NCBI RefSeq assembly: GCF_000820505.1
Contig: NZ_JWJD01000003.1
Coordinates: 402,411-466,410 of the forward strand
Direction: 5' to 3'
Source: Geoalkalibacter ferrihydriticus DSM 17813
GTDB taxonomy: Bacteria > Desulfobacterota > Desulfuromonadia > Desulfuromonadales > Geoalkalibacteraceae
DNA: 64,000 bases
Of this stretch, positions 1 through 64,000 are shown piece by piece (positions within the stretch are counted from its first letter, which is position 1; each line of letters starts with the position of its first letter). Under the pieces are notes generated by a model. The model saw nothing but the letters and a program-made list of their open reading frames with translations. It made no database searches and was not told the DNA's origin. Made by a program: the position numbers and the translations under genes.

Positions 1-2
1 CG

Positions 3-1256
3 ATGAATAAAAATCAGCCACGCGCAGCCATCATCGGCGGCATGCGCACTCCCTTCGTTAAGGCAGGGGGGCCATTTCGTCACATCGATCCGTTGAAGCT
101 TTCGAGCCACGCCGTGCGCGGTCTTCTGGAGCGCTTCGCTCTTGATCCCGCGAAGGTCGATCGGTTGGTGTGGGGCCGGGTCATCCATGATCCGCACATC
201 TCCAATCTGGCACGGGAAATCGTCTTTGATCTCAAATTGCCTGCCCATATTCACGCTGACCTGGTGTCCAACAACTGTATAACCGGCATTCATGCCATGA
301 TGGCGGTGAGCGACGCCATTGCCCTGGGTCAATGTGAGGTCGGCATTGCCGGCGGGGTGGAATCCATGTCCAACACGCCGCTGCTGTTCGGTCACGATGC
401 CACGCGCATTTTCACTGACGCGGCCATGGCTAAGGCCTTGGTCGACCGTTTAAAAATTCTGGCGCAATTGCGACCGGGACATTTTAAACCCCGTGCCCTT
501 GGCGTCAAGGAACCCTCGACCGGATTGTCCATGGGCGAGCATGCGGAAATTTCTGCAAAAAAGTGGGACGTTAACCGCCGCGAACAGGACGAAATCGCCC
601 TGCGCAGCCATCAGCGCGCGGCTGCCGCCACCGCCGATGGACGGCTGAAGGCAGAGATTTATCCTCTAGGAGGCGTGGCGCACGACACTATCGTGCGCGG
701 CGACACCAGCCTGGAAAAACTCGCAAAACTACCAGCGGTTTTTGATCGCAGCGCCTCTGGGACCATTAGTGCCGGAAACGCGAGCCCCTTGACGGATGGT
801 GCCTCAGCTTTGCTGCTCATGTCCGAGGAGCGTGCCGCGGTCGAAGAGCTTGAGGTTCTCGCCCTTATCAAAGCCGTGGAATTTGCCGCTATCGATCCCG
901 CTGATGGGTTGCTCATGGCGCCGGCGGTGGCGGTGCCACGTTTGTTGCGGCGGACCGGTTTGACCCTTGACCAGATGGATATCGTGGAAATGCATGAAGC
1001 CTTTGGTGCCCAGGTGGCGTGTAATCTCAAGGCCTGGGAAAAAGGCTGGAAGGAGGCTGCCGTCGGTGGGGTTGACCCGGAAAAACTCAATCCCCTGGGC
1101 AGCTCCATTGCCGTTGGCCATCCCTTCGGCGCTACGGGTACGCGTATTCTCACCACTCTGGCGAATGAGATGGCACGCCGCAAAGTCAAATATGGGCTCG
1201 TATCCATCTGCGCTGCGGGTGCCATGGCGGCCGCAGTGATCCTTGAACGGCCGTAG
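3..1256 (+). CDS. Acetyl-CoA acyltransferase (thiolase, FadI-like)
   Basis: A 417-residue thiolase that would cleave 3-ketoacyl-CoA or condense acetyl-CoA units in the cytoplasm. The catalytic residues are visible: nucleophile Cys92 in NNCITG, His373 in GHPFGATGTR and Cys403 in SICAAG, with the usual 30-residue spacing between the last two; a further conserved His331 lies in EMHEAFG. The early text IIGGMRTPF fits the beginning of a FadI-type thiolase, so ATG at base 3 is a sensible start, but its ribosome site lies outside the window and a partner such as fadB cannot be seen. Direction of the reaction (degradation or biosynthesis) cannot be told from the sequence. The stop codon TAG forms the edge of an inverted-repeat element. 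Confidence 0.9.
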   Translation: MNKNQPRAAIIGGMRTPFVKAGGPFRHIDPLKLSSHAVRGLLERFALDPAKVDRLVWGRVIHDPHISNLAREIVFDLKLPAHIHADLVSNNCITGIHAMMAVSDAIALGQCEVGIAGGVESMSNTPLLFGHDATRIFTDAAMAKALVDRLKILAQLRPGHFKPRALGVKEPSTGLSMGEHAEISAKKWDVNRREQDEIALRSHQRAAAATADGRLKAEIYPLGGVAHDTIVRGDTSLEKLAKLPAVFDRSASGTISAGNASPLTDGASALLLMSEERAAVEELEVLALIKAVEFAAIDPADGLLMAPAVAVPRLLRRTGLTLDQMDIVEMHEAFGAQVACNLKAWEKGWKEAAVGGVDPEKLNPLGSSIAVGHPFGATGTRILTTLANEMARRKVKYGLVSICAAGAMAAAVILERP

Positions 1257-1330
1257 GGGCGAACTTTGTATTCGCCCTGTGTATTCGCCCAAGCTGTGTT
1301 CGCCCAGGGCAAGGCATGCCTTGCCCCTAC
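1253..1330. repeat. REP-like inverted repeat after thiolase
   Basis: The element begins with GTAGGGGC (1253-1260), which includes the thiolase stop codon, and ends with its exact reverse complement GCCCCTAC (1323-1330). Inside are three TTCGCCC copies and a perfect 20-bp palindrome at 1307-1326 centred on GGCATGCC. There is no T-run, so this is more like an intergenic palindromic repeat than a classical terminator, though it could act as an RNA 3' end. A related GTAGGGGCG start occurs at the galE stop codon. Confidence 0.6.
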
Positions 1331-1394
1331 GAGGTTCTCCGTGGTAAATGTTTAGCCTGCCAGATGAATCTCACCCCCCTCCAGGATTTTCCCC

Positions 1395-2903
1395 ATGCAG
1401 AAGATGTTGAAGCTGATCCTGACCTCCAGGGTCTACGATGCCGCCATTGAAACCCCTTTGGACGAGGCACAGGGTCTTTCTGCCCTCCTTGGCAACCGGG
1501 TACTGCTCAAGCGCGAGGATCTGCAGCCGGTTTTTTCCTTCAAGCTGCGCGGTGCCTACAACCGCATTGCCCATTTCTCTCCCGAAGAACGCAGCCGCGG
1601 GGTCATTGCCGCCTCAGCAGGAAATCACGCCCAGGGCGTGGCTTTTTCGGCGCGTATGCTCGGCATTGCCGCCACCATCGTCATGCCGGCGACCACCCCG
1701 CAGATCAAGGTGGATGCCGTTTCGGGTTACGGTGCCCGCATCGTGCTTTTTGGAGACAATTATTCGGAAGCCGCCGACCATTGCGCCCGTCTTGCCGAAG
1801 AAACGGGCATGGCCTTCGTTCATCCCTTTGATGATGAACTGGTCATTGCCGGACAGGGGACCGTGGCCGATGAACTCCTGCGGCAGAGCGCGGGCAAGCT
1901 CGATGCCGTATTCGTACCCGTGGGCGGCGGCGGACTGATAGCTGGAATGGCGGTATACCTCAAGGCGCTGCGGCCCGATGTGCGCATCATCGGAGTTGAG
2001 CCCCGGGATGCCGACGCCATGACGCGCTCCCTGGAGGCTGGCCGCCGCGTGCGACTTGATTCGGTGGGGATTTTCGCCGACGGGGTGGCGGTGCGCGAGG
2101 TCGGGCGGCTGAACTTCGAGCTGTGTCGCAAGTATGTGGATGAGATGGTGCTGGTCGATACGGACGAGCTGTGCAGCGCCATCAAGAGCGTTTACCAGGC
2201 CACCCGCTCCATCGTTGAGCCGGCTGGAGCGCTGGCTTTGGCCGGGCTGCAGAAATACGTGCGTGAGCGCAAGCCGGTGGGCCAGACCCTGGTGGCGATC
2301 AATTCCGGGGCCAATATGAATTTCGACCGGTTGCGCTATGTGGCCGAACGCACCCTGGTGGGGGAAAAAAAAGAGGCCCTGTTCGCCGTGACCATTCCCG
2401 AGCAGCCCGGTTCCCTCAAACGCTTCTGCCAGGACCTGGTAGCGGGGCGCAATATCACGGAATTCAATTACCGCCTGTCACAGCGTGATCATGCCCATAT
2501 TTTTGTCGGCATCACGGTGCGCGACGAGGAGGAGCGCCTGAGTTTCGGCAAGCGTATGAACGAGGCGGGTTTTGTCAACCTCGATTTAACCGATAATGAA
2601 CTGGCGAAAACCCATATCCGCTACATGGTCGGCGGCCGTTCGACAACGGCCGGCCGCGAGTTTCTCTACCGTTTCTGGTTTCCCGAGCGGCCGGGTGCCT
2701 TGGGGCGATTCCTCGACGCCATGGGCGCCAACTGGAACATCTCACTTTTTCACTATCGCGCCCAAGGTGGAGAGTTCGGCAGGGTACTCATCGGCCTGGA
2801 AATTCCCGAAGGAGACGATGCCGAGTTCCAGAAGTTTCTCGGAAATCTCGGCTATCGGTATCAGGAAGAGACGAGCAATCCTGCCTACCGACTTTTTCTC
2901 TGA
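1395..2903 (+). CDS. ilvA: Threonine ammonia-lyase, biosynthetic type
   Basis: PLP enzyme turning L-threonine into 2-oxobutanoate, the first step of isoleucine synthesis. The PLP lysine is Lys50 in the motif FSFKLRGAYN, and the glycine-rich phosphate loop VGGGGLIAG follows around residue 176. Two ACT-like regulatory segments lie at the C-terminus, beginning near residue 325 (VTIPEQPGSLKRF) and residue 420 (FWFPERPGALGRF). At 502 residues it matches the long, isoleucine-inhibited biosynthetic form rather than the short catabolic form. A second Met four codons in is an alternative start; the AGG at about -11 favours the first only slightly. It stands alone between the REP-like element and a small gene. 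Confidence 0.93.
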   Translation: MQKMLKLILTSRVYDAAIETPLDEAQGLSALLGNRVLLKREDLQPVFSFKLRGAYNRIAHFSPEERSRGVIAASAGNHAQGVAFSARMLGIAATIVMPATTPQIKVDAVSGYGARIVLFGDNYSEAADHCARLAEETGMAFVHPFDDELVIAGQGTVADELLRQSAGKLDAVFVPVGGGGLIAGMAVYLKALRPDVRIIGVEPRDADAMTRSLEAGRRVRLDSVGIFADGVAVREVGRLNFELCRKYVDEMVLVDTDELCSAIKSVYQATRSIVEPAGALALAGLQKYVRERKPVGQTLVAINSGANMNFDRLRYVAERTLVGEKKEALFAVTIPEQPGSLKRFCQDLVAGRNITEFNYRLSQRDHAHIFVGITVRDEEERLSFGKRMNEAGFVNLDLTDNELAKTHIRYMVGGRSTTAGREFLYRFWFPERPGALGRFLDAMGANWNISLFHYRAQGGEFGRVLIGLEIPEGDDAEFQKFLGNLGYRYQEETSNPAYRLFL

Positions 2904-2977
2904 ATCGGACTGGCCGCTCCGGGGTTTCCTGGTAAAGTGTGACTTGTAGGTCCAACCCAAGGAAAGGAGGATTCTTT

Positions 2978-3166
2978 ATGGTGCGCTTTTATGATCCCCC
3001 CAACATCGCCGAACAGGCTGTCGTCGAAGGTATCCTGCGCAAGGCCGGAATTGAATTTGTCCTGGCGCCCGGTGCCGAATCAGAAAACGGCCCGTCCCAG
3101 ATTCTTGTCGCCGAGGAAGATGTGCCTCGCGCCATGGAGCTTCTCGCTCAGCAAGGCCGTGCCTGA
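2978..3166 (+). CDS. DUF2007-like small protein
   Basis: A 62-residue soluble protein. The start is set by a strong AAAGGAGG seven bases before ATG 2978; an upstream in-frame start at 2939 has no such site. The sequence pattern (VRFYDPPNIAEQAVVEGILRKAG followed by a variable loop and ILVAEEDVPRAMELL) resembles DUF2007 putative signal-transducing proteins, which pair a short beta strand with an addition-of-helix layout and bind unknown ligands. The family match is by eye and the function is unknown. It is followed by hairpins and a terminator, so it is probably the last gene of its transcript. Confidence 0.75.
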   Translation: MVRFYDPPNIAEQAVVEGILRKAGIEFVLAPGAESENGPSQILVAEEDVPRAMELLAQQGRA

Positions 3167-3257
3167 GGTAAAAGTTCAGATGCGATTGATTCATCGCTCC
3201 GCAGCTTGCGGTGCGTCCTGAAACAGTTCGCGACGGACTGTTTGTCCTGATCTTATC

Positions 3258-3279
3258 AACTCCTGCGAGGAGTTTTTTT
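3258..3279 (+). terminator. Rho-independent terminator
   Basis: Perfect 6-bp stem AACTCC / GGAGTT with loop TGCGA and a T-run to 3279. A second hairpin, AAACAGT (3221-3227) with ACTGTTT (3237-3243), lies just upstream. The 290 bases from 3280 to the next start codon contain no gene or repeat that I recognise and probably hold the promoter of the sensor gene at 3572. Confidence 0.7.
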
Positions 3280-3571
3280 ATGACGAAGGGTTGGTCGTCG
3301 GTTTTTCCAATGAACGAGGCAGTTTTTTTCCGGTCATTACGCGGAGGTTTTGTTTGAGATTCCGGCATTTCGCGAAAGCAGAAGTGTTTGGAAGGCAAGG
3401 AAAATCTAATGGTCTTGTTTTTTAGTCAAACCTTTAACGCTTAATGATTCATTATATCCATAGCTTGTCATCAGTCGTGGTTCGCCGGACGTTACCCCTG
3501 GCATGCGCCCTGCAAAAAACCGGACATCCATCTATATGTTTTCGCTTTTTTGCTCCTAGGGAGGAGTGCCC

Positions 3572-5194
3572 GTGACCCAGACTATCTTTATCGCCGATCC
3601 CGAGGCGACCGAAAGCCTGCTGAATGGACTTGGCGCCAGGGGATTCTCGCCCCTGCACGCACAAACTTTCGACCAGCTTCTGTCTCTCTGCGAGGGGCAG
3701 CGACCCGACATTGTTCTCATCGATCTTGGGCTCCCCGGCTTCAAAGGCTCTTCAAGCCTGAGAAAACTCCGTAAATTGCCCGGTCTGGACCAAGCCTCTT
3801 TCCTTTTAAGTGCCTCGCCGCCGGCCTCGCAAACGCGGCTCAATCCCTTCACTGTGCAGGTCGATGATTACCTGGCCAAACCTTATGGCGACGACGAGTT
3901 GCTCGTTCGATTGGGTGCTTGTCTGGCACGCAAGAGGCTGCTGTCGGAATCCGGGGCGCAGGCGCAGGATTCCAAGTCGCTTCAGCCGCAAACGGATGCC
4001 ACGGCTCAAGACGATCTTTTCCAGGTCATGCAGAAAGTTCTTAAAGATCTTTCCCGTTTTAAAAATCTCGAGCGTTGTTCCGTCGCCTTGCTGCAGCAGG
4101 ACCGCAGCCTGGCCTATGTCATCGCGTCCAGCGACGCCCCGGCTCCTGCCGGCTGGCGGCTCGATCTCGCAAACTATCCTGAACTGCGAGAAGTCGGGCG
4201 AACCGGTCATCCCCTCATCATTCGCAACGTGCGCCAATCACCACTCATGGCGGATGTCGCCGAGCGCCTGCACAGCCAGTTGTTTCAGTCCCTGCTGGTC
4301 GTACCCGTGGTGATCGGGGAGTGTGTCGTTGGTGCCCTGGTGTTGCGATTTTCCGAAGCCGATCCCGAGTTCGGCCAGGAGGAACTCTTCTTCTGTCAGC
4401 TCATGGCTCTGATGTTTGCCCAGGTGATCAAAAGTTCTCAGGATTTGCCCCAGTTTCACTCCATGCTGCGCGAGGAGAATCGGCAACTTGTTAAAATGTT
4501 GGAAAAGCGCGACCAGTTTGCCGTCAAGGCGATTGCTGCCCTACATACTCCCGTGACCGTCATTCACGGCTTTTGCGCATTGATCAAAGATGGCGGCGTT
4601 TCACGGCTCACTGCGGATCAGCAGGAATATTTCGACAAGGTTATCGAAACCTGTGAAGCTCTTGACGGGTTGATGGGCGATTTGCTTGAACTCTCACGCT
4701 TTATTTCCGGACACGCCGCCCTGGAACTGGGCGAGCGGGATCTGTGCATGATTCTGCGCAAAGTTTACGAAAAGGTTTGGCCGCAAGCCCTGGCCAAGGG
4801 ACTTATTTTTCAATGGGATATGGAACCCTCCGATTGTCGCGCTTGGTTCGATGCCGCGAGCATTCAGCGGGTGCTTGAAGGCCTGGTTGCCAATGCCATA
4901 CGTTTTACCGCCCCTGGCGGTCAGGTGCGCATGGTCGTGGAGGATCGCAGTCAGGAAATTCATGTCCATGTGCAGGATTCCGGTGTCGGCATCAAGGAGG
5001 CTGATCTGGCCCGCATGCTCGGCGAATGCACCGCGGAAACGGCCCTTGGCGAGGATTCGGGCTGCGGCCTCGGCATGGCTTTGTACCGCGCTATCCTCGC
5101 CGCGCATCAGGGGCGGCTGTGGGCCAAGAGCCGCCCGGGGCAGGGCAGTTTGTTCAGCTTCAGTCTGCCGAAAAGGCCGGTGGTTGTCGTCTGA
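3572..5194 (+). CDS. Receiver-GAF-histidine-kinase-like protein with degenerate H-box
   Basis: A 540-residue cytoplasmic signalling protein. Residues 1-125 form a receiver-like domain (Asp51 in IVLID, Lys in LAKPYG, but only one residue of the usual acidic pair). A GAF-like region spans about 150-300. The kinase dimerisation helix reads FAVKAIAALHTPVTVIHGF and aligns without gaps to the usual H-box, yet the phosphoacceptor position is Ala322 and the neighbouring Glu is also Ala. The ATPase domain keeps the N box (NAIRFT), DSGVGI and GCGLGMAL. It may therefore bind ATP without autophosphorylating at the usual site. GTG 3572 is chosen because AGGGAGGA ends seven bases before it; GTG 3566 would abut that site. 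A strong terminator follows. Confidence 0.85.
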   Translation: MTQTIFIADPEATESLLNGLGARGFSPLHAQTFDQLLSLCEGQRPDIVLIDLGLPGFKGSSSLRKLRKLPGLDQASFLLSASPPASQTRLNPFTVQVDDYLAKPYGDDELLVRLGACLARKRLLSESGAQAQDSKSLQPQTDATAQDDLFQVMQKVLKDLSRFKNLERCSVALLQQDRSLAYVIASSDAPAPAGWRLDLANYPELREVGRTGHPLIIRNVRQSPLMADVAERLHSQLFQSLLVVPVVIGECVVGALVLRFSEADPEFGQEELFFCQLMALMFAQVIKSSQDLPQFHSMLREENRQLVKMLEKRDQFAVKAIAALHTPVTVIHGFCALIKDGGVSRLTADQQEYFDKVIETCEALDGLMGDLLELSRFISGHAALELGERDLCMILRKVYEKVWPQALAKGLIFQWDMEPSDCRAWFDAASIQRVLEGLVANAIRFTAPGGQVRMVVEDRSQEIHVHVQDSGVGIKEADLARMLGECTAETALGEDSGCGLGMALYRAILAAHQGRLWAKSRPGQGSLFSFSLPKRPVVVV

Positions 5195-5274
5195 TTTATT
5201 TCAAGAAGTGGGTGACTGTTCAGCCTTACCCTCCGAGTTTCCCGGCTGAATGGTTGCGGCAATTTGTTGGAGAG

Positions 5275-5312
5275 CAGGGTCGTTGCAGGTTTGCAGCGGC
5301 CCTGTTTTTTTT
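5275..5312 (+). terminator. Rho-independent terminator of sensor gene
   Basis: Twelve-bp stem 5275-5286 with 5293-5304 (two G-T pairs), loop AGGTTT, then eight T. From 5313 to 5463 I see no gene; this stretch separates the sensor gene from the cysE promoter. Confidence 0.85.
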
Positions 5313-5463
5313 ATAACCTCTCAACCTGTCCCGCAGCCACGGCGGCATCGCTTGGGGTGAAAACTCGCCTGCGGCGCAGATATTCCCCGCGGCTCTTAAC
5401 CGCCACGACCTGCGCCGCGATTGGACGTTGCAGCTAAGGCGCTATTTTTTTCAAGCAAAATAA

Positions 5464-5490
5464 TTGACAGTTTTGATCAGGTATGTTAAT
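5464..5490 (+). promoter_or_regulatory. Candidate promoter of the cysE-isc operon
   Basis: A consensus -35 hexamer TTGACA at 5464-5469 is followed, after 15 bases, by GTTAAT at 5485-5490 (four of six matches to TATAAT). The spacer is short, which is typical of promoters that need or resist a regulator; IscR encoded downstream is an obvious candidate, but I could not identify a convincing IscR site. Confidence 0.4.
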
Positions 5491-5545
5491 CAGTTTAGTA
5501 AGTCGCATGAAGTTAATCTCTTGTAATCTCATGGAGTTTTCAAAA

Positions 5546-6268
5546 ATGCTAGCAGCCATCAGGGAAGACATCAAGGCGGTATTCGACAGAGATCCGGCAG
5601 TGCGCAGTGTTGCAGAAGTTATCTTTTGCTATCCCGGGTTTCATGCCATGTTGTTTTATCGCATCGCCCATTCACTGTGGATGCGCAAGTTCTATTTTCT
5701 TGGGCGTTTCATCTCTCACCTCGGACGATTTTTCACGGGAATCGAGATTCATCCCGGTGCCCGTATCGGGCGGGGGTTTTTCATCGACCACGGTATGGGT
5801 GTGGTCATCGGGGAGACGGCGGAGATCGGCAACAACTGCACTCTTTACCATGGGGTGACCCTGGGGGGTACCTCCTGGGCCAAGGAAAAACGCCATCCCA
5901 CCCTGGGTGACAACGTCATCATCGGTTCGGGCGCCAAGGTTCTCGGACCCTTCACTGTCGGCGACAACAGCAAGATCGGCTCCAATTCCGTGGTGGTCAA
6001 GGAAGTTCCACCCAACAGCACGGTGGTCGGGGTGCCGGGGCGCATGGTGATGTCGGGTGGCCGTAAAATCGAGGAGCGGGCTGATCTTGAACACGACAAA
6101 CTGCCCGACCCCGAGGCCAAGGCTATTTCCTGCCTGTTTGATCAGTTACGGGCCCTGGAGCGCAAGGTTAAGGAGCTTTCCGCGCGCCTGGAGGATGGGG
6201 TAGACGTGTCTGGCGAAGATCAAGCCTCTGAGAGTCCGGACGCGCAAGAGAAAAAGGTCGCGGGGTAG
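5546..6268 (+). CDS. cysE: Serine O-acetyltransferase
   Basis: Transfers acetyl from acetyl-CoA to L-serine, giving O-acetylserine for cysteine synthesis. The N-terminal helical part ([20 protein letters not shown]) leads into a left-handed beta-helix of hexapeptide repeats ([20 protein letters not shown], then [20 protein letters not shown]), ending with VGVPGRMV. The start is placed at ATG 5546, preceded by GGAG nine bases upstream, because family members begin at about this point; ATG 5483 and 5531 would add 21 or 5 residues. The protein has 240 residues and a charged C-terminal tail. iscR starts five bases after the stop, so cysE is probably the first gene of a cysteine/Fe-S operon. Confidence 0.9.
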
Positions 6269-6273
6269 AAATC

Positions 6274-6708
6274 ATGCGCCTTTCAACCAAAGCCCAGTAT
6301 GCGGTGCGCGCCTTGGTCAGTCTCAATCTCAACAGCGACGGCACGCCCATGACGATCAAGGATATTTCGGCGCGCGAAGGCATTTCGCTGACCTATCTTG
6401 AGCAACTGTTCGTCAAACTGCGTCGGGGCAAGATCGTGCAGAGCGTACGCGGTCCCGGCGGCGGTTATGTTCTGGGCCGTCCGGCAACGCGGATTCAGGT
6501 TGATCAGATCATCGACAGCGTTGAAGAAACCCTGGTTCCCGTATCCTGCATGGAGAAAGACGGCACCTGTGCCTGTACCGATCAGTGCATTACCCATACG
6601 GTATGGCAAGGGCTCGGCGAAAAGATCCGAGCCTTTCTTTCGTCCATCACGCTTGAAGACTTGACCCGCGAGGCGCGCGAGCGCATGAGCGCACGTGAGG
6701 TGCAATAG
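6274..6708 (+). CDS. iscR: Rrf2-family Fe-S regulator IscR
   Basis: A 144-residue transcription factor with an N-terminal winged helix (MRLSTKAQYAVRAL and the wing GPGGGYVLGRP at 60-70). The probable [2Fe-2S] ligands are Cys92, Cys99 or Cys101, Cys105 and His108; Escherichia coli IscR uses Cys92, Cys98, Cys104 and His107, so the cluster site is kept with one inserted residue and one spare Cys. IscR proteins sense cluster supply and repress their own isc operon; here it sits between cysE and iscS, which suggests that cysteine synthesis is under the same control. Start ATG 6274 lies five bases after cysE. Confidence 0.92.
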   Translation: MRLSTKAQYAVRALVSLNLNSDGTPMTIKDISAREGISLTYLEQLFVKLRRGKIVQSVRGPGGGYVLGRPATRIQVDQIIDSVEETLVPVSCMEKDGTCACTDQCITHTVWQGLGEKIRAFLSSITLEDLTREARERMSAREVQ

Positions 6709-6738
6709 CCCATCTGACAGCAACGGAGGAGTTAAACC

Positions 6739-7905
6739 GTGAAACCTATTTATATGGATTACAATGCAACGACTCCGGTGCGGCCGGAGGTGGTGGAGGC
6801 TATGCTGCCCTTTTATCGGGAACACTTCGGCAATCCTTCCAGTGTTCACTGGGCGGGGCGCATGGTCAGCGGCGCGGTCGAAAAAGCCCGCGAGCAGGTG
6901 GCGAAGCTCATCAACGCCGCTCCTGCCGAGATCGTCTTCACCAGTTGCGGCAGCGAGGGCGATAATCTCGCTCTCAAAGGGACGGTCGAAGCCCTAAAGG
7001 ATAAGGGCAACCATATCATCACCACGGCCGTAGAGCATCCAGCGGTGCTCAACACCTGTGAATTCCTTGAAAAGATCGGCTGTGAGGTCACTTATCTGCC
7101 AGTCGATGCCGGCGGCATGATCGATCTGGCCCAACTCGAAGCCGCGATTACTGAAAAAACCATCCTCATATCTGTTATGTGGGGCAACAATGAGACCGGC
7201 ACCATTTTTCCCATCGAGGAAATCGGCGCCATCGCCCGTAAATACAAGGTGCGCTTTCATACCGATGCGGTGCAGGCGGTGGGCAAGTTGCCCGTCGACG
7301 TGCAAAAGGCCGGGGTTGACCTGCTGGTGATTTCCGGACACAAGATCGGCGCTCCCAAAGGCGTGGGCGCTATGTACGTTCGCCGTGGCGCGCGCATGGT
7401 GCCGCTGATTCACGGGGGCCATCAGGAGCGGAATCGCCGTGCCGGAACCCACAACGTGGCCGGCATCGTCGGGTTGGGCCTGGCTTGTGAACTGGCCGGA
7501 CAAGGTCTCGAAGAAAGCGCCGCGCGCATCAAGGCGCTGCGCGACAAACTCGAACGCGGCATCCTGGAGAACATCCCCGACGTCAAGCTCAACGGGCATC
7601 CGACCCAGAGGTTACCCAATACCCTCAACGTCAGCTTCGCCTATATCGAGGGGGAATCCCTGCTGCTCAATTTCGACATGAAGGGCGTGGCGGCCTCATC
7701 GGGCTCGGCTTGCACCTCGGGCTCCCTGGAGCCCTCGCACGTCATGGGCGCCATGGGCGTGGACGTCGCCCTGGCTCATTCGAGTACGCGTTTCAGCCTC
7801 GGTCCCGACAGCAGCGAGGAGGACGTTGATTACATCCTTGAAATCCTGCCGCCCATCGTTGCGCGGCTGCGGGAAATGAGCCCGCTTTACCCCGGCAACA
7901 AATAA
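6739..7905 (+). CDS. iscS: Cysteine desulfurase (IscS/NifS type)
   Basis: PLP enzyme that takes sulfur from cysteine as an enzyme persulfide and passes it to scaffold and tRNA-thiolation proteins. PLP lysine is Lys202 in SGHKIGAPKG; His100 stacks on the cofactor in AVEHPAV; the persulfide Cys325 lies in SSGSACTSGSLEPSHV. The 388-residue length and N-terminus (IYMDYNATTPVRPEV) fit group I desulfurases, nearer NifS in flavour. It starts with GTG preceded by CGGAGGAG. It is followed by iscU and mnmA, its two expected acceptors. Confidence 0.94.
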   Translation: MKPIYMDYNATTPVRPEVVEAMLPFYREHFGNPSSVHWAGRMVSGAVEKAREQVAKLINAAPAEIVFTSCGSEGDNLALKGTVEALKDKGNHIITTAVEHPAVLNTCEFLEKIGCEVTYLPVDAGGMIDLAQLEAAITEKTILISVMWGNNETGTIFPIEEIGAIARKYKVRFHTDAVQAVGKLPVDVQKAGVDLLVISGHKIGAPKGVGAMYVRRGARMVPLIHGGHQERNRRAGTHNVAGIVGLGLACELAGQGLEESAARIKALRDKLERGILENIPDVKLNGHPTQRLPNTLNVSFAYIEGESLLLNFDMKGVAASSGSACTSGSLEPSHVMGAMGVDVALAHSSTRFSLGPDSSEEDVDYILEILPPIVARLREMSPLYPGNK

Positions 7906-7979
7906 CCCGACGCAGGGTTTTATCTTTTGACCGGATTTTGCGAAAAAGGTAGATAAAAACATCCGAGGAGACAACAGCT

Positions 7980-8354
7980 ATGTACACCGAAAAAGTCATG
8001 GATCATTTCAGCAGTCCGCGTAACGTCGGCGAGATCGAAAATGCCGACGGCGTGGGCGAAGTGGGAAACGCCTCCTGCGGCGACATCATGAAGATCTTTC
8101 TCAGGGTAGAGGACAATATCATCAAGGAGGTCAAGTTCAAGACTTTCGGCTGTGGCGCCGCCATCGCCACCTCGTCCATGGTCACCGAAATGGCCATCGG
8201 CAAGACCCTCGATGAAGCGATGGAGTTGACCAACGCCGCCGTCGCCGATGCCCTCGACGGGCTGCCCGCCAACAAGATGCACTGCAGCAACCTCGCCGCC
8301 GACGCCCTGCACGAGGCGATCAAAAATTATAAGGAAAAGCAGGGGGTAGGGTAG
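7980..8354 (+). CDS. iscU: Fe-S cluster assembly scaffold IscU/NifU-N
   Basis: A 124-residue scaffold on which nascent [2Fe-2S] clusters form. The three ligand cysteines are Cys33 (NASCGD, with the conserved Asp35), Cys58 (FGCGAA) and Cys102 (MHCSNLA). GAGGAGA lies upstream of ATG 7980. The C-terminal half of classical NifU is absent, so this is the stand-alone scaffold type. No hscA, hscB or fdx gene follows; instead the operon continues into tRNA modification genes. Confidence 0.93.
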   Translation: MYTEKVMDHFSSPRNVGEIENADGVGEVGNASCGDIMKIFLRVEDNIIKEVKFKTFGCGAAIATSSMVTEMAIGKTLDEAMELTNAAVADALDGLPANKMHCSNLAADALHEAIKNYKEKQGVG

Positions 8355-8433
8355 GCAAAGGCCAAACCGACGACTTTAACGAGAGGGCTGCTGATACTGG
8401 GCGGTCCTTTTCGTTTTGCTTTTTTTGTTCGTA

Positions 8434-8533
8434 GTCCGTTGTCCGTTGTCAGTTGCTCAAAGCAACAACCCTGAACAAGGGACTACGGACCACGGACCAC
8501 GGACCACGGACCACGGACCACGGACCACGGACC
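8434..8533. repeat. Heptad-phased repeat array before mnmA
   Basis: The stretch divides cleanly into 7-bp units. On the left are GTCCGTT, GTCCGTT and GTCAGTT (8434-8454); on the right ACGGACC is repeated seven times without error (8485-8533). The left units can pair with the right ones, with one mismatch per seven bases, so the RNA can fold into a long imperfect hairpin. The last unit is followed by a single base and then the mnmA ATG, so the repeat occupies the place of the ribosome-binding site. Confidence 0.85.
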
Positions 8534-8534
8534 A

Positions 8535-9620
8535 ATGACAACCTTTAAAAAAAGAATCGTCGTCGCCATGAGCGGTGGCGTTGACTCGTCGGTGGCGGCG
8601 GCACTGCTCAAGGAGCAAGGCCATGAAGTCATCGGCATGACCATGCAGATCTGGGATTATTCCAAATTCACGGCGCAAAACGGCGAGACCTTCGGATCCT
8701 GCTGCTCTCTGGATGACGTCTATGATGCGCGGCGCGTAGCCCAGGCGCTGGATATTCCCTTTTATGTGGTCAATTTCGAGAAGCAGTTTCAGCAGGAAGT
8801 CATTGACGATTTCTGCGATGCCTATTTTTCCGGACGCACACCCAATCCCTGCGTGCTATGCAACCAGGTGCTTAAATTCGATCTGCTGTTGCGCCGGGCG
8901 CGCGAACTTGAAGCAGACTTTCTCGCCACTGGGCACTATGCCGTTATCGAGCAGGATGGGCAGGGAGGGCAAGTCCTGCGCAAGGGACAGGATGAAAGCA
9001 AGGACCAGAGTTATTTTCTGTTCACGCTGACTCAGGAGCAGATGGCGCGAGTGCGTTTTCCCTTGGGCTCTATGAGTAAGGATGAGGTGCGCGGACACGC
9101 CGCGCGCTTCGACCTGCCCGTGGCCGAGAAGGCCGAAAGCCAGGATATCTGCTTTGTTCCCGATGGCGATTATGTCCGGTTCCTTGAAGAAGAGCGCGGC
9201 GCGGGGCGCATGGACGGCGAGATCGTGCATGTGTCCGGAAAGGTTCTCGGCCGGCACCGCGGCACCTATCGCTATACCGTCGGGCAGCGCCGTGGTCTGG
9301 GTATCGCCTGGCCTGAGCCTCTGTTCGTCGTGGGTATTGACGCGGAAAAACATCAGGTGGTCGTTGGTGAAAAAGTTTTTCTTGAACGTGGCACTCTGAT
9401 CGTGGAGCGGTGCAACTGGCATATCCCGGTTCCTCCCCAGCCTCTGCGCGCCGCCTGCCGTATCCGTTATCGCCACCAAGAAGTGCCAGCCGTCATCACT
9501 CCTTTAGCCGATGGCCGGGCCGAAGTGCACTTCGATGAATCGCAGCTTGGTGTCACGCCTGGGCAGGCCGCGGTTTTCTACGACGAAGATCGGGTGCTGG
9601 GGGGAGGCTGGATTTTATGA
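8535..9620 (+). CDS. mnmA: tRNA-specific 2-thiouridylase
   Basis: Makes 2-thiouridine at the wobble base U34 of Lys, Glu and Gln tRNAs, using sulfur handed on from IscS. The PP-loop SGGVDSS is at residues 13-19. The catalytic cysteine is Cys109 in VLCNQVLKF and the persulfide-carrying partner Cys206 in [12 protein letters not shown]; 361 residues is the normal length. ATG 8535 directly follows a (ACGGACC)7 repeat and has no recognisable Shine-Dalgarno sequence; no better in-frame start with the intact PP-loop is available. The last four bases overlap the next gene (ATGA), implying translational coupling to mtaB. Confidence 0.93.
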
Positions 9621-10912
9621 ACCGCAACGTTGCCGTCACCACTTTGGGGTGTAAAACCAATCAATACGAGTCGGCGGCCATGGAAGAGCGGCTTGTCGGT
9701 GCCGGCTACATGATCGTGCCCTTCGAAGAGGGTGCCGAACTGGTCATCGTCAACACCTGCACTGTCACCGCCGCCACCGATCGCCAGTCGCGCAACCTCA
9801 TCCGCCGTGCCCGCCGCCTCAATCCGGCTGCGCGCATCGTGGTGACGGGCTGTTATGCCCAGGTGGCGCCCGACAAGCTGGTGAATTTGCCCGGTGTCGC
9901 CTTGGTGATCGGAAATGCCGAAAAAAAGGAATTTCTCGATCTGCTGCAGGATGTGGCCGACACCCCACGCGTCAAGGTTTCCGACATCGGCCGGGAGCGC
10001 AACGCGGTGGCCTTGCCCCTGTCGCGTTTTGCCGACCGCAGTCGTGCCTTTGTGCAGATTCAAAACGGCTGCGATGCTTTTTGCAGCTACTGCATTATTC
10101 CCCATGCGCGCGGGCGCAGTCGCTCGCTGCCGCCCGAAGAGGCCCTCGTCCAAGTCCGGCAACTGGTGGCGCGGGGCTATCCCGAGATCGTGCTGACCGG
10201 CATTCATATCGGTGGTTACGGCGCCGATCTCTCCCCCTCGACCTCTCTGCACGAGTTGGTGGCCCGTATCGAGGCCGAGACCGATGTGCGGCGATTGCGG
10301 CTGGGCTCCATTGAGCCGACGGAGATTCCCAACGCCCTGGTCGAGCGCGTGGCCGCTTCGGCGGTGGTCTGCCCGCATTTTCATATTCCTTTGCAGTCCG
10401 GTGATGACGGCATTCTGCAGCGCATGAACCGTCTCTACGACACACAGTTTTTTCGTCGAATGATTGCGGGGATTCACAGCCGTATGCCCGAAGGGGCCAT
10501 TGGACTCGACGTGATTGTCGGCTTTCCCGGAGAAACCGACGAGCAATTCGCCACCACCTGTCGGTTTGTCGAAGAATTGCCCGCCACCCATTTGCATGTT
10601 TTTCCCTTCAGTAAGCGACCCGGCACCCCCGCAGCCCTTATGCCCGACCAGGTGCCGGCCGCCGTGGCCAAGGAGCGCGCCGCACGCCTGCGTGCTCTAG
10701 GCGAGGAAAAAACCCGCGCTTTTGCCCAGAGGTTTGTCGGCCGTGAGCTGGAAGTGATTGTGGAAGGTGGCGGCAACGCCGAGGGGCGCAAGGGTCTCAG
10801 CCGGAACTACCTCCAGGTGGCTTTCCCCGGTTCCGACGCCTTGGTGGGCCAGGCCGTCCAGGTCAAAATTACCGGCTTGAACGAACGCGGCCTTAAAGGA
10901 ATTCTCGTTTAG
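9617..10912 (+). CDS. mtaB: tRNA (t6A37) methylthiotransferase MtaB
   Basis: Radical-SAM enzyme that adds a methylthio group to t6A37 of ANN-decoding tRNAs. Cys12 ([11 protein letters not shown]), Cys48 (VNTCTV) and Cys79 (TGCYAQ) would hold the auxiliary 4Fe-4S cluster; Cys152, Cys156 and Cys159 (CDAFCSYC) hold the radical-SAM cluster. TLGCKTNQ marks MtaB rather than MiaB (which is encoded separately at 23558). It overlaps mnmA by four bases. Needing two Fe-S clusters, it fits an operon that also builds clusters. Confidence 0.92.
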
Positions 10913-10936
10913 ACGTTAGAGTTCAGGATTGTCCAG

Positions 10937-11857
10937 ATGGATCAGGCCGTACGTCTTGTCACTCACCGCATAGGGGTTGAAGCTCTTGCCTGCGGCGAAC
11001 GTTTGGATCTTTTTTTGGCGCGCCGCATCACCGGGGCTTCGCGTAAAAAAATCAAACGCGCCCTGGACGACAACCGTATTAAGGTGAATGGCCGCGTGGT
11101 GCGCCGCGCCGGGCACCTGCTGGCAGGTGGCGAGCAGATTGTTGCGCTGGTCGAGGTGGATGAGAGTTCCGATCCCCAGTGTCTTGATGTTCTGTTTCGC
11201 GATGATTGTCTGTTGGCGGTGAACAAGCCTGCCGGGCTGGCGGCCCATGGAGGGCCTGGTGGCGGCGCCAACGCCCTGGATCTGGCTAGAGAGTTGCTGG
11301 GCGCGGACGCGACCCCGCCCATTTTGCTGCATCGCCTCGATCAGGACACCAGCGGTGTTCTCCTGTTTGCTCTTTCCCCTGCGGCCAATCGCGAACTGGC
11401 CCGCCAGTTCAGTGCCCGCGAGGTTGAAAAAATCTATCTCGCCCTGGTGCAGGGCGCTCCCCCGCCCTGCTTCTCCGTCCAAAATCACCTCAAGGCCAAA
11501 AGTCGTGGACGCACCCTCGCTGTGCACAGCGGCGGCCTGGCGGCGCAAACCAACTTCACTACCCTGCATCGCGGCACTGGGTTGGCCCTGGTCGAAGCGC
11601 GCCCCCGTACCGGCCGCACCCATCAAATCCGTGTTCACCTGGCAGGAGAAGGTTTCCCTCTGCTGGGCGACATTCTCTATGGCGGCCCCGGATTCGTCGC
11701 GCTGGGTGGAGCAACCCTGGCTGTTTCACGTCACCTGCTTCATGCCTGGCGGTTGCGAGTCATGCATCCGCGCAGCGGTACGCTTTTGTCCCTCGAAGCA
11801 CCCTTTCCCGAAGATTTCAAGCTGATCCTCAATGGGGTTTGCGGCCCACCAGAATAA
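10937..11857 (+). CDS. RluA-family pseudouridine synthase (RluD/RluC-like)
   Basis: Isomerises uridines in rRNA or tRNA. An N-terminal S4 RNA-binding domain (ERLDLFLARR..ASRKKIKRALDDNRIKVNG, residues 21-52) precedes the catalytic domain with Asp135 in HRLDQDTSG and the late motif RTGRTHQIRVHLA. The substrate position cannot be assigned. It lies 24 bases after mtaB on the same strand and is probably the last gene of the sulfur/RNA-modification operon. Its 3' end overlaps the convergent methyltransferase gene by 29 bases. Confidence 0.88.
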   Translation: MDQAVRLVTHRIGVEALACGERLDLFLARRITGASRKKIKRALDDNRIKVNGRVVRRAGHLLAGGEQIVALVEVDESSDPQCLDVLFRDDCLLAVNKPAGLAAHGGPGGGANALDLARELLGADATPPILLHRLDQDTSGVLLFALSPAANRELARQFSAREVEKIYLALVQGAPPPCFSVQNHLKAKSRGRTLAVHSGGLAAQTNFTTLHRGTGLALVEARPRTGRTHQIRVHLAGEGFPLLGDILYGGPGFVALGGATLAVSRHLLHAWRLRVMHPRSGTLLSLEAPFPEDFKLILNGVCGPPE

Positions 11858-12701
11858 TCTTGTTTTTGGGTCGCAGAATCGGGGGGCGCATGCCGAGCAG
11901 CTCATCGTAACCGGTACCTTGAGCCAGAATCTCAAAGCCTGCCTGCTCCACCAGTTGAGTCAGTTGCCTGGGTGTGAAGATCTGTTTGTGGCCGTAGGGC
12001 AGGGGGGAGTAATAACCGGGCAGAAACAACGAAGCGCGTCCGCCGCTCAGGCGATAGACCTGACAGCTGATGCGGTAGGGCAGAACCTCACGCGAAGGGG
12101 TGTCGAGAAACAGGGCGCCACCGGGTTTGAGCAGGGCGAAGGCAATCGCGATGGTGGGGACGGGGAAATTGACGTGCTCGATGACATCCCAGAGAGTGAT
12201 CAGATCAAAGGACGCCCTGTGCTTTTCCCGCCAGAAGGGGGTCTCGATCGTTTGTTCCTCAAGAGCCAAGTCGAATTTGCGCTGCGCGAACCGGCGGCGC
12301 AGGCGGCTTGGCTCAATGCCTTCGCCTTTGGCATTGGCTTCGCGCAGGAGCAGAAGAAACTGACCGACCCCGGCACCGATGTCCAGGCACCGCGCACCCG
12401 GAAGGGAGCAGTATTTTTCCACCAGGCGCAGGCGCCATGCCAACTCGCCTTCCGCGATCGCCAACCGCTCTTCGATGTACTTCCAGGATTTGTCATCAAG
12501 CTCCGTATCCGGGGCATCTTGCGTACCGGGCAGCGGGTCGAGATGGTTGATGAAATGAAAATCACAGCGTCGGCAGACGTAAATGGTGACTCTCGCCAAG
12601 CGATAAGTCGGCACGGCGCTGTGTTCGGCGCACAGTTTGCAAAAGCTGAAATCATAAGCGTCGGGATTTTGCAGTTGAGGTGCCGCCGGATCAGTTGTCA
12701 T
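11829..12701 (-). CDS. Class I SAM-dependent methyltransferase with zinc-ribbon N-terminus
   Basis: A 290-residue protein. Cys21, Cys24, Cys43 and Cys46 (CKLC...CRRC) form a probable zinc knuckle. The SAM-binding loop is CLDIGAGVGQF near residue 100 and the motif FDLITLWDVIEHV follows, as in Methyltransf_23-like enzymes. Proteins of this layout often act in cell-surface glycan or lipid modification, but no glycosyltransferase is adjacent and the substrate is unknown. Its start codon overlaps the stop of the upstream small membrane protein gene (ATGA), so the two are co-transcribed. Confidence 0.82.
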   Translation of the reverse strand: MTTDPAAPQLQNPDAYDFSFCKLCAEHSAVPTYRLARVTIYVCRRCDFHFINHLDPLPGTQDAPDTELDDKSWKYIEERLAIAEGELAWRLRLVEKYCSLPGARCLDIGAGVGQFLLLLREANAKGEGIEPSRLRRRFAQRKFDLALEEQTIETPFWREKHRASFDLITLWDVIEHVNFPVPTIAIAFALLKPGGALFLDTPSREVLPYRISCQVYRLSGGRASLFLPGYYSPLPYGHKQIFTPRQLTQLVEQAGFEILAQGTGYDELLGMRPPILRPKNKIILVGRKPH

Positions 12702-12925
12702 TTTTTTTGCCAGGGGCGCTCAAGGCCGATCTTGATGACCAATAATATCGTTGGCAGCACGTGAAAGAGCAGATCGAAAAAATCCAGGGGGCGGGTGAGA
12801 GTGCCCTGGAAAAGCATCCGCAGCTTTTCGATCAGGTGCGGCTCGGGGTAGAAGGGCGAGAGGCCGAGCAGTACCGCGATAAAAATCAGAATCGGATAGT
12901 CGATTTTGGCTAGAAAGCGTCTCAT
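12698..12925 (-). CDS. Small inner-membrane protein, unknown function
   Basis: A 75-residue protein with two hydrophobic segments (about 9-24 and 46-63) separated by the motif PFYPEPHLIEKLRMLFQGTL, which I recall as conserved among small membrane proteins of Geobacter relatives; some databases label these RND transporter by error of inheritance. The ATG at 12925 lacks a ribosome-binding site, but an extended -10 element ends six bases upstream, so the mRNA may be leaderless. A GTG start eight codons earlier is possible. It overlaps the methyltransferase gene by four bases. Confidence 0.7.
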   Translation of the reverse strand: MRRFLAKIDYPILIFIAVLLGLSPFYPEPHLIEKLRMLFQGTLTRPLDFFDLLFHVLPTILLVIKIGLERPWQKK

Positions 12926-12931
12926 GGTGGA

Positions 12932-12940
12932 ATTATAGCA
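12932..12940 (-). promoter_or_regulatory. Extended -10 promoter, possibly leaderless
   Basis: On the minus strand the bases read TGCTATAAT, an extended -10 (TGn plus perfect TATAAT). No -35 hexamer is visible, which extended -10 promoters can tolerate. The predicted first transcribed base is at or next to the A of ATG 12925. Confidence 0.5.
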
Positions 12941-13015
12941 AAGCGGCACCCTGCACCGCGAATTTTTTCCCTGGTTGGTGGAGTCTCTTCCGCATTCCAG
13001 TGCTCACTGTAAAGT

Positions 13016-13045
13016 TTTACAACAACCCTGACCTTGTGCGATAAT
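13016..13045 (+). promoter_or_regulatory. Candidate sigma-70 promoter
   Basis: TTTACA (13016-13021), an 18-base spacer and GATAAT (13040-13045). It would start RNA near 13052 and read through the 27-bp palindrome at 13109 into the gene at 13168. Confidence 0.45.
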
Positions 13046-13108
13046 TCAATGTTGCGCACGGTTGGCTAGCCTTGTCGCTTCAGTCAGTCTGCCGGCCCAT
13101 TCAGGACG

Positions 13109-13135
13109 CCGAGTGTCCCGGACCGGGACACTCGG
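13109..13135. repeat. Perfect 27-bp palindrome in a 5' leader
   Basis: Two 13-bp arms around a single central A at 13122; the left arm contains CGAGTGTCCCGG and the right arm its complement. No T-run follows. It lies between the candidate promoter and ATG 13168, so it could be an operator for a dimeric regulator or an RNA hairpin. Confidence 0.75.
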
Positions 13136-13167
13136 GTGAAGAGGTTCCTTTAGAGGTGTAAATTCTG

Positions 13168-13950
13168 ATGATTTCGGATTTGAGTTTTCGTTGGTATGAA
13201 ACCCAGCGTTTTCTGGCCGCAATTTTTACCAGTCGCCAGGGACGCGGTTTTCTTTTCGCGCACGTTTTGAATACCCTGCTCCTTGCTGTCCTGGTGTGGA
13301 TTGCCCTGTCCCTAGCGCTGTTCGGCTTGTTGGAAGGTTATGTCATGCGGCGGCGCATGATGGCCTTGAGTCTGGCCACCCTGTTTGCTCTGTTGGCCAT
13401 TTTACCCCTGGCGACCATGCCCTTCTTTTCCTTCAAGGATGTGGTCAACCGCTGTGTGCGCGCCCTGACCCGGCGCCGCCTGTTCGTTAATCTAAGCCGC
13501 CATGTGTATTTCCGACCGACCCTTGGTGGTGATATCTCCCTGCACTTGGCCAAGGCGCACACGGTTCTGGCCGAAAAACGCAAACTGGTCGCCGCTGGAT
13601 CTGCTCTTGGTCAGAACACCAGTCGCCAACTCGCCTGCTCCCTGGCCCGGTCCATTCGTGATGCGGTGCGTCGGGCGCGGCGCCTGGTGCGCAAGGGCAT
13701 GCTGGAGCCCAATCAGCAGATCGTCGGCGCCACCTACGGTTATCTCTTTGGGGCTGCCAAAAGCAAGTTGCGCCTGCGTCGTCATGTGCCCTCGCGGTTT
13801 TCGCGTCTGCTCAGCGGAGTTTTTTATCGCTACGGCGCTCTGCACGCGGTCTATATGTACTTCATTATCCATGATCGTTTGCCGGCCGCTTTCGATCCTG
13901 TTTATTTCGTCGCCAGCGTTGGTGAGGTGGTGAGCGGCAAGGGCGGCTGA
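13168..13950 (+). CDS. Membrane protein of unknown function
   Basis: A 260-residue protein I do not recognise. Two transmembrane helices are evident (about 33-55 and 64-87). The rest is strongly basic and probably cytoplasmic, with Arg-rich stretches such as RALTRRRLF and RRARRLVRKG, followed by a C-terminal helix-rich part. The gene has its own promoter-like sequence and a perfect palindrome in the leader. It lies between a minus-strand pair and mgtC with 150 bases to the latter, so it is probably transcribed alone. Confidence 0.65.
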   Translation: MISDLSFRWYETQRFLAAIFTSRQGRGFLFAHVLNTLLLAVLVWIALSLALFGLLEGYVMRRRMMALSLATLFALLAILPLATMPFFSFKDVVNRCVRALTRRRLFVNLSRHVYFRPTLGGDISLHLAKAHTVLAEKRKLVAAGSALGQNTSRQLACSLARSIRDAVRRARRLVRKGMLEPNQQIVGATYGYLFGAAKSKLRLRRHVPSRFSRLLSGVFYRYGALHAVYMYFIIHDRLPAAFDPVYFVASVGEVVSGKGG

Positions 13951-14108
13951 GCCCTGCCGGGACGATCAAGATATTTTGTTCAACGCCGGGGTGGAAAAAC
14001 ACCTGGTGGGGCTTGGCGATGATGCGGCTCGCACTCAATGTGGTAAATAAGTAGTAGAGGAGCACCAACAGGTGGGCGCAGTGGCGGCGCCCGAAAGAGG
14101 AATCCCCC

Positions 14109-14813
14109 ATGCTCTCTTCACCCTATCTTTTCGGCAGCTATGAATTGGCCGTGCTGCTCAAAATCCTACTGGCGGCCGTGGCCGGCGGTCTGGTGGGCGT
14201 CGAGCGTGAAAGGCACGGTCGACCTGCTGGCTTGCGCACCCATCTTCTGGTCGCCACCGGCGCTTGCCTTATGATGATCGTCTCTGAGTCATTTTATCTC
14301 AAATATGGGGGACTTGAGGCGGATCTGACCGCCACCCGTCTCGACCCGGCCCGCGTGGCGGCACAAATTGTCACGGGAATCGGTTTTATTGGTGCCGGCG
14401 TCATCATCAAAGAGGGGCTTGCGGTGCGCGGATTGACCACCGCCGCTTCTTTGTGGCTGGTCGCTGGACTGGGAATGGCCTTCGGCGCCGGGTTGATCTG
14501 GCCTGGGGTGGTCGCCACCGCCACGGCATTGTTCGGGCTCGTTGTGCTTAAGCGGTTTGAGCCCGGCATCCCCAAGGATCGTTATCTCCATCTGACCCTG
14601 ACCGCCGACAGGGTTCCCGATGTCTACCCCGAGCTCGAAAGAACTCTTAGCGAAAAAAATATGATAATTCGCGAACTCGGTTCGACGATTGATCTCGAGA
14701 GCCAAACGACCGTTTACCGCTTAACCCTCACTCAGCACGGCACACGGGCCAGCAGGGATCTGGCTTCCACCCTTTCCGAATTGCCCGGCATCCGAAAAAT
14801 AACCTTCGATTAA
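14109..14813 (+). CDS. MgtC/SapB-family membrane protein
   Basis: A 234-residue inner-membrane protein. The hydrophobic N-terminal domain carries the family signature: GGLVGVERERHGRPAGLRTH near residue 25, then QIVTGIGFIGAGVIIK and VRGLTTAASLW. The soluble C-terminal 80 residues look ACT-like. MgtC proteins help cells live at low Mg2+ and modulate the F-ATPase or phosphate uptake in pathogens; in environmental bacteria the role is open. AGAGGA precedes the ATG. No Mg2+ transporter is adjacent. Confidence 0.85.
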   Translation: MLSSPYLFGSYELAVLLKILLAAVAGGLVGVERERHGRPAGLRTHLLVATGACLMMIVSESFYLKYGGLEADLTATRLDPARVAAQIVTGIGFIGAGVIIKEGLAVRGLTTAASLWLVAGLGMAFGAGLIWPGVVATATALFGLVVLKRFEPGIPKDRYLHLTLTADRVPDVYPELERTLSEKNMIIRELGSTIDLESQTTVYRLTLTQHGTRASRDLASTLSELPGIRKITFD

Positions 14814-14941
14814 AAACTTTCCATATCAACGTTTTTCACTTCCTCGCCACCTCCGGTCTTCGCAATTTCTGATAAAGTTCCTCCATGCTCATGCGGGTTT
14901 TACCGTAAACATTCGAACGATGTCGAGACAGGGAGGACGCC

Positions 14942-15460
14942 ATGAAAAAGACGCATGCACCCTTGGTTTTTGTACTGGCATTTGTTCTGGTCGCAGGCTG
15001 GTCGGTCCAGGCACAGGGCTGGTCTCGTGGGGGCTTTGACGGCCGCGATTCGGGCGCGGAGTGGGATGGCGGTGGCTTCAGCGGGAGTTGGGCGGCAATT
15101 TTCAATGGTGCTCCCACCGAGGAAGCCTGCCGTGAATGCCATGAAAATTTACAAATTTTCCCGCGTTTGGAGTTTCTCAACCCCGATAAGCATCATCTTT
15201 TGCTCGGCCAGCAAATTCCCCAATCCACAGTCGCGCCCAATGGCCAGGTTGGCGGGGTTTACGATTGCTTCTCTTGCCACGCGGTCGAGCAGTTCGGTGA
15301 TGTTTTCCAGGTGATTACCGTGCGTGATTGTCTTCAATGCCACACTCGTCGAACTGTGACGGGCAGTCCGCGAAGCAGCAATGTTCACCACCTCAGAGAT
15401 ATCCGCCGGCATTATTCCTGTGGTGATTGTCACGATTTCGGTGGCAGACGGGGAAGATAG
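14942..15460 (+). CDS. Tetrahaem c-type cytochrome
   Basis: A 172-residue periplasmic protein with signal peptide (MKKTHAPLVF...SVQAQ) and four CxxCH haem sites: Cys63-His67, Cys109-His113, Cys130-His134 and Cys160-His164. Free histidines (84, 85, 149, 150, 158) could serve as distal ligands. A Gly/Trp/Asp-rich stretch lies between the signal peptide and the first haem site. It resembles small multihaem electron-transfer proteins (NapC/NirT or cytochrome c3-like spacing is not clear). AGGGAGGA precedes the start. No redox partner gene is next to it, so its electron donor and acceptor are unknown. Confidence 0.85.
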   Translation: MKKTHAPLVFVLAFVLVAGWSVQAQGWSRGGFDGRDSGAEWDGGGFSGSWAAIFNGAPTEEACRECHENLQIFPRLEFLNPDKHHLLLGQQIPQSTVAPNGQVGGVYDCFSCHAVEQFGDVFQVITVRDCLQCHTRRTVTGSPRSSNVHHLRDIRRHYSCGDCHDFGGRRGR

Positions 15461-15673
15461 GGCAGATAGTGTAAATTAATTCGACACATGCCTCAATTCA
15501 CTCTGAGCGTGTCCGGTGACTCTGGGTTGTTCAAAATTCCCTTGTAATTTAAGCATGTTGTGTCATATTTGTCGGCGAAGAAAGGGCGTGGTGATTTGTC
15601 GGAAATTTTTACATCTTCTTGGGGCGGGTGCGCAAGGTTTCTGAAAATGCTTTTAAAAACAGCCACTTGTCAA

Positions 15674-15690
15674 TTGGTGTGTTTTTTGCT
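15674..15690 (+). promoter_or_regulatory. Candidate sigma-54 promoter of the PEP-CTERM gene
   Basis: TTGGTG at 15674-15679 and TTGCT ending at 15690 keep the diagnostic GG-N10-GC spacing of -24/-12 promoters. Two exact direct copies of ATTTGTCGG lie upstream at 15567-15575 and 15594-15602, a position suited to an enhancer-binding activator. The -24 element is imperfect (TTGGTG rather than TTGGCA). No other gene lies in 15461-15745. Confidence 0.5.
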
Positions 15691-15745
15691 TGCTAATTAG
15701 CTTGGAAAGGCTCTAATTTTTACGCTCATGAAAATAGGAGGGTTT

Positions 15746-16513
15746 GTGAAAAAAACATTGTTTTTTGTCGTCGGCTTGTGTGCTTTGGTGGCTCTGAATG
15801 TAAATTCCGGCAACGCGGCCCTTATCGCCCAATACACTTTTGACGACTTCTCTCTGTCGGATTCAAGTGGCTCCGCGACCGCCTATAACCTTAGCGCGGT
15901 GGGTGCGGCGCCGGATTTGTCGAAGCAGGCCTATTTTTCCGATGGCTCACCCGACAACTATCTCCAGGTCGCAGGCCCCGGCGGCATGCCGAATTGGACA
16001 TTGTCCTTGTGGGTCAACACCCGGGTGTTGGACCAGGGAACTTTCAAGGCACTGTTCAGCAACAGCACTGACGCCAATGCGGATTTTTCCTGGCAGATCG
16101 ACAGCCACAACGGCGAATACCGTCTGGTGTCGCGCACAACGAGCAACAATCCGACGATCATCATCGGCGCCCCGACTTTCGATACCTGGGAAAATATCAT
16201 TATTCAAAAATTCGACGCAAGCAACGTCCGGGCTTTCTTTAACGGGGACCTTGTCGCGACTGAAGGGTTTAATCCTGGTGGCCTGCAGAATTTCCGCCTG
16301 GGTATCAACCGCAATTCCAATCAGTCCTTCCTTGGCTACCTCGGTAACATTCAGATCTGGGACGACAGCCAGGTTGATCCCTGGACGATCTTTAACGCCG
16401 GTCCGGGCACCCATCAGGTCGATCCCATCCCTGAACCCTCTACCCTTCTGCTTTTGGGCGGGGGATTGCTTGGTGTCGCGATCCTGCGTCGTCGGATGGG
16501 GAAGAAAGTCTGA
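15746..16513 (+). CDS. PEP-CTERM sorted LamG-like protein
   Basis: A 255-residue secreted protein. Signal peptide MKKTLFFVVGLCALVALNV is followed by a concanavalin/LamG-like beta-sandwich (ALIAQYTFDD... through GYLGNIQIWDD). The C-terminus is a textbook PEP-CTERM signal: PEPSTLLLLGG, a hydrophobic helix, then RRRMGKK, which exosortase would cleave to anchor or release the protein in exopolysaccharide. The start is GTG 15746, four bases after AGGAGG; ATG 15728 lacks such a site but would add six residues. No exosortase gene is in the window. A strong terminator follows. Confidence 0.85.
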   Translation: MKKTLFFVVGLCALVALNVNSGNAALIAQYTFDDFSLSDSSGSATAYNLSAVGAAPDLSKQAYFSDGSPDNYLQVAGPGGMPNWTLSLWVNTRVLDQGTFKALFSNSTDANADFSWQIDSHNGEYRLVSRTTSNNPTIIIGAPTFDTWENIIIQKFDASNVRAFFNGDLVATEGFNPGGLQNFRLGINRNSNQSFLGYLGNIQIWDDSQVDPWTIFNAGPGTHQVDPIPEPSTLLLLGGGLLGVAILRRRMGKKV

Positions 16514-16535
16514 TTGGTTCAGTTTAGGAAAACGA

Positions 16536-16572
16536 AAAAAGGGCCGCCTTTTTAAAGGGTAAGGCCCTTTTT
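16536..16572. terminator. Bidirectional terminator
   Basis: AAAAAGGGCC (16536-16545) pairs perfectly with GGCCCTTTTT (16563-16572). The A-run before and T-run after let it end both the PEP-CTERM transcript and the converging permease transcript that stops at 16685. Confidence 0.8.
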
Positions 16573-16684
16573 CTGTAACTACTCAGCTGCAATGCCCAAT
16601 CGCGCTGGTGACCGAGGCAGTCAACCACCGCGGCCTACGGCATGATGAACCCTTACCTTTTATACAAGTCGCTGGATAAACACA

Positions 16685-18625
16685 TTACAGTGGCCACACC
16701 CAGAGCAGCATCGGAAGGCTGACAACGATTACAAGAACTTCGGTCGGCAGTCCCAGGGGCCAATAATCCCCAAAGCGAAACCCACCGGGTCCGAGTATGA
16801 GGGTGTTGTTCTGATGCCCGATGGGGGTCAGGAAGGCGCAGGATGCGCCGACAGCCACCGCCATGAGGAAAGTGTCGGGATTGACATCAAGTTGGGACGC
16901 CGTACTCAGGGATAAGGGGCACATAAGTGCCGCGATGGCTGCGTTGTTCATGAAGTCCGTGAGCACCATAGTTACTATCAGAATCACCGCCAACCCGATG
17001 ATCGCATGTCCCTGGGCGAGATGGTCAACGAAAAAGCTCGCGATCAAATCGGCTGTTCCCGTTGTCGCCATGGCACCGGCCACCGGAAGCATGGCGGCCA
17101 ACAGCACGATGACTGACCAGTCGATGGCCGTGTAAACGGATCGCAGGGGGACAATTCGCATTGATACCAATGCTAGAACACCGGCGGCGAAAGAAACCGC
17201 CGCGGTTAAAATCCCCAACGCGGCACTGCCCACAGCCGCGCCCATGATAAGAGTGGCAAAAAGCGCCTGACGCTTGTCGGGAACGCGGATGTCGCGTGTG
17301 GCCAATGGCAGGCAACCGTATTCGCTGGCAAAAGAAGAAAGGGCCTGGGGCCCCCCGCGCATAAGCAAAACATCCCCCGGTTGAATGACGGTTGAGCGCA
17401 ATCGTTTGATGGATCTGCGTCCTTTGCGGGATACCGCGAGAAGATTGATGCCGTAACGGGTACGGAGTGCGATGTCCGTCGCTGAGCGACCGATGAGGAT
17501 CGCATTGGGCATGACGGCCAGTTCCTGAATTACGATTTCTTCAACTTCAGGCTTTTCCTCTTCCTCCTCTGTCTCCTCTGTCTCCTCTGTCTCCTCTGTC
17601 TCCTCTGTCTCCTCTGTCTCCTCTGTCTCCTCTGTCTCCTCTGTCTCCTCTGTGGCATCGGCCTTGTGTTCGGCGGCCTTTATGTTCGGCTTGGTTTCAC
17701 CTTTTCCCTCTTCATCGCCGTTTTCAGGCTCATTTGAGACATCTTCCTCAAGCTTTAGTCCGGAATTCGCTAAGGCCGCTGACAGTGACTCCGGCTCGGC
17801 CTCGATGACCAGAATGTCCCCTTCCCGCAGCAGGTGCCAGGGGTTGGGTGCGGTGACCTGCAAATCGTTCCTGACCAAGCCGACAATCTGCGCGTCGGCC
17901 TGGTCAAGCATTTCCTCCACCTCGCGCAGGCGTTTGCCCACAGCTTTGCTTCTTTCGACAATGCGTACTTCGCTGAGATACGTTCCAGTATCAAAGCTTC
18001 CTTCATCGGCCTGTTTTCTTGCCGGTACTAAGTGTCGGCCAATCAGGGCAATGAATGCCGTACCCGTGACAGCAACCGCGAGGCCAACCGGCAGGAAATC
18101 GAACATGGCGAAACCGCCGAGTCCAGCCTCCGCGCGAAATCCGGAGACGATCAAGTTCGGCGGCGTCCCGATTAGAGTCATTGTTCCACCGAGGATCGAG
18201 CAGAAGGCCAGCGGCATCAAGACCTTTCCAGGAGGCAAATTCTGTTTTTCCGCCATCTGAATGGCGATGGGCATCAACAGCGCCATGGCCCCGACATTGT
18301 TCATAAAGCCGGACAGGGCGGTGGCCAAACCGCAGAGGGCCAGAATGCTTAGCGTCGGCCCGGCCGATGAAGGCAGGATGCGCTTGGCCATCACATCCAC
18401 CGCGCCGGTGATCTGCAGTCCATAGCTCAGTACCAGAACACAGGCGACGGTGATGACCGCCGGATGACCGAACCCGGTGAACGCGTCGGCCCCAGGTACC
18501 AACCCGGTGAAGGCGCACACCAGCAAAGCGCCCATGGCCACCACGTCGTGGCGCCATCGCCCCCATAAAAACGCACTCATGGTTGCCGCGAGAACGGCAA
18601 GAATAATGATTTGATCGCCGGACAT
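16685..18625 (-). CDS. SLC13-type permease with two TrkA-C domains and acidic repeat linker
   Basis: A 646-residue inner-membrane transporter of the SLC13/DASS (or Na+-coupled anion) type. Hydrophobic segments fill residues 1-210 and 440-646, each half carrying a short re-entrant motif (FMNNVGAMALLMP and FMNNAAIAALMCP). Between them are two cytoplasmic TrkA-C-like domains (about 218-295 and 358-440) joined by a very acidic linker with nine consecutive Thr-Glu-Glu units (about 325-351). TrkA-C domains usually bind a small ligand that gates transport; the substrate here (sulfate, dicarboxylate or other anion) is not evident. The linker is encoded by a perfect 9-bp tandem repeat. Confidence 0.85.
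   Translation of the reverse strand: MSGDQIIILAVLAATMSAFLWGRWRHDVVAMGALLVCAFTGLVPGADAFTGFGHPAVITVACVLVLSYGLQITGAVDVMAKRILPSSAGPTLSILALCGLATALSGFMNNVGAMALLMPIAIQMAEKQNLPPGKVLMPLAFCSILGGTMTLIGTPPNLIVSGFRAEAGLGGFAMFDFLPVGLAVAVTGTAFIALIGRHLVPARKQADEGSFDTGTYLSEVRIVERSKAVGKRLREVEEMLDQADAQIVGLVRNDLQVTAPNPWHLLREGDILVIEAEPESLSAALANSGLKLEEDVSNEPENGDEEGKGETKPNIKAAEHKADATEETEETEETEETEETEETEETEETEETEEEEEKPEVEEIVIQELAVMPNAILIGRSATDIALRTRYGINLLAVSRKGRRSIKRLRSTVIQPGDVLLMRGGPQALSSFASEYGCLPLATRDIRVPDKRQALFATLIMGAAVGSAALGILTAAVSFAAGVLALVSMRIVPLRSVYTAIDWSVIVLLAAMLPVAGAMATTGTADLIASFFVDHLAQGHAIIGLAVILIVTMVLTDFMNNAAIAALMCPLSLSTASQLDVNPDTFLMAVAVGASCAFLTPIGHQNNTLILGPGGFRFGDYWPLGLPTEVLVIVVSLPMLLWVWPL
17571..17651. repeat. 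Nine-copy 9-bp minisatellite inside the permease gene
   Basis: GTCTCCTCT is repeated nine times without error, preceded by a degenerate copy (17562-17570). On the coding strand each unit reads Thr-Glu-Glu, so copy-number change keeps the frame and only alters linker length. Confidence 0.95.
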
Positions 18626-18778
18626 GAGACCTCATCGCCAGGTTGAAGAAAGTGAGTCGAGTGCCTGCTTATTTGTTGAATGATAACAGAATATTGCCGT
18701 GATTAAATGGGTGGGGATCGTCCAGGGGAAAGAAGGGGGATTTTTCGGATGTAGAAATTGGTTGCGCCGGATCGCCGT

Positions 18779-18825
18779 AAAAAAAGCCGGAAAAAGCAGG
18801 GGACGTTTTCCTGCTTTTTCCGGCT
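18779..18825 (-). terminator. Terminator of the zinc-ribbon gene
   Basis: A perfect 16-bp stem, 18785-18800 with 18810-18825, has a nine-base loop. On the minus strand it is followed by a run of seven T (A-run 18779-18785 on the plus strand), so it ends the transcript of the gene at 18850-19134. The remainder of 18626-18778 would hold the permease promoter. Confidence 0.85.
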
Positions 18826-18849
18826 TGTTCGTGTCGGGGGTAAAGAAGC

Positions 18850-19134
18850 CTATACTTCGACCAGGCGAAACCCCTGCCCTGCAAATTGAATATTCGATGC
18901 ATCTCCGCTGCGTGGCGGTGAGACGGCATGGATGCCGCCGCACACAGGGCATTTTCCGACAAAGGTCGCCAGTAAAAAATCACTGCCGCATCCTCGGCAA
19001 GCCGTGTGCAAGCCGCCGCCGGGAATGGGCCGATTTCTCAGGCTGCCCCCGTGTGCCTGGGCGACGAATTCGACGAGTTCCCGTCCCTGGGAAAAGGGAC
19101 CGGCACCGCTTCCTTCATTTGAGCAACATCCCAT
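18850..19134 (-). CDS. Zinc-ribbon small protein, unknown function
   Basis: A 94-residue soluble protein beginning MGCCSNEGSGAGPFS. A central CRGC ... CPVC pair (about residues 46 and 61) forms a probable zinc ribbon or rubredoxin-like knuckle around TACRGCGSDFLLATFVGKCPVCGG. ATG 19134 is chosen because AAAGGAGAT precedes it; the reading frame stays open 13 codons further upstream. An adjacent gene on the same strand also encodes a tiny double-CxxC protein, and its own terminator follows. Function is not known; metal binding or a redox role is inference. Confidence 0.75.
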   Translation of the reverse strand: MGCCSNEGSGAGPFSQGRELVEFVAQAHGGSLRNRPIPGGGLHTACRGCGSDFLLATFVGKCPVCGGIHAVSPPRSGDASNIQFAGQGFRLVEV

Positions 19135-19335
19135 AGATCTGATCTCCTTTTGAACGAGAAAAAGTATACGCACACCATCAGACTACCAGGGAGTCGCCAC
19201 GGAATGTATGACCCAAGTCAAAAAAAAGAGCCGGCGGTGCTGGTAAACAAATGAAAACCCGGCACACCCCGTCCTCTCTCATCGTGAAGGGAGCGGGAAA
19301 CATGTCCCTGGTTTTTTAGGCTCAATACACGGCCA

Positions 19336-19539
19336 CTAATGTCCGCAACTTTCACAGACAAAAGCCGATTTTTCCCCTTCCTCTGCGACCGCCTCGGAAA
19401 AACGATCATGCACCTCGCTCTTGGATCCCTTTTGGGCTGCTTCCTGCCCCTTGGGAATGTCATGCGGCCGGCAGGTGCTGCAAATGAAAGGTGACTTATC
19501 CTGAAGTTCTTCGACGGCTTCGGTAAATCGATCTGTCAT
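19336..19539 (-). CDS. Internally duplicated double-CxxC miniprotein
   Basis: A 67-residue protein made of two copies of one short module. Copy 1 reads DRFTEAVEELQDKSPFICSTC and copy 2 DRFSEAVAEEGEKSAFVCESC, joined by a linker rich in Lys, Gln and Ser. Each copy ends in one CxxC, so the two could bind one metal ion together or form a redox pair. The start has a strong AAGGAGAT. I do not recognise the family. The 200 bases between this gene and 19134 and the 230 bases from 19540 to 19769 hold no other gene that I can see. Confidence 0.75.
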   Translation of the reverse strand: MTDRFTEAVEELQDKSPFICSTCRPHDIPKGQEAAQKGSKSEVHDRFSEAVAEEGEKSAFVCESCGH

Positions 19540-19769
19540 GGCCTATCTCCTTTCCGACAAGCTCCCTGGCGGCTTTTCCCGCCCACAACGAGCATCCAGC
19601 CAAGCAAGCCGGCAGGGAAGAGCTGACTCCTTACCTAAGTAATTTTATCATGTTTTCAGGGGATTGGTTAAACTCTGACTCTTGAGAGGCTACAGCTGAT
19701 GGTTTTGGTAAAAAAGGGAAAATCAGGCCTCATGGCCATGGCATGCAATAGAAATTTTTCGTCATTCTC

Positions 19770-21065
19770 TCAGCTGGTTGCATCGTTGCGCAGAATGTTG
19801 ACTTTGGCGCACAACTGTTCGAGGTAGCGCGACCCCGTTTGGCTTTGCGCCAAGGCCCTTTTTACGGGAGAGAGTTTGAGGATGCCGCCCAGCAGAGCAG
19901 CCAGGGCTCGGTGGCTCCACAGCACCTGATTGTCGAAAATCAGGTGCTGCAATGTGCCGCGTTCGATGGCCATGAGCACCGTCTTATGCACCGCGTTGAC
20001 GGGGGTGATCACGCGTTGGGCGCGCGGGTTCATGTGCAGGGCTTGCAGACGGCAGGCACGGACGCACACGCCGCAGCCCAGGCACAGAGTTTCGTCAATG
20101 ACGGCGCGTTTGCGTCCACGGCCGGCGGGCTGCTCCGTTTCCAAAGTGATGATTTTTGCAGGGCAGACCGGCAGACAACGGCCGCAGCCCGAACAGTTCT
20201 CGGCCACTGTGGCGATGAAGTTACTGGTGTGGATGGGATGCTCGTGGCCGAAACGCTGATGGGCGAGCATTGCTTCACAGCAGCAGGGGCAGCAATTGCA
20301 AATAAAATTGACGTCGCGTTGAACATTCTCGGCAAACTGAGCGAGATTCTGCTCGCGTGCTTTGCGCAGAAGCTCTTTGCATTCGCTGCGCTCGACGCGT
20401 CGCACCTGGCCGTGGCGAATCAGCGAAGCTGCCACGCTGTTGAAGGTCATGCAGATGTCCATCTCCGCCGCGCAGGCTTTTCCCAGGTGGGCGCGTTTGT
20501 GGCGACAGTAGCACAGGCCGATGCCGATGTGCGTGGCTGCATCAATGACCGCTTCGGCGCGTTCGTAATCCAGCACGTGCAGGGCATGCTCACTGCTCAG
20601 CGCATCCTCGCCCACCAGAACCCGGCCGAATTGGGTTTCGCCGCCGGCAAAGAGAGCGCGCACAAAATCGTCCTCGACGCTGATGTACTGTTCGAATAGC
20701 CGGGAGAGCAGTTTCTGGTCGAGGTCTTCGCGCACCCGCATGAGAGCGAATTCAAAAAATCCCGCCATGGGAGGCGGCAGCACGTAAAGAACCTGCCCGC
20801 CTTGCTGCATATCCACCAGCAGGCCACGCGCCGCGAATTGTTCGAGCAAATTTTGTGCCTGTACCGACGGCATAGACCAGACGCGTGCGGCCTTGGCTGC
20901 CGAAAAAGGGCGCAGGGGCAGCCGCGCCACCAGATCGGCCTCCTTGGGGTCAAAAAGCAGGGCCAGGATCTTTTCCAGCAACTCCGAGGGCGGGGCTCCC
21001 TGAGGAAAGCGATTGAGGCGTTCAGTCAGACGAGCATAGGAGGAGCGAGCGGTCAGATGGGCCAT
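19770..21065 (-). CDS. Ferredoxin-domain protein with winged-helix-like N-terminus and cysteine-rich core
   Basis: A 431-residue cytoplasmic protein. Residues 1-110 look like a winged-helix region (LPLRPFSAAKAARVW, then QNLLEQFAARGLLVD). The middle holds two unusual Cys clusters, CYCRHKRAHLGKAC and CNCCPCCCE. Two 4Fe-4S ferredoxin motifs follow: CSGCGRCLPVCP near residue 295 and CLGCGVCVRAC near residue 333. Related proteins occur in anaerobic deltaproteobacteria and are annotated only as 4Fe-4S binding proteins. Helix plus clusters suggests a redox-linked regulator or an electron-transfer module for an unknown reductase; this is inference. It is followed downstream by the small CxxC genes. 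Confidence 0.75.
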   Translation of the reverse strand: MAHLTARSSYARLTERLNRFPQGAPPSELLEKILALLFDPKEADLVARLPLRPFSAAKAARVWSMPSVQAQNLLEQFAARGLLVDMQQGGQVLYVLPPPMAGFFEFALMRVREDLDQKLLSRLFEQYISVEDDFVRALFAGGETQFGRVLVGEDALSSEHALHVLDYERAEAVIDAATHIGIGLCYCRHKRAHLGKACAAEMDICMTFNSVAASLIRHGQVRRVERSECKELLRKAREQNLAQFAENVQRDVNFICNCCPCCCEAMLAHQRFGHEHPIHTSNFIATVAENCSGCGRCLPVCPAKIITLETEQPAGRGRKRAVIDETLCLGCGVCVRACRLQALHMNPRAQRVITPVNAVHKTVLMAIERGTLQHLIFDNQVLWSHRALAALLGGILKLSPVKRALAQSQTGSRYLEQLCAKVNILRNDATS

Positions 21066-21227
21066 GGTCGGCTATCCCTTCGATGCGCTGTGCAGAGCAT
21101 TTTTCCAGGAGTGCCGTGCCACGAGGTCGGGGGCCATGCCCCAGTTTGGGGTGCATGGAATCGTTCCCATCCGGAGACTCCGGTGGAAAAAATAAATGGC
21201 TGCGATGGGATCTTTATAGCAAAGACA

Positions 21228-21401
21228 TTATCCCTGCTGCAACCCAACGACCAGGGCCAGAGTAAAAAGAACCGTGAAAATGCCGCAAAGAATTTTGGCG
21301 ATTTTGGTCACGGGGGGCGATATGTTGAGAAACCCTAAAACGAGGGCGATGCAGGCAATGGTGAAAAAAACGGTGGCCCAATTCAACATGATGTCTTTCA
21401 T
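21228..21401 (-). CDS. DUF1328-family small membrane protein
   Basis: A 57-residue protein with two transmembrane helices: MLNWATVFFTIACIALVLGF, then after a short polar loop IAKILCGIFTVLFTLALVVG. Length, MLNWA start region and the conserved IAKIL in the second helix match DUF1328 (YtjA) proteins, stress-induced membrane peptides of unknown role. AAGGAGGA sits six bases before ATG 21401. The upstream neighbour on the same strand is a broken DUF3096 gene, another small hydrophobic family that often travels with it. Confidence 0.75.
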   Translation of the reverse strand: MKDIMLNWATVFFTIACIALVLGFLNISPPVTKIAKILCGIFTVLFTLALVVGLQQG

Positions 21402-21442
21402 GAGATTTCCTCCTTGATGCGAGGTATGTGGAAGCTGTCATC

Positions 21443-21583
21443 ACTGAACGTTCTTGCCTGAGTGATCCCGAGACGCCGATGAGAATCCGGTAGATGTCCA
21501 AGATTTAGTTGATCAGCCTGGGGATCATGAGGATTAAGATGACGGCGATGATTGCGAGGATCGGCTCAATCTGTATACATCAT
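21443..21583 (-). pseudogene. Broken DUF3096-like membrane peptide gene
   Basis: AAGGAG precedes an ATG at 21583, but that frame stops after five codons. One frame over, the text reads IEPILAIIAVILILMIPRLIN, a TAA stop, then ILDIYRILIGVSG. DUF3096 peptides normally read PRLLNYIVAIYLIxIG at this place, so the TAA stands where a Tyr codon (TAT/TAC) is expected, and the start appears frameshifted. Two lesions in a 50-codon gene indicate decay. The assignment rests on remembered family consensus, not on a search. From 21584 to 21791 I see no gene. Confidence 0.5.
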
Positions 21584-21791
21584 GGCGCTACTCCTTAAGA
21601 ATAACTGCCACTTGAAAGACTGAGCTATTTCGAATTTTATAGCAGTCGGGGGGCGGGATTGCAACAAAAACCGGTAAGTCGGGGGGGGGCATGGAGGGAC
21701 GAACAAGGAGGTGCCGGGTGACCGGCACTTCTAAGGAAGACCTGGTTCTATTCCCTCCGGTCTTGCCCGACAATGATAGATGTCCAACTCT

Positions 21792-23387
21792 TTACAGCAA
21801 CAAAAACAATACCTTAACCGCCAGAATTTTGCTGATCAAGGCCACCGGATACACCGTGGCGTAGGCAGAGGGCGCGTAGGGGGTTGGGGAGAGCGTTGCG
21901 GCGGCGGAGAGGCCTGAAACGCTGGTCATGGCGCCGACCATGACGCCGAGCATGCGCAAGAAACGGATGCGCAGCAGCCACAGGCCCACGGCCATGCCGA
22001 CGAGGATGGGCAGCAGGGTGACAAGGATGCCGGAGACGACCAGCGGCAGACCGTAGGCTTGCAGGGTAGGGACGAAGGTCACGCCGGCGCTGGTGCCCAC
22101 GGCGGCCATAAACAGTGCCAAGCCCAGATCGCGAATCAGGCGATTGCCGGTGGTCGGGATTTCCCAGATGAGACGTCCGGTCTGGTAGCGCGCGCCGAGC
22201 AGCAGTCCGGCAAGCAGAGCGCCCCCGGTGGTGCCGAGGGTGAAGGGACCAAGTATGGGCAGGGGCAGGGTGATGCGGCCGAGCAGAATGCCAAGGAGCA
22301 AGCCGAGCAGAATAGGCAGTAGATTGATGTCGTAGGTGGCCTTGAGATCGTTTCCGACGATGCGGGCGATGTTGCGCAGGGAGCGCTCATCGCCCACCGC
22401 GTGCAGCACGTCGCCCAGGTGCAGGCGGGTATTTGCGTCGGCGGGCAGGTCGACGCCGTTGCGGGTGATGCGCGCGATCTGGACGTTGAAGACCTCGCGA
22501 AAATTGAAGAAACCCAGAGTCGCGCCGGCGAAATGAGGTTTGGAAACGACGATGTCTTTCTTGGTTAGAACGCGATCAAAGGCGATCTCGCCCTCGATGG
22601 GTCGGCCGATGTAGAGTTGGATCTTTTCCAGGTCCGCGGGGCGCCCGACCACCCGCAGGTGGTCGCCCTCGTTAAGCGTCGTGTCGGCGCCCACCAGCAC
22701 CGGCTCATCGGCACCCCTGCGCAAAAGTCGGGTGATGGTGACCGGGGCGATGCTTTTGAGATAAAGGTCCGCAACCCGCCTGCCGAAGATGTTGGGATTG
22801 CTCACCTCGATGTGCTGATAAGTAATGGGCGGATTGATGGCGGCCAGTTCCTGCTCCAGTCGTTGCTCTTCGGCGGAAATGTCGACGCGCAGGAGTTTGG
22901 GCAGCAGCTTGACGCACAAGGCCACGCCGATGACGCCGATGCCGTAAGTCACGCCGTAGGCGGCCGGCGCCTTGTCGGGGCCGAGCAGTTCGACCGCCGT
23001 CGCCAGGGACGGGGTGCTGGTCATGGCGCCGGAGAGCAGGCCCGCGCCGATGCCGGCGTCGAAACCGAACAGCCGGCAGCATGCGTAGGTGACGGCGATG
23101 CCCACCAGAGTCATGATAAAAACGGCAAGGACCATGACCAGGCCGTGGCGGCGAAAGGAGCTCACGAAGCCGGGGCCGGACTGCAGGCCAATGGCGTAGA
23201 TGAACATGGCCAGACCGAGGGTCTGCACCTCTTCAGGCAGGGTAAAGCCGTAGTGACCGAAACCCAGGGCCACGAAGATGATGGCCGAAGGGCCCAGGGA
23301 AAGGTTCCACAGCCGGACCTTGCCGAGCATTTCTCCGAGGACGACGACCAGCAAAAGCAAAAAGATGGGATTGTTCAGCAGGGACAT
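21792..23387 (-). CDS. AspT/YidE-family transporter with two TrkA-C domains
   Basis: A 531-residue inner-membrane protein. Two homologous hydrophobic halves, each with the motif G(A/V)MTS-T/V-S, as in GAMTSTPSLATAVE (near 125) and GAMTSVSGLSAAATL (near 495), flank a central cytoplasmic part with two TrkA-C (RCK-C) domains at roughly 195-275 and 285-365. This is the layout of the aspartate:alanine exchanger superfamily (AspT, YidE, YbjL). The substrate is not predictable. It is the first gene of a minus-strand stretch and is divergent from miaB, with about 170 bases between their start codons. Confidence 0.85.
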   Translation of the reverse strand: MSLLNNPIFLLLLVVVLGEMLGKVRLWNLSLGPSAIIFVALGFGHYGFTLPEEVQTLGLAMFIYAIGLQSGPGFVSSFRRHGLVMVLAVFIMTLVGIAVTYACCRLFGFDAGIGAGLLSGAMTSTPSLATAVELLGPDKAPAAYGVTYGIGVIGVALCVKLLPKLLRVDISAEEQRLEQELAAINPPITYQHIEVSNPNIFGRRVADLYLKSIAPVTITRLLRRGADEPVLVGADTTLNEGDHLRVVGRPADLEKIQLYIGRPIEGEIAFDRVLTKKDIVVSKPHFAGATLGFFNFREVFNVQIARITRNGVDLPADANTRLHLGDVLHAVGDERSLRNIARIVGNDLKATYDINLLPILLGLLLGILLGRITLPLPILGPFTLGTTGGALLAGLLLGARYQTGRLIWEIPTTGNRLIRDLGLALFMAAVGTSAGVTFVPTLQAYGLPLVVSGILVTLLPILVGMAVGLWLLRIRFLRMLGVMVGAMTSVSGLSAAATLSPTPYAPSAYATVYPVALISKILAVKVLFLLL

Positions 23388-23557
23388 GGGCTCTGCTTTA
23401 TACTAACCATCGGGCAAAGTCCAGTGTAAACATTTGCAAGGGTGGGAGGACGCGCGCGGATGCCATCGACCGACTCTTGCCAATTCGTTTGACATCGCCG
23501 CGGGCGATTGATTACCATGGCGGCCAACATTCCAGAAAAGGTGAAAATATCAGCGAA

Positions 23558-24901
23558 ATGACGAAGTTTTTCTATCTTGAAACGTTCGGCTGCCAAATGA
23601 ACGTGGTCGATTCGGAGCAGATCGTCGATCTGCTCGGCCGTGTCGGATATGTCCAGGTGGAGACCCCGGAGCAGGCCGATTTGATTTTGCTCAACACCTG
23701 CTCCGTGCGTGACAAGGCCGAGCGTAAGGTCTACGGCCATCTCGGCCGCTTCAAGCCTTTGAAAGAGCAGCGGCCCGACCTGATCATCGGCGTCGGCGGC
23801 TGCGTGGCTCAACAGGAAGGCGAGCGGCTGCTGGACAAGCTGCGCTTTGTCGACCTGGTGTTCGGCACTCACAATATTCACCGTCTACCCGAAATGCTGG
23901 CAGGTGTCACGGGGGAAAAGCAGCGCCGTTTCGAAACGGAATTTCTCGATGCCGAAACCCGTCGCCTGCTCTTCCCCGAACGCAAGGCCGACGATGCCGT
24001 GACCCGCTTCGTCACCGTCATGCAGGGTTGCGACAATTTCTGCTCCTATTGCATCGTGCCCCACGTGCGTGGCCGCGAGATCAGCCGTCCGAGCGGCGAT
24101 ATCCTGGCCGAAATCCGTGATTTGGCGGCGGGCGGGGTGAGGGAGGTGACTCTGCTGGGGCAAAACGTCAACTCCTACGGTCTGCGCGAGGCGGGGGAAA
24201 TCTCTTTTTCCCAGCTGCTGCGCGCGGTGCACGAAATCGAGGGCATCGAACGCATCCGCTTCACCACCTCCCATCCCAAGGATCTCTCCGAGGAGCTGAT
24301 CGCCTGCTTCGGTGAAATGCCCAAGCTCGTCAAGCACTTGCATCTGCCGGTACAGTGCGGCGCAGATCCGATTCTGGCGGCCATGAATCGCGGCTATACC
24401 CGTGCTCAGTATCTGGAAAAAGTGGCGCGGCTCAAAGACGTGTGCCCTGATATCCGCCTGACCTCGGACCTCATCGTCGGCTTTCCCGGCGAGACGGAGG
24501 AGGATTTCGGCGAGACTCTTGCATTGGTCGCCCAGGTAGAGTACGCCGACATCTACAGTTTTCTCTATTCGCCGCGCAGCGGCACCGCGGCGGCGGAGCT
24601 GGAGGAAAACCTTGATCCCAAAGACAAGCAGGCACGCTTCGACCGCTTGCTGGCTCTGCAGCAGGACATCAGCGCCCGAATCTGGCAGAGCGATGTCGGC
24701 CGGGTGCTGCCGGTGCTGGTCGAGGGCGTCAGCCGCCAAGGCGGCGGCCAGTTATTCGGCCGCACAACCTGGAACCGCATCGTCAATTTCACCGGTTCGC
24801 CCGATCTGGTCGGACGCATCGTGCCGGTGCGCATCACCGCCTCGTTCAAGAACAGTCAGGCCGGCGAGCTTGAAGCCGACGAGGTGCGCGCGGCAAGTTA
24901 A
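23558..24901 (+). CDS. miaB: tRNA-2-methylthio-N6-dimethylallyladenosine synthase
   Basis: Radical-SAM enzyme that methylthiolates i6A37 of tRNAs reading UNN codons. Auxiliary cluster ligands are Cys12 (ETFGCQMN), Cys48 (LNTCSVRDKAE) and Cys82 (GGCVAQQEG); the SAM cluster ligands are Cys158, Cys162 and Cys165 (CDNFCSYC). A C-terminal TRAM domain binds tRNA. ATG 23558 gives the standard N-terminus (MTKFFYLETFGCQMN) and 447 residues; the frame is open upstream to 23477 but that extension is not family-like. Together with mtaB and mnmA, three sulfur-dependent tRNA modifiers lie in this window. Confidence 0.93.
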   Translation: MTKFFYLETFGCQMNVVDSEQIVDLLGRVGYVQVETPEQADLILLNTCSVRDKAERKVYGHLGRFKPLKEQRPDLIIGVGGCVAQQEGERLLDKLRFVDLVFGTHNIHRLPEMLAGVTGEKQRRFETEFLDAETRRLLFPERKADDAVTRFVTVMQGCDNFCSYCIVPHVRGREISRPSGDILAEIRDLAAGGVREVTLLGQNVNSYGLREAGEISFSQLLRAVHEIEGIERIRFTTSHPKDLSEELIACFGEMPKLVKHLHLPVQCGADPILAAMNRGYTRAQYLEKVARLKDVCPDIRLTSDLIVGFPGETEEDFGETLALVAQVEYADIYSFLYSPRSGTAAAELEENLDPKDKQARFDRLLALQQDISARIWQSDVGRVLPVLVEGVSRQGGGQLFGRTTWNRIVNFTGSPDLVGRIVPVRITASFKNSQAGELEADEVRAAS

Positions 24902-24978
24902 GTTACCTCCCCCATAACTGAAGACTGAAAAAAGAGGGGGAGGCGGCCGATCCCTCCCTTCTTTCACTGGACCCCGGT

Positions 24979-26865
24979 ATGGCCAAAGGGCGCATTCTCG
25001 CCATTGACGACGAAAAGTTCTTTCGCGAACTCTACCGCGACATCCTTGCCCGCGAGGGCTATGTGGTGCGCACAGCGCAGAGCGGTGAAGAAGCCCTTGA
25101 TGTTCTGCGCCGGGAGGATTTCGATCTGGTCATCTCCGATCTGGGCCTCAAGGGGATCGACGGCGTCGAAACCAGCCGCGCCATCAAAAGATTTAATCCC
25201 GATCAGGAAATCATCGTCGTCAGTGCTATGACTGATGTACCCACGGCGGTGGCGGCCATGAAGGCCGGTGTGGCCGACTATGTGTGCAAGCCCATCAATC
25301 CCGAAGAATTTCTTCTGCTGGTCAACAAAACTCTCTTCCGTCGCGCTCAGCATCTCGAACACCGCAAACTTCTCGACGAAAATCTTGAATATGTTTCCAT
25401 CGTCGCCACTTACCAAAAATGTCGTCAATTTCTTCATGTCCACGAACTCGACCGCCTCGGTGATCTGATTCTCGATACGCTGATGGAACTGCTGGGAGCC
25501 GAGGGCGGGGCGCTGTGGCTCGCCGGTTTCGATGGCAGCTATTTCCGCCGCCGCTGCCGGCGCGGGCTGGCCCGGATCCTGCCGCAAGAGGAGACGCTGC
25601 AGCCGGGCGAGGACGAGGCTGTTTTGCCTTCGGGCAAGGAACCGGTTTTGCTCCCGGGTGAGGATCGGATGTGGGTGCCCCTGCGGCACGCGCGCGAAAC
25701 TCTGGCGCTGATTCGCATTGAAGCTCCGGTGGGTCGCGGAGTTTTCAACCGGGGCGATCTCAAACTCGCCGCCGCCGCCGCCGAGTTTGCCGCAAGCGCT
25801 TTGCACAACGTGCTCCTGCATCGCGCTCTTGAGCAGCGCAGTCTGCGCATGCCGCGCGCCGAGGCTTACAACATGGCCTTTTTCCGCGACCATATGGAAA
25901 AGGAGCTGAGCAAGGTGCGGCGTTATGGGCGGAACCTGTCCCTGATTCGCCTGCGGGTGGATAATTACGCCGAACTGCATCATCATTTTCGCAGCCGCGA
26001 AATGGAAGCCGCCATGACGCGGGTCATCGAGGCGATCAATTCTATACTGCGCGATGCCGACATCATGGCCATGGCCGCCGCCGATGATTTCTACATTCTA
26101 CTTCCGGAAACCGATTACTGGGGTTCGCTCATCACGCAGAAACGCATTCGCAAGGCGCTGCGCGGAAATCTGGTTCTCTGTGACCTGAAAAAGAGTTTTT
26201 CTCTCAAGGCGTATATGCGTTCCGCGGCCTTTCCTATGGATGGGGCGAGCTTCGAGCAGCTCAATGCGAGTGCTGAGGGACGCTTGGAACGCCTTAAGTC
26301 CAGTCTGTATCTCAAGGAAAATTGGGACCCCGTTTCCTTCTGGAGCGTGGTTGGTAAGATTCTCGGAAAAACGAGTGATTATCGCTTCAGGGATGCCGTT
26401 GTCGAGGTGGCGCCCGCCCTGGAATTCTATCAGGCGAAGTTCAAAAGCTGCTATGTGCGCATGCCTTTAGAAAATCTAGAAATCATTCAAGGCGCATTTT
26501 GCCGTGAGGTCGTCGAATCAAGCCGGGTGCGTGGTGTCATCTTTCGCGGCTGCGCGGACTTTTCCGAGGTGCGCTCCTCGCTTCCGCATCTGGAACATCT
26601 GGAAAAATCGGCCACCTCTTTGTTTCTGGTGGGAGGACACCAGCGCGTGCACTGGGATTATCAGCGCACCGTTCCCATCTTCATTAAGGAAGAGCCTTTT
26701 CACAAGGTCCCCTTTCTGTTGTATCTCAATGAGGATTCGGCCTATGCCCTGTTTGCCCGGCGCCGTGGTAGGGAGCTGGTCGGTTTTCACACGTCCGACT
26801 TTTATTTTGTGGAAAATATGATTGCCAAACTTCAGGAGCAGTATCAACTCCAGGTGCAGATCTGA
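24979..26865 (+). CDS. Response regulator with GAF and degenerate GGDEF domains
   Basis: A 628-residue cytoplasmic signalling protein. Residues 1-120 form a complete receiver (Asp10, Asp11, Asp54, Ser82, Lys104). A GAF-like domain covers about 135-285. Around 300-450 the sequence looks like a GGDEF domain in which the signature has become AAADDF, so diguanylate cyclase activity is unlikely. The final 170 residues are unassigned and contain LFLVGGHQRVHWDYQ. It lies 77 bases after miaB and five bases before another receiver-type gene, so both are probably expressed together. It likely turns a kinase signal into an unknown, perhaps c-di-GMP or protein-protein, output. Confidence 0.8.
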   Translation: MAKGRILAIDDEKFFRELYRDILAREGYVVRTAQSGEEALDVLRREDFDLVISDLGLKGIDGVETSRAIKRFNPDQEIIVVSAMTDVPTAVAAMKAGVADYVCKPINPEEFLLLVNKTLFRRAQHLEHRKLLDENLEYVSIVATYQKCRQFLHVHELDRLGDLILDTLMELLGAEGGALWLAGFDGSYFRRRCRRGLARILPQEETLQPGEDEAVLPSGKEPVLLPGEDRMWVPLRHARETLALIRIEAPVGRGVFNRGDLKLAAAAAEFAASALHNVLLHRALEQRSLRMPRAEAYNMAFFRDHMEKELSKVRRYGRNLSLIRLRVDNYAELHHHFRSREMEAAMTRVIEAINSILRDADIMAMAAADDFYILLPETDYWGSLITQKRIRKALRGNLVLCDLKKSFSLKAYMRSAAFPMDGASFEQLNASAEGRLERLKSSLYLKENWDPVSFWSVVGKILGKTSDYRFRDAVVEVAPALEFYQAKFKSCYVRMPLENLEIIQGAFCREVVESSRVRGVIFRGCADFSEVRSSLPHLEHLEKSATSLFLVGGHQRVHWDYQRTVPIFIKEEPFHKVPFLLYLNEDSAYALFARRRGRELVGFHTSDFYFVENMIAKLQEQYQLQVQI

Positions 26866-26870
26866 ATCCC

Positions 26871-28343
26871 ATGGGTGAGCCGAACTCTCGCAAAATTCTA
26901 TTTGCCGGTGCCCGCGGGGATTTCTCCGCGGTCGCCGAGTCCTTGCTGCGTCGCGGCTTCGAGGTCGAGTCCCGCGTGGACGGCACTCAGGCTCTGGAGC
27001 GTGCTTTGGCGTTGGTTCCGGATCTGATGGTGGTTGATGTGGACCTGCCCCTTATCGGGGCGGCTCGCCTTGCTCAGATCCTGCGGGCCAATCCGCGCAC
27101 CGACAAACTGGCTTTTATTTTTGTCGGCCCCGAAGGGGGTGAGGTGGAGGGGTTCCGTCGCCATCGCGACCATTACCTGGTGCGTCCCTTCAACACTGAG
27201 CAGGTGCTTTCGGTGACCCTGGGACACCTCATGCGTCGGGAGCGCACCGAGCAGGTGACGCGCCAGAGCAAGCAGGTCGAGGGCAACCTGGAGCAGGTCT
27301 CGCTTACCGACATGCTGCAGATTTTCGGGCACAACCGTAAGGATGGCACCTTGACTCTGGAGTGCGACGAGCGGCGCGGCACAATCGCGCTGCTGGAAGG
27401 CGGTGTGATCAACGCCCGGGTTGGTCGGGTCGAGGGGGAAAAGGCCTTTTTCCGCCTGCTTTCCTGGGAACGGGGGCGTTTTTCCTTTTTCCCGGAAATT
27501 CCTGATGAAGAAGTGCGTATCACCCGGCCACTGGAGCACCTGATTATGGAAGGGCTACGCCAGATCGACGAACTCAATGCCGTCGCTGCCGATTTGCCCA
27601 GCCCTGATTCCCTGCTGTTTCTCAAGGTGCCTCTGGAGCGGTTGCCGCGTGGCTTGCGGCCGACCACCCAGGAAATACTGGTATTGCTCGAATACTATCA
27701 GAGGGTCGAGGAGATTCTCGATCACTGCCCACGCTGTGACTATGATATTTGGCAGATCATCCGCATTCTTCTGGAAAAAGGCCTGGTTGAAGAGCGGCGT
27801 GAAGAGTCCCTGGCGACGAATGATCTTACTCCGCTGCTGCACTCAGATGAAATCATCCTGATCAAGGATCATTTCGGCGAGCGCGACACGCTGCTGGAAG
27901 GTTCTACGGCCAAGTTGATTCTGCTGGCCCCGCGCGGCAGCGATATCCAGTCTTTTATCCGCTATCTGCAAAGCATGCCTGAATATGAACCTGCGGCCGA
28001 GGTTCTCAATGGTGCGGTTACGGCCGGGGTATGCGATCTGGGTCTTTTGCGCATGGGAGAAACCTTTGCCCTGCGCCTGTTGTCGTTGCCTGCCGGCGAG
28101 GACGCCGCGCCCCTGTGGTCGCCTTTTTGTCGTCGTCTCTTCGGCGTCTTGTCACCTGCGGGCACCGACAACCTCGATGCCGCCGAAAGTTTTTTCTCCA
28201 AGCGCAGCGATGTGCCGCTGGCGCGGGTTGCTTTCGTTCCCGAGGGCGAGGATACGTTTTTTCTGGCCAAAGGCAACCGTGAGGAACTGCGCCGCCTGTT
28301 GGTTTCTCTGCTGACTCGTTTAACCCAAAAGGATGTGTCATGA
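26871..28343 (+). CDS. Pseudo-receiver DUF4388 (PATAN) protein
   Basis: A 490-residue protein. The N-terminal receiver-like domain keeps Asp56 (MVVDVDLP) but lacks the acidic pair (ILFAGARGD) and has Arg105 in place of the conserved Lys (YLVRPFN), so phosphorylation-dependent switching is doubtful. A DUF4388/PATAN domain follows (about 135-210: GNLEQVSLTDMLQIFGHNRKDGTLTL, then GRFSFFPE). The C-terminal 220 residues have no clear assignment. PATAN proteins act in gliding, pilus and chemosensory signalling in cyanobacteria and deltaproteobacteria. It starts five bases after the preceding regulator and overlaps the PHP gene by four bases. Confidence 0.8.
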   Translation: MGEPNSRKILFAGARGDFSAVAESLLRRGFEVESRVDGTQALERALALVPDLMVVDVDLPLIGAARLAQILRANPRTDKLAFIFVGPEGGEVEGFRRHRDHYLVRPFNTEQVLSVTLGHLMRRERTEQVTRQSKQVEGNLEQVSLTDMLQIFGHNRKDGTLTLECDERRGTIALLEGGVINARVGRVEGEKAFFRLLSWERGRFSFFPEIPDEEVRITRPLEHLIMEGLRQIDELNAVAADLPSPDSLLFLKVPLERLPRGLRPTTQEILVLLEYYQRVEEILDHCPRCDYDIWQIIRILLEKGLVEERREESLATNDLTPLLHSDEIILIKDHFGERDTLLEGSTAKLILLAPRGSDIQSFIRYLQSMPEYEPAAEVLNGAVTAGVCDLGLLRMGETFALRLLSLPAGEDAAPLWSPFCRRLFGVLSPAGTDNLDAAESFFSKRSDVPLARVAFVPEGEDTFFLAKGNREELRRLLVSLLTRLTQKDVS

Positions 28344-28990
28344 TTGATCTGCATACTCATACACTGTTCAGCGACGGCGAACTGATTCCCGCCGAGCTTA
28401 TCCGCCGTGCAGCAGTTGCCGGCTATAGTGCCTTGGCGATTACCGATCACGTTGATCTTTCCAATCTCGATTTCATCCTGCCGCGGATCATCGAAGGCGC
28501 TCAAATCTATGGGCCCGCCTGGGGGGTGAGGGTCGTTCCGGGAGTGGAGCTCACCCATATCCCCCCGGCGCAGATTGCCGCCGCCGCCGAGCGGGCGCGC
28601 GCTCTGGGGGCGCGGATCATCGTCTGTCACGGCGAAACCCTGGTTGAGCCGGTTTCACCCGGGACCAACGCCGCCGCTCTGGCCGCCGACATCGACATCC
28701 TCAGTCATCCCGGCCTGATCACCGAAGACGAGGTGCGCCTCGCCGCGCAGCGCGGAATTTGTCTGGAGATCACCACCCGCAAGGGACACAGCCTGGCCAA
28801 CGGCCATGTCGCGCAACTCGCCCGCAAGCATGGCGCGAGGCTGGTGGTCAACAACGACGCCCATGCCCCTGGAGACCTGGTCTCAGCCGACATGGCCCGC
28901 AAAGTCGCCCTGGGCGCGGGTTTGAGCGAATCGGAATACGAGCAGTGCCGCCGCCACAGCGCGGCGCTGATTGAGAAGGCCTTGAAATAA
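28340..28990 (+). CDS. PHP-family phosphoesterase
   Basis: A 216-residue metal-dependent phosphatase or phosphodiesterase. PHP motifs are complete: MIDLHTHTLFSDGEL (motif 1), ITDHVDL (2), VVPGVELTHI (3) with DILSHPG and VVNNDAHAP (4). It resembles the stand-alone PHP proteins sometimes named histidinol-phosphatase-like; no his genes are nearby. The ATGA overlap with the pseudo-receiver gene ties it to the signalling operon, so a signalling or nucleotide substrate is more plausible than histidine synthesis; this is inference. Confidence 0.85.
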   Translation: MIDLHTHTLFSDGELIPAELIRRAAVAGYSALAITDHVDLSNLDFILPRIIEGAQIYGPAWGVRVVPGVELTHIPPAQIAAAAERARALGARIIVCHGETLVEPVSPGTNAAALAADIDILSHPGLITEDEVRLAAQRGICLEITTRKGHSLANGHVAQLARKHGARLVVNNDAHAPGDLVSADMARKVALGAGLSESEYEQCRRHSAALIEKALK

Positions 28991-29000
28991 AAAGCGTTTT

Positions 29001-29084
29001 TGGTCCTTGGTCCTTTGTGGAAACCAAAGGCAAGTGCATGACAACCAACAACCAACGACCAACGATAAATGACAAAGGACAGCC
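29001..29084. repeat. Second heptad-phased repeat array
   Basis: The stretch can be read in twelve 7-bp units: TGGTCCT twice, TTGTGGA, AACCAAA, then after two diverged units AACCAAC twice, GACCAAC, GATAAAT, GACAAAG and GACAGCC. Left units are complementary in type to right units, as in the array before mnmA. It fills nearly the whole gap between the PHP gene and the M42 peptidase, and its last units supply the AAAGGA before ATG 29090. Confidence 0.7.
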
Positions 29085-29089
29085 TTTAC

Positions 29090-30160
29090 ATGACTGATCA
29101 GAATTTCTCGTTTCTTAAGGAGCTCGTTGAAGCGCCCAGCCCCTCGGGTTTTGAACAGCCTGCGCAGCGGGTGATCCGCCGACATCTGGATGGCGTGGTC
29201 GATGAACTTACAACCGATGTCATGGGTAATGTCATCGGTCTGGTGAAAGGACAGGGTGAGAACCTGCCGCGGGTCATGCTTGCCGGCCACTGCGACGAAA
29301 TCGGGCTGATGGTCAAGTACATCGACGACCAGGGCTTCATCTATTTCGCCGCCATCGGTGGCATCGACGCCCATCTGGTGCCCGGCCAGCGGGTTTATAT
29401 TCACGGTCAGACGCGCTCGGTTCTGGGGGTGGTGGGCAAGAAACCCATCCACCTGATGGACCAGAAAGATCGCGAAACAGTGATTAAGCTCAAGAGCCAA
29501 TTCATCGATATTGGTTGCCGCAACCGTGAAGAAGTCCAGGAATTGGTGGCCGTGGGCGACCCGGTGACTTTTGCCGTAGGTCTGGAGCGTCTTGAGAACG
29601 ATCGGGTGATTTCCCGCGCTTTCGACGACAAGATGGGCGCCTTTATCGTTGCGCGGGTTTTGCAGGAAGTGCGCACGCGTGGGGCCGCTCCTGTCGATCT
29701 TTACGGGGTATCCACGGTACAGGAAGAAATCGGCCTGCGCGGCGGTGCAACCAGCGTGTACGGGGTCAATCCCGATCTCGGGATCGCCGTCGAGGTGGGA
29801 TTCGCCACCGATGTTCCCGAAATCGACAAGAAGGAAAACGGCGAAACCAAGGTCGGCGGCGGACCGATCATTGCGCGCGGTCCCAACATCAACCCGGCGC
29901 TCTTCGAACTTTTGACCGCGACTGCGCGCGAGGAGAACATTCCCTGCCAAATCGTCGGGCATCCGCGTGCCACCGGTACCGACGCCAACGTCATGCAACT
30001 TTCGCGCGGAGGTGTCGCCACTGCGCTGGTCAGTGTTCCCTTGCGCTACATGCACACCCCGGTGGAACTGCTCTCGTTGGAGGATCTGGAAAATACCGTG
30101 CGCCTGCTGTCCGGATTGATTTACCGCATCGGCAACCGGAAGATGTTCATCCCGAACTGA
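29090..30160 (+). CDS. M42-family metallopeptidase
   Basis: A 356-residue cytoplasmic aminopeptidase (glutamyl or leucyl aminopeptidase-like, often forming dodecameric tetrahedra). Expected di-metal ligands and catalytic residues are present: AGHCDEIGLM, SRAFDDKMG, TVQEEIGLRG, VEVGFATD and the late RYMHTPVE. ATG 29090 is preferred to ATG 29069 because AAAGGA lies ten bases before it and the first seven codons of the longer form fall in the repeat array. No peptide transporter is next to it; it probably serves general peptide turnover. Confidence 0.88.
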   Translation: MTDQNFSFLKELVEAPSPSGFEQPAQRVIRRHLDGVVDELTTDVMGNVIGLVKGQGENLPRVMLAGHCDEIGLMVKYIDDQGFIYFAAIGGIDAHLVPGQRVYIHGQTRSVLGVVGKKPIHLMDQKDRETVIKLKSQFIDIGCRNREEVQELVAVGDPVTFAVGLERLENDRVISRAFDDKMGAFIVARVLQEVRTRGAAPVDLYGVSTVQEEIGLRGGATSVYGVNPDLGIAVEVGFATDVPEIDKKENGETKVGGGPIIARGPNINPALFELLTATAREENIPCQIVGHPRATGTDANVMQLSRGGVATALVSVPLRYMHTPVELLSLEDLENTVRLLSGLIYRIGNRKMFIPN

Positions 30161-30272
30161 TGGATTTTCCACAGCCGCCACTGCCTGCGAGCTTGCTGAT
30201 CAAACGATAATTATTTTTTGGGGTTTTTCTCTGCGTGCTTGGCGTTCTCGGTGGTGAAAAAGGTTTTATGGC

Positions 30273-30302
30273 TTGACCCTGGCGAAGATCCCGGGATAAA
30301 TT
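30273..30302 (+). promoter_or_regulatory. Candidate guaB promoter
   Basis: TTGACC (30273-30278) followed by TAAATT (30297-30302, spacer 18) or GATAAA (30295-30300, spacer 16). It would give a leader of about 60 bases before guaB. Confidence 0.4.
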
Positions 30303-30356
30303 TACCAATTATTTTTTTCGCCCTGTTGTGCTTTTCTCCTGCTTTTCCGCCCCTGA

Positions 30357-31847
<1,491 letters not shown>

Positions 31848-31886
31848 TCAAATTATCAAAACATTTTAATATTCGCCTGGAAACCT

Positions 31887-31927
31887 GGCGGGGGCGGCGC
31901 TCTCCAACCGTCCCCGCCCGCGTTTTT
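31887..31927 (+). terminator. Intercistronic hairpin between guaB and guaA
   Basis: GC-rich 11-bp stem, 31887-31897 with 31908-31918 (one G-T pair), followed four bases later by five T (31923-31927). It resembles an intrinsic terminator and may lower guaA expression relative to guaB, or act as an attenuator. Confidence 0.55.
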
Positions 31928-31942
31928 GGCACGGAGCCCTCA

Positions 31943-33505
31943 ATGTCCCAGGATATTCACCAGGAAAAAATTTTGATTCTCGATTTCGGGTCGCAATATA
32001 CCCAGCTCATCGCCCGCCGTGTCCGCGAGGCGCATGTGTATTGCGAGCTGCACCCCTTCGATATGCCGCTTGACGAGATTCGCGCCTTTGCGCCACGCGG
32101 CATCATTCTATCGGGTGGTCCCAAAGCCGTTTATGACGAGGGTGCTCCCGCCGTGGCGGAAGAGTTGTTCGAACTGGGTGTGCCGGTGCTGGGCATCTGT
32201 TACGGCATGCAGCTCATGAGCCGCCATTTCGGCGGTGAAGTGGTCCCCGCCGGCAAACGTGAATACGGCCATGCCGATCTTCTCGCCCAGGGACGTCCCG
32301 GTCCGCTGTTCGACGGCTTTTTCGCCGAGGGGCGCAGCCCCGTGTGGATGAGTCATGGCGATCATGTGGAGAGAATTCCCCACGGCTTCGAGGTCGTGGC
32401 CGGCACGGACAATGCGCCCGTGTGCGCCATTCAGAACGTGGAGCGCGGTCTCTACGGGGTCCAGTTTCATCCCGAAGTCAACCATACTCCGCGCGGCGAA
32501 ACCCTGCTCAACGTGTTTGTGCGCCGCATTTGCGGTTGTCAGGGCCGCTGGACACCCGGCCAGATCATCGAAGATGCGGTTGCCCGCATCCGTGCGCAGG
32601 TCGGAGCGGAGCGGGTGATTCTTGGGCTGTCCGGCGGCGTCGACTCCTCGGTGGCGGCCGCTCTGATTCATCGCGCCATCGGCGATCAGTTGACCTGCGT
32701 GTTCGTCGACAACGGCCTGCTGCGCCTCAATGAGGGCGATCAGGTGATGGCTACCTTTGCCGAGAACAAGGGTGTGCAGGTGATTCGCGTCGATGCCGAA
32801 GAACGTTTTCTCAGTGCTTTGGCAGGCGTCGCCGACCCTGAGCTCAAGCGCAAGGTTATCGGCAATCTGTTCGTGGAGATTTTCGAAGAAGAAGCCGGTA
32901 AGGTAAGCGATGCCCAATGGCTTGCCCAAGGCACCATTTATCCCGACGTCATTGAATCGGCGGGCGGCAAGACGGGCAAAGCGCACAATATCAAGAGCCA
33001 CCACAACGTGGGCGGGTTGCCCGAGCACATGAAACTCAAGCTCCTCGAACCCCTGCGCGAACTGTTCAAGGACGAAGTACGCGCCATCGGCGAGGAACTG
33101 GGTCTTCCTCATGCCATGGTCTGGCGTCATCCCTTTCCCGGACCGGGGCTGGGAGTACGCATCCTCGGCGCGGTCAATAAGGAGTATGCCGACATCTTGC
33201 GTCGCGCCGATGCCATCTACATGGAAGAACTTTACAGCAGCGGCCACTATCACAAAATCAGCCAGGCCTTTGCCGTGTTTCTACCGGTGAAAAGCGTCGG
33301 TGTCATGGGCGACGGGCGCACCTACGAATACGTTATTGCTTTGCGTGCGGTGGAAACCCGCGATTTCATGACCGCCGGCTGGTATCCCATGCCCTATGCC
33401 GATCTCGCTCGCATCAGCAACCGCATCATCAACGAGGTCAAAGGGGTCAACCGGGTGGTGTACGACATCTCGTCAAAGCCTCCCGCCACGATTGAATGGG
33501 AATGA
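31943..33505 (+). CDS. guaA: GMP synthase (glutamine-hydrolysing)
   Basis: Converts XMP to GMP. The class I glutamine amidotransferase domain shows the triad Cys86 (GICYGMQ), His176 and Glu178 (QFHPEVNH). The PP-loop LSGGVDSS at 229-236 marks the ATP pyrophosphatase domain, and the C-terminal dimerisation domain ends in [17 protein letters not shown], the typical GuaA end. 520 residues is normal. Its stop codon overlaps the ATG of the PAP2 phosphatase gene. Confidence 0.96.
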
Positions 33506-34257
33506 TCAGGAGGTGGGGAGGGGCAATTTGCGGGTTGATGCTGGTGCTGTTGGTGCCGTTGGTCTCCGCCGCTGAAGGCCGCCACGAGGATAAGAGTTAC
33601 TGGAGTCGCTCTGAAACAGTTTTAACGTTAGGAGTTTTGAGCGGGGCTGGGATCTTTTCGATGTTTGACGAGAATCTTCGTCGCGAGGTTCAGCGAAATG
33701 ACCGCAGCTCTCTTGATTCCCTGGCCGATGGTCTGGATGTCCTGGGTCATCCCGCGACGGGACTTGGCTTGTCGGCGGCCTTGTGGGGCGCGGGAGTCTG
33801 GCGTGAAGATGCATATCTCGCCGAAACCGGACAGATGGCTTTCGAAGCTGTCTTTTTGGGGCAGGCGGCGACGCTGGCTCTCAAGGTCGGTGTCGGTCGT
33901 AAACGGCCCGATTTCAGGGAGAACGCCTGGTCTTTTCGTCCCTTTTCCTTTTCCGCGGATTATGATTCCTTGCCTTCAGGGCATACGGCCAATGCATTTT
34001 CCCTGGCCGGTGTCCTGAGCCGGCGCAGTGAACAGGCCTGGATGCCATGGGTTGCTTATGGGATGGCATCGTTGGTGGGGGCGGCGCGCATTCAGTCTGA
34101 TGATCATTGGGTCTCAGACGTGCTCGTTGGTGCACTGATGGGCGAACTTGCTGCGCGCATGGTGGTGCGCTTCCATGAACGCAATTCCGATTATTTTTTT
34201 GCTGCGGGTCCCATGGGATCGGACGGTGCCGGTCTTCGTGTTGCCTGGTTCTGGTAG
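33502..34257 (+). CDS. Secreted PAP2-family phosphatase
   Basis: A 251-residue envelope protein with an N-terminal signal sequence or anchor ([19 protein letters not shown]). The PAP2 phosphatase triad motifs are complete: KVGVGRKRP (K-x6-RP), PSGHTA, and R-x5-H-x3-D in [12 protein letters not shown]. Likely substrates are lipid phosphates such as undecaprenyl or phosphatidyl phosphates, or periplasmic phosphomonoesters. ATG 33502 overlaps the guaA stop as ATGA; ATG 33496 two codons earlier is an alternative. galE begins 18 bases after the stop, so guaA, this gene and galE may share a transcript. Confidence 0.85.
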
Positions 34258-35275
<1,018 letters not shown>

Positions 35276-35326
35276 GAATCATGACAATTATTCGGGGAAA
35301 ACGCCCCGTCAGGAGGGTTTTAGACT

Positions 35327-36691
35327 ATGAATTTGACTGTAATCGGTACCGGCTATGTTGGTCTTGTGACGGGCGCTTGTTTCGCTGAAATGGGCAACAC
35401 TGTCTATTGCGTTGATATCGACGGCGAAAAGATCGCGCGTCTCAAGCAGGGCATCATTCCCATTTACGAGCCGGGTCTTGAACGTATCGTGCAGAGTAAC
35501 TACCAGGAGGGACGGTTGCGCTTCACGACCTCCCTGGCGGAAGCCATGGCCGACAGCAATGTTTATTTCATCGCCGTCGGCACGCCGCCGGGTGAGGATG
35601 GCTCGGCGGACCTGAGTTATGTCCTGGGCGTGGCAGCTGAAATCGGTCAGCACCTGAGCGACTATGCTGTGGTGGTGAACAAATCGACGGTACCCGTCGG
35701 CACCGCCGACAGAGTCCGTGCGGCCGTTCAGGGTGAATTGGCCAAACGCGGCGTCGAGCAGGCCTTCGACGTGGTCAGCAACCCCGAATTTCTCAAGGAA
35801 GGTGCTGCGGTAGAAGATTTCATGCGCCCCGACCGCATCATCATCGGTTCGGACAGCGAACGTGCCGGCGAAGTTATGCGCTTGCTTTACGCGGATTTTT
35901 CCCGCAATCACGATAGAATCATGGTCATGGGCGTGCGCGATGCCGAAATGACCAAATATACCGCCAACGCCATGCTCGCCACCAAGATCTCGTTTATGAA
36001 CGAGATCGCCAATCTGTGCGACAAGCTTGGGGTCGATGTGGAGAAGGTACGTTTGGGCATAGGTTCCGACTCGCGCATTGGCTATTCCTTCATCTATCCC
36101 GGCTGCGGCTACGGTGGCTCCTGCTTTCCCAAGGATGTCAGCGCCTTGATTCATATGGCTGAACAGAACCAGCTCTTTCCCCTGGTGTTGCAGTCCGTGC
36201 ACCAGCGCAACATGTTCCAGAAACTGCTTATGGGAGAAAAAATCGTCGCCCGCTTTGGCCAGGATCTCTCGGGAAAGACTTTTGCTCTCTGGGGCTTGGC
36301 TTTCAAGCCGGGCACCGACGACATGCGTGAAGCACCCTCGATTGTTCTGCTCCATCAACTGATCAGCTGTGGCGCCAAGGTTCAGGCCTATGACCCTATC
36401 GCCATGGACGCCGCCAGGCGAGAGCTGCCCCGCGCCTGGTTCGACAACGGTAGCCTGACCCTGGCCGAGCATCAGTACGATGCCCTCAAGGGCGCAGACG
36501 CCTTGGCCCTGGTGACCGAGTGGAAGCCTTTTCGCCATCCTGATTTCGACGCCATGAAACGCATGATGAACAGCCCGGTTATTTTCGATGGGCGCAATCA
36601 GTATGATCCGGTGCGCATGGCCGCTGAAGGCTTTGAATATTTCGGCATCGGCCGCGGCAAAAAACTTTCGGCCGGCCCATCGTGCGGCTAG
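35327..36691 (+). CDS. ugd: UDP-glucose 6-dehydrogenase
   Basis: Oxidises UDP-glucose to UDP-glucuronate with two NAD+, supplying acidic sugars for capsule or lipopolysaccharide. The N-terminal Rossmann motif is [12 protein letters not shown] (5-16). The catalytic nucleophile is Cys266 in [14 protein letters not shown], with Lys210 in [11 protein letters not shown] second Rossmann-like domain ([20 protein letters not shown]) completes the fold. 454 residues is standard. AGGAGGG precedes the start. Together with galE it feeds surface polysaccharide synthesis; no glycosyltransferases follow. Confidence 0.95.
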
Positions 36692-36738
36692 TCATGCGTC
36701 TCTCATGACGGAAACATTGAACTGCGAGGACAAGCTTC

Positions 36739-37128
36739 ATGAGCAAGTCGCCTGACGATGATCGCACCACTCTGAAGGAACTTAAGGATCGTGTCGCTGT
36801 TTTTGTGCGTGAGCGCGATTGGCAGCAGTTTCACACCCCGAAAAACCTCAGCATGTCCATCGCCATCGAGGCGGCCGAGTTGATGGAGCATTTTCAGTGG
36901 TTGAGTCCTGAGGCCTCCCAAAACCCGGAACCCGAGGCCTTAGCGGAAATCGGCGAGGAACTGGCCGACATCGTCATCTACTCCCTGTCGCTGGCGAACA
37001 CTTTGGGCCTTGATCTGGCGCGAACCGTTGAAGCCAAGATGGAGAAAAACGTGCGTAAATATCCGGCCGAACGGGTCAAAGGCAAGGCGCACAAGTACAC
37101 CTGGTACGAAGACAAGTCAGAGGTTTGA
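36739..37128 (+). CDS. MazG-like nucleotide pyrophosphohydrolase
   Basis: A 129-residue all-alpha NTP pyrophosphatase of the MazG/RS21-C6 (dCTPase) type. Mg2+-binding acidic motifs are clear: EAAELMEHF near 45-53 and EIGEELADIVIY near 70-81, followed by the conserved ending KYPAERVKGKAHKYTWYE. Such enzymes remove damaged or excess dNTPs. The family pattern with an N-terminal FVRERDWQQFHTPKNL is common in deltaproteobacteria. It is followed closely by the WYL regulator gene on the same strand. Confidence 0.88.
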   Translation: MSKSPDDDRTTLKELKDRVAVFVRERDWQQFHTPKNLSMSIAIEAAELMEHFQWLSPEASQNPEPEALAEIGEELADIVIYSLSLANTLGLDLARTVEAKMEKNVRKYPAERVKGKAHKYTWYEDKSEV

Positions 37129-37157
37129 ACACCAAGGACAAAGGGCAGCCTTCGTAA

Positions 37158-38150
37158 ATGGGAAAACCGGCAAAAAAATACAGCCAGGCGGCGCGCCTGC
37201 ATGATGTGATTCGCATCCTTGAAGCGCGCTACGGTGCTAGCGTTGACGAGTTGGCCGAAGAGTGTCAGGTCAATCGCCGAACCATCTACCGCGACCTGCG
37301 CGCCATCGTCGATGCCGGATATCCCCTGGTGCGCGATGAAACGGATGAAGGGCCTCTTTATCGGTTCTTGACGGGTTTCAAGAACGTGCCACCCATAACC
37401 TTCTCCCTTGAGGAGTTGCTGACCCTCTACTTGTGTCGTGAACAACTCGGGTTTTTGCAGGGCACGCCTTTTCAGGACGATCTCGAGGCCATTTTCGGAA
37501 GAATTCGCTCATCCTTGCCGCCGCGCAGCGTCGCGCATCTTGAACGCATTGCCTCAGCGGCTGCTCCCCGTTTTCAGGGGGTGCGCAACTACCAGGACAA
37601 AAAAGCGATCCTCGCGGCTCTGCGCCGCGCTCTGCTGTACCAGTACCGCTGCCGCATCCGCTATGCCCCGCCGCGCCGTGCTGCCGAAACTTATGAGTTT
37701 GATCCTTATTTGCTGCTCTTTTATCAGAACTCCCTCTACCTGGGCGGCTATGCGCACAAGCGCAAAAGCCTGAGACTGTTTCTCATCGACCGGGTGCAGC
37801 AGGTTGAGGTCCAGGATGAGCGATTCGAGGTTCCCGAGAACTTTCGCGCCGAAGACCTGACGGGTCAGGCGTTCGGTTTGATCGATGATGCGCCTCTGGA
37901 ACTCGATCTGCGCTTTGGGCCCGCCGTGGCTCATCTTATTCGCGAGCGCACCTGGCATCCCGAGCAGATTCTCGATGAACTCGGCGACGGAGGGCTGCGT
38001 CTGCGCTTTACCGCAGCCGGCCGCGCCGAGATTCTTGCCTGGCTCTATTCCTTTATCCCGCATGTCGAGGTTCTTGGCCCCGCGCCCCTGCGGGATGATT
38101 TTCTTGAGGGGCTGCGGCAGGCTCTGAAAATGGATATTCCAGGGGATTGA
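37158..38150 (+). CDS. HTH-WYL transcriptional regulator
   Basis: A 330-residue DNA-binding protein. The N-terminal HTH (IRILEARYGASVDELAEECQ and VNRRTIYRDLRAI, residues 17-50) is of the DeoR/HTH_11 type. The central WYL domain appears at about 150-225 (LYLGGYAHKRKSLRLFLIDRV), and a WCX-like C-terminal part completes it. WYL regulators often respond to nucleic-acid ligands or DNA damage and control defence loci, but no defence genes are adjacent. The leader contains AAAGGGCAGCCTTC, similar to the sequence before the M42 peptidase gene. Confidence 0.87.
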   Translation: MGKPAKKYSQAARLHDVIRILEARYGASVDELAEECQVNRRTIYRDLRAIVDAGYPLVRDETDEGPLYRFLTGFKNVPPITFSLEELLTLYLCREQLGFLQGTPFQDDLEAIFGRIRSSLPPRSVAHLERIASAAAPRFQGVRNYQDKKAILAALRRALLYQYRCRIRYAPPRRAAETYEFDPYLLLFYQNSLYLGGYAHKRKSLRLFLIDRVQQVEVQDERFEVPENFRAEDLTGQAFGLIDDAPLELDLRFGPAVAHLIRERTWHPEQILDELGDGGLRLRFTAAGRAEILAWLYSFIPHVEVLGPAPLRDDFLEGLRQALKMDIPGD

Positions 38151-38219
38151 CATATTGTGTCGCATGGATGGTCTAGTCTTGGGATATCAGCAATTGACCC
38201 CGGGACAAGGAGACGACCC

Positions 38220-38651
38220 ATGCTACCCATCCGCGTCAACAGCAACAACACCCACAGCGTTTATCTCGACATCCATCATGTTGCGCTTCCAGACAGGGGC
38301 GGCTCGGATTATCTGGTGATTTCCGCTATCCTCGGCGACGGCTGGTACGAGGGCGAGGTCGCCGTGGAAATCGGTTCTCGGGTCTGTGTGACCTTTGCTG
38401 ATCAATACCTTGATGAACAGCGCATTGCGCCGTTTTTTGAGCGCATCGAACGCGCCGAACTCGAACAGGCAATTCTTGCCGCCGTGAGCGCGCTCATGTT
38501 CTCGGTTGGCAAGCCGGGCGCGCGGCAAAAGGTTCTGGCCTACCGCCACGATGATCGCATTCTTCACTTTTCCGGAAAAACCCGCCGTCGTACAGCGCCA
38601 ACAAAAAGAACCGCAACTTGCCGGTCCGGGGCTCAGGCCGCCACCGCCTGA
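38220..38651 (+). CDS. Protein of unknown function
   Basis: A 143-residue cytoplasmic protein that I do not recognise. It starts at ATG 38220, where AAGGAG lies eight bases upstream; the frame is open further upstream without such a site. The first 120 residues appear as an alpha/beta domain (HSVYLDIHHVALPDRGG, then VAVEIGSRVCVTFADQY), and the last 25 are Thr/Arg/Ala-rich and probably disordered. No signal peptide or membrane segment is present. It has its own spacing from the WYL gene (69 bases). Confidence 0.65.
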   Translation: MLPIRVNSNNTHSVYLDIHHVALPDRGGSDYLVISAILGDGWYEGEVAVEIGSRVCVTFADQYLDEQRIAPFFERIERAELEQAILAAVSALMFSVGKPGARQKVLAYRHDDRILHFSGKTRRRTAPTKRTATCRSGAQAATA

Positions 38652-38848
38652 GGGCTGAGGGCGGCTTTAAACACTTTCGAGTGCAACTTTTTCACGAAAT
38701 TCTTCTTGCCCTGCACCAAGTTAAGTGTTGAGGTGTTCTGGCAGGCAGCACGTGGTGCATTTGCAATTTGAATCCACCTCCCACCGTTGACGCACAGTTC
38801 ACAGCGGGTACATTTGTTCTGGTCGATATTGAAATCAAGAAGCATCAT
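38633..38848 (-). pseudogene. Possible ferredoxin or nitroreductase N-terminal remnant
   Basis: The minus-strand frame begins MMLLDFNIDQNKCTRCELCV, which is the usual opening of a 4Fe-4S ferredoxin or of the ferredoxin domain fused to nitroreductases (CxxCxxC). The fourth Cys of the cluster (CxxxCP) and the rest of the fold are missing, and the frame continues into unrelated basic sequence. No ribosome site is visible. I read it as a decayed gene fragment; chance resemblance over so short a stretch cannot be excluded. Confidence 0.35.
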
Positions 38849-38895
38849 GCGGCACTTGGTGATTGCAACCGCTGGCGGGAAATGAGGGACAAGAG

Positions 38896-40212
38896 ATGCG
38901 ATTATCAGCAAAAATCAGCTTGTTTGGGACACTCGTGGCGGTGCTTTTGCTTCTGGCCGGACAGGTCGGGGCGAAAGAAGTCCGCAATTACGATTATCCC
39001 TTTGAGAACCCCCTGGAGGCGACCGTTGTCGGCACGCCTGACGAGTACCAACCGGAACTCCCCGAGGAAATCCCCAAAGAGATTTTCAGTATAAAGACAT
39101 TCGTCCGGCGACAGGTACCGAAAATTTTCTGGTACCAGAAGGGTATGGATTTCTCCCTCGTAGCTCAACCCCGAAAAGCGCCGCTGATATTTCTCATCGC
39201 CGGCACCGGGTCGGATTACGACTCAGAGAAAATGGTGATTCTGCAGCGCGCCTTCTACCAGGCGGGGTTTCATGTCCTCTCCCTTTCCTCGCCCACGCAT
39301 ATGAATTTTATCATCTCCTCGTCCGAAAGCATGGTTCCGGGCGATCTGCGCGATGATTCCCGCGATCTCTACCGCGCCATGGCGCTGGCCTGGCAGAAGG
39401 TACGGAGCAGGGTCGAAGTCAGTGCCTTTCACCTGGCCGGCTACAGCCTCGGCGGCGCTCAGGCACCTTTCGTCTCTCAAATCGATGATGAACGGCAGCT
39501 GTTTAATTTCGAAAAAGTGCTGATGATCAACCCGCCGGTTGACCTGTATGAATCAGTCAAACGCCTCGACCGCCTGCTGGAGGAGAATATCCCCGGAGGC
39601 CCGGAGAATTTCAACATCTGGTTTCGCGACGTCATGAACAAACTGGTTGAAATCAACCGAGAACTGGATCTGTTCAAGCTCAGTGGAGACGCCCTGTATA
39701 GCGCTTACAAGCGCTACCCGGTGACGGACGATTTTCTCGCCGCGTTGATCGGCATCTCCTTCCGCGTCTCGGCCGCCAATATGGTGTTTACCTCCGATGT
39801 GCTGCGTGGCGGCGGCTACATGATCCCGCCAGGGGTTGAACTGAGTCCCTATCAGCCCCTCGAAGATTATTTCATTGTGGCTCACCACACGCCGTTTGCC
39901 GACTATTTTAGTGAATTCATGCTTGCCTATTACCAGGACCGGTATGCGGGGCTTACGGGCGAGGAACTGCAAAGAAGGCAGACCCTGCAGAGCATTGCTA
40001 ATTATCTGCAGCAAAATTCCCGCCTGGGCCTGATGCACAATCGCGACGACATCATCATCTCGTCCGAAGAACTTGACTGGCTGGAAAATACAATGGGCGA
40101 AAGGGCACGAATCTATCCCTATGGTGGCCACTGCGGTAACATGGCCCATTATGATAACCTGGCTGCGATGGTGGCCTTTTTCACCGGGCAGGAGCAGTGG
40201 AATGAGAACTGA
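38896..40212 (+). CDS. Exported alpha/beta hydrolase
   Basis: A 438-residue envelope protein with an N-terminal signal sequence (KISLFGTLVAVLLLLAGQVGA). The serine-hydrolase nucleophile is Ser184 in the elbow GYSLGG; a late His in GGHCGN is a probable catalytic base. ATG 38896 has GAGGG upstream and gives a clean signal peptide; the frame is open 11 codons further up. The next gene, mlaA, overlaps it by 11 bases, so the pair is translationally coupled. A lipid or lipid-linked substrate at the outer membrane is inferred from that link. Confidence 0.8.
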   Translation: MRLSAKISLFGTLVAVLLLLAGQVGAKEVRNYDYPFENPLEATVVGTPDEYQPELPEEIPKEIFSIKTFVRRQVPKIFWYQKGMDFSLVAQPRKAPLIFLIAGTGSDYDSEKMVILQRAFYQAGFHVLSLSSPTHMNFIISSSESMVPGDLRDDSRDLYRAMALAWQKVRSRVEVSAFHLAGYSLGGAQAPFVSQIDDERQLFNFEKVLMINPPVDLYESVKRLDRLLEENIPGGPENFNIWFRDVMNKLVEINRELDLFKLSGDALYSAYKRYPVTDDFLAALIGISFRVSAANMVFTSDVLRGGGYMIPPGVELSPYQPLEDYFIVAHHTPFADYFSEFMLAYYQDRYAGLTGEELQRRQTLQSIANYLQQNSRLGLMHNRDDIIISSEELDWLENTMGERARIYPYGGHCGNMAHYDNLAAMVAFFTGQEQWNEN

Positions 40213-40954
40213 GCGCCGCCTTGGGCTGACCTTCATTGCGGCGGTTATTTTTATGTGTGCGGGCTGCGGCCCCCTGGTGCCCTCCGCGCCCGAGCCGATG
40301 CGCCCGGTCGCACAATTCGTTGCGCCGGAAAAAGAGTATGCCATCAAGGTGTTCGACCCCCTGGAGCGGGTCAATCGCCTGGTCTATCAGTTCAACTACT
40401 ATTTCGATGTCTATCTTTTTCTGCCAGCCGTCGACGGCTACCGCCGGGTCATGCCCGATTACGCCGAGGACCGCGTCAGTAATTTTTTCGACAACGTTCT
40501 CGAAATAAACAACCTCGCCAACTGCATCCTGCAACTCAAACCGAAAGCCACAGGCATTACCGCTGCGCGTTTGGTGGTCAATTCAACGGTGGGGGTGTTG
40601 GGGTTGTGGGACCCTGCCACCGGCTGGGGGCTGCCGCGCCAGGAGGAGGATCTGGGGCAGACTCTAGGGTACTACGGTATCGGCAACGGCCCCTACCTGG
40701 TTCTGCCGGTGCTCGGCCCCTCCAACCTGCGCGATGCCATCGGCAAAGCGGGCGATATCTGGATTTTCAACGAGATCGACCCCTTCAATTTTGAGAACAA
40801 CTCGTTCCTGCTGCCCCTGACCTATGGCACCCTCAATGCCATCGACACCCGCAAACGCACGCCGTTCAGGTATTACAGATCCGGGTCACCCTTTGAATAT
40901 GAATGGATCAGGCTGCTCTATACCGAGAAGAGGTTTCTGCAGATCATGCAATGA
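40202..40954 (+). CDS. mlaA: MlaA/VacJ-family outer-membrane lipoprotein
   Basis: A 250-residue lipoprotein that removes misplaced phospholipid from the outer leaflet of the outer membrane. The lipidation Cys22 ends the sequence FMCAGC after a short hydrophobic segment. Family motifs follow: DPLERVNRLVYQFNYYFD, NFFDNVLEINNLAN, LVVNSTVGVLGLWDPA and DLGQTLGYYGIGNGPYLVLP. The start overlaps the hydrolase gene by 11 bases. The remaining Mla components (mlaB-F) are not in the window. Confidence 0.9.
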   Translation: MRTERRLGLTFIAAVIFMCAGCGPLVPSAPEPMRPVAQFVAPEKEYAIKVFDPLERVNRLVYQFNYYFDVYLFLPAVDGYRRVMPDYAEDRVSNFFDNVLEINNLANCILQLKPKATGITAARLVVNSTVGVLGLWDPATGWGLPRQEEDLGQTLGYYGIGNGPYLVLPVLGPSNLRDAIGKAGDIWIFNEIDPFNFENNSFLLPLTYGTLNAIDTRKRTPFRYYRSGSPFEYEWIRLLYTEKRFLQIMQ

Positions 40955-41230
40955 AAGCAAAAAAACCGTCCGCCAGGGGAGGCGTCAATGCTTTGAGGGA
41001 GGGGCTGATGCCGACTGCAACACCGCTGGCGACTTTCAAGCGCCGGTAGCTGACCGGCTATGCTGTGTCGTTCAATTGCCGCCCCAACCGCAGCGGACAC
41101 CTGGTTCAAAACCGCTATAATTTTTCCACTTTCGGCTATACTCGTACAAGTCTTTTCAAAATAATGGTCAGCGCAGTGACTCGCAGTGGCCATATCGAGC
41201 CGAGGTCTGCAAAACAAGCGGGGAGGCGTT

Positions 41231-41989
41231 ATGGAATCGAGGGAAATCTCTTTTGTTTCACTCATTGGGTTGGCGTCCTTTCTTGAGCAGCAAACCGATC
41301 TGGAGGACAGCCTCAACGAGTTGGCGGCCATGGCCGCCAATCTGCTGATGTCGGAAAACTGCTCGATTATGCTGTTTCGGGAAATGGATCGCGGCAATCC
41401 GCGTATGAAGATTTTTGCCAGCCACGGCTATCTGCCGCAGGCGGCTCATAGCGAGTCGGCGCGTCATAAGGAAGGCATCGCCGGGCATGTGGCCGCAACG
41501 GGCGAGGCGTTGTTGGTTGAGGATATAGAGCAATCTGCCTTTGCTTCCAAGGCTCGCTGGCCGCAAAAAACCTGCAAGGGCTTTTTGTCCGCGCCGATTT
41601 TTATCGGAGGCAAGGTGCTGGGCGTCATCAATATCAATACGCCTGTCGATGGGCGAAGCTACACGGAAAAAGACCTCTACACCCTGACCTGCATCGCTTT
41701 GGTGGTGGGCAAATCCATACAGGTCGTGCAGTTGCAGAACATTCTCAAATCGCGCTTTGCCCAGCATGCCTTGTTGCAGGAGGCGCGATCAACGGTGCCG
41801 CCATCGCTGGAAAACATCGTGCAGAGCCCTGAACGCCTGGCGCGCATCGTGGGAAAAAGTTTTTACCGCGAATTGAGCCAGGCGGGTTTCAACGACGAAG
41901 CCGTCATTCGGGTCGCGACGGAGATCATCTCGTTGCTTGGTCTTAAACTGAAAAGGCATCGCAAGCGCCTGTCAAAAGAAACGCAGTGA
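41231..41989 (+). CDS. GAF-domain protein
   Basis: A 252-residue cytoplasmic protein. A GAF domain occupies about residues 10-165 (FLEQQTDLEDSLNELAAMAANLL, then GIAGHVAATGEALLVEDI and APIFIGGKVLGVININTP). The C-terminal 80 residues are helical and basic, without a recognisable output domain. GGGGAGG precedes ATG 41231; the frame is open 15 codons upstream without a ribosome site. It probably works as a small-molecule or redox sensor that acts by protein contact. The 276 bases before it contain one short hairpin (41042-41058) and no gene. Confidence 0.8.
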   Translation: MESREISFVSLIGLASFLEQQTDLEDSLNELAAMAANLLMSENCSIMLFREMDRGNPRMKIFASHGYLPQAAHSESARHKEGIAGHVAATGEALLVEDIEQSAFASKARWPQKTCKGFLSAPIFIGGKVLGVININTPVDGRSYTEKDLYTLTCIALVVGKSIQVVQLQNILKSRFAQHALLQEARSTVPPSLENIVQSPERLARIVGKSFYRELSQAGFNDEAVIRVATEIISLLGLKLKRHRKRLSKETQ

Positions 41990-42061
41990 CTCGCCGGCCA
42001 GGGCTTAGCTGCGGGTTGTGCGGGGTCGGACCTGCCCAAATATTTGAAACCACGGAGAAAA

Positions 42062-42100
42062 GCATCGATTTGATGCCATGTTCAGGGTCTTAAACGACCC
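42062..42100. repeat. Twin hairpins upstream of REP-associated transposase
   Basis: Two consecutive hairpins: GCATC-GATTT-GATGC at 42062-42076 and GGGTC-TTAAAC-GACCC at 42085-42100. Paired short palindromes next to a RAYT gene are the usual form of REP/BIME elements that such proteins bind. Confidence 0.5.
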
Positions 42101-42140
42101 ATTTTGCCTATGAAATGAAGTGTTTAGGTGGAGGGGGAAA

Positions 42141-42887
42141 ATGCCGCGCGCTTGTCGCTACTTTTTGCCAGGGCACGTCTGGCACATCACGCATCGCTGT
42201 CACAAAAAAGAATTCCTGCTCAAATTTGCTCGAGATTGCATGAACTGGGTCGGATGGCTTTTTGAGGCTAAAAAACGCTATGGGCTCTGCATTCTCAACT
42301 ATGTGGTCACTTCCAATCATGTTCATTGACTGATTCAGGATGACGGACGGGGAGAAATTGCCAAAAGCATGCAGCTGGTTGCCTGGCGGGTCGCCCAGGA
42401 ATTCAATCAGAGAAAGTCCCGAAAGGGTGCCTTTTGGGAGGACCGTTATCATGCCACTGCGGTTTCCACCGATCATCACCTTGCCCGCTGCCTGACTTAC
42501 ATCGACCTGAACATGGTCCGCGCTGGCGTCGTAAAAGATCCAGCCCTCTGGCCCGAGAGTGGTTATGCTGAAATAATAAACGGCCGGCAGCGGTACCAGC
42601 TGGTGGACCATCGCACCCTGGCTGCACTGCTTGATCTGTCAACGCTGGGAGATCTCCGGCTAGCGCGGCAGGACTGGATCAAGGATGCTATCGAACAGGG
42701 GATGATGAGCCGTGACAGTTGCTGGTCCGAGGGTTTGGCAGTGGGCAGTGCTGAGTTTGTTCCGAAGATAAAAGACAATCTGGGGATCAAGGGCCGATAC
42801 CGGGAAGTGCGAAATACCGGCCGGGAGTCTATTTTGCGGGAAAACGAGCTTAGATGGGGCATTTTACCATCAAAAAGCGCTCTCTAA
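42141..42887 (+). pseudogene. REP-associated tyrosine transposase (RAYT), nonsense-interrupted
   Basis: An IS200/Y1-like transposase of the RAYT class. It begins MPRACRYFLPGHVWHITHRC, carries the HUH motif in SNHVH, and later the tyrosine region CLTYIDLNMVRAGVV. Directly after NHVH a TGA (42327-42329) replaces what should be a Trp or Leu codon; the frame then continues intact as LIQDDGRGEIAKSMQL to the stop at 42885. GGAGGGGG precedes ATG 42141. One in-frame nonsense codon and no frameshift indicate recent inactivation, or read-through; selenocysteine is unlikely at this site. Confidence 0.85.
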
Positions 42888-43044
42888 GGCTTCTGAGGCG
42901 GTTATTTTTATCCGAAAACGGTGAAGTAACGCGATGTTGCGCAGGGCCGACCCGGTTTACATGAACGTGCCGCCGCAAGGCGACAGGATAAGATTCCGAT
43001 TATAAAGGGAAAATTGAAAAGAAGGAGGGCGTGGCGCGGGAAAA

Positions 43045-43088
43045 GTCGTCAGCGGAATCCGTCAAACTTGGCATAGCCGTCACATATG
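43045..43088. repeat. Dispersed repeat, copy 1
   Basis: The core GTCAGCGG-nnn-CCGTCA-nnn-TTGGCATA-n-CCGT recurs at 53180-53223 in the same orientation; 34 of 45 aligned bases are identical without gaps, and a GC-rich stretch precedes both. Each copy lies just beyond the 3' end of a minus-strand gene, and together the copies bracket the glucan synthase and permease genes. The rest of 42888-43127 has no gene. Confidence 0.65.
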
Positions 43089-43127
43089 GTGGGAGACGGA
43101 CAAAGCGAATTTTTTGGTTCTATGTCC

Positions 43128-46100
43128 TTAGCCCAAGGCCACCTCAATTTGATGGTCTCGGCGGTCATCTACCAACGGAATCGTCTCCCCTTCGATGACG
43201 ACCCCGTCCAGGATGATGCGCTGCCCCGGCGTCGTCGCTTCAACAACGTTTCTGATGGTGAGATGGTACATCGTCTCGCGATAGCGATAGCGGACTTTGT
43301 ACGCCGGCCAATGGACCGGGATACAGGGGGCAATACGCAGTTGGTCCACCTCCAGGTGCAAGCCGAGCAGGGTTTCGACGGTCAGTTGGTACATCCAGCC
43401 CGCCGCCCCGGTGTACCAGGTCCAGCCGCCCCGACCGGTGTGGGGGGGGACCGCGTAAATGTCGGCGCACATGACGTACGGCTCGACCTTATAGCGCGCA
43501 ATTTCCTGCGGCTCGTGGCCGTGGTTGACGGGGTTGAGCATGGCATACAATTCCCAGGCGCGTTCTCGCTCACCCAGCAGGGCAAACGCCATCGTCGCCC
43601 AGATCGCGGCATGCGTGTATTGCCCGCCGTTTTCGCGCACGCCGGGTACATAGCCCTTGATGTAGCCCGGTTCAAGCTCGGACTGATCAAAGGGCGGCGT
43701 GAGCAGTTGAATGAGCTGCGCATCCCGACGCACCAACCGCTTGTCAAGCGCATCCATCGCCTGACGGGCGCGGCCGGGGTCTCCGCCCTGGGAAATGACC
43801 GCCCAGCTCTGGCTGATGGAATCGATCCGGCATTCGTCGTTGACGGAGGAGCCCAGGGGAGTGCCGTCATCGAACCAGGCACGCCGATACCAGGCACCAT
43901 CCCAGGCATGCGCCTCGATGTTGCCGCGCAGCCGCTCTGCCTGCTCGCAGCACAGGTCGGCAAAAGCGATGTCATTGCGGCCCCGCGCCAGATCGGCAAA
44001 CAGGCGCAGATTTTCGTACAGGAACCACGCCAGCCACACGCTTTCGCCCTTGCCCTCGTGGCCGACCATATTCATGCCGTCATTCCAGTCGCCGCAGCCC
44101 ATCAGCGGTAATTGATGCTCGCCAAAGCGTAGGCCGTGGTTGATGGAACGCACGCAATGTTCGTAGAGGCTGGCCGTTTCACTCGACCGTTGCGGCTGAT
44201 CATAGTAGGCCTCTTCTTCGGGGTTGAGCAGACGCCCTTCAAGAAACGGAACCACTTCGTCGAGGATGCCGGTATCGCCGGTCGTCTTCACATAACGACA
44301 GGTGGCATAGGGCAGCCACAGATAGTCATCGGAGAAATGGGTGCGCACCCCTTGTCCGCCCGGTGGGTGCCACCAGTGCTGCACGTCGCCTTGGGGGAAT
44401 TGCCGCGAGGCGCAGCGGAGCAACTGCTCACGGGCCAGCCAGGGTGTGGTATGGAGCAGTGCCATGGTGTCCTGCAGCTGATCGCGAAATCCGTAAGCGC
44501 CGCCGGATTGGTAATAGCCGCTGCGTGCCCAGAGCCGGCAGGAAATGGTCTGGTATACCAGCCAGCCGTTGGCGAGCACATCCAACGCGGGGTCGGGGGT
44601 CTCGACCTGCACCGCGCCCAGGGTGCGGCTCCAGTGTTCCCATACCGCCTCCAGGGCCTGCCAGGCGCCGGCTGTGCCGCCGAACTGCTGAATCAGATGC
44701 CGTGCCTGGTCGGCATTTTCGGCGGCGCCAAAGATGAACACGATCTCGCGCTCTTGCCCTTCGGCCAGCTCAATCCGAGTTTGCACTGCGGCGCAAGGAT
44801 CGAGCCCCGCGCCGGTTCGGTTCGACAAACGCTTACGCCCCATCGCCGCCGGGTTGGATAGCGACCCGTTGCGGCCGATCAATTCGCTGCGGCTGCCGCT
44901 CACGCTGCGCTCCGGCTCACTGACCTGCGCAAAAACGACCCGATTGCCACATTCGCGGCCATAGGCGTTGCGAGCCAACAGCGCCCCGCTATGCGGATCT
45001 GTTTCGGTCACGATGTGCATCAGATTGGCGTGTCGCCATTCACCGAGTACCAGCTCCCAATAGCCGGTCAGCGACAAGCTTCGCGGGCGCCGCGATTGGT
45101 TGCGCAGTTTGACCACAAGGAACTTCACCGGCGCATCCATGGCGACGTAGGTGCACAGCTCCGAAACGATGCCGGCCTCGAAGTGTTCGAATATGCTGTA
45201 GCCAAAGCCGTGTCTGCAGACATAGCCGTTTCGCCCAGGGGCGGGGAGCGGCGTCGGCGACCAGAAGGCACCCGTCTCCTCGTCGCGAATATAGAGGGCC
45301 TCGCCGCTGCTGTCGCTCAGGGGGTCGTTGTGCCAGGTACTCAGCCGGAACTCGTGGGCATTGTCCACCCAGGTGTAGGCGCTGCCGCTCTCGCTGACCA
45401 CGGTGCCGATATGCGGACTGGCGATGACATTGGCCCAAGGCGCCGGGGTGTTCTGACCGGGTTCGAGGGTGACGACGTATTCGCGTCCATCGGGGGTGAA
45501 CCCCCCGAGACCGTTACAGAAAATGCGCTCGCGGGGCAACAGGGGCTGGACCGGCTCTGCCGCTGGTTGCTGTACGGGCTCCAGACCGTCCGACACCCGC
45601 TCCGGCGAGACCCGGCGTTCCACCTGCTCGACCAGGGTTGCGACGGAGTCTTTGTAGACCACCCGGGCGACCGTCTGCAGCAACACCCGCTCGTCCTCGG
45701 AGAGTTCCTCGGCACGCCGCACGAAGACCCCGCCCGGTTGGTTCAGCATCTGCGCTTCAGGGCCCGTGTTGATCAATCCCATAATCTGGTCTTGCAACTC
45801 CGCCCGGTAGCCCGAAAAATCCTCATTGACGATCACCAGGTCGGCAGCCAGCCCCTTCATTCGCCAATAGGCGTGGGCATGCAGCACCTGTTTGACCAGC
45901 TCGATCCGGTTCAGATCGCCGATAGTGAGCAGGACGATCGGCAGGTCACCGGAAATGGCAAAACGCCAGAGTCCTGACTGGCCCAGTTGATTGCGGGCAA
46001 TCACGTCCGGCGCGGCGCGTCGCAAGGCATTGCTGAAGACAACCGAGGTCGCCAAGCGGCCATAGCGCTGGGCCTCGGCCTCGGTGATCCCCAGGTGACG

Positions 46101-49100
46101 CAGCACCTCCTGGCTTTGGAACCAGGCCATTTCAAAGGCACGCTCAACAAAGTGCCGATCACAATATTCTTCCAGCAACGCCAGGGCGCCATCACGGGTG
46201 CCCGCGACCCCGGAGATGATCTGCACGGTCGCGGATTCGTCGGGTCCCAGGGTCAGGGTGCGGCGAATCGCCACAATGGGATCGAGCACCGGACCATCTG
46301 TGTTCGACAACCGCGAACGGTGATCACGGCTGTCGACGGCCACCGGGTTAGCCGCGGTTCGCCCGCGTCCGATAAATTTGGCGCGATCCGTCTCGTAAGA
46401 GGGCTCGTCGCTGAGCGCGCCCGGGGCGGCCAGCAGGTGAAACATCCAGGGTGGCTTCTCTCCCGGGGTGCGGCAGCGGCGCGTGCAGAGGATTGCCTGG
46501 CGCTCGGGCAGGATTTCGGTTTGTACGAACAGGTTGCTGAACGAGCGATGGGCCAGGTCGGCGTTGAGTGGAGCCAACACCACCTCGGCGTAACTGGTCA
46601 GCTCGATATGGCGGGTCCGGGACGACTGGTTGGTGAGCGTGACCCGGCGAATTTCCACATCGTCCTCGGGGGAGACACTGATTTCGGTGTGTGCATCAAT
46701 CCCTTGGTCGTGCCGCCGGTATTCAGCGCGCCCCTGGACGAAGATCGCTTCATAATGCTCGGCTTTGCGCCGGGTCGGTTGATAAGCGGTGGACCAATAG
46801 CGCCCCGAGTCGCAGTCGCGCAGGTAAATAAAGGATCCCCAACCATCGCAGGTGGCATCCTCGCGCCAGCGGGTGACGGCCAGGTCGCGCCAGCGGCTGT
46901 AGCCGCCGCCTGCATGGGTCGCCATGACGTGGTAGTTGCCGTTGGATAACAGATGAATTTCCGGAGCCGGCGTGTTCAGGTCGGTAAAGACGCGCATGAT
47001 CTCGCCGGTCTCTTCGACAGGGTGCGCGGCGGCGCTCACTTCGGCCGCGTGGGGGTACACCGTCGCCACCTTTTTCGGTACCCGTTCCTGCAGCAGCAAC
47101 TCGGTCGCCTTTAATATGGGGTCGGACATGAAGCGGCGCTGCATCGGCTGGTTAAGCAGGACATGGGCAAAGGCCAGCAGGCTCATCCCCTGATGATGGG
47201 CCATGAAGGAGCGCACAACGACGTGATTTTTACCCCGCGGCACCCGCGACGGGGTGTAATCGATTGCTTCGTAGAACCCATAGCCGCCCTGAAAATTCTG
47301 ACTCGCCAGCGTCTGCAAGTTGCGGCAGGCGGCCTGCGGCATCACCATCAGCGCCAGCGCGCTGGCATAGGGCGCGATGACCAGATCCTCGCCCAGCCCA
47401 CGCTTGAAACCGAGCCCCGGCACGCCAAAGGCGCGATATTGATAGATCTGGTGCATATCGGTGAGGTTATAGCACGACTCGGAAATACCCCAGGGCACGG
47501 CGCGTTGCCGGCCGTATTCGATTTGACGCGACACCGCGGCTTTGCAGGTCTGCTCCAGCAAGGTATTGGGGTAGCTCGGCATGATCAACTGGGGCATGAG
47601 GTACTCGAACATCGAGCCGCTCCAGGAAATCAGACTGACGTCGCCGCCATGACTGGTCAGCAGACGACCGAGGGAGAACCAATGCTTCTGGGGAACCTGC
47701 CCCTCGGCGATGAGCAGAAAACTGGCCAGGCGTGCTTCGGAGGCCAACAGATCGTAACAGGCCGCATCGCGGCGGCGTTCCCCGACGTCGTAACCGATGC
47801 AGAGCAGACCCCGCGAGCTATTGTAGAGAAAGTTAAATTCCATCGCCGCCAGTTCGCCGCAGCGCTGCATCAGATCGTCGATGGTTTTGAGCCGCTTGAT
47901 TGCGGCCAGCGACCGCGTACTCGTGCCGGCCGGGCCACCCGTCGCCAGTTCCGAGAGCTTCGGGATGCCAACAAACCGCTGCGACTCAGGCAGCAGTGAG
48001 CGCAGCTCATCGCGCAGGGCGTGGACTTGCCGATCGAAGGCCTGCGCCCAGGAGGTGAGTTCGCCATCAAGATCCAAATCCGCCGGCAACCAGGCCAGCA
48101 ACTCCCCGCCCAGGCGCTGAATTTCATCCAGCAAACGCTCGGCGTCGTCCAGGGTCTGGGGCGGCCCGTTCAGGGTGCCGGCGGAGAGTCTGTTCTGAAG
48201 CGCGTGGATCTTTTCCGCCAGGGCCGGGGCGGGCACTGCGGGCAGATGCTCGGCAAGCACCTCCAGGGTGTCCTGTAAGCCCGCGAAGGCCTGGTTGGAG
48301 AGCACCGGCTGGTCTTTCAACTCGGCCAATCCCGCCTGCAGGGTGAGCAGGCTGCCGACCAGATTGCCGCTGTCCACCGAAGAAATGTATTGCGGGCGCA
48401 ACGGCTCGAGGGTGCGTGTGTCGTACCAGTTGTAAAAATGGCCATGATAGCGTTCCATCTTTTCCATGGTCGCCAGGGTGTTTTCGGTCAAGCGCAGGCA
48501 TTCTCCGGCGCTGATAAAACCAAAATCACAGGCGCTCAGGTTGGCCAGCAGCGCCATGCCGATGTTGGTGGGCGAGGTTCGCCGGGCGACGCCTTGTGCA
48601 GGATATTCCTGGACATTGTCAGGGGGCAGCCAGTTGTCCTCGGGGCCGACGAAGTCCGCGAAATAGCGCCAGGTTCGCCGGGCCGAGGCGTGCAGGAAGG
48701 TCCGCTGCGCCGCGCTCAGGTCGGGCGCCGGCTCCACCAGCGGCCGGCTGAGCCACCATCCGACCAGAGGTGAGACCAGCCACAACAACAAAACCGGCGT
48801 CGCAAACAGCCATTGCACCGGCGGGAGAAGCCAGGCCAGCGCCATCCCCAGCAGCACCGCAAGCAACGGACCGATCCACATTTCAACAACAAAATCGGCC
48901 GGCGTGTGGCGCCTGTTGCGGCGGGCATAAGACGGCAGTTGCCAGAGCAGCAAGCCGCGCCGCGTGAATAGCATCCGCACCCCCGAACGCCCGATCGCAT
49001 CGAGGGCAATCAGCGCATCGTAGGGCAACAGGATCAAGCTCAGTAAAGCCAGCAGCAGCGGGCGTCCCGCGGATCTGCCGGTCAGATTCAGATGCAGCAG

Positions 49101-51743
49101 CCAGGAGCGGTCCCGGGGCTTGCGGAGCAATTCGATGCCGGCGGCAAGCAGGGTCGGCAAGCAGATCAGCGTTACCACCAGCAGGGACCAGAACCACGCC
49201 GGCCCCGGACCCACAAGCCAGCCCGCGATCAGCACCGCCAGCAGTGACGGCGGGACCAGGCTGCGGCGCAGGTTGTCGAACAGCTTCCACACCGACAGCG
49301 CACTTAAGGGGTTGGGTTGCCGCTGCCCTGGTGCGCCATGGGGCCCTCTCGGCCCTGGGACACGGGGCAGCAACCAGCCCGCCAACTGCCAGTCGCCGCG
49401 GATCCAGCGGTGGCGCCGGCTGGCCTCCATGGTGTAGCTGGCGGGATGTTCTTCAATCAGGTCGACATCGGTCACCAGTGCCGAGCGCGCATAGCCGCTT
49501 TCCAGCAGGTCGTGACTGAGAATGAGATTCTCTGGAAAACGCCCATCGACGGCCTGCCGAAAGGCGTCCACATCGTAGATGCCCTTGCCGATGAATGAGC
49601 CCTCGCCGAAAATATCCTGATAGACATCCGACACCTCGCGGGTATAGGGATCAATGCCCGCATCGCCCACGAACAGCTTGGTGAAGCGCGACTGGCCGGC
49701 ACTGGTCAGGCTGATCGAAGCGCGCGGTTGGAGGATTGCAAAGCCTTCGACAATGCGGCCTTTGCCGGCATCGTAATCCGGTCGATTAAGAGGATGGGCC
49801 AGGTTGCCGACCAGGGTGCGAGCCGCATCGCGCGGCAACTGGGTGTCGGTATCGAGGGTGATGACATACTGGATCGACCCCAGAATGGATGGGTCGCCGA
49901 CGATCTCCGAGAAGGCGTCGTGCGCCTCGCCCCGGAGGCGGGCATTGAACTGCTCCAGCTTGCCGCGCTTGCGCTCATAGCCCATCCACACCCGTTCCAC
50001 CGAATTCCACAGTCGGGGCCGATGGAACAGGTAGAAGATGTTTGGGCGATCCTCGCGGTAGGTTGCATTGAGCGCCTCAACCGCGCTGCGCGCGTAAGCA
50101 AGCAAAGCCGCGTCTTGCGGCAGCGTTTGCTCGGCAGCATCGTGAAAATCGGTCAACAAGGCAAAAAACAGATTGGCATCGCGATTGCCGAGATAGCGGA
50201 TTTCCAGGGCTTCAAGCAGATCGTCGACGTCCTGTGGTCTGGCCAGCAGAGTGGGAACAATCACCATGGTGCGATGGTTGTCGGGGATTCCTTTGGAAAA
50301 ATCGAGTCGTGGCAACACGCGCGGCGGCAGAACGAGGGTCGCCAGCAGATTCACCAGCGCAATGGCCAGAGCCGACGTTCCGATAACCAGCGGTGGTGCC
50401 AACAGCCAGACCCGCCAGTCCCCGGGATCGAATCCGACCGCGGCGAACACGCCTGCGGTCAACAGCAGGCTGAGCATCAGGATGGGACCGAGATACAGCA
50501 GGAGGCACCGCCGCCGGCCCGCCCGGCCGACCCGGCATTTCAGCGACAACCGGTAGCCGACGGCACGCTCCAGCAGCGGCCGTCCCTGATCGATGAGGTA
50601 GTAGCCGACATGCGCGGTGCGGTCGCTGCTGCTAGACTTCTGGGCAGCCGTCTGCGCCAGGCCGATGGCGGCGCGGGTCACCTCCAGCTCACTGCACGTA
50701 CTGTCCCGGGCCAGGTCTTCGATCACATGCCGGTAGCGATCCCGGGTGGCGAAGTCCTGGTCGGCGTGCAGCCCTGACGGATCCTCACCCAGGGCCTGTT
50801 CGACGACACTGAGCGATTCGACGAACTCCCGCCAATCCATGGCGTCGATGAAACGCAGGCTGCCGATGCTGTTGGCGATTGAGATCTGGTTGGCAGCGGC
50901 GGTGCGGCTGGCGGCCGCCGACAGCTGGGTAGCCGTCACGCCCTGTTCAAGCAGTTTCTGCTCAACCCAGGTTTGAACGAAGGCCATCGCGGGCCCCTGG
51001 GCCTGGAGCCGGGAGTAAAATTCCTCAACAAACGGCGCGGTCAGCGGCACATCGGCATTGGCAAACTCGGCCAGCAGTTGGATCAGCTGTTTCGGATCCC
51101 TCTCAGCTGCTGCGAGCATGCGGTCTGCCCAAGTGATGGCCGTATCGAGATCCTCCCGCCGATGGGCAATCCGCAGCCCGACACGGCTCAGATTTTCCAA
51201 CAACGCCAGTTGCAGCATGATCGGAAACGCCCACAATTCACCGATTTTTAAAGGCTCAATCTGTTGGTAAGAACTAAGGAGCTGGGTGGTGTTGTCTTGA
51301 TCGACGCGACCATCCATGTGCGAGATCAGCTGTAAAGCGATGTCGTAGATGCGCGGGAACCCGGCGGACGGATCATCCTTCAAACACGGCAACTGCCGGC
51401 TGTAGCCACGGGGCAGATGCCGACGCGCCAGCCCGATCTGTTGTTCGATGAGATAAAAATTGTCGAGTAGCCAGGCTTCTGCCGGTATGATCCGCTGCCC
51501 CGGTGTGGCGGCGATCACGACGTCATGCGCCGCCATCAGAACGCGGGCATTGTCGTCCAGCCGTGGCAGCAAACGATCCGCTCCCGGAGACGGATCCAGG
51601 CGATGCCGGCGCGCCAGCGTCTGACCATGACGTTTGAGTTGCTCAAGGCTGAACAGCTCCGATCGCAGCAACTCCGTTTCCCGGTCAGGCCGCAGCACAT
51701 GGTGGGCGCGGGACGTATATTTCGATATTTTCGTCGTTATCAC
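43128..51743 (-). CDS. Cyclic beta-1,2-glucan synthase (ChvB/NdvB type)
   Basis: A 2871-residue inner-membrane enzyme that builds, sizes and cyclises beta-1,2-glucans. The family-type order is visible: N-terminal cytoplasmic part with the protein-primed initiation region, membrane helices near 410-470, GT84 glycosyltransferase (about 490-800) with ITLDTDTQLPRD near 628 and RRHRWIRGDWQ near 778, more helices (820-1010), a glycoamylase-like domain (about 1300-1520, SWSGSMFEYLMPQL), two super-sandwich carbohydrate-binding regions (near 1590 and 2070) and a GH94 phosphorylase domain whose catalytic Asp lies in GCGDWNDGMNM near 2553. The length matches rhizobial enzymes. It starts with GTG after GAGGAG. 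The permease gene lies 52 bases upstream in the same direction. No transporter ChvA/NdvA is present. Confidence 0.93.
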   Translation of the reverse strand: MITTKISKYTSRAHHVLRPDRETELLRSELFSLEQLKRHGQTLARRHRLDPSPGADRLLPRLDDNARVLMAAHDVVIAATPGQRIIPAEAWLLDNFYLIEQQIGLARRHLPRGYSRQLPCLKDDPSAGFPRIYDIALQLISHMDGRVDQDNTTQLLSSYQQIEPLKIGELWAFPIMLQLALLENLSRVGLRIAHRREDLDTAITWADRMLAAAERDPKQLIQLLAEFANADVPLTAPFVEEFYSRLQAQGPAMAFVQTWVEQKLLEQGVTATQLSAAASRTAAANQISIANSIGSLRFIDAMDWREFVESLSVVEQALGEDPSGLHADQDFATRDRYRHVIEDLARDSTCSELEVTRAAIGLAQTAAQKSSSSDRTAHVGYYLIDQGRPLLERAVGYRLSLKCRVGRAGRRRCLLLYLGPILMLSLLLTAGVFAAVGFDPGDWRVWLLAPPLVIGTSALAIALVNLLATLVLPPRVLPRLDFSKGIPDNHRTMVIVPTLLARPQDVDDLLEALEIRYLGNRDANLFFALLTDFHDAAEQTLPQDAALLAYARSAVEALNATYREDRPNIFYLFHRPRLWNSVERVWMGYERKRGKLEQFNARLRGEAHDAFSEIVGDPSILGSIQYVITLDTDTQLPRDAARTLVGNLAHPLNRPDYDAGKGRIVEGFAILQPRASISLTSAGQSRFTKLFVGDAGIDPYTREVSDVYQDIFGEGSFIGKGIYDVDAFRQAVDGRFPENLILSHDLLESGYARSALVTDVDLIEEHPASYTMEASRRHRWIRGDWQLAGWLLPRVPGPRGPHGAPGQRQPNPLSALSVWKLFDNLRRSLVPPSLLAVLIAGWLVGPGPAWFWSLLVVTLICLPTLLAAGIELLRKPRDRSWLLHLNLTGRSAGRPLLLALLSLILLPYDALIALDAIGRSGVRMLFTRRGLLLWQLPSYARRNRRHTPADFVVEMWIGPLLAVLLGMALAWLLPPVQWLFATPVLLLWLVSPLVGWWLSRPLVEPAPDLSAAQRTFLHASARRTWRYFADFVGPEDNWLPPDNVQEYPAQGVARRTSPTNIGMALLANLSACDFGFISAGECLRLTENTLATMEKMERYHGHFYNWYDTRTLEPLRPQYISSVDSGNLVGSLLTLQAGLAELKDQPVLSNQAFAGLQDTLEVLAEHLPAVPAPALAEKIHALQNRLSAGTLNGPPQTLDDAERLLDEIQRLGGELLAWLPADLDLDGELTSWAQAFDRQVHALRDELRSLLPESQRFVGIPKLSELATGGPAGTSTRSLAAIKRLKTIDDLMQRCGELAAMEFNFLYNSSRGLLCIGYDVGERRRDAACYDLLASEARLASFLLIAEGQVPQKHWFSLGRLLTSHGGDVSLISWSGSMFEYLMPQLIMPSYPNTLLEQTCKAAVSRQIEYGRQRAVPWGISESCYNLTDMHQIYQYRAFGVPGLGFKRGLGEDLVIAPYASALALMVMPQAACRNLQTLASQNFQGGYGFYEAIDYTPSRVPRGKNHVVVRSFMAHHQGMSLLAFAHVLLNQPMQRRFMSDPILKATELLLQERVPKKVATVYPHAAEVSAAAHPVEETGEIMRVFTDLNTPAPEIHLLSNGNYHVMATHAGGGYSRWRDLAVTRWREDATCDGWGSFIYLRDCDSGRYWSTAYQPTRRKAEHYEAIFVQGRAEYRRHDQGIDAHTEISVSPEDDVEIRRVTLTNQSSRTRHIELTSYAEVVLAPLNADLAHRSFSNLFVQTEILPERQAILCTRRCRTPGEKPPWMFHLLAAPGALSDEPSYETDRAKFIGRGRTAANPVAVDSRDHRSRLSNTDGPVLDPIVAIRRTLTLGPDESATVQIISGVAGTRDGALALLEEYCDRHFVERAFEMAWFQSQEVLRHLGITEAEAQRYGRLATSVVFSNALRRAAPDVIARNQLGQSGLWRFAISGDLPIVLLTIGDLNRIELVKQVLHAHAYWRMKGLAADLVIVNEDFSGYRAELQDQIMGLINTGPEAQMLNQPGGVFVRRAEELSEDERVLLQTVARVVYKDSVATLVEQVERRVSPERVSDGLEPVQQPAAEPVQPLLPRERIFCNGLGGFTPDGREYVVTLEPGQNTPAPWANVIASPHIGTVVSESGSAYTWVDNAHEFRLSTWHNDPLSDSSGEALYIRDEETGAFWSPTPLPAPGRNGYVCRHGFGYSIFEHFEAGIVSELCTYVAMDAPVKFLVVKLRNQSRRPRSLSLTGYWELVLGEWRHANLMHIVTETDPHSGALLARNAYGRECGNRVVFAQVSEPERSVSGSRSELIGRNGSLSNPAAMGRKRLSNRTGAGLDPCAAVQTRIELAEGQEREIVFIFGAAENADQARHLIQQFGGTAGAWQALEAVWEHWSRTLGAVQVETPDPALDVLANGWLVYQTISCRLWARSGYYQSGGAYGFRDQLQDTMALLHTTPWLAREQLLRCASRQFPQGDVQHWWHPPGGQGVRTHFSDDYLWLPYATCRYVKTTGDTGILDEVVPFLEGRLLNPEEEAYYDQPQRSSETASLYEHCVRSINHGLRFGEHQLPLMGCGDWNDGMNMVGHEGKGESVWLAWFLYENLRLFADLARGRNDIAFADLCCEQAERLRGNIEAHAWDGAWYRRAWFDDGTPLGSSVNDECRIDSISQSWAVISQGGDPGRARQAMDALDKRLVRRDAQLIQLLTPPFDQSELEPGYIKGYVPGVRENGGQYTHAAIWATMAFALLGERERAWELYAMLNPVNHGHEPQEIARYKVEPYVMCADIYAVPPHTGRGGWTWYTGAAGWMYQLTVETLLGLHLEVDQLRIAPCIPVHWPAYKVRYRYRETMYHLTIRNVVEATTPGQRIILDGVVIEGETIPLVDDRRDHQIEVALG

Positions 51744-51795
51744 ATGCTCCTCAGTTCATTTCGCGGTCGATACCGCACCAAGTCGAACAGCCCGG

Positions 51796-52995
51796 CTACT
51801 TTTCGGACAATGCATCTTTCGCCAGCGAATCCAGGTCAGCATCGGTAACCGACGGCAGATAGCGCTTTCGATACAGCTCGTCGTGAATGATAATCACGAC
51901 GGCGACCAGAGGTGTCGCGACCAGAACCCCCAGCACTCCGAAGGCGGCCACGCATAAAAGCATGGAAAAGATCACCGCCAAGGGATGCATTTTCATGCCT
52001 TGCGCCATGATGAACGGGGTGATCACATTGTTCTCCAGGGCTTGGACTACGAGGTAGGCGAGCAAGACCCACAATGGGGTCATTCCCCCTTGGCCAAGAG
52101 CTAACAGGATGGCCGGTATGGCGGCGAGGATCGGCCCCAGAAGGGGAACCGCTTCCAGAAGACCCGCGATCAGCCCGAGAACCAGCGCGTCCTTGAATCC
52201 GAAAATCGGCCACATGAGCATAAAAACCAGCAGGCCGACCGTCAGCATTCCCAGCAACGTCATCCCGACCCACCTGGGCACAAATTCTCCAATCCGTTGT
52301 ACGATGCGCAGGGTCTGTTCGTGGTGGCGCTCGGGCACCAGGGAGAAAATGCCCCGAAAGATCGGCCGCGGATTCATCAGTGTAAAGGCCACACCGAAAA
52401 AAACCGTCACCAAAACAACCAGGATCTGAGCCGTGTTGACCGCAACCGCCGTGAAGCTGCCGACCACCCCCTGGAGCATTGCGCTCAAATTGGAACGAAG
52501 CGATCCAGCCTCCTTTGTCGGTTCAGGCGGTGGCGCTTCGGCGATCTGTCGCGCAGCTTCAAGATCACCTTCTTGCGCCTCGGTCCAGGACCTTTCACTG
52601 ATGACTTCGGCCTGGAGTTTTTTCTCGGAAAGCTCCGCCTGCTGTTCCATTTTAATCAGGGGTTTTTGGAGACGTTCCCAGTATGCGGGTAACTGTTCCG
52701 AAAGCTCCGTCACTGAGTCCTTCATGGGTCCGAAGAACGCCCAGCCGGTGAAGGCAACAATCCCAACGAGCATTACCACGATCAGTCCCGTCGCACTTCT
52801 TCGCCCACCCCACAGCCCCCGCATCCAGTATATGACCGGATTCACGGCTAGAGAAATCAGCATAATCAGCAGAAACGACAACAGAATGGGTGACAGCAGC
52901 CGGAACGACTGGACAAAAACAAAAAACGCCGCACCTAAAAATATATAGAAAGATATTGAGCGAGGTTTTGCCTCTGACCTGGGGTCGTTTGTCAT
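51796..52995 (-). CDS. AI-2E (PerM) family permease
   Basis: A 399-residue inner-membrane protein with about seven helices. After two N-terminal helices comes a soluble segment (about 85-165) that is unusually acidic and Pro-rich near its end (APPPEPTKE). The family core is GLLEAVPLLGPILAAIPAILLAL near 275, then LVVQALENNVITPFIMAQ. AI-2E proteins export autoinducer-2 in some species and act as Na+/H+ antiporters in others. Here it stands 52 bases before the glucan synthase gene, so osmotic stress or glucan export is a possible context. The 233 bases upstream (52996-53228) hold repeat copy 2 and probably the promoter. Confidence 0.87.
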   Translation of the reverse strand: MTNDPRSEAKPRSISFYIFLGAAFFVFVQSFRLLSPILLSFLLIMLISLAVNPVIYWMRGLWGGRRSATGLIVVMLVGIVAFTGWAFFGPMKDSVTELSEQLPAYWERLQKPLIKMEQQAELSEKKLQAEVISERSWTEAQEGDLEAARQIAEAPPPEPTKEAGSLRSNLSAMLQGVVGSFTAVAVNTAQILVVLVTVFFGVAFTLMNPRPIFRGIFSLVPERHHEQTLRIVQRIGEFVPRWVGMTLLGMLTVGLLVFMLMWPIFGFKDALVLGLIAGLLEAVPLLGPILAAIPAILLALGQGGMTPLWVLLAYLVVQALENNVITPFIMAQGMKMHPLAVIFSMLLCVAAFGVLGVLVATPLVAVVIIIHDELYRKRYLPSVTDADLDSLAKDALSEK

Positions 52996-53179
52996 GACAT
53001 TTTTCCCGATGTGATCTTATTGCCTGACGTTCCTGTAACTTTTCCCAAGCTTTGCCGAGGGGATATTTTCAAAAAATAATCGCAACGAACGTGCCGGCAG
53101 AGTATGACCGGTGCTGTAAGCGCAGCCCTTTGAAAACAAAAAGAAAAAACGAATGAGAGTGGGGCGGGGGGCGAGGAAA

Positions 53180-53223
53180 GCCGTCAGCGGCGGCCGTCAT
53201 AATTGGCATATCCGTTTGATATG
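53180..53223. repeat. Dispersed repeat, copy 2
   Basis: See copy 1 at 43045-43088. This copy ends five bases from the 3' end of the RND permease gene. The core contains TTGGCATA, reminiscent of a sigma-54 -24 box, but the -12 box is absent in copy 1 and mis-spaced here. Confidence 0.65.
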
Positions 53224-53228
53224 ACGGG

Positions 53229-55643
53229 TCAGAGTGGAGGGGAATCTTTCGTATTTAACGGCGGATGGCGAGTTTTCGCGCCATCTTGATCCCCTCGATG
53301 CTTGGGAATGGAACATCCTGAGGGTTTCTCTCTGTGTGGCAGCAGCCAGGCTGCCAGAGCCGGAAGCAGGAACAGGGCGCCGAGCATGTTGACGATAAAG
53401 AGAAAAGTCAAAAGAATCCCCATATCCGCCTGGAATTTAAGCGGCGAAAAAATCCAGGTGGCGACCCCGATCGCCAGGGTGACGCCCGTAAAAGCCACGC
53501 CGTTGCCGGTGATCGCCAAGGTGTGCAGATAGGCATTTTCCAGGGAACGTCCTTCATCGAGATAACTGCGCAGGCGGCTGAAAATATAGATGCCGTAGTC
53601 GACCCCCACACCCACGCCGAGAGCAACCACGGGAAGGGTAGAAACCTTGAGGCCAATTTCCAGAAGGCTCATCAGGGCATAGGTAAGAATGGATACCAGC
53701 GCCAGGGGCAGGATGATACACAGAACGGCACGCCAGGAGCGAAACTGGACGAAGCACAACAGAATGACCGCTGAGAACACGCACAGCAAAATGGGATACT
53801 GCGCCGCGGCGACCAACTCGTTGGTGGCGGCCATCACCCCGATGTTGCCGGTGGCCAGACGATAGCTGACTTCGGGATGGGCCAGGGTTTCGCGGAAGTC
53901 CTTGACTTCGGAGACGATGCGCTCAATGGTGCCGGCTTTGTGATCTTCGGTAAACACCATGACCGGCATGACGCTGCAATTTGGATTGAGCAACCCGGTG
54001 GCGGTCGGCACGTAGCCGACCGCCTGCACCATGGTGGTCGGGTTGCGGGGCAACACCCGCCATTTGAGGCTGCCTTCGTTCCAGCCGGCGTTGATCACCT
54101 TGGCAACACCCGGCAGGCTCACCACCGACTGGACTCCTTCGACATTTTGCATGTGCCAGGCAAAGTAATCGATATTGGTCATAATGTCGTAATCCATGCA
54201 GCCTTCGGAGCGCGTTTCGGTGATAACCGACAGGGTATCGATACCGATGGCGAAATTTTCGGTGATCACTTCGCTGTCCTGATTGTAACGCGAGTCCTGT
54301 CGCAACTCTGGAACCCCGCTATGCATGTCGCCAATCTGAATATCGGACGCTTTCCACAGCCCCACGCCCAATAAAACGAGCGATACACCGATGATTGCCG
54401 CGGCGGGCTTACGGCGCGTTGCTTTGGAAAAGAAATGCCAGTAGGGCCGCAGATCTTGCGTCTGCTCCGCGACGCGTGAATGGTATCCCTCATCGAAATG
54501 GACATAGGACAGCAGCACCGGCAGCAGCAAAAGATTGGTCAGAATGATGACCGCCACCCCGAGACTGGCGGTCACGGCCATCTCCTGAATCACTTGCACG
54601 TCAATCAGGCTGATGGTCACAAAGCCGATGGTATCACTGACCAGAGCGATGGTTCCGGGAATGACCAACTGGCGAAAGCTGGTGCGCGCGGCGTCCATAG
54701 CGCTTGCGCCGGTGCGAAGCGCAGCGGTATTGGCGGTGATCATCTGCACGCCGTGGCTTACCGCGATGGCAAAGATGAGAAAGGGCACGAGCAGCCCCAT
54801 GGGATCGATTCCGTAACCGAGTAGCGGAAGCAGCCCGAGCTGCCAGATGACTGCAATCAGCGAACAGCCGATCGGCACCAGGGTCAATCGGAAGGAGCGG
54901 GTATAGAAAAAAACCAGGACCGAGGTGATGGCTAACGCCACAAAAAAGAACAGGACGATGCGCGTTGCACCCTCTGCTATGTCGCTGACCACCTTGGCAA
55001 AGCCGATGATGTGGACATCGACGGTGTCACTTTGGTAGGGGGCGCGAATCTGCTCCTCGAGCAGGCGCCCCACGGCAATATAATCAAGGCGCTCTCCGGT
55101 AATGGGGTCGACATCGAGAAGCTGTGCGCTGATGATCGCCCCGGAAAAATCGCCGGCCACCAGGCGTCCCAGAATGCCTGCTTTGAGTATGTTTTGGCGA
55201 ACCTGCTCAAGCCCTTCGGTTGTCGGTTGAAAATCGGCGGGAACGACGTTGCCGCCGGAAATACCGTCCTCCACCACCTCAGTGAAGCGCACGTTGGGTG
55301 TGAAAATGGAAGAGACCTGCGCGCGATCAACACCAGGGATGAAAAAAACGTCGGCGGTGGCCTGTTCAAGCGTTCCAAAGAATTCCGGAGTGAAGATGTC
55401 GCCGTCTTTGGCTATCAGGGCAATCAGAATCCGGTTGGCGCCGCCGAATTCCCGCTCATATTCGACAAAGGTCTGCATGTACTCGTGCTTGAGTGGCAGC
55501 AGCTTGGCGAACCCCGCATCAATGCGCAGGTGGGTCGCCGACCAGGCCATGAGCACGGTGAGAACGACAAAGAAGGCGATAATCCAGATACGCGCGCCAA
55601 AGATCAGATTTTCAAGGCGGCGAGTGATGGAACCTTTTTTCAT
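53229..55643 (-). CDS. RND/MMPL-superfamily permease
   Basis: An 804-residue inner-membrane exporter. One N-terminal helix (about 17-37) precedes a large periplasmic domain (to about 225); helices then cluster at 226-390, followed by a second periplasmic domain and five more helices (about 630-770), ending LFLLPALAAWLLPHREKP. This is the two-fold RND repeat in the shorter MMPL/HpnN-like form, without the usual AcrB-type funnel length. It closes a cluster with DUF1302, DUF1329 and YCF48-type proteins, so it probably moves a lipid or other hydrophobic compound towards the outer membrane; the cargo is unknown. Confidence 0.85.
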   Translation of the reverse strand: MKKGSITRRLENLIFGARIWIIAFFVVLTVLMAWSATHLRIDAGFAKLLPLKHEYMQTFVEYEREFGGANRILIALIAKDGDIFTPEFFGTLEQATADVFFIPGVDRAQVSSIFTPNVRFTEVVEDGISGGNVVPADFQPTTEGLEQVRQNILKAGILGRLVAGDFSGAIISAQLLDVDPITGERLDYIAVGRLLEEQIRAPYQSDTVDVHIIGFAKVVSDIAEGATRIVLFFFVALAITSVLVFFYTRSFRLTLVPIGCSLIAVIWQLGLLPLLGYGIDPMGLLVPFLIFAIAVSHGVQMITANTAALRTGASAMDAARTSFRQLVIPGTIALVSDTIGFVTISLIDVQVIQEMAVTASLGVAVIILTNLLLLPVLLSYVHFDEGYHSRVAEQTQDLRPYWHFFSKATRRKPAAAIIGVSLVLLGVGLWKASDIQIGDMHSGVPELRQDSRYNQDSEVITENFAIGIDTLSVITETRSEGCMDYDIMTNIDYFAWHMQNVEGVQSVVSLPGVAKVINAGWNEGSLKWRVLPRNPTTMVQAVGYVPTATGLLNPNCSVMPVMVFTEDHKAGTIERIVSEVKDFRETLAHPEVSYRLATGNIGVMAATNELVAAAQYPILLCVFSAVILLCFVQFRSWRAVLCIILPLALVSILTYALMSLLEIGLKVSTLPVVALGVGVGVDYGIYIFSRLRSYLDEGRSLENAYLHTLAITGNGVAFTGVTLAIGVATWIFSPLKFQADMGILLTFLFIVNMLGALFLLPALAAWLLPHREKPSGCSIPKHRGDQDGAKTRHPPLNTKDSPPL

Positions 55644-55695
55644 TCACGAAACTCCAGGAAACGAAAACGAATGCAAATGACCTGCATATTTTCAG

Positions 55696-56652
55696 TCAAT
55701 CGGCAGGCGTGGGGGACGCAGGCATTGCGATCCGGTCAACGCCGAATTCTCCGACACCAAACACGCTTCCGTCATCCATCTGCAGCAAAGCGGAGAGTCC
55801 CTGGCGATCGGGTCGCAGATGAAATGCGAAGCTGGCGCCGCCGTCATCACTGATGAGAAGCGCCCCGGCAAGGCCGGCAATCAGGATGCGGCCATCAGCA
55901 AGTATCAGCGCATTATTCAACGTGGCCTGGGTGCCGCTGTCGATCTCCTGCCAGGATTCTCCAGCATCATCGGAGCGGAACAGGTGGCCACGCAGGCCAA
56001 AGAGCAGCAGGCTTTTGCCGTTGAGAGGCAGAACGCCGAAAAAAGATCCCTCATAGGGCGGGTAGCGTTCGTCCCAGGTTTCTCCGCCGTCTCGCGAGCG
56101 ATAGAAATTGCCGGCCTCGGCGGCGATATAAAGAATGTCCCGGCCGACTGCCATTTTGTTCAGATGATAGTCGTGCTCGCTTATCCAGCGCGAATCCCAA
56201 GTTTCTCCACCATCCTCAGTCTCAAGGAAAGCGCCGTAGGCGCCGATGACAAAACCTCTTTGATCATCCGTGAACCAGACATCCAGCAGCGGACTTTCGG
56301 CCTCAGGATCAGCGTACATCAATTGCCAGGACTCACCGCCATCGACGGTCTTGAGGATGACCTGATCATGGCCGACCGCCCAACCGAGTTGTCGGTCTTG
56401 AAAATGCACCGCCGTCAAGGTGGCGCGGGTCGGCACTCTGACCTGATGCCAGCTTTGCCCTTTGTCTTCCGATCGCAGAATATGACCGCGTTCCCCGACG
56501 ACCACTGCCAGGCCCTCGACAGATTGGCCATCGAGCAGCAGCGAGCGCACCGCAAGGGGAGCCTGAATGGCGTATTGCGTATCACCGGCCGGAATTTTTA
56601 AGGGTGAAAGGGTCATGATCAGGAAGAATACGAGACAAGAAATCCGGCGCAT
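55696..56652 (-). CDS. YCF48/BNR-repeat periplasmic protein
   Basis: A 318-residue exported protein (signal MRRISCLVFFLIMTLSPLKIPAG) that folds as a beta-propeller. Six Asp-box (BNR) motifs are evident: SEDKGQSW, TVDGGESW, TEDGGETW, SRDGGETW, SDDAGESW and SDDGGASF. The YCF48 photosystem II assembly factor has the same layout, but in non-phototrophs these proteins occur beside RND permeases and DUF1302/1329 genes. ATG 56652 has GGAG six bases upstream; the frame is open seven codons earlier. It probably serves as the periplasmic partner of the permease. Confidence 0.85.
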   Translation of the reverse strand: MRRISCLVFFLIMTLSPLKIPAGDTQYAIQAPLAVRSLLLDGQSVEGLAVVVGERGHILRSEDKGQSWHQVRVPTRATLTAVHFQDRQLGWAVGHDQVILKTVDGGESWQLMYADPEAESPLLDVWFTDDQRGFVIGAYGAFLETEDGGETWDSRWISEHDYHLNKMAVGRDILYIAAEAGNFYRSRDGGETWDERYPPYEGSFFGVLPLNGKSLLLFGLRGHLFRSDDAGESWQEIDSGTQATLNNALILADGRILIAGLAGALLISDDGGASFAFHLRPDRQGLSALLQMDDGSVFGVGEFGVDRIAMPASPTPAD

Positions 56653-56681
56653 ACAGGCTCCGAAAGTACACACATGAAAAC

Positions 56682-56738
56682 GGCCGGATCAGGGACCCGG
56701 CCATTTTCATGGTCGTTTTCATCCGGGCAAGCCGGATG
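56682..56738. other. Two intercistronic hairpins
   Basis: Between the DUF1329 and YCF48 genes are GGCCGG (56682-56687) with CCGGCC (56697-56702), and CATCCGG (56720-56726) with CCGGATG (56732-56738). On the minus strand they follow the DUF1329 stop directly and could protect the upstream mRNA or dampen read-through. Confidence 0.5.
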
Positions 56739-56742
56739 GTCG

Positions 56743-58104
56743 TTAGCGGGTTCCGCCCCGGCGTAAGGCGCCGGGAGCAAAGTCAGACAGGCTGGGACGA
56801 ACATCGAAGTTGAACATGGTGCTCTCGTTGTTGAGCCCGACGGCCAGGTAGCGCCCGGATTGCAGGTCGGTGTGGACCTCAAGGGTCGTCCACAAGGTCG
56901 GTACCTCATAATAATTAATGACATGCCCCTCGGAGACGCGCCAGAGCTGATCACGGTTGTCGTAGATATCCACGGCCAGAATCTGCCAGCTGTCTTCATC
57001 GACATAAAAGGTGCGGCGTTTGTACAGATGCCGCGCCCCGTCCTTCAGGGTCGCGTCCACCACCCAGACCCGATGCAGTTCGTAGCGCAGGTGCTCGGGA
57101 TTGACGTGCAATGGGGTCAGAATGTCGGAATACTTCAGGCGATTGCTATGAAGTTTATAGGAGTTGTAGGGCACATAAATTTCTTTTTTGCCGACCAGCT
57201 CCCAGTTGTAGCGATCGGTCGCCCCGTTGAACATATCGAACTGGTCGTTGGTACGAATGCCGTCCGAAGCCGTGCCCGGATTGTCGTAAGCCACATTGGG
57301 GGCACGTCTGACGCGGCGCTGGCCGGGATTGTACACCCAGGCGGAGCGCGGTTCTCTGACCTGGTCGAGGGTTTCATGCACCAGCAGGATTTCTCCGGCC
57401 AGGCGGGCCGGCGCAGTCACTTCCTGTTTGAAAAACAAAATCCGGTTGCCCAGTTCCTCCTCGGTGATGCCTTCTTTGGCGTAGAGCAGAAAATACTCTT
57501 CCTTGAACTGCACAAGAGTGTAGTTGCCGCCGCGGGTTACAGCGGCCTGGGCAATGCGCCGCTGGGCAGCTTCACCGCGAAAACGCAGCAGGTGGTTCCA
57601 GATGACTTCAATCCCCGATTTGGGAATGGGGAAGGGGATGCCAACGACCGCACCGGCGACGCCATCGCCATCGTTGACCAGACGCGCGGTGGCGGCCACT
57701 TCGCGCGTCGCCTCATAGATGCGCTGGGGCACTGCGGCGCTGCGGCGGGTTGGATAGACGTTCATGTGGAAACTGGGATAGGTTTCCAGCATGGCTTTGT
57801 GGCCGACGGTCAGCTTGTCGGCGTGTTGTCCCATGTTCTCCGCAGTAATGGTGAAGAGGATGGCATCATCGGCAAAAGGATCGGGGTGATGGTCGCCCTT
57901 CTGGTACCCCGCGGGCGGCGCGGTCAGGCCGCCGGTCCAGGGAGGAATGGTTCCGTCTGCGTTACCGGCCTTCTCGGCACCAAGAGGGGTCAGATCATTG
58001 CCAAGTCGCGCGATTTCCTCAGGGAGCAACTGTGCCGAAGCAAAACTAGCAACCCCAAGCACCAGAAAAAGGGCTCCCAGTAAACGAAAGGTTTGTTTGA
58101 ACAT
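56743..58104 (-). CDS. DUF1329-family envelope protein
   Basis: A 453-residue exported protein with a signal peptide (FRLLGALFLVLGVASFASA). Family features include LGNDLTPLGAEKAGNADGTI near the mature N-terminus, WNHLLRFRG, and a LolB-like or MucB-like lipid-binding beta-sheet in the centre (AWVYNPGQRRVRRAPNVAYD; LYKRRTFYVDEDSWQILAVD). DUF1329 proteins are thought to bind hydrophobic cargo in the periplasm. ATG 58104 has GGGGGAA upstream. It is 16 bases from the DUF1302 gene, so the two are co-transcribed and probably work together. Confidence 0.88.
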   Translation of the reverse strand: MFKQTFRLLGALFLVLGVASFASAQLLPEEIARLGNDLTPLGAEKAGNADGTIPPWTGGLTAPPAGYQKGDHHPDPFADDAILFTITAENMGQHADKLTVGHKAMLETYPSFHMNVYPTRRSAAVPQRIYEATREVAATARLVNDGDGVAGAVVGIPFPIPKSGIEVIWNHLLRFRGEAAQRRIAQAAVTRGGNYTLVQFKEEYFLLYAKEGITEEELGNRILFFKQEVTAPARLAGEILLVHETLDQVREPRSAWVYNPGQRRVRRAPNVAYDNPGTASDGIRTNDQFDMFNGATDRYNWELVGKKEIYVPYNSYKLHSNRLKYSDILTPLHVNPEHLRYELHRVWVVDATLKDGARHLYKRRTFYVDEDSWQILAVDIYDNRDQLWRVSEGHVINYYEVPTLWTTLEVHTDLQSGRYLAVGLNNESTMFNFDVRPSLSDFAPGALRRGGTR

Positions 58105-58120
58105 GAGGTTCCCCCTATTT

Positions 58121-59935
58121 CTAGAATGAATACTTGATGTTGGCGGCGATGATGTCACGATCATTGATCAGATTGTAGCGTCCGGCACCGAAGAAATTGG
58201 TGTAGCTCAAATCGGCACCCCAGCGCAGCTGGTAATCCGCACCGATGCCGAAGGTGATGGCCTTGCGGCCCTCAACAAAGTTGCCGCCTGGGCCGGGCGT
58301 GGTGCCCTGCACGTCGTGCTGCCAGGCAATGCGCGGCGAGAGGGTGACGGCGCCGATGGCGTTGTTGTAATCGAGACGTCCCACCATGCGATATCCCCAA
58401 GACGTAGAGTCGGCAAAACGGCCGGCGGGTTCGACCTCATCAAAGTGAAAGCCCTTCAGCGCCTCATTGCCGCTGATCGGTGTGCCGGGCGCTTCCAGGC
58501 GCAGTTCAGATTTTTTAGGCATATTGCGCACATAGGTCATACCGACTTCGCCAATCAGGACAAATTGATTGGCACCGAACGTCGGCCCAAACAGTTGAGT
58601 GGCTGTGGATTGAACCTGAATCACATCGCGACGGATGTAACCGGGGATTTCAGTTTCAAAAGGAATCAGCCCCAACTGACCAAACTCGGCCAACGGCGCA
58701 ACAGGTGTGTTGCCGGGGCTCAGGTTGTCGATGGCACCCAATGCGGCAAAAAGCAACTCGATATCATCGATCTGCAAAGGCACGCCTCTGCGATAGGAGA
58801 TTTCACCCTGTAGGGCAATGCCTGATGTGGGAAGCAGAGTATTGAAGCTTGCGCCATAGAGCTTGATGTTTTCCGGGTAGCTGGTGAAATACTGCGCCGT
58901 TTCTGCATAGGTGCGCCCCTCGGGATCGACTCCGGCGGCAGCAGCGGCGGTACCGGTTGTCGCATTGAGGACCGGAAGGCGGCTATGATAGTTGATGTAA
59001 TAAAAACCAAATTCCGTGTCATTCAGAGCAGGAGCATAAATCCGCATGGCCAGGCCGAATTGCCCGGAATCAGAGGCTTTACGCGTTGGACCCCGGGTCA
59101 CGACCTGGCCGCTGGATGGGTCGGCGGTATCCGGGACATCCCCGAAGCCGAGCATGACCCGATGACCTCCATCACCCACGAAGTCGGCGGTACTCCAGTA
59201 GGAGCCCGGCGGATCGATTTCCGTCTCCCTCCAGTCGTAGAGGTAGAAACCTTCAAAGGTGGTGTTCATCGTCGGGCTGATGGATCCCCACACCATACCT
59301 TCGGGAACCAGGGCTTCCCTGACCTCTGACCCCGGAAGTCGGATAGCGTTGACGTTGATCGGGTTGATGACATTGATGCCGTTCTGAATGAAGGTGCTTT
59401 CCCCCCAATTCACCACCTGCTCGCCGACACGAATCTGTGCGGGCATGTCTCCCACATCAAAAGAGCCCCACACAAAAGCATCGAGCAGGCGAAGATCCTT
59501 ACCCACCAGATCTTTGGCTTCGCTGCTCAGAGGGGTTTTTTCCCTGCTTCCCTCCATGTTTTCAAAATCATAGAAGCCGGTACCGCGCAGGAAAATGCCC
59601 ATATCGCGACGATAATTGAGCGCCAGTTCCGAAGTCGCCTTGACGACATTGCTGACCAGTCCCTTTCTGTAGTTGAGATTGCCGTCGTCATAATTGACCG
59701 ATCGGGCCGTTCCGCCATTGGCCGTGCCGATCAAACGCTGGTCACGGTCCTGAACGCGCCACATCAGGCCATAGGACAGGGTTGTATCCAGGCTGCCGGT
59801 CCAGTCTCCCTGGCCGAATTCAAAGGAATGCGCAGGCCCAGACGCCATCAGAAAGAGAGCCAAAGCCCCTGCGGTCAGCAGTTTGAATAACCTTCGGAAG
59901 CATTTTTGTTTTTCAGGAATTTGTCGTTGATTCAT
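58121..59935 (-). CDS. DUF1302-family outer-membrane beta-barrel protein
   Basis: A 604-residue protein with signal peptide (LLTAGALALFLMASGPAHS) and mature start FEFGQGDWTGSLDTTLSYG, the DUF1302 hallmark. Many alternating aromatic and Gly residues, and a last strand ending YNLINDRDIIAANIKYSF, fit an outer-membrane barrel with a C-terminal Phe for BAM recognition. It would be the outer-membrane channel or surface anchor of the cluster. GAGGGTGG lies before ATG 59935. Upstream is a truncated lipase-like gene. Confidence 0.88.
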   Translation of the reverse strand: MNQRQIPEKQKCFRRLFKLLTAGALALFLMASGPAHSFEFGQGDWTGSLDTTLSYGLMWRVQDRDQRLIGTANGGTARSVNYDDGNLNYRKGLVSNVVKATSELALNYRRDMGIFLRGTGFYDFENMEGSREKTPLSSEAKDLVGKDLRLLDAFVWGSFDVGDMPAQIRVGEQVVNWGESTFIQNGINVINPINVNAIRLPGSEVREALVPEGMVWGSISPTMNTTFEGFYLYDWRETEIDPPGSYWSTADFVGDGGHRVMLGFGDVPDTADPSSGQVVTRGPTRKASDSGQFGLAMRIYAPALNDTEFGFYYINYHSRLPVLNATTGTAAAAAGVDPEGRTYAETAQYFTSYPENIKLYGASFNTLLPTSGIALQGEISYRRGVPLQIDDIELLFAALGAIDNLSPGNTPVAPLAEFGQLGLIPFETEIPGYIRRDVIQVQSTATQLFGPTFGANQFVLIGEVGMTYVRNMPKKSELRLEAPGTPISGNEALKGFHFDEVEPAGRFADSTSWGYRMVGRLDYNNAIGAVTLSPRIAWQHDVQGTTPGPGGNFVEGRKAITFGIGADYQLRWGADLSYTNFFGAGRYNLINDRDIIAANIKYSF

Positions 59936-59989
59936 AGCGCCACCCTCGGGGCAAAATAATAATCGACAATCGCTTCAATTCGGCCTTGT

Positions 59990-60278
59990 TTACTCAGCCA
60001 CCGCTTCATTGCTGATGAAAACAGTTGCACCATCGGTCGCGACAAAGGTCGCCATGGCTTCATGCATGACGGTTGTCGCTGCCGCAGAGGGTGACGTCCA
60101 CGCTGTTTGTAAAAAGAAGGTTGGTAGGGAAAGGCAGTATTCCCTCGGTGAGATCAAAATGTGCGGTAAATCCGCTTCGATCGATATTGAGTTCGGCATC
60201 AATATCCTTGTTGTCGCTACCGCAGGCCGGCAGTAGCAAATATCCCGTAAGGGCCAACAGCCAGAATAACCTGCGCAT
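59990..60278 (-). pseudogene. Collapsed VolA/Pla-1-like lipase gene (N- and C-terminal ends only)
   Basis: The start encodes a lipoprotein signal (LLALTGYLLLPACGS) followed by AHFDLTEGILPFPTNLLFTN, the opening of Pla-1/cef/VolA-type surface lipases (usual text: FDP..G.LPFPNDLLF...DGTLNIP). After SVD the text becomes VTLCGSDNRHA and stops. In another frame the tail reads VMHEAMATFVATDGATVFIS and ends at a stop at 59990, which resembles the end of a large secreted esterase. The gene seems to have lost its middle and its frame. This relies on remembered consensus. It stands 54 bases before DUF1302, where such lipase genes commonly sit. Confidence 0.55.
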
Positions 60279-60907
60279 CGTCTCTTTCTCCTGAATAGTA
60301 ATTCATGAAGAACGTCTACTGCCGGAACCTGAGCCGCCAACCAATGGTTTCTGATACCTTGGAGAAAGCGATCATGTCAACATATTAAAAAACCTGATTA
60401 TCACTGATCTTCCGCCGGGCACAGTTTGACATATTGTGACAAGGTGCGCCTTGTTGGTCTGAGTTATCCCGCAAGCATATCCTGGTACGGTGCGCCCGCA
60501 AGCGCATTCAGCGGCACCAGTGAGTTACGCTTGTCCACGCCTTTGCTTGGACCCGGAAAGCGGCTTAGGGCGGCCGGTGCCGGTGTCCGACTTGCATGGG
60601 GGCAAACTTCTGATAACATGCCTTGCATAGCCGTTTTACGGAAACGAACGAGGAAATGCACGCCTGCCACCATGCTTCCTCTGCGCGAAGAATCGTCGAA
60701 TATGTTTTTCACCTACGATTTAAAGGGCACACCACGGGAAATCCCCCCCATCGTCTCAGTTATTTTATGCATTCGACGGCGTGCGCATCATCCGTGTGAA
60801 AGGAGGTGAGAAAAAAAGGCGGCACCAGAGTCCGGGGGGATATGCATGCGCTCGGCCGAGCCAGTGGCCGGAGCCTGCCTACACATGTGAAAGGGAGGAT
60901 AAGAAGA
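60279..60907. other. Long intergenic region, no gene recognised
   Basis: This gap separates the minus-strand envelope cluster from the plus-strand peroxidase-like gene and should contain both promoters. Visible features: ACAAGG/CCTTGT inverted repeat (60439-60454), a 12-bp palindrome GCTCGGCCGAGC (60850-60861), and two similar ribosome-site-like stretches, GTGAAAGGAGGTGAGAA near 60796 and GTGAAAGGGAGGATAAGAA near 60886. The first has no start codon at proper spacing. Open frames here show no family features. Confidence 0.6.
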
Positions 60908-62815
60908 ATGCAAGGACCAATAGCTTTTCTCTTGCTGTTCATGGCGACGCTGGGCTTTGCGATGCCCGGTACGGCCTTGGCTTTCAGCGGCGGAATTTCC
61001 GGCTATTCCGGCAACCCGGCGACCAATGGCGGGGCAACCTGCACCCTGTGCCACAGCGGAGGTATAGTCCCATCCGTATCCCTCAGCGGACCGAATTCGG
61101 TGGCCCCAGGCTCGACCCACACCTACACCCTCACCATCAGCGGCGGCCAGGAGGTCGCCGGCGGCCTTGATGTCTCCGTTACGGGAGGAATGCTGACGGT
61201 CTCCGCAGCCGGCACCAAGCTGCTGAACAACGAAATCACGCACACGGCCTCCAAGCCCGCCGCCAACGGCGAGGTGACCTTTAGTTTCGATTGGACCGCA
61301 CCGGTCAGCGGCTCCGTAACCATGTACGCCGCCGGCAATTCGGTGGACGGGCAAAGCGGGGCCCAGGGCGACAACTCTGCCGCGACGCAACTCAGCATCG
61401 CCGTCGAGACGATGGGCAATCAGCCGCCGACGGCCGACCCCGCTGGACCCTACAGCGGTGCGGTGGGCGAAACCATTACCTTCGACGGGTCGGGGTCCTC
61501 GGACGCCGACGGCTTCATCGTCGCGTACGACTGGGATTTTGGTGATGGCAACAGCGGCACGGGCGTTAATCCCATTCACGCATTCACCATGGCCGGCAAC
61601 TACACTGTCAGCCTCACCGTAACCGACGATATGGGGGCGACGGACACGGCCACCACCTCTGCCATGATCAACGGAGGCGTATCGCAGCCGCTGAACACGA
61701 TGGAGAAACTGGGTAAGGCGTTGTTTTTCGACACCAACCTGTCGACCCCGAAAGGCCAGTCCTGTGCTGTCTGCCACGGGCCTGAAGCCGGCTGGACCGG
61801 GCCGTTGAGCGAGATCAACGCGCACGGCGCGGTCTACGAGGGCGCCAAGCACAACCGCTTCGGTAACCGCAAGCCGCCGAGTTCGGCCTACGCCACGCCC
61901 AGTCCCGTCTTCCACATGACCTCTCCGGGCGAGTTCATGGGCGGCAATTTCTGGGACGGTCGCGCAACCGGCGAAATCCTCGGCAACCCGGCTGCCGACC
62001 AGGCGCAGGGGCCGTTCCTGAATCCGCTGGAGCAGGCCAACCCCAACATGCAGGTCATCTGCCAGCGCATCAAACAGTCACGGTTCGCCGAGGAGTTGGT
62101 GGGAGAGAGCTACGCCGCTCTGTTCGCGCAGGTCTTCGGCCCCGGCTCTTTTGATTGCCGTCCAAGAAACCTGCAGGCAACCTACGACTATGTCGGCCTA
62201 GCCATTGCCGCCTACGAGGGCTCCAGCGAAGTCAACGCGTACAGCGCAAAGTTCGATGCCTGGCAAGCCGGCATGGTCGAACTGACCGAGCAGGAAATGA
62301 TGGGTTGGCAGTTGTTTAATGGCAAGGCGCTGTGTTCCGTCTGCCACCTGACCACCCCGGGGCCGAACGGCGAGCCCCCGCTTTTCACCGATTTCCGCTA
62401 CCACAACCTGGGTGTCCCGAAAAATCCCGAGAACCCCTTCTACACCCAGCATAAAAAATTCAACCCCGATGGCGAGAACTGGATTGATCCGGGCCTCGCA
62501 GGATTCCTTGAGACCCGGCCCGAGTACCAGGAATTCGCTGAGCAGAATTACGGCAAGCACAGGACGCCCACCCTGCGCAACGCAGACCTGCGTCCCGATG
62601 AGACTTTCGTGAAGGCCTTCATGCACAACGGGGTCTTCAAGAGTCTTGAGGAGGTGGTGGCGTTCTACAATTCGCGCGACACGGGCATGTGGCCGCCGCC
62701 CGAAGTCGACCAGAACCTCTCGCCGCTGCTGGGAGATCTGGGGCTGAGCGCACAAGAGCAGGCAGCCCTCGTCGCGTTTATGAAAACGCTCAATGACGGC
62801 TTCATGTCTGAGTAA
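60908..62815 (+). CDS. Three-haem cytochrome-c-peroxidase-like protein with PKD domain
   Basis: A 635-residue exported protein. Signal peptide (AFLLLFMATLGFAMPGTALA); a small N-terminal haem domain with Cys45-His49 (CTLCH) followed by a beta-rich segment; a PKD domain at about 172-250 (SGSGSSDADGFIVAYDWDFGDG without interruption is split by loops); then a di-haem peroxidase/MauG-like domain with Cys286-His290 (CAVCH) and Cys476-His480 (CSVCH). The peroxidase part reduces H2O2 or oxidises a partner using electrons from cytochromes. ATG 60908 gives the clean signal; GTG 60806 would add 34 unlikely residues. A 19-bp-stem terminator follows. Confidence 0.88.
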   Translation: MQGPIAFLLLFMATLGFAMPGTALAFSGGISGYSGNPATNGGATCTLCHSGGIVPSVSLSGPNSVAPGSTHTYTLTISGGQEVAGGLDVSVTGGMLTVSAAGTKLLNNEITHTASKPAANGEVTFSFDWTAPVSGSVTMYAAGNSVDGQSGAQGDNSAATQLSIAVETMGNQPPTADPAGPYSGAVGETITFDGSGSSDADGFIVAYDWDFGDGNSGTGVNPIHAFTMAGNYTVSLTVTDDMGATDTATTSAMINGGVSQPLNTMEKLGKALFFDTNLSTPKGQSCAVCHGPEAGWTGPLSEINAHGAVYEGAKHNRFGNRKPPSSAYATPSPVFHMTSPGEFMGGNFWDGRATGEILGNPAADQAQGPFLNPLEQANPNMQVICQRIKQSRFAEELVGESYAALFAQVFGPGSFDCRPRNLQATYDYVGLAIAAYEGSSEVNAYSAKFDAWQAGMVELTEQEMMGWQLFNGKALCSVCHLTTPGPNGEPPLFTDFRYHNLGVPKNPENPFYTQHKKFNPDGENWIDPGLAGFLETRPEYQEFAEQNYGKHRTPTLRNADLRPDETFVKAFMHNGVFKSLEEVVAFYNSRDTGMWPPPEVDQNLSPLLGDLGLSAQEQAALVAFMKTLNDGFMSE

Positions 62816-62844
62816 TCGTCGAATGAAGGGCGGCTGAGTTCCGC

Positions 62845-62901
62845 CGGTAAATAAAAAAGAGGCGACCCTGGCAACAGGCGTTGCCTCTTTTTTATTTACC
62901 G
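62845..62901. terminator. Strong bidirectional terminator
   Basis: A perfect 19-bp stem, 62845-62863 with 62883-62901, contains an A6/T6 tract and a 19-base loop. It ends the peroxidase-like transcript. From 62902 to 63150 there is no gene that I can see; this part should carry the promoter of the SH3 protein gene. Confidence 0.9.
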
Positions 62902-63150
62902 ACGCTGGGACAACCTCTCTCGAGTCTCTGGATGTAGCAGGAATTGCGGGAATGTGGACCATTCAGATTGGCGTCTTTCCGGGTTTTGGGCTAAAATTAA
63001 AAATTAGTTGCGCACGAATTGCCAATGTTGCGGCTTCGGCCTGCATGCCTGGCCAGAATACAGTGTTCACCTAACTGCTTAGTACGGGGTGATTAGACAC
63101 GTATTGAAAATCAATTCTATCCCTTTTGGCTTAATCAAGGAGAGCGCATC

Positions 63151-63714
63151 ATGTTCCGCCGTCTGTTTTTTCTGCTTCTTATCTGCCTTTTTCTCGATGC
63201 CGCCAGCGGTATAGCCGCAAGCGGCGATCGCCTTTATGTCACCGGTTCCAGTGTTAACGTGCGGTCGGGACCCGATACAAGTCGATCCGTTCTGATGCAG
63301 CTTGGGGAAGGGCATGAATTAACGGAAATCGAACGACGAAATGACTGGGTTCGCGTTCGCATCGCCTGGATTGGAGGCAGCGGCTGGGTCCATGACTCTC
63401 TGTTGACTTCGGAGGCGCCTGCCGATGCCGCCCAGGTGAGACCGCCTTCATACCACCAGTTTGTCCAGAATGTCGAACAGCTCAACCTGGAGATTCTTGA
63501 CATTCTTGACGATGTTTTTTTCACCCGCGTTGCCTATCGAGGTGAAGGGAGCGTGGAATTGACGGCAACCCCTGCCTGGTTGTCTGCCCCCGAGGCGAAT
63601 CGCCGCAGGGACGTTGAGGCGCTATATGGCTTGTGGACGGCTCATCACGGCGGTGATGAAAGTGCTCTTGTTATCGTCAATCCCCGTGGCGATCAGGTGA
63701 CCCGGTATCCCTGA
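63151..63714 (+). CDS. Exported SH3b-domain protein
   Basis: A 187-residue periplasmic protein with signal peptide (FFLLLICLFLDAASGIAA). A bacterial SH3 domain covers about 28-87 (LYVTGSSVNVRSGPDTSRSV, then GSGWVHDSLL), the type that binds peptidoglycan peptides. The C-terminal 90 residues (FVQNVEQLNLEILDILDDVF and the ending GDQVTRYP) are not recognised. AAGGAGAG lies before ATG 63151. It probably works in cell-wall context, but its partner is unknown. Confidence 0.85.
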   Translation: MFRRLFFLLLICLFLDAASGIAASGDRLYVTGSSVNVRSGPDTSRSVLMQLGEGHELTEIERRNDWVRVRIAWIGGSGWVHDSLLTSEAPADAAQVRPPSYHQFVQNVEQLNLEILDILDDVFFTRVAYRGEGSVELTATPAWLSAPEANRRRDVEALYGLWTAHHGGDESALVIVNPRGDQVTRYP

Positions 63715-63875
63715 TGTCTCGACAGAATCCGACGGCAACTGCTTGTCAGGGTTTACGCTATTGAATGATTGAAAGGTCGATTCGACGAAAATCATCTGCC
63801 AGGCATTTCCCCTCCCTTCACCCCGCCTTGCATCTGCTAAACTTTGCGTAAACGCCCGCCCAGGGGACATTACGA

Positions 63876-64000
63876 ATGATCGAAAATCGCCCGCCGCAGA
63901 ACCGAAGCTCCGCCTTGCGCAGGCGGCGTCCGCCCCGCCGTAGACGGCCGGGGGCGCGCCGCAACCCGGGCGATCCTCTGTCCGGAGCCCGGGGAAGGCT
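63876..64000 (+). CDS. Start of an Arg/Pro-rich protein (truncated by window end)
   Basis: ATG 63876 has AGGGGA nine bases upstream and opens a frame that is still open at the window edge. The 41 visible residues are very basic (LRRRRPPRRRRPGARR), as in the cytoplasmic tails of some membrane-bound cell-wall enzymes. No function can be given from so short a piece. Confidence 0.5.
   Translation, partial: MIENRPPQNRSSALRRRRPPRRRRPGARRNPGDPLSGARGR

Follow-up and report, generated by a model that had tools for sequence, protein, structure and literature searches.

Little is understood of how long-chain fatty acids and hydrocarbons traverse the periplasm; FadL accounts for the outer-membrane step alone. 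A 64,000-nucleotide stretch of the Geoalkalibacter ferrihydriticus DSM 17813 genome (the window) carries four adjacent envelope genes that raise the question of whether their products form such a passage, and in which direction it runs. All four lie on the minus strand. The first (58121-59935; PF06980, 603 bits) encodes a DUF1302 outer-membrane barrel of 604 aa with a signal-peptide-like N-terminus, as judged by eye. It is followed by a DUF1329 gene (56743-58104; PF07044, 530 bits; 453 aa), a YCF48-type propeller gene (55696-56652; PF14870, 96 bits), and the gene of an MMPL-type RND inner-membrane permease (53229-55643; PF03176, 88.6 bits; 804 aa). The DUF1329 protein and the propeller are presumably periplasmic. 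The four genes claimed in the earlier note are all there with clear Pfam family matches, and its spacings of 16 bases (DUF1302-DUF1329) and 90 bases (DUF1329-YCF48) are correct; the third, given as 43, measures 52 bases when counted from the YCF48 stop codon up to the RND gene's first ATG. The YCF48 start is the ATG at the end of 55696-56652, where the list of open reading frames gives a GTG at 56673. Two further features, a lipase remnant upstream of the cassette and a hairpin in the 90-base gap, were absent from that note.

The cassette had been proposed as an undescribed export system, a reading that the literature overturns. The four-gene set was named AmeABCD in Castellaniella defragrans in 2018, in a study that places AmeD in HAE3 and reports conserved cassettes (PMC6394551), and it reappears in later work (PMC6449761, PMC10866462, PMC13101534). 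Its genes keep their order to a high degree in different phyla. In a set made up of the window's genome and 39 relatives (40 in total), DUF1302 has 12 strong matches (E < 1e-40), each with DUF1329, YCF48 and RND genes beside it; two of these DUF1329 genes match only weakly (about 40-47 bits). All four genes occur in the same order on one strand in 53 of 58 DUF1329-anchored loci with room on both sides, drawn from 80 named loci, the top-ranking ones among at least 592 matches and a set biased towards cassettes because cassette members went into query A1. Rare co-occurrence, which would have spoken against the proposed grouping, is thus not what the neighbourhood search found, and the idea of an envelope-spanning set with conserved synteny survives in the gene order kept in relatives and in two predicted folds. 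Within the genus, the YCF48 gene of congener G001, suspected of being broken from the picking of open reading frames, was recovered by a six-frame search. Conserved flanks were also considered and rejected: the AI-2E neighbour gene has only weak matches in congeners G001-G003, and the flanking cytochrome gene has best matches there of 56-59%, no different in kind from a second copy that the window's genome itself carries (54%).

The distribution of the cassette bears on its function. Many Alteromonadales and related loci hold it at one fixed place outside catabolic operons, between genes for proteins of ~865 and ~1612 aa. Together with the LolA-type fold described below, this would suit envelope housekeeping, in which the cassette shuttles lipids of the cell itself from one membrane to the other and has no functional tie to its catabolic neighbours. 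Such a role is very improbable given the patchy presence (any DUF1302 match in 15 of the 40 genomes), the plasmid copies of DUF1329 (41 records) and the catabolic neighbours found beside the cassette in distant taxa. Other cassette branches are located in aromatic operons, which counts against fatty-acid import; a plasmid-borne pair of DUF1302 and DUF1329 genes, lying next to the gene of a fatty acid-CoA ligase, favours it.

AlphaFold2 models of the first two proteins (pLDDT 93 and 93.2) suggest a channel and a carrier. The top fold matches of the DUF1302 model are Occ/OprD/BenF-type channels (Z 23.5, rmsd 3.4, 325 aligned), consistent with uptake, but the alginate exporter AlgE is also close (Z about 20-22). 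FadL is absent from the 50 fold matches listed, an absence that excludes nothing, and PF06980 is the only Pfam match of the protein, with none to PF03349 (FadL). The DUF1329 protein is predicted to have a LolA-type fold, its model matching LolA3 (9tp6; Z 22.6, rmsd 2.4, 237 aligned) and a DUF1329 crystal structure (4z48; Z 20.3, rmsd 3.2, 235 aligned); the LolA-type match spans about residues 137-428 of the mature model and leaves the N-terminal ~130 uncovered. In the permease, TM10 Asp-Tyr, whose aspartate is D682, is retained and TM4 has Ser-His, according to motif counts over 83 rows in which the window sequence is present twice (as itself and as L027). PF03176 is above its cut-off, the best NCBIfam match is HAE3 (TIGR00921) at 186 bits, below the cut-off of 351.9, and the nearest solved chains are MmpL4, HpnN, MmpL5 and MmpL3. 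Known MMPL/RND permeases are mostly exporters.

The exporter names of these solved relatives favour the reading attached to AmeABCD, a tetrapartite efflux pump in which hydrophobic compounds are drawn from the inner membrane by the RND permease, handed on through DUF1329 and YCF48 as adaptors and let out via DUF1302, as a protection for catabolic pathways. Pfam searches of the four proteins gave no membrane-fusion protein and no TolC-type outer-membrane factor, which weighs against such a pump. The Castellaniella deletion mutant fails chiefly with a hydrocarbon as sole carbon source; on acetate plus limonene it grows like the wild type up to 5 mM and is impaired above, and it retains slightly more Nile Red under CCCP (PMC6394551). 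The sensitivity to high limonene and the dye retention argue for efflux and against import, as does the occurrence of the cassette in aromatic operons and in aromatic regulons noted in 2019 (PMC6449761), interpreted by their authors as a means of coping with toxic aromatics. However, lost uptake would explain the sole-carbon failure and the normal growth at or below 5 mM limonene equally well, and real-time Nile Red efflux is almost identical in mutant and wild type (PMC6394551). With the lipase and FadL-slot neighbours described below also against it, the efflux pump appears rather unlikely.

The earlier note took the tight spacing to suggest a single transcript, a suggestion weakened by a terminator-like hairpin of 18 pairs within the DUF1329-YCF48 gap (56673-56711, minus strand; z -7.8 in the window copy, which is L027). 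The hairpin divides the operon into channel-plus-carrier and propeller-plus-pump halves. A hairpin directly after DUF1329 is present in 60 of 88 copies, which are related by descent and do not amount to 60 events; the survey leaves out L032 (near-identical to L025), L028 and L029, and counts both of the close copies L101 and L106. Counting against the import model set out below, hairpins also follow the RND gene in 29 of 76 loci. For DUF1302 and YCF48, the 80 bases taken after the gene fall mostly within the next gene. The intra-operon hairpin after DUF1329, like three findings below, is new as judged from the literature searched.

Directly upstream of the cassette, a deletion has left the remains of a lipoprotein lipase gene of the Lipase_bact_N family (PF12262; 59993-60299, minus strand). 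Its N-terminal piece (about 60087-60299) is 65% identical over 71 aa to the intact lipase of locus L023 (blastx E 9e-29, tblastn E 5e-19), and its C-terminal piece (about 59993-60088), in a different frame, is 58-59% identical over 32-36 aa (E 2e-7 and 2e-4). The pieces are in the right order and strand, with ~575 codons lost between them. Intact lipases of relatives match PF12262, while the window retains only these terminal pieces, lacking the complete PF12262 domain and the alpha/beta-hydrolase, and its genome has no PF12262 match. A search for direct repeats at the scar yielded no clear deletion mechanism. A PF12262 gene stands immediately upstream of DUF1302 in 3 of 3 cases in the 40 genomes and in both cases in a sample of 395 genomes from the phylum, where longer stretches revealed DUF1302 and DUF1329 behind both lipases; all five intact PF12262 genes found in the phylum are so placed. 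The same adjacency occurs in nine of the named loci, eight of them among the 60 (out of 80) with 5 kb of upstream sequence and the ninth being L093; a Nitrospirota genome and Gammaproteobacteria are included. The window DUF1329 falls in a seven-row clade (SH-aLRT 96), the other six rows comprising three lipase-linked, one FadD-linked and two without a visible link. The remnant and the linkage of this lipase to DUF1302 are new findings.

Genes for fatty-acid degradation provide a second link. Among 21 loci of the order, FadL stands beside FadB/FadD in six (L119, L121, L123, L125, L129, L132), the cassette in four (L020, L022 and L024, co-directional; L023, divergent), both in none and neither in 11, four of which end at a contig edge. 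This alternation of FadL or cassette in FadD-FadB loci is also new. The 21 comprise 17 stretches around 800-aa-class FadB genes, among the matches listed, and the four cassette loci; orthology is uncertain for L117 and L130, which form long branches in the FadB tree. Outside this set are three similar-length frames of another score class (G020, G024, G035) and the two 700-aa FadB stretches of G000 and G001 (L134, L135), neither of which adjoins FadL or a cassette. The cassette-FadD-FadB arrangement recurs in four named loci (L037, L040, L041, L055). FadD-like and trifunctional FadB genes occur in the window's genome, which lacks any PF03349 match at E 0.001, a combination that is likewise new. 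Genome-wide displacement of FadL was considered and set aside: of the 10 genomes with the cassette, 5 show no FadL match above the cut-off, as do 11 of the 30 without it, so that FadL is not rarer with the cassette, and congeners G002 and G003 have neither while keeping FadB and FadD genes. Also against import, the cassette of the window has a broken lipase gene, and no fad gene was seen in its vicinity.

The branch neighbours (lipase, FadD, FadB and the FadL slot) point to import rather than export. Because the cassettes of relatives adjoin a secreted lipase and fatty-acid-burning genes, import is more likely than efflux. The locus is probably an AmeABCD-type cassette of a fatty-acid branch, importing long-chain fatty acids and similar substrates with its carrier in excess. 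We infer the direction, cargo, energetics and stoichiometry of the following route. A surface lipase, intact in relatives and lost in the window, would release fatty acids, which would enter through the outer membrane via the DUF1302 barrel. The LolA-fold DUF1329 protein would shield them and carry them across the periplasm. YCF48 and the permease, powered by the proton gradient, would receive them from this carrier and move them into, or across, the inner membrane. FadD would then form acyl-CoA for beta-oxidation. Owing to the hairpin after DUF1329, channel and carrier would be made in larger amounts than the pump. The full version, a proton-driven inward RND permease in a lipase-coupled, envelope-spanning importer that replaces FadL in Fad loci and whose operon has a conserved internal terminator fixing how far the carrier outnumbers the pump, is advanced only tentatively. 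Should this widespread cassette indeed import, it would supply a complete route, and its RND permease would count as an importer of the Gram-negative envelope; what has been seen for AmeABCD, in P. putida, and with phenanthrene and benzene would then reflect one system with different cargoes.

Several known systems resemble the window cassette. AmeABCD has the same four families in the same order (DUF1302, DUF1329, YCF48 of COG4447, RND, on one strand in the window), as compared by family and order rather than sequence; it lies in a monoterpene island and was read as an exporter, whereas the window's branch is linked to lipase and Fad genes. In P. putida, growth on Tween 20 requires PP_0765/0766 as well as the correlated PP_2018/2019 (2024, PMC10866462), likewise a DUF1302, a DUF1329, a periplasmic protein and an efflux-type transporter. 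This need favours import. Predicted contacts there are weak for DUF1329-DUF1302 and DUF1329-transporter and strong for periplasmic protein-transporter (PMC10866462); the genes occupy two separate loci, in contrast to the single locus of the window with a hairpin between its halves. The 'nanopod' cluster of the benzene degrader ORM2a (2026), whose transport direction its authors left open, shares porin, DUF1329, YCF48 and MMPL in one expressed cluster, but has extra universal-stress and hypothetical proteins and a benzene context (PMC13101534). Its spectra for porin (106) and DUF1329 (158) exceed those for YCF48 (65) and MMPL (60), consistent with import and an excess of channel and carrier (PMC13101534). 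HAE1 tripartite efflux pumps differ in having the membrane-fusion protein and TolC-type factor that are missing from the window's four. The VolA lipase is a PF12262 protein encoded in an operon with fadL. In Vibrio cholerae, this extracellular lipase likewise feeds an outer-membrane fatty-acid channel (PMC12208996), but the channel of the window cassette is DUF1302 rather than PF03349 and is accompanied by a carrier and a pump.

The four adjacent minus-strand genes are present as the earlier note described and make up an AmeABCD-type cassette: the DUF1302 barrel (58121-59935), the DUF1329 carrier (56743-58104), the YCF48 propeller (55696-56652) and the MMPL-type RND permease (53229-55643). The spacings of 16 and 90 bases given there are confirmed, while the third gap measures 52 bases, not 43. 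DUF1302 is present in a single copy in this genome. Its model is a confident barrel (pLDDT 93). Channels of the Occ, OprD and BenF type resemble it most (Z 23.5, rmsd 3.4, 325 aligned), and AlgE matches at Z ~20-22. The DUF1329 model adopts a LolA-type fold (pLDDT 93.2; Z 22.6, rmsd 2.4, 237 aligned) with an additional N-terminal region of ~130 residues. In the permease, whose transmembrane helices were numbered from a simple hydropathy scan, the TM10 aspartate (residue 682) is kept in 83 of 83 aligned rows, and TM4 (residues 296-297) carries Ser-His in 81 rows, the two remotest rows having Ser-Asp instead. Known MMPL permeases typically carry aspartate in each of these helices, so protons may take another path in this protein; judged from the alignment, TM4 Ser-His with a conserved TM10 aspartate is possibly an altered proton relay. 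Elsewhere in the window, a very large minus-strand ORF (2871 aa, 43128-51743), a candidate cyclic beta-glucan synthase, adjoins an AI-2E family transporter gene. Divergent from the cassette, 60806-62815 encodes a MauG-type di-haem cytochrome c peroxidase with choice-of-anchor V and PKD domains.

The window's genome and 39 relatives make a set of 40, of which 15 hold some DUF1302 match and 10 hold strong ones (E <1e-40; n=12). All 12 strong matches are adjoined by DUF1329, YCF48 and RND genes, bearing out the conserved neighbourhood that the earlier note had supposed. Two of the 12, diverged copies on contig 12 of one relative (G016), have a different gene order and weak DUF1329 matches. A DUF1329-anchored scan left 80 named loci, kept as the best of at least 592, a set biased towards cassettes because the query was made from cassette members. 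These best 80 span Desulfobacterota, Gamma-, Alpha- and Betaproteobacteria, Verrucomicrobiota, Nitrospirota, Acidobacteriota and one genome labelled Bacteroidota. Within them, DUF1302 directly precedes DUF1329 at 61 of 66 loci with upstream room, YCF48 and RND are present at 64 and 63 of 67 with downstream room, and the complete set occurs at 53 of 58 with room on both sides. The five exceptions to the complete set are a locus with DUF1329 doubled and all four families there (L110), one with an extra pair besides a full cassette (L043), one where RND was not detected (L101) and two solitary DUF1329 genes (L105, L116).

Contrary to what was first supposed, the cassette is not undescribed: Puentes-Cala and Harder named it AmeABCD in 2018, showed poor growth of a deletion mutant on non-functionalised monoterpenes, and proposed a tetrapartite exporter (PMC6394551). 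Other papers assign the four genes to the aromatic-metabolism regulons of AphS, AphR and AphT (PMC6449761) and report that P. putida cannot use Tween 20 without PP_0765 and PP_0766, that PP_2018 and PP_2019 correlate with them, and that pairwise contacts are predicted among these proteins (PMC10866462). The set is highly expressed in a benzene degrader, whose authors, in the accessible text, leave transport direction open and cite work in which DUF1329 gene loss impaired Delftia growth on phenanthrene (PMC13101534); a term search of the available text of one Delftia paper did not find that gene (PMC3958437). A lipase link with a local scar, a FadL-slot arrangement and a conserved intra-operon hairpin were not found in the literature searched and are the new pieces.

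Immediately before DUF1302, and likewise on the minus strand, 59993-60299 holds two pieces of a PF12262 lipase that the earlier note missed. The N-terminal piece (71 residues) is 65% identical to the N-terminal part of the intact lipase in another cassette locus of the order, L023, and the C-terminal piece (32-36 residues) is 58-59% identical to the C-terminus of that protein; the pieces lie in different frames with ~575 codons missing. This stretch is the scar of an upstream lipase gene, left by a large internal deletion. A 16-base direct repeat at 94% (60072-60087 / 60210-60225) touches the junction. Three relatives keep an intact lipase gene at exactly the scar's position, and these three, all upstream of DUF1302, are the only PF12262 genes found in the 40 genomes. 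A phylum sample (395 genomes) added two more, each followed directly by DUF1302 and then DUF1329. Lipase-DUF1302 order recurs in 9 of the 80 named loci (the best from at least 592), including a Nitrospirota genome, and is lacking in the majority.

A 100-protein DUF1329 tree puts the window's copy in a clade of seven rows (SH-aLRT 96). Its companions there are three rows linked to the lipase, one linked to FadD, the window's congener and one row cut short by a contig start (genome G021). The five FadD-FadB loci join in the next larger group (93), and the plasmid copies with aromatic links lie elsewhere in the tree, one on a very long branch. The cassette stretches of G021 (L032) and of lipase-linked G027 (L025) are 99% identical over 7.2 kb, although the two genomes are assigned to different families of the order; this may be recent transfer or bin contamination.

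An acyl-CoA ligase (FadD) and an 800-aa FadB-type enzyme make up one locus in the order. Among 21 such loci, the neighbour is FadL (PF03349) at six, the cassette at four, both at none and neither at 11, of which four (L127, L128, L130, L131) end at a contig edge and seven have at least 6 kb upstream. At three of the four cassette-type loci the genes run in one direction as DUF1302-DUF1329-YCF48-RND-FadD-FadB; the same order returns at four of the 80 named loci (the best from at least 592). The FadB tree is poorly resolved and does not separate FadL-type from cassette-type loci (one clade, 97/97, holds both L129 and L024), so exchange may have occurred more than once. In one genome (G027), the FadL beside FadD-FadB is split over two frames (L121), and the lipase-cassette lies elsewhere. 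A FadL match is absent from three of the four cassette-type genomes, G025 (85% complete), G026 and G032, as well as from the window's genome and the congener G001. Counting against this, genomes with the cassette do not lack FadL more often over the whole set of 40 (5/10 cassette genomes vs 11/30 others), and the congeners G002 and G003 have neither cassette nor FadL. In the window's genome, contig 4 carries a FadD-like gene (41%) and contig 2 a trifunctional FadB, neither near the cassette on contig 3.

We lean modestly towards import for the cassette of the window's branch; in favour of it are the lipase, the Fad genes with the FadL slot, and the Tween 20 phenotype. The available text on the Castellaniella mutant speaks to both directions (PMC6394551). 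Growth equal to wild type on acetate with limonene up to 5 mM and almost the same real-time Nile Red efflux fit lost uptake, whereas impairment above 5 mM limonene and slightly greater Nile Red retention under CCCP favour an efflux pump, a reading we consider doubtful here. For this branch we rate export, which the earlier note had suggested, below import in likelihood, and regard housekeeping lipid traffic as improbable.

An 18-pair hairpin (56673-56711) lies inside the 90-base DUF1329-YCF48 gap. Terminator-like sites across the cassette region show no excess (10 vs 10.5 in shuffles), so the case depends on recurrence across loci. GC-rich stems of at least 10 pairs, within 80 bases of the stop codon, follow DUF1329 at 60 of 88 loci (coding control inside DUF1329, 4/88), with at least four T close to the stem end in 43 of the 60. 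Stems follow DUF1302 at 4 of 79 loci (control 11), YCF48 at 10 of 81 (control 9) and RND at 29 of 76 (control 9). Folding energies of z < -3 mark 45 of 88 post-DUF1329 windows vs 4 of 264 coding windows. The position is conserved across phyla and the sequences differ widely. The hairpin divides the operon at the same point as the two separate loci of P. putida, and two plasmids, in an incomplete gene table, list only the DUF1302-DUF1329 pair, with the same dividing point. Spectral counts in the available text on the benzene degrader (porin 106 and DUF1329 158 vs YCF48 65 and MMPL 60; PMC13101534) agree with an excess of channel and carrier over pump, though they are semi-quantitative. The hairpin may set unequal expression of the operon halves, and suggests that channel and carrier are made in larger amount than the pump. 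Importers typically make their periplasmic binding proteins in excess, malE being an example, and an excess of the DUF1329 carrier over its pump would be analogous to this arrangement.
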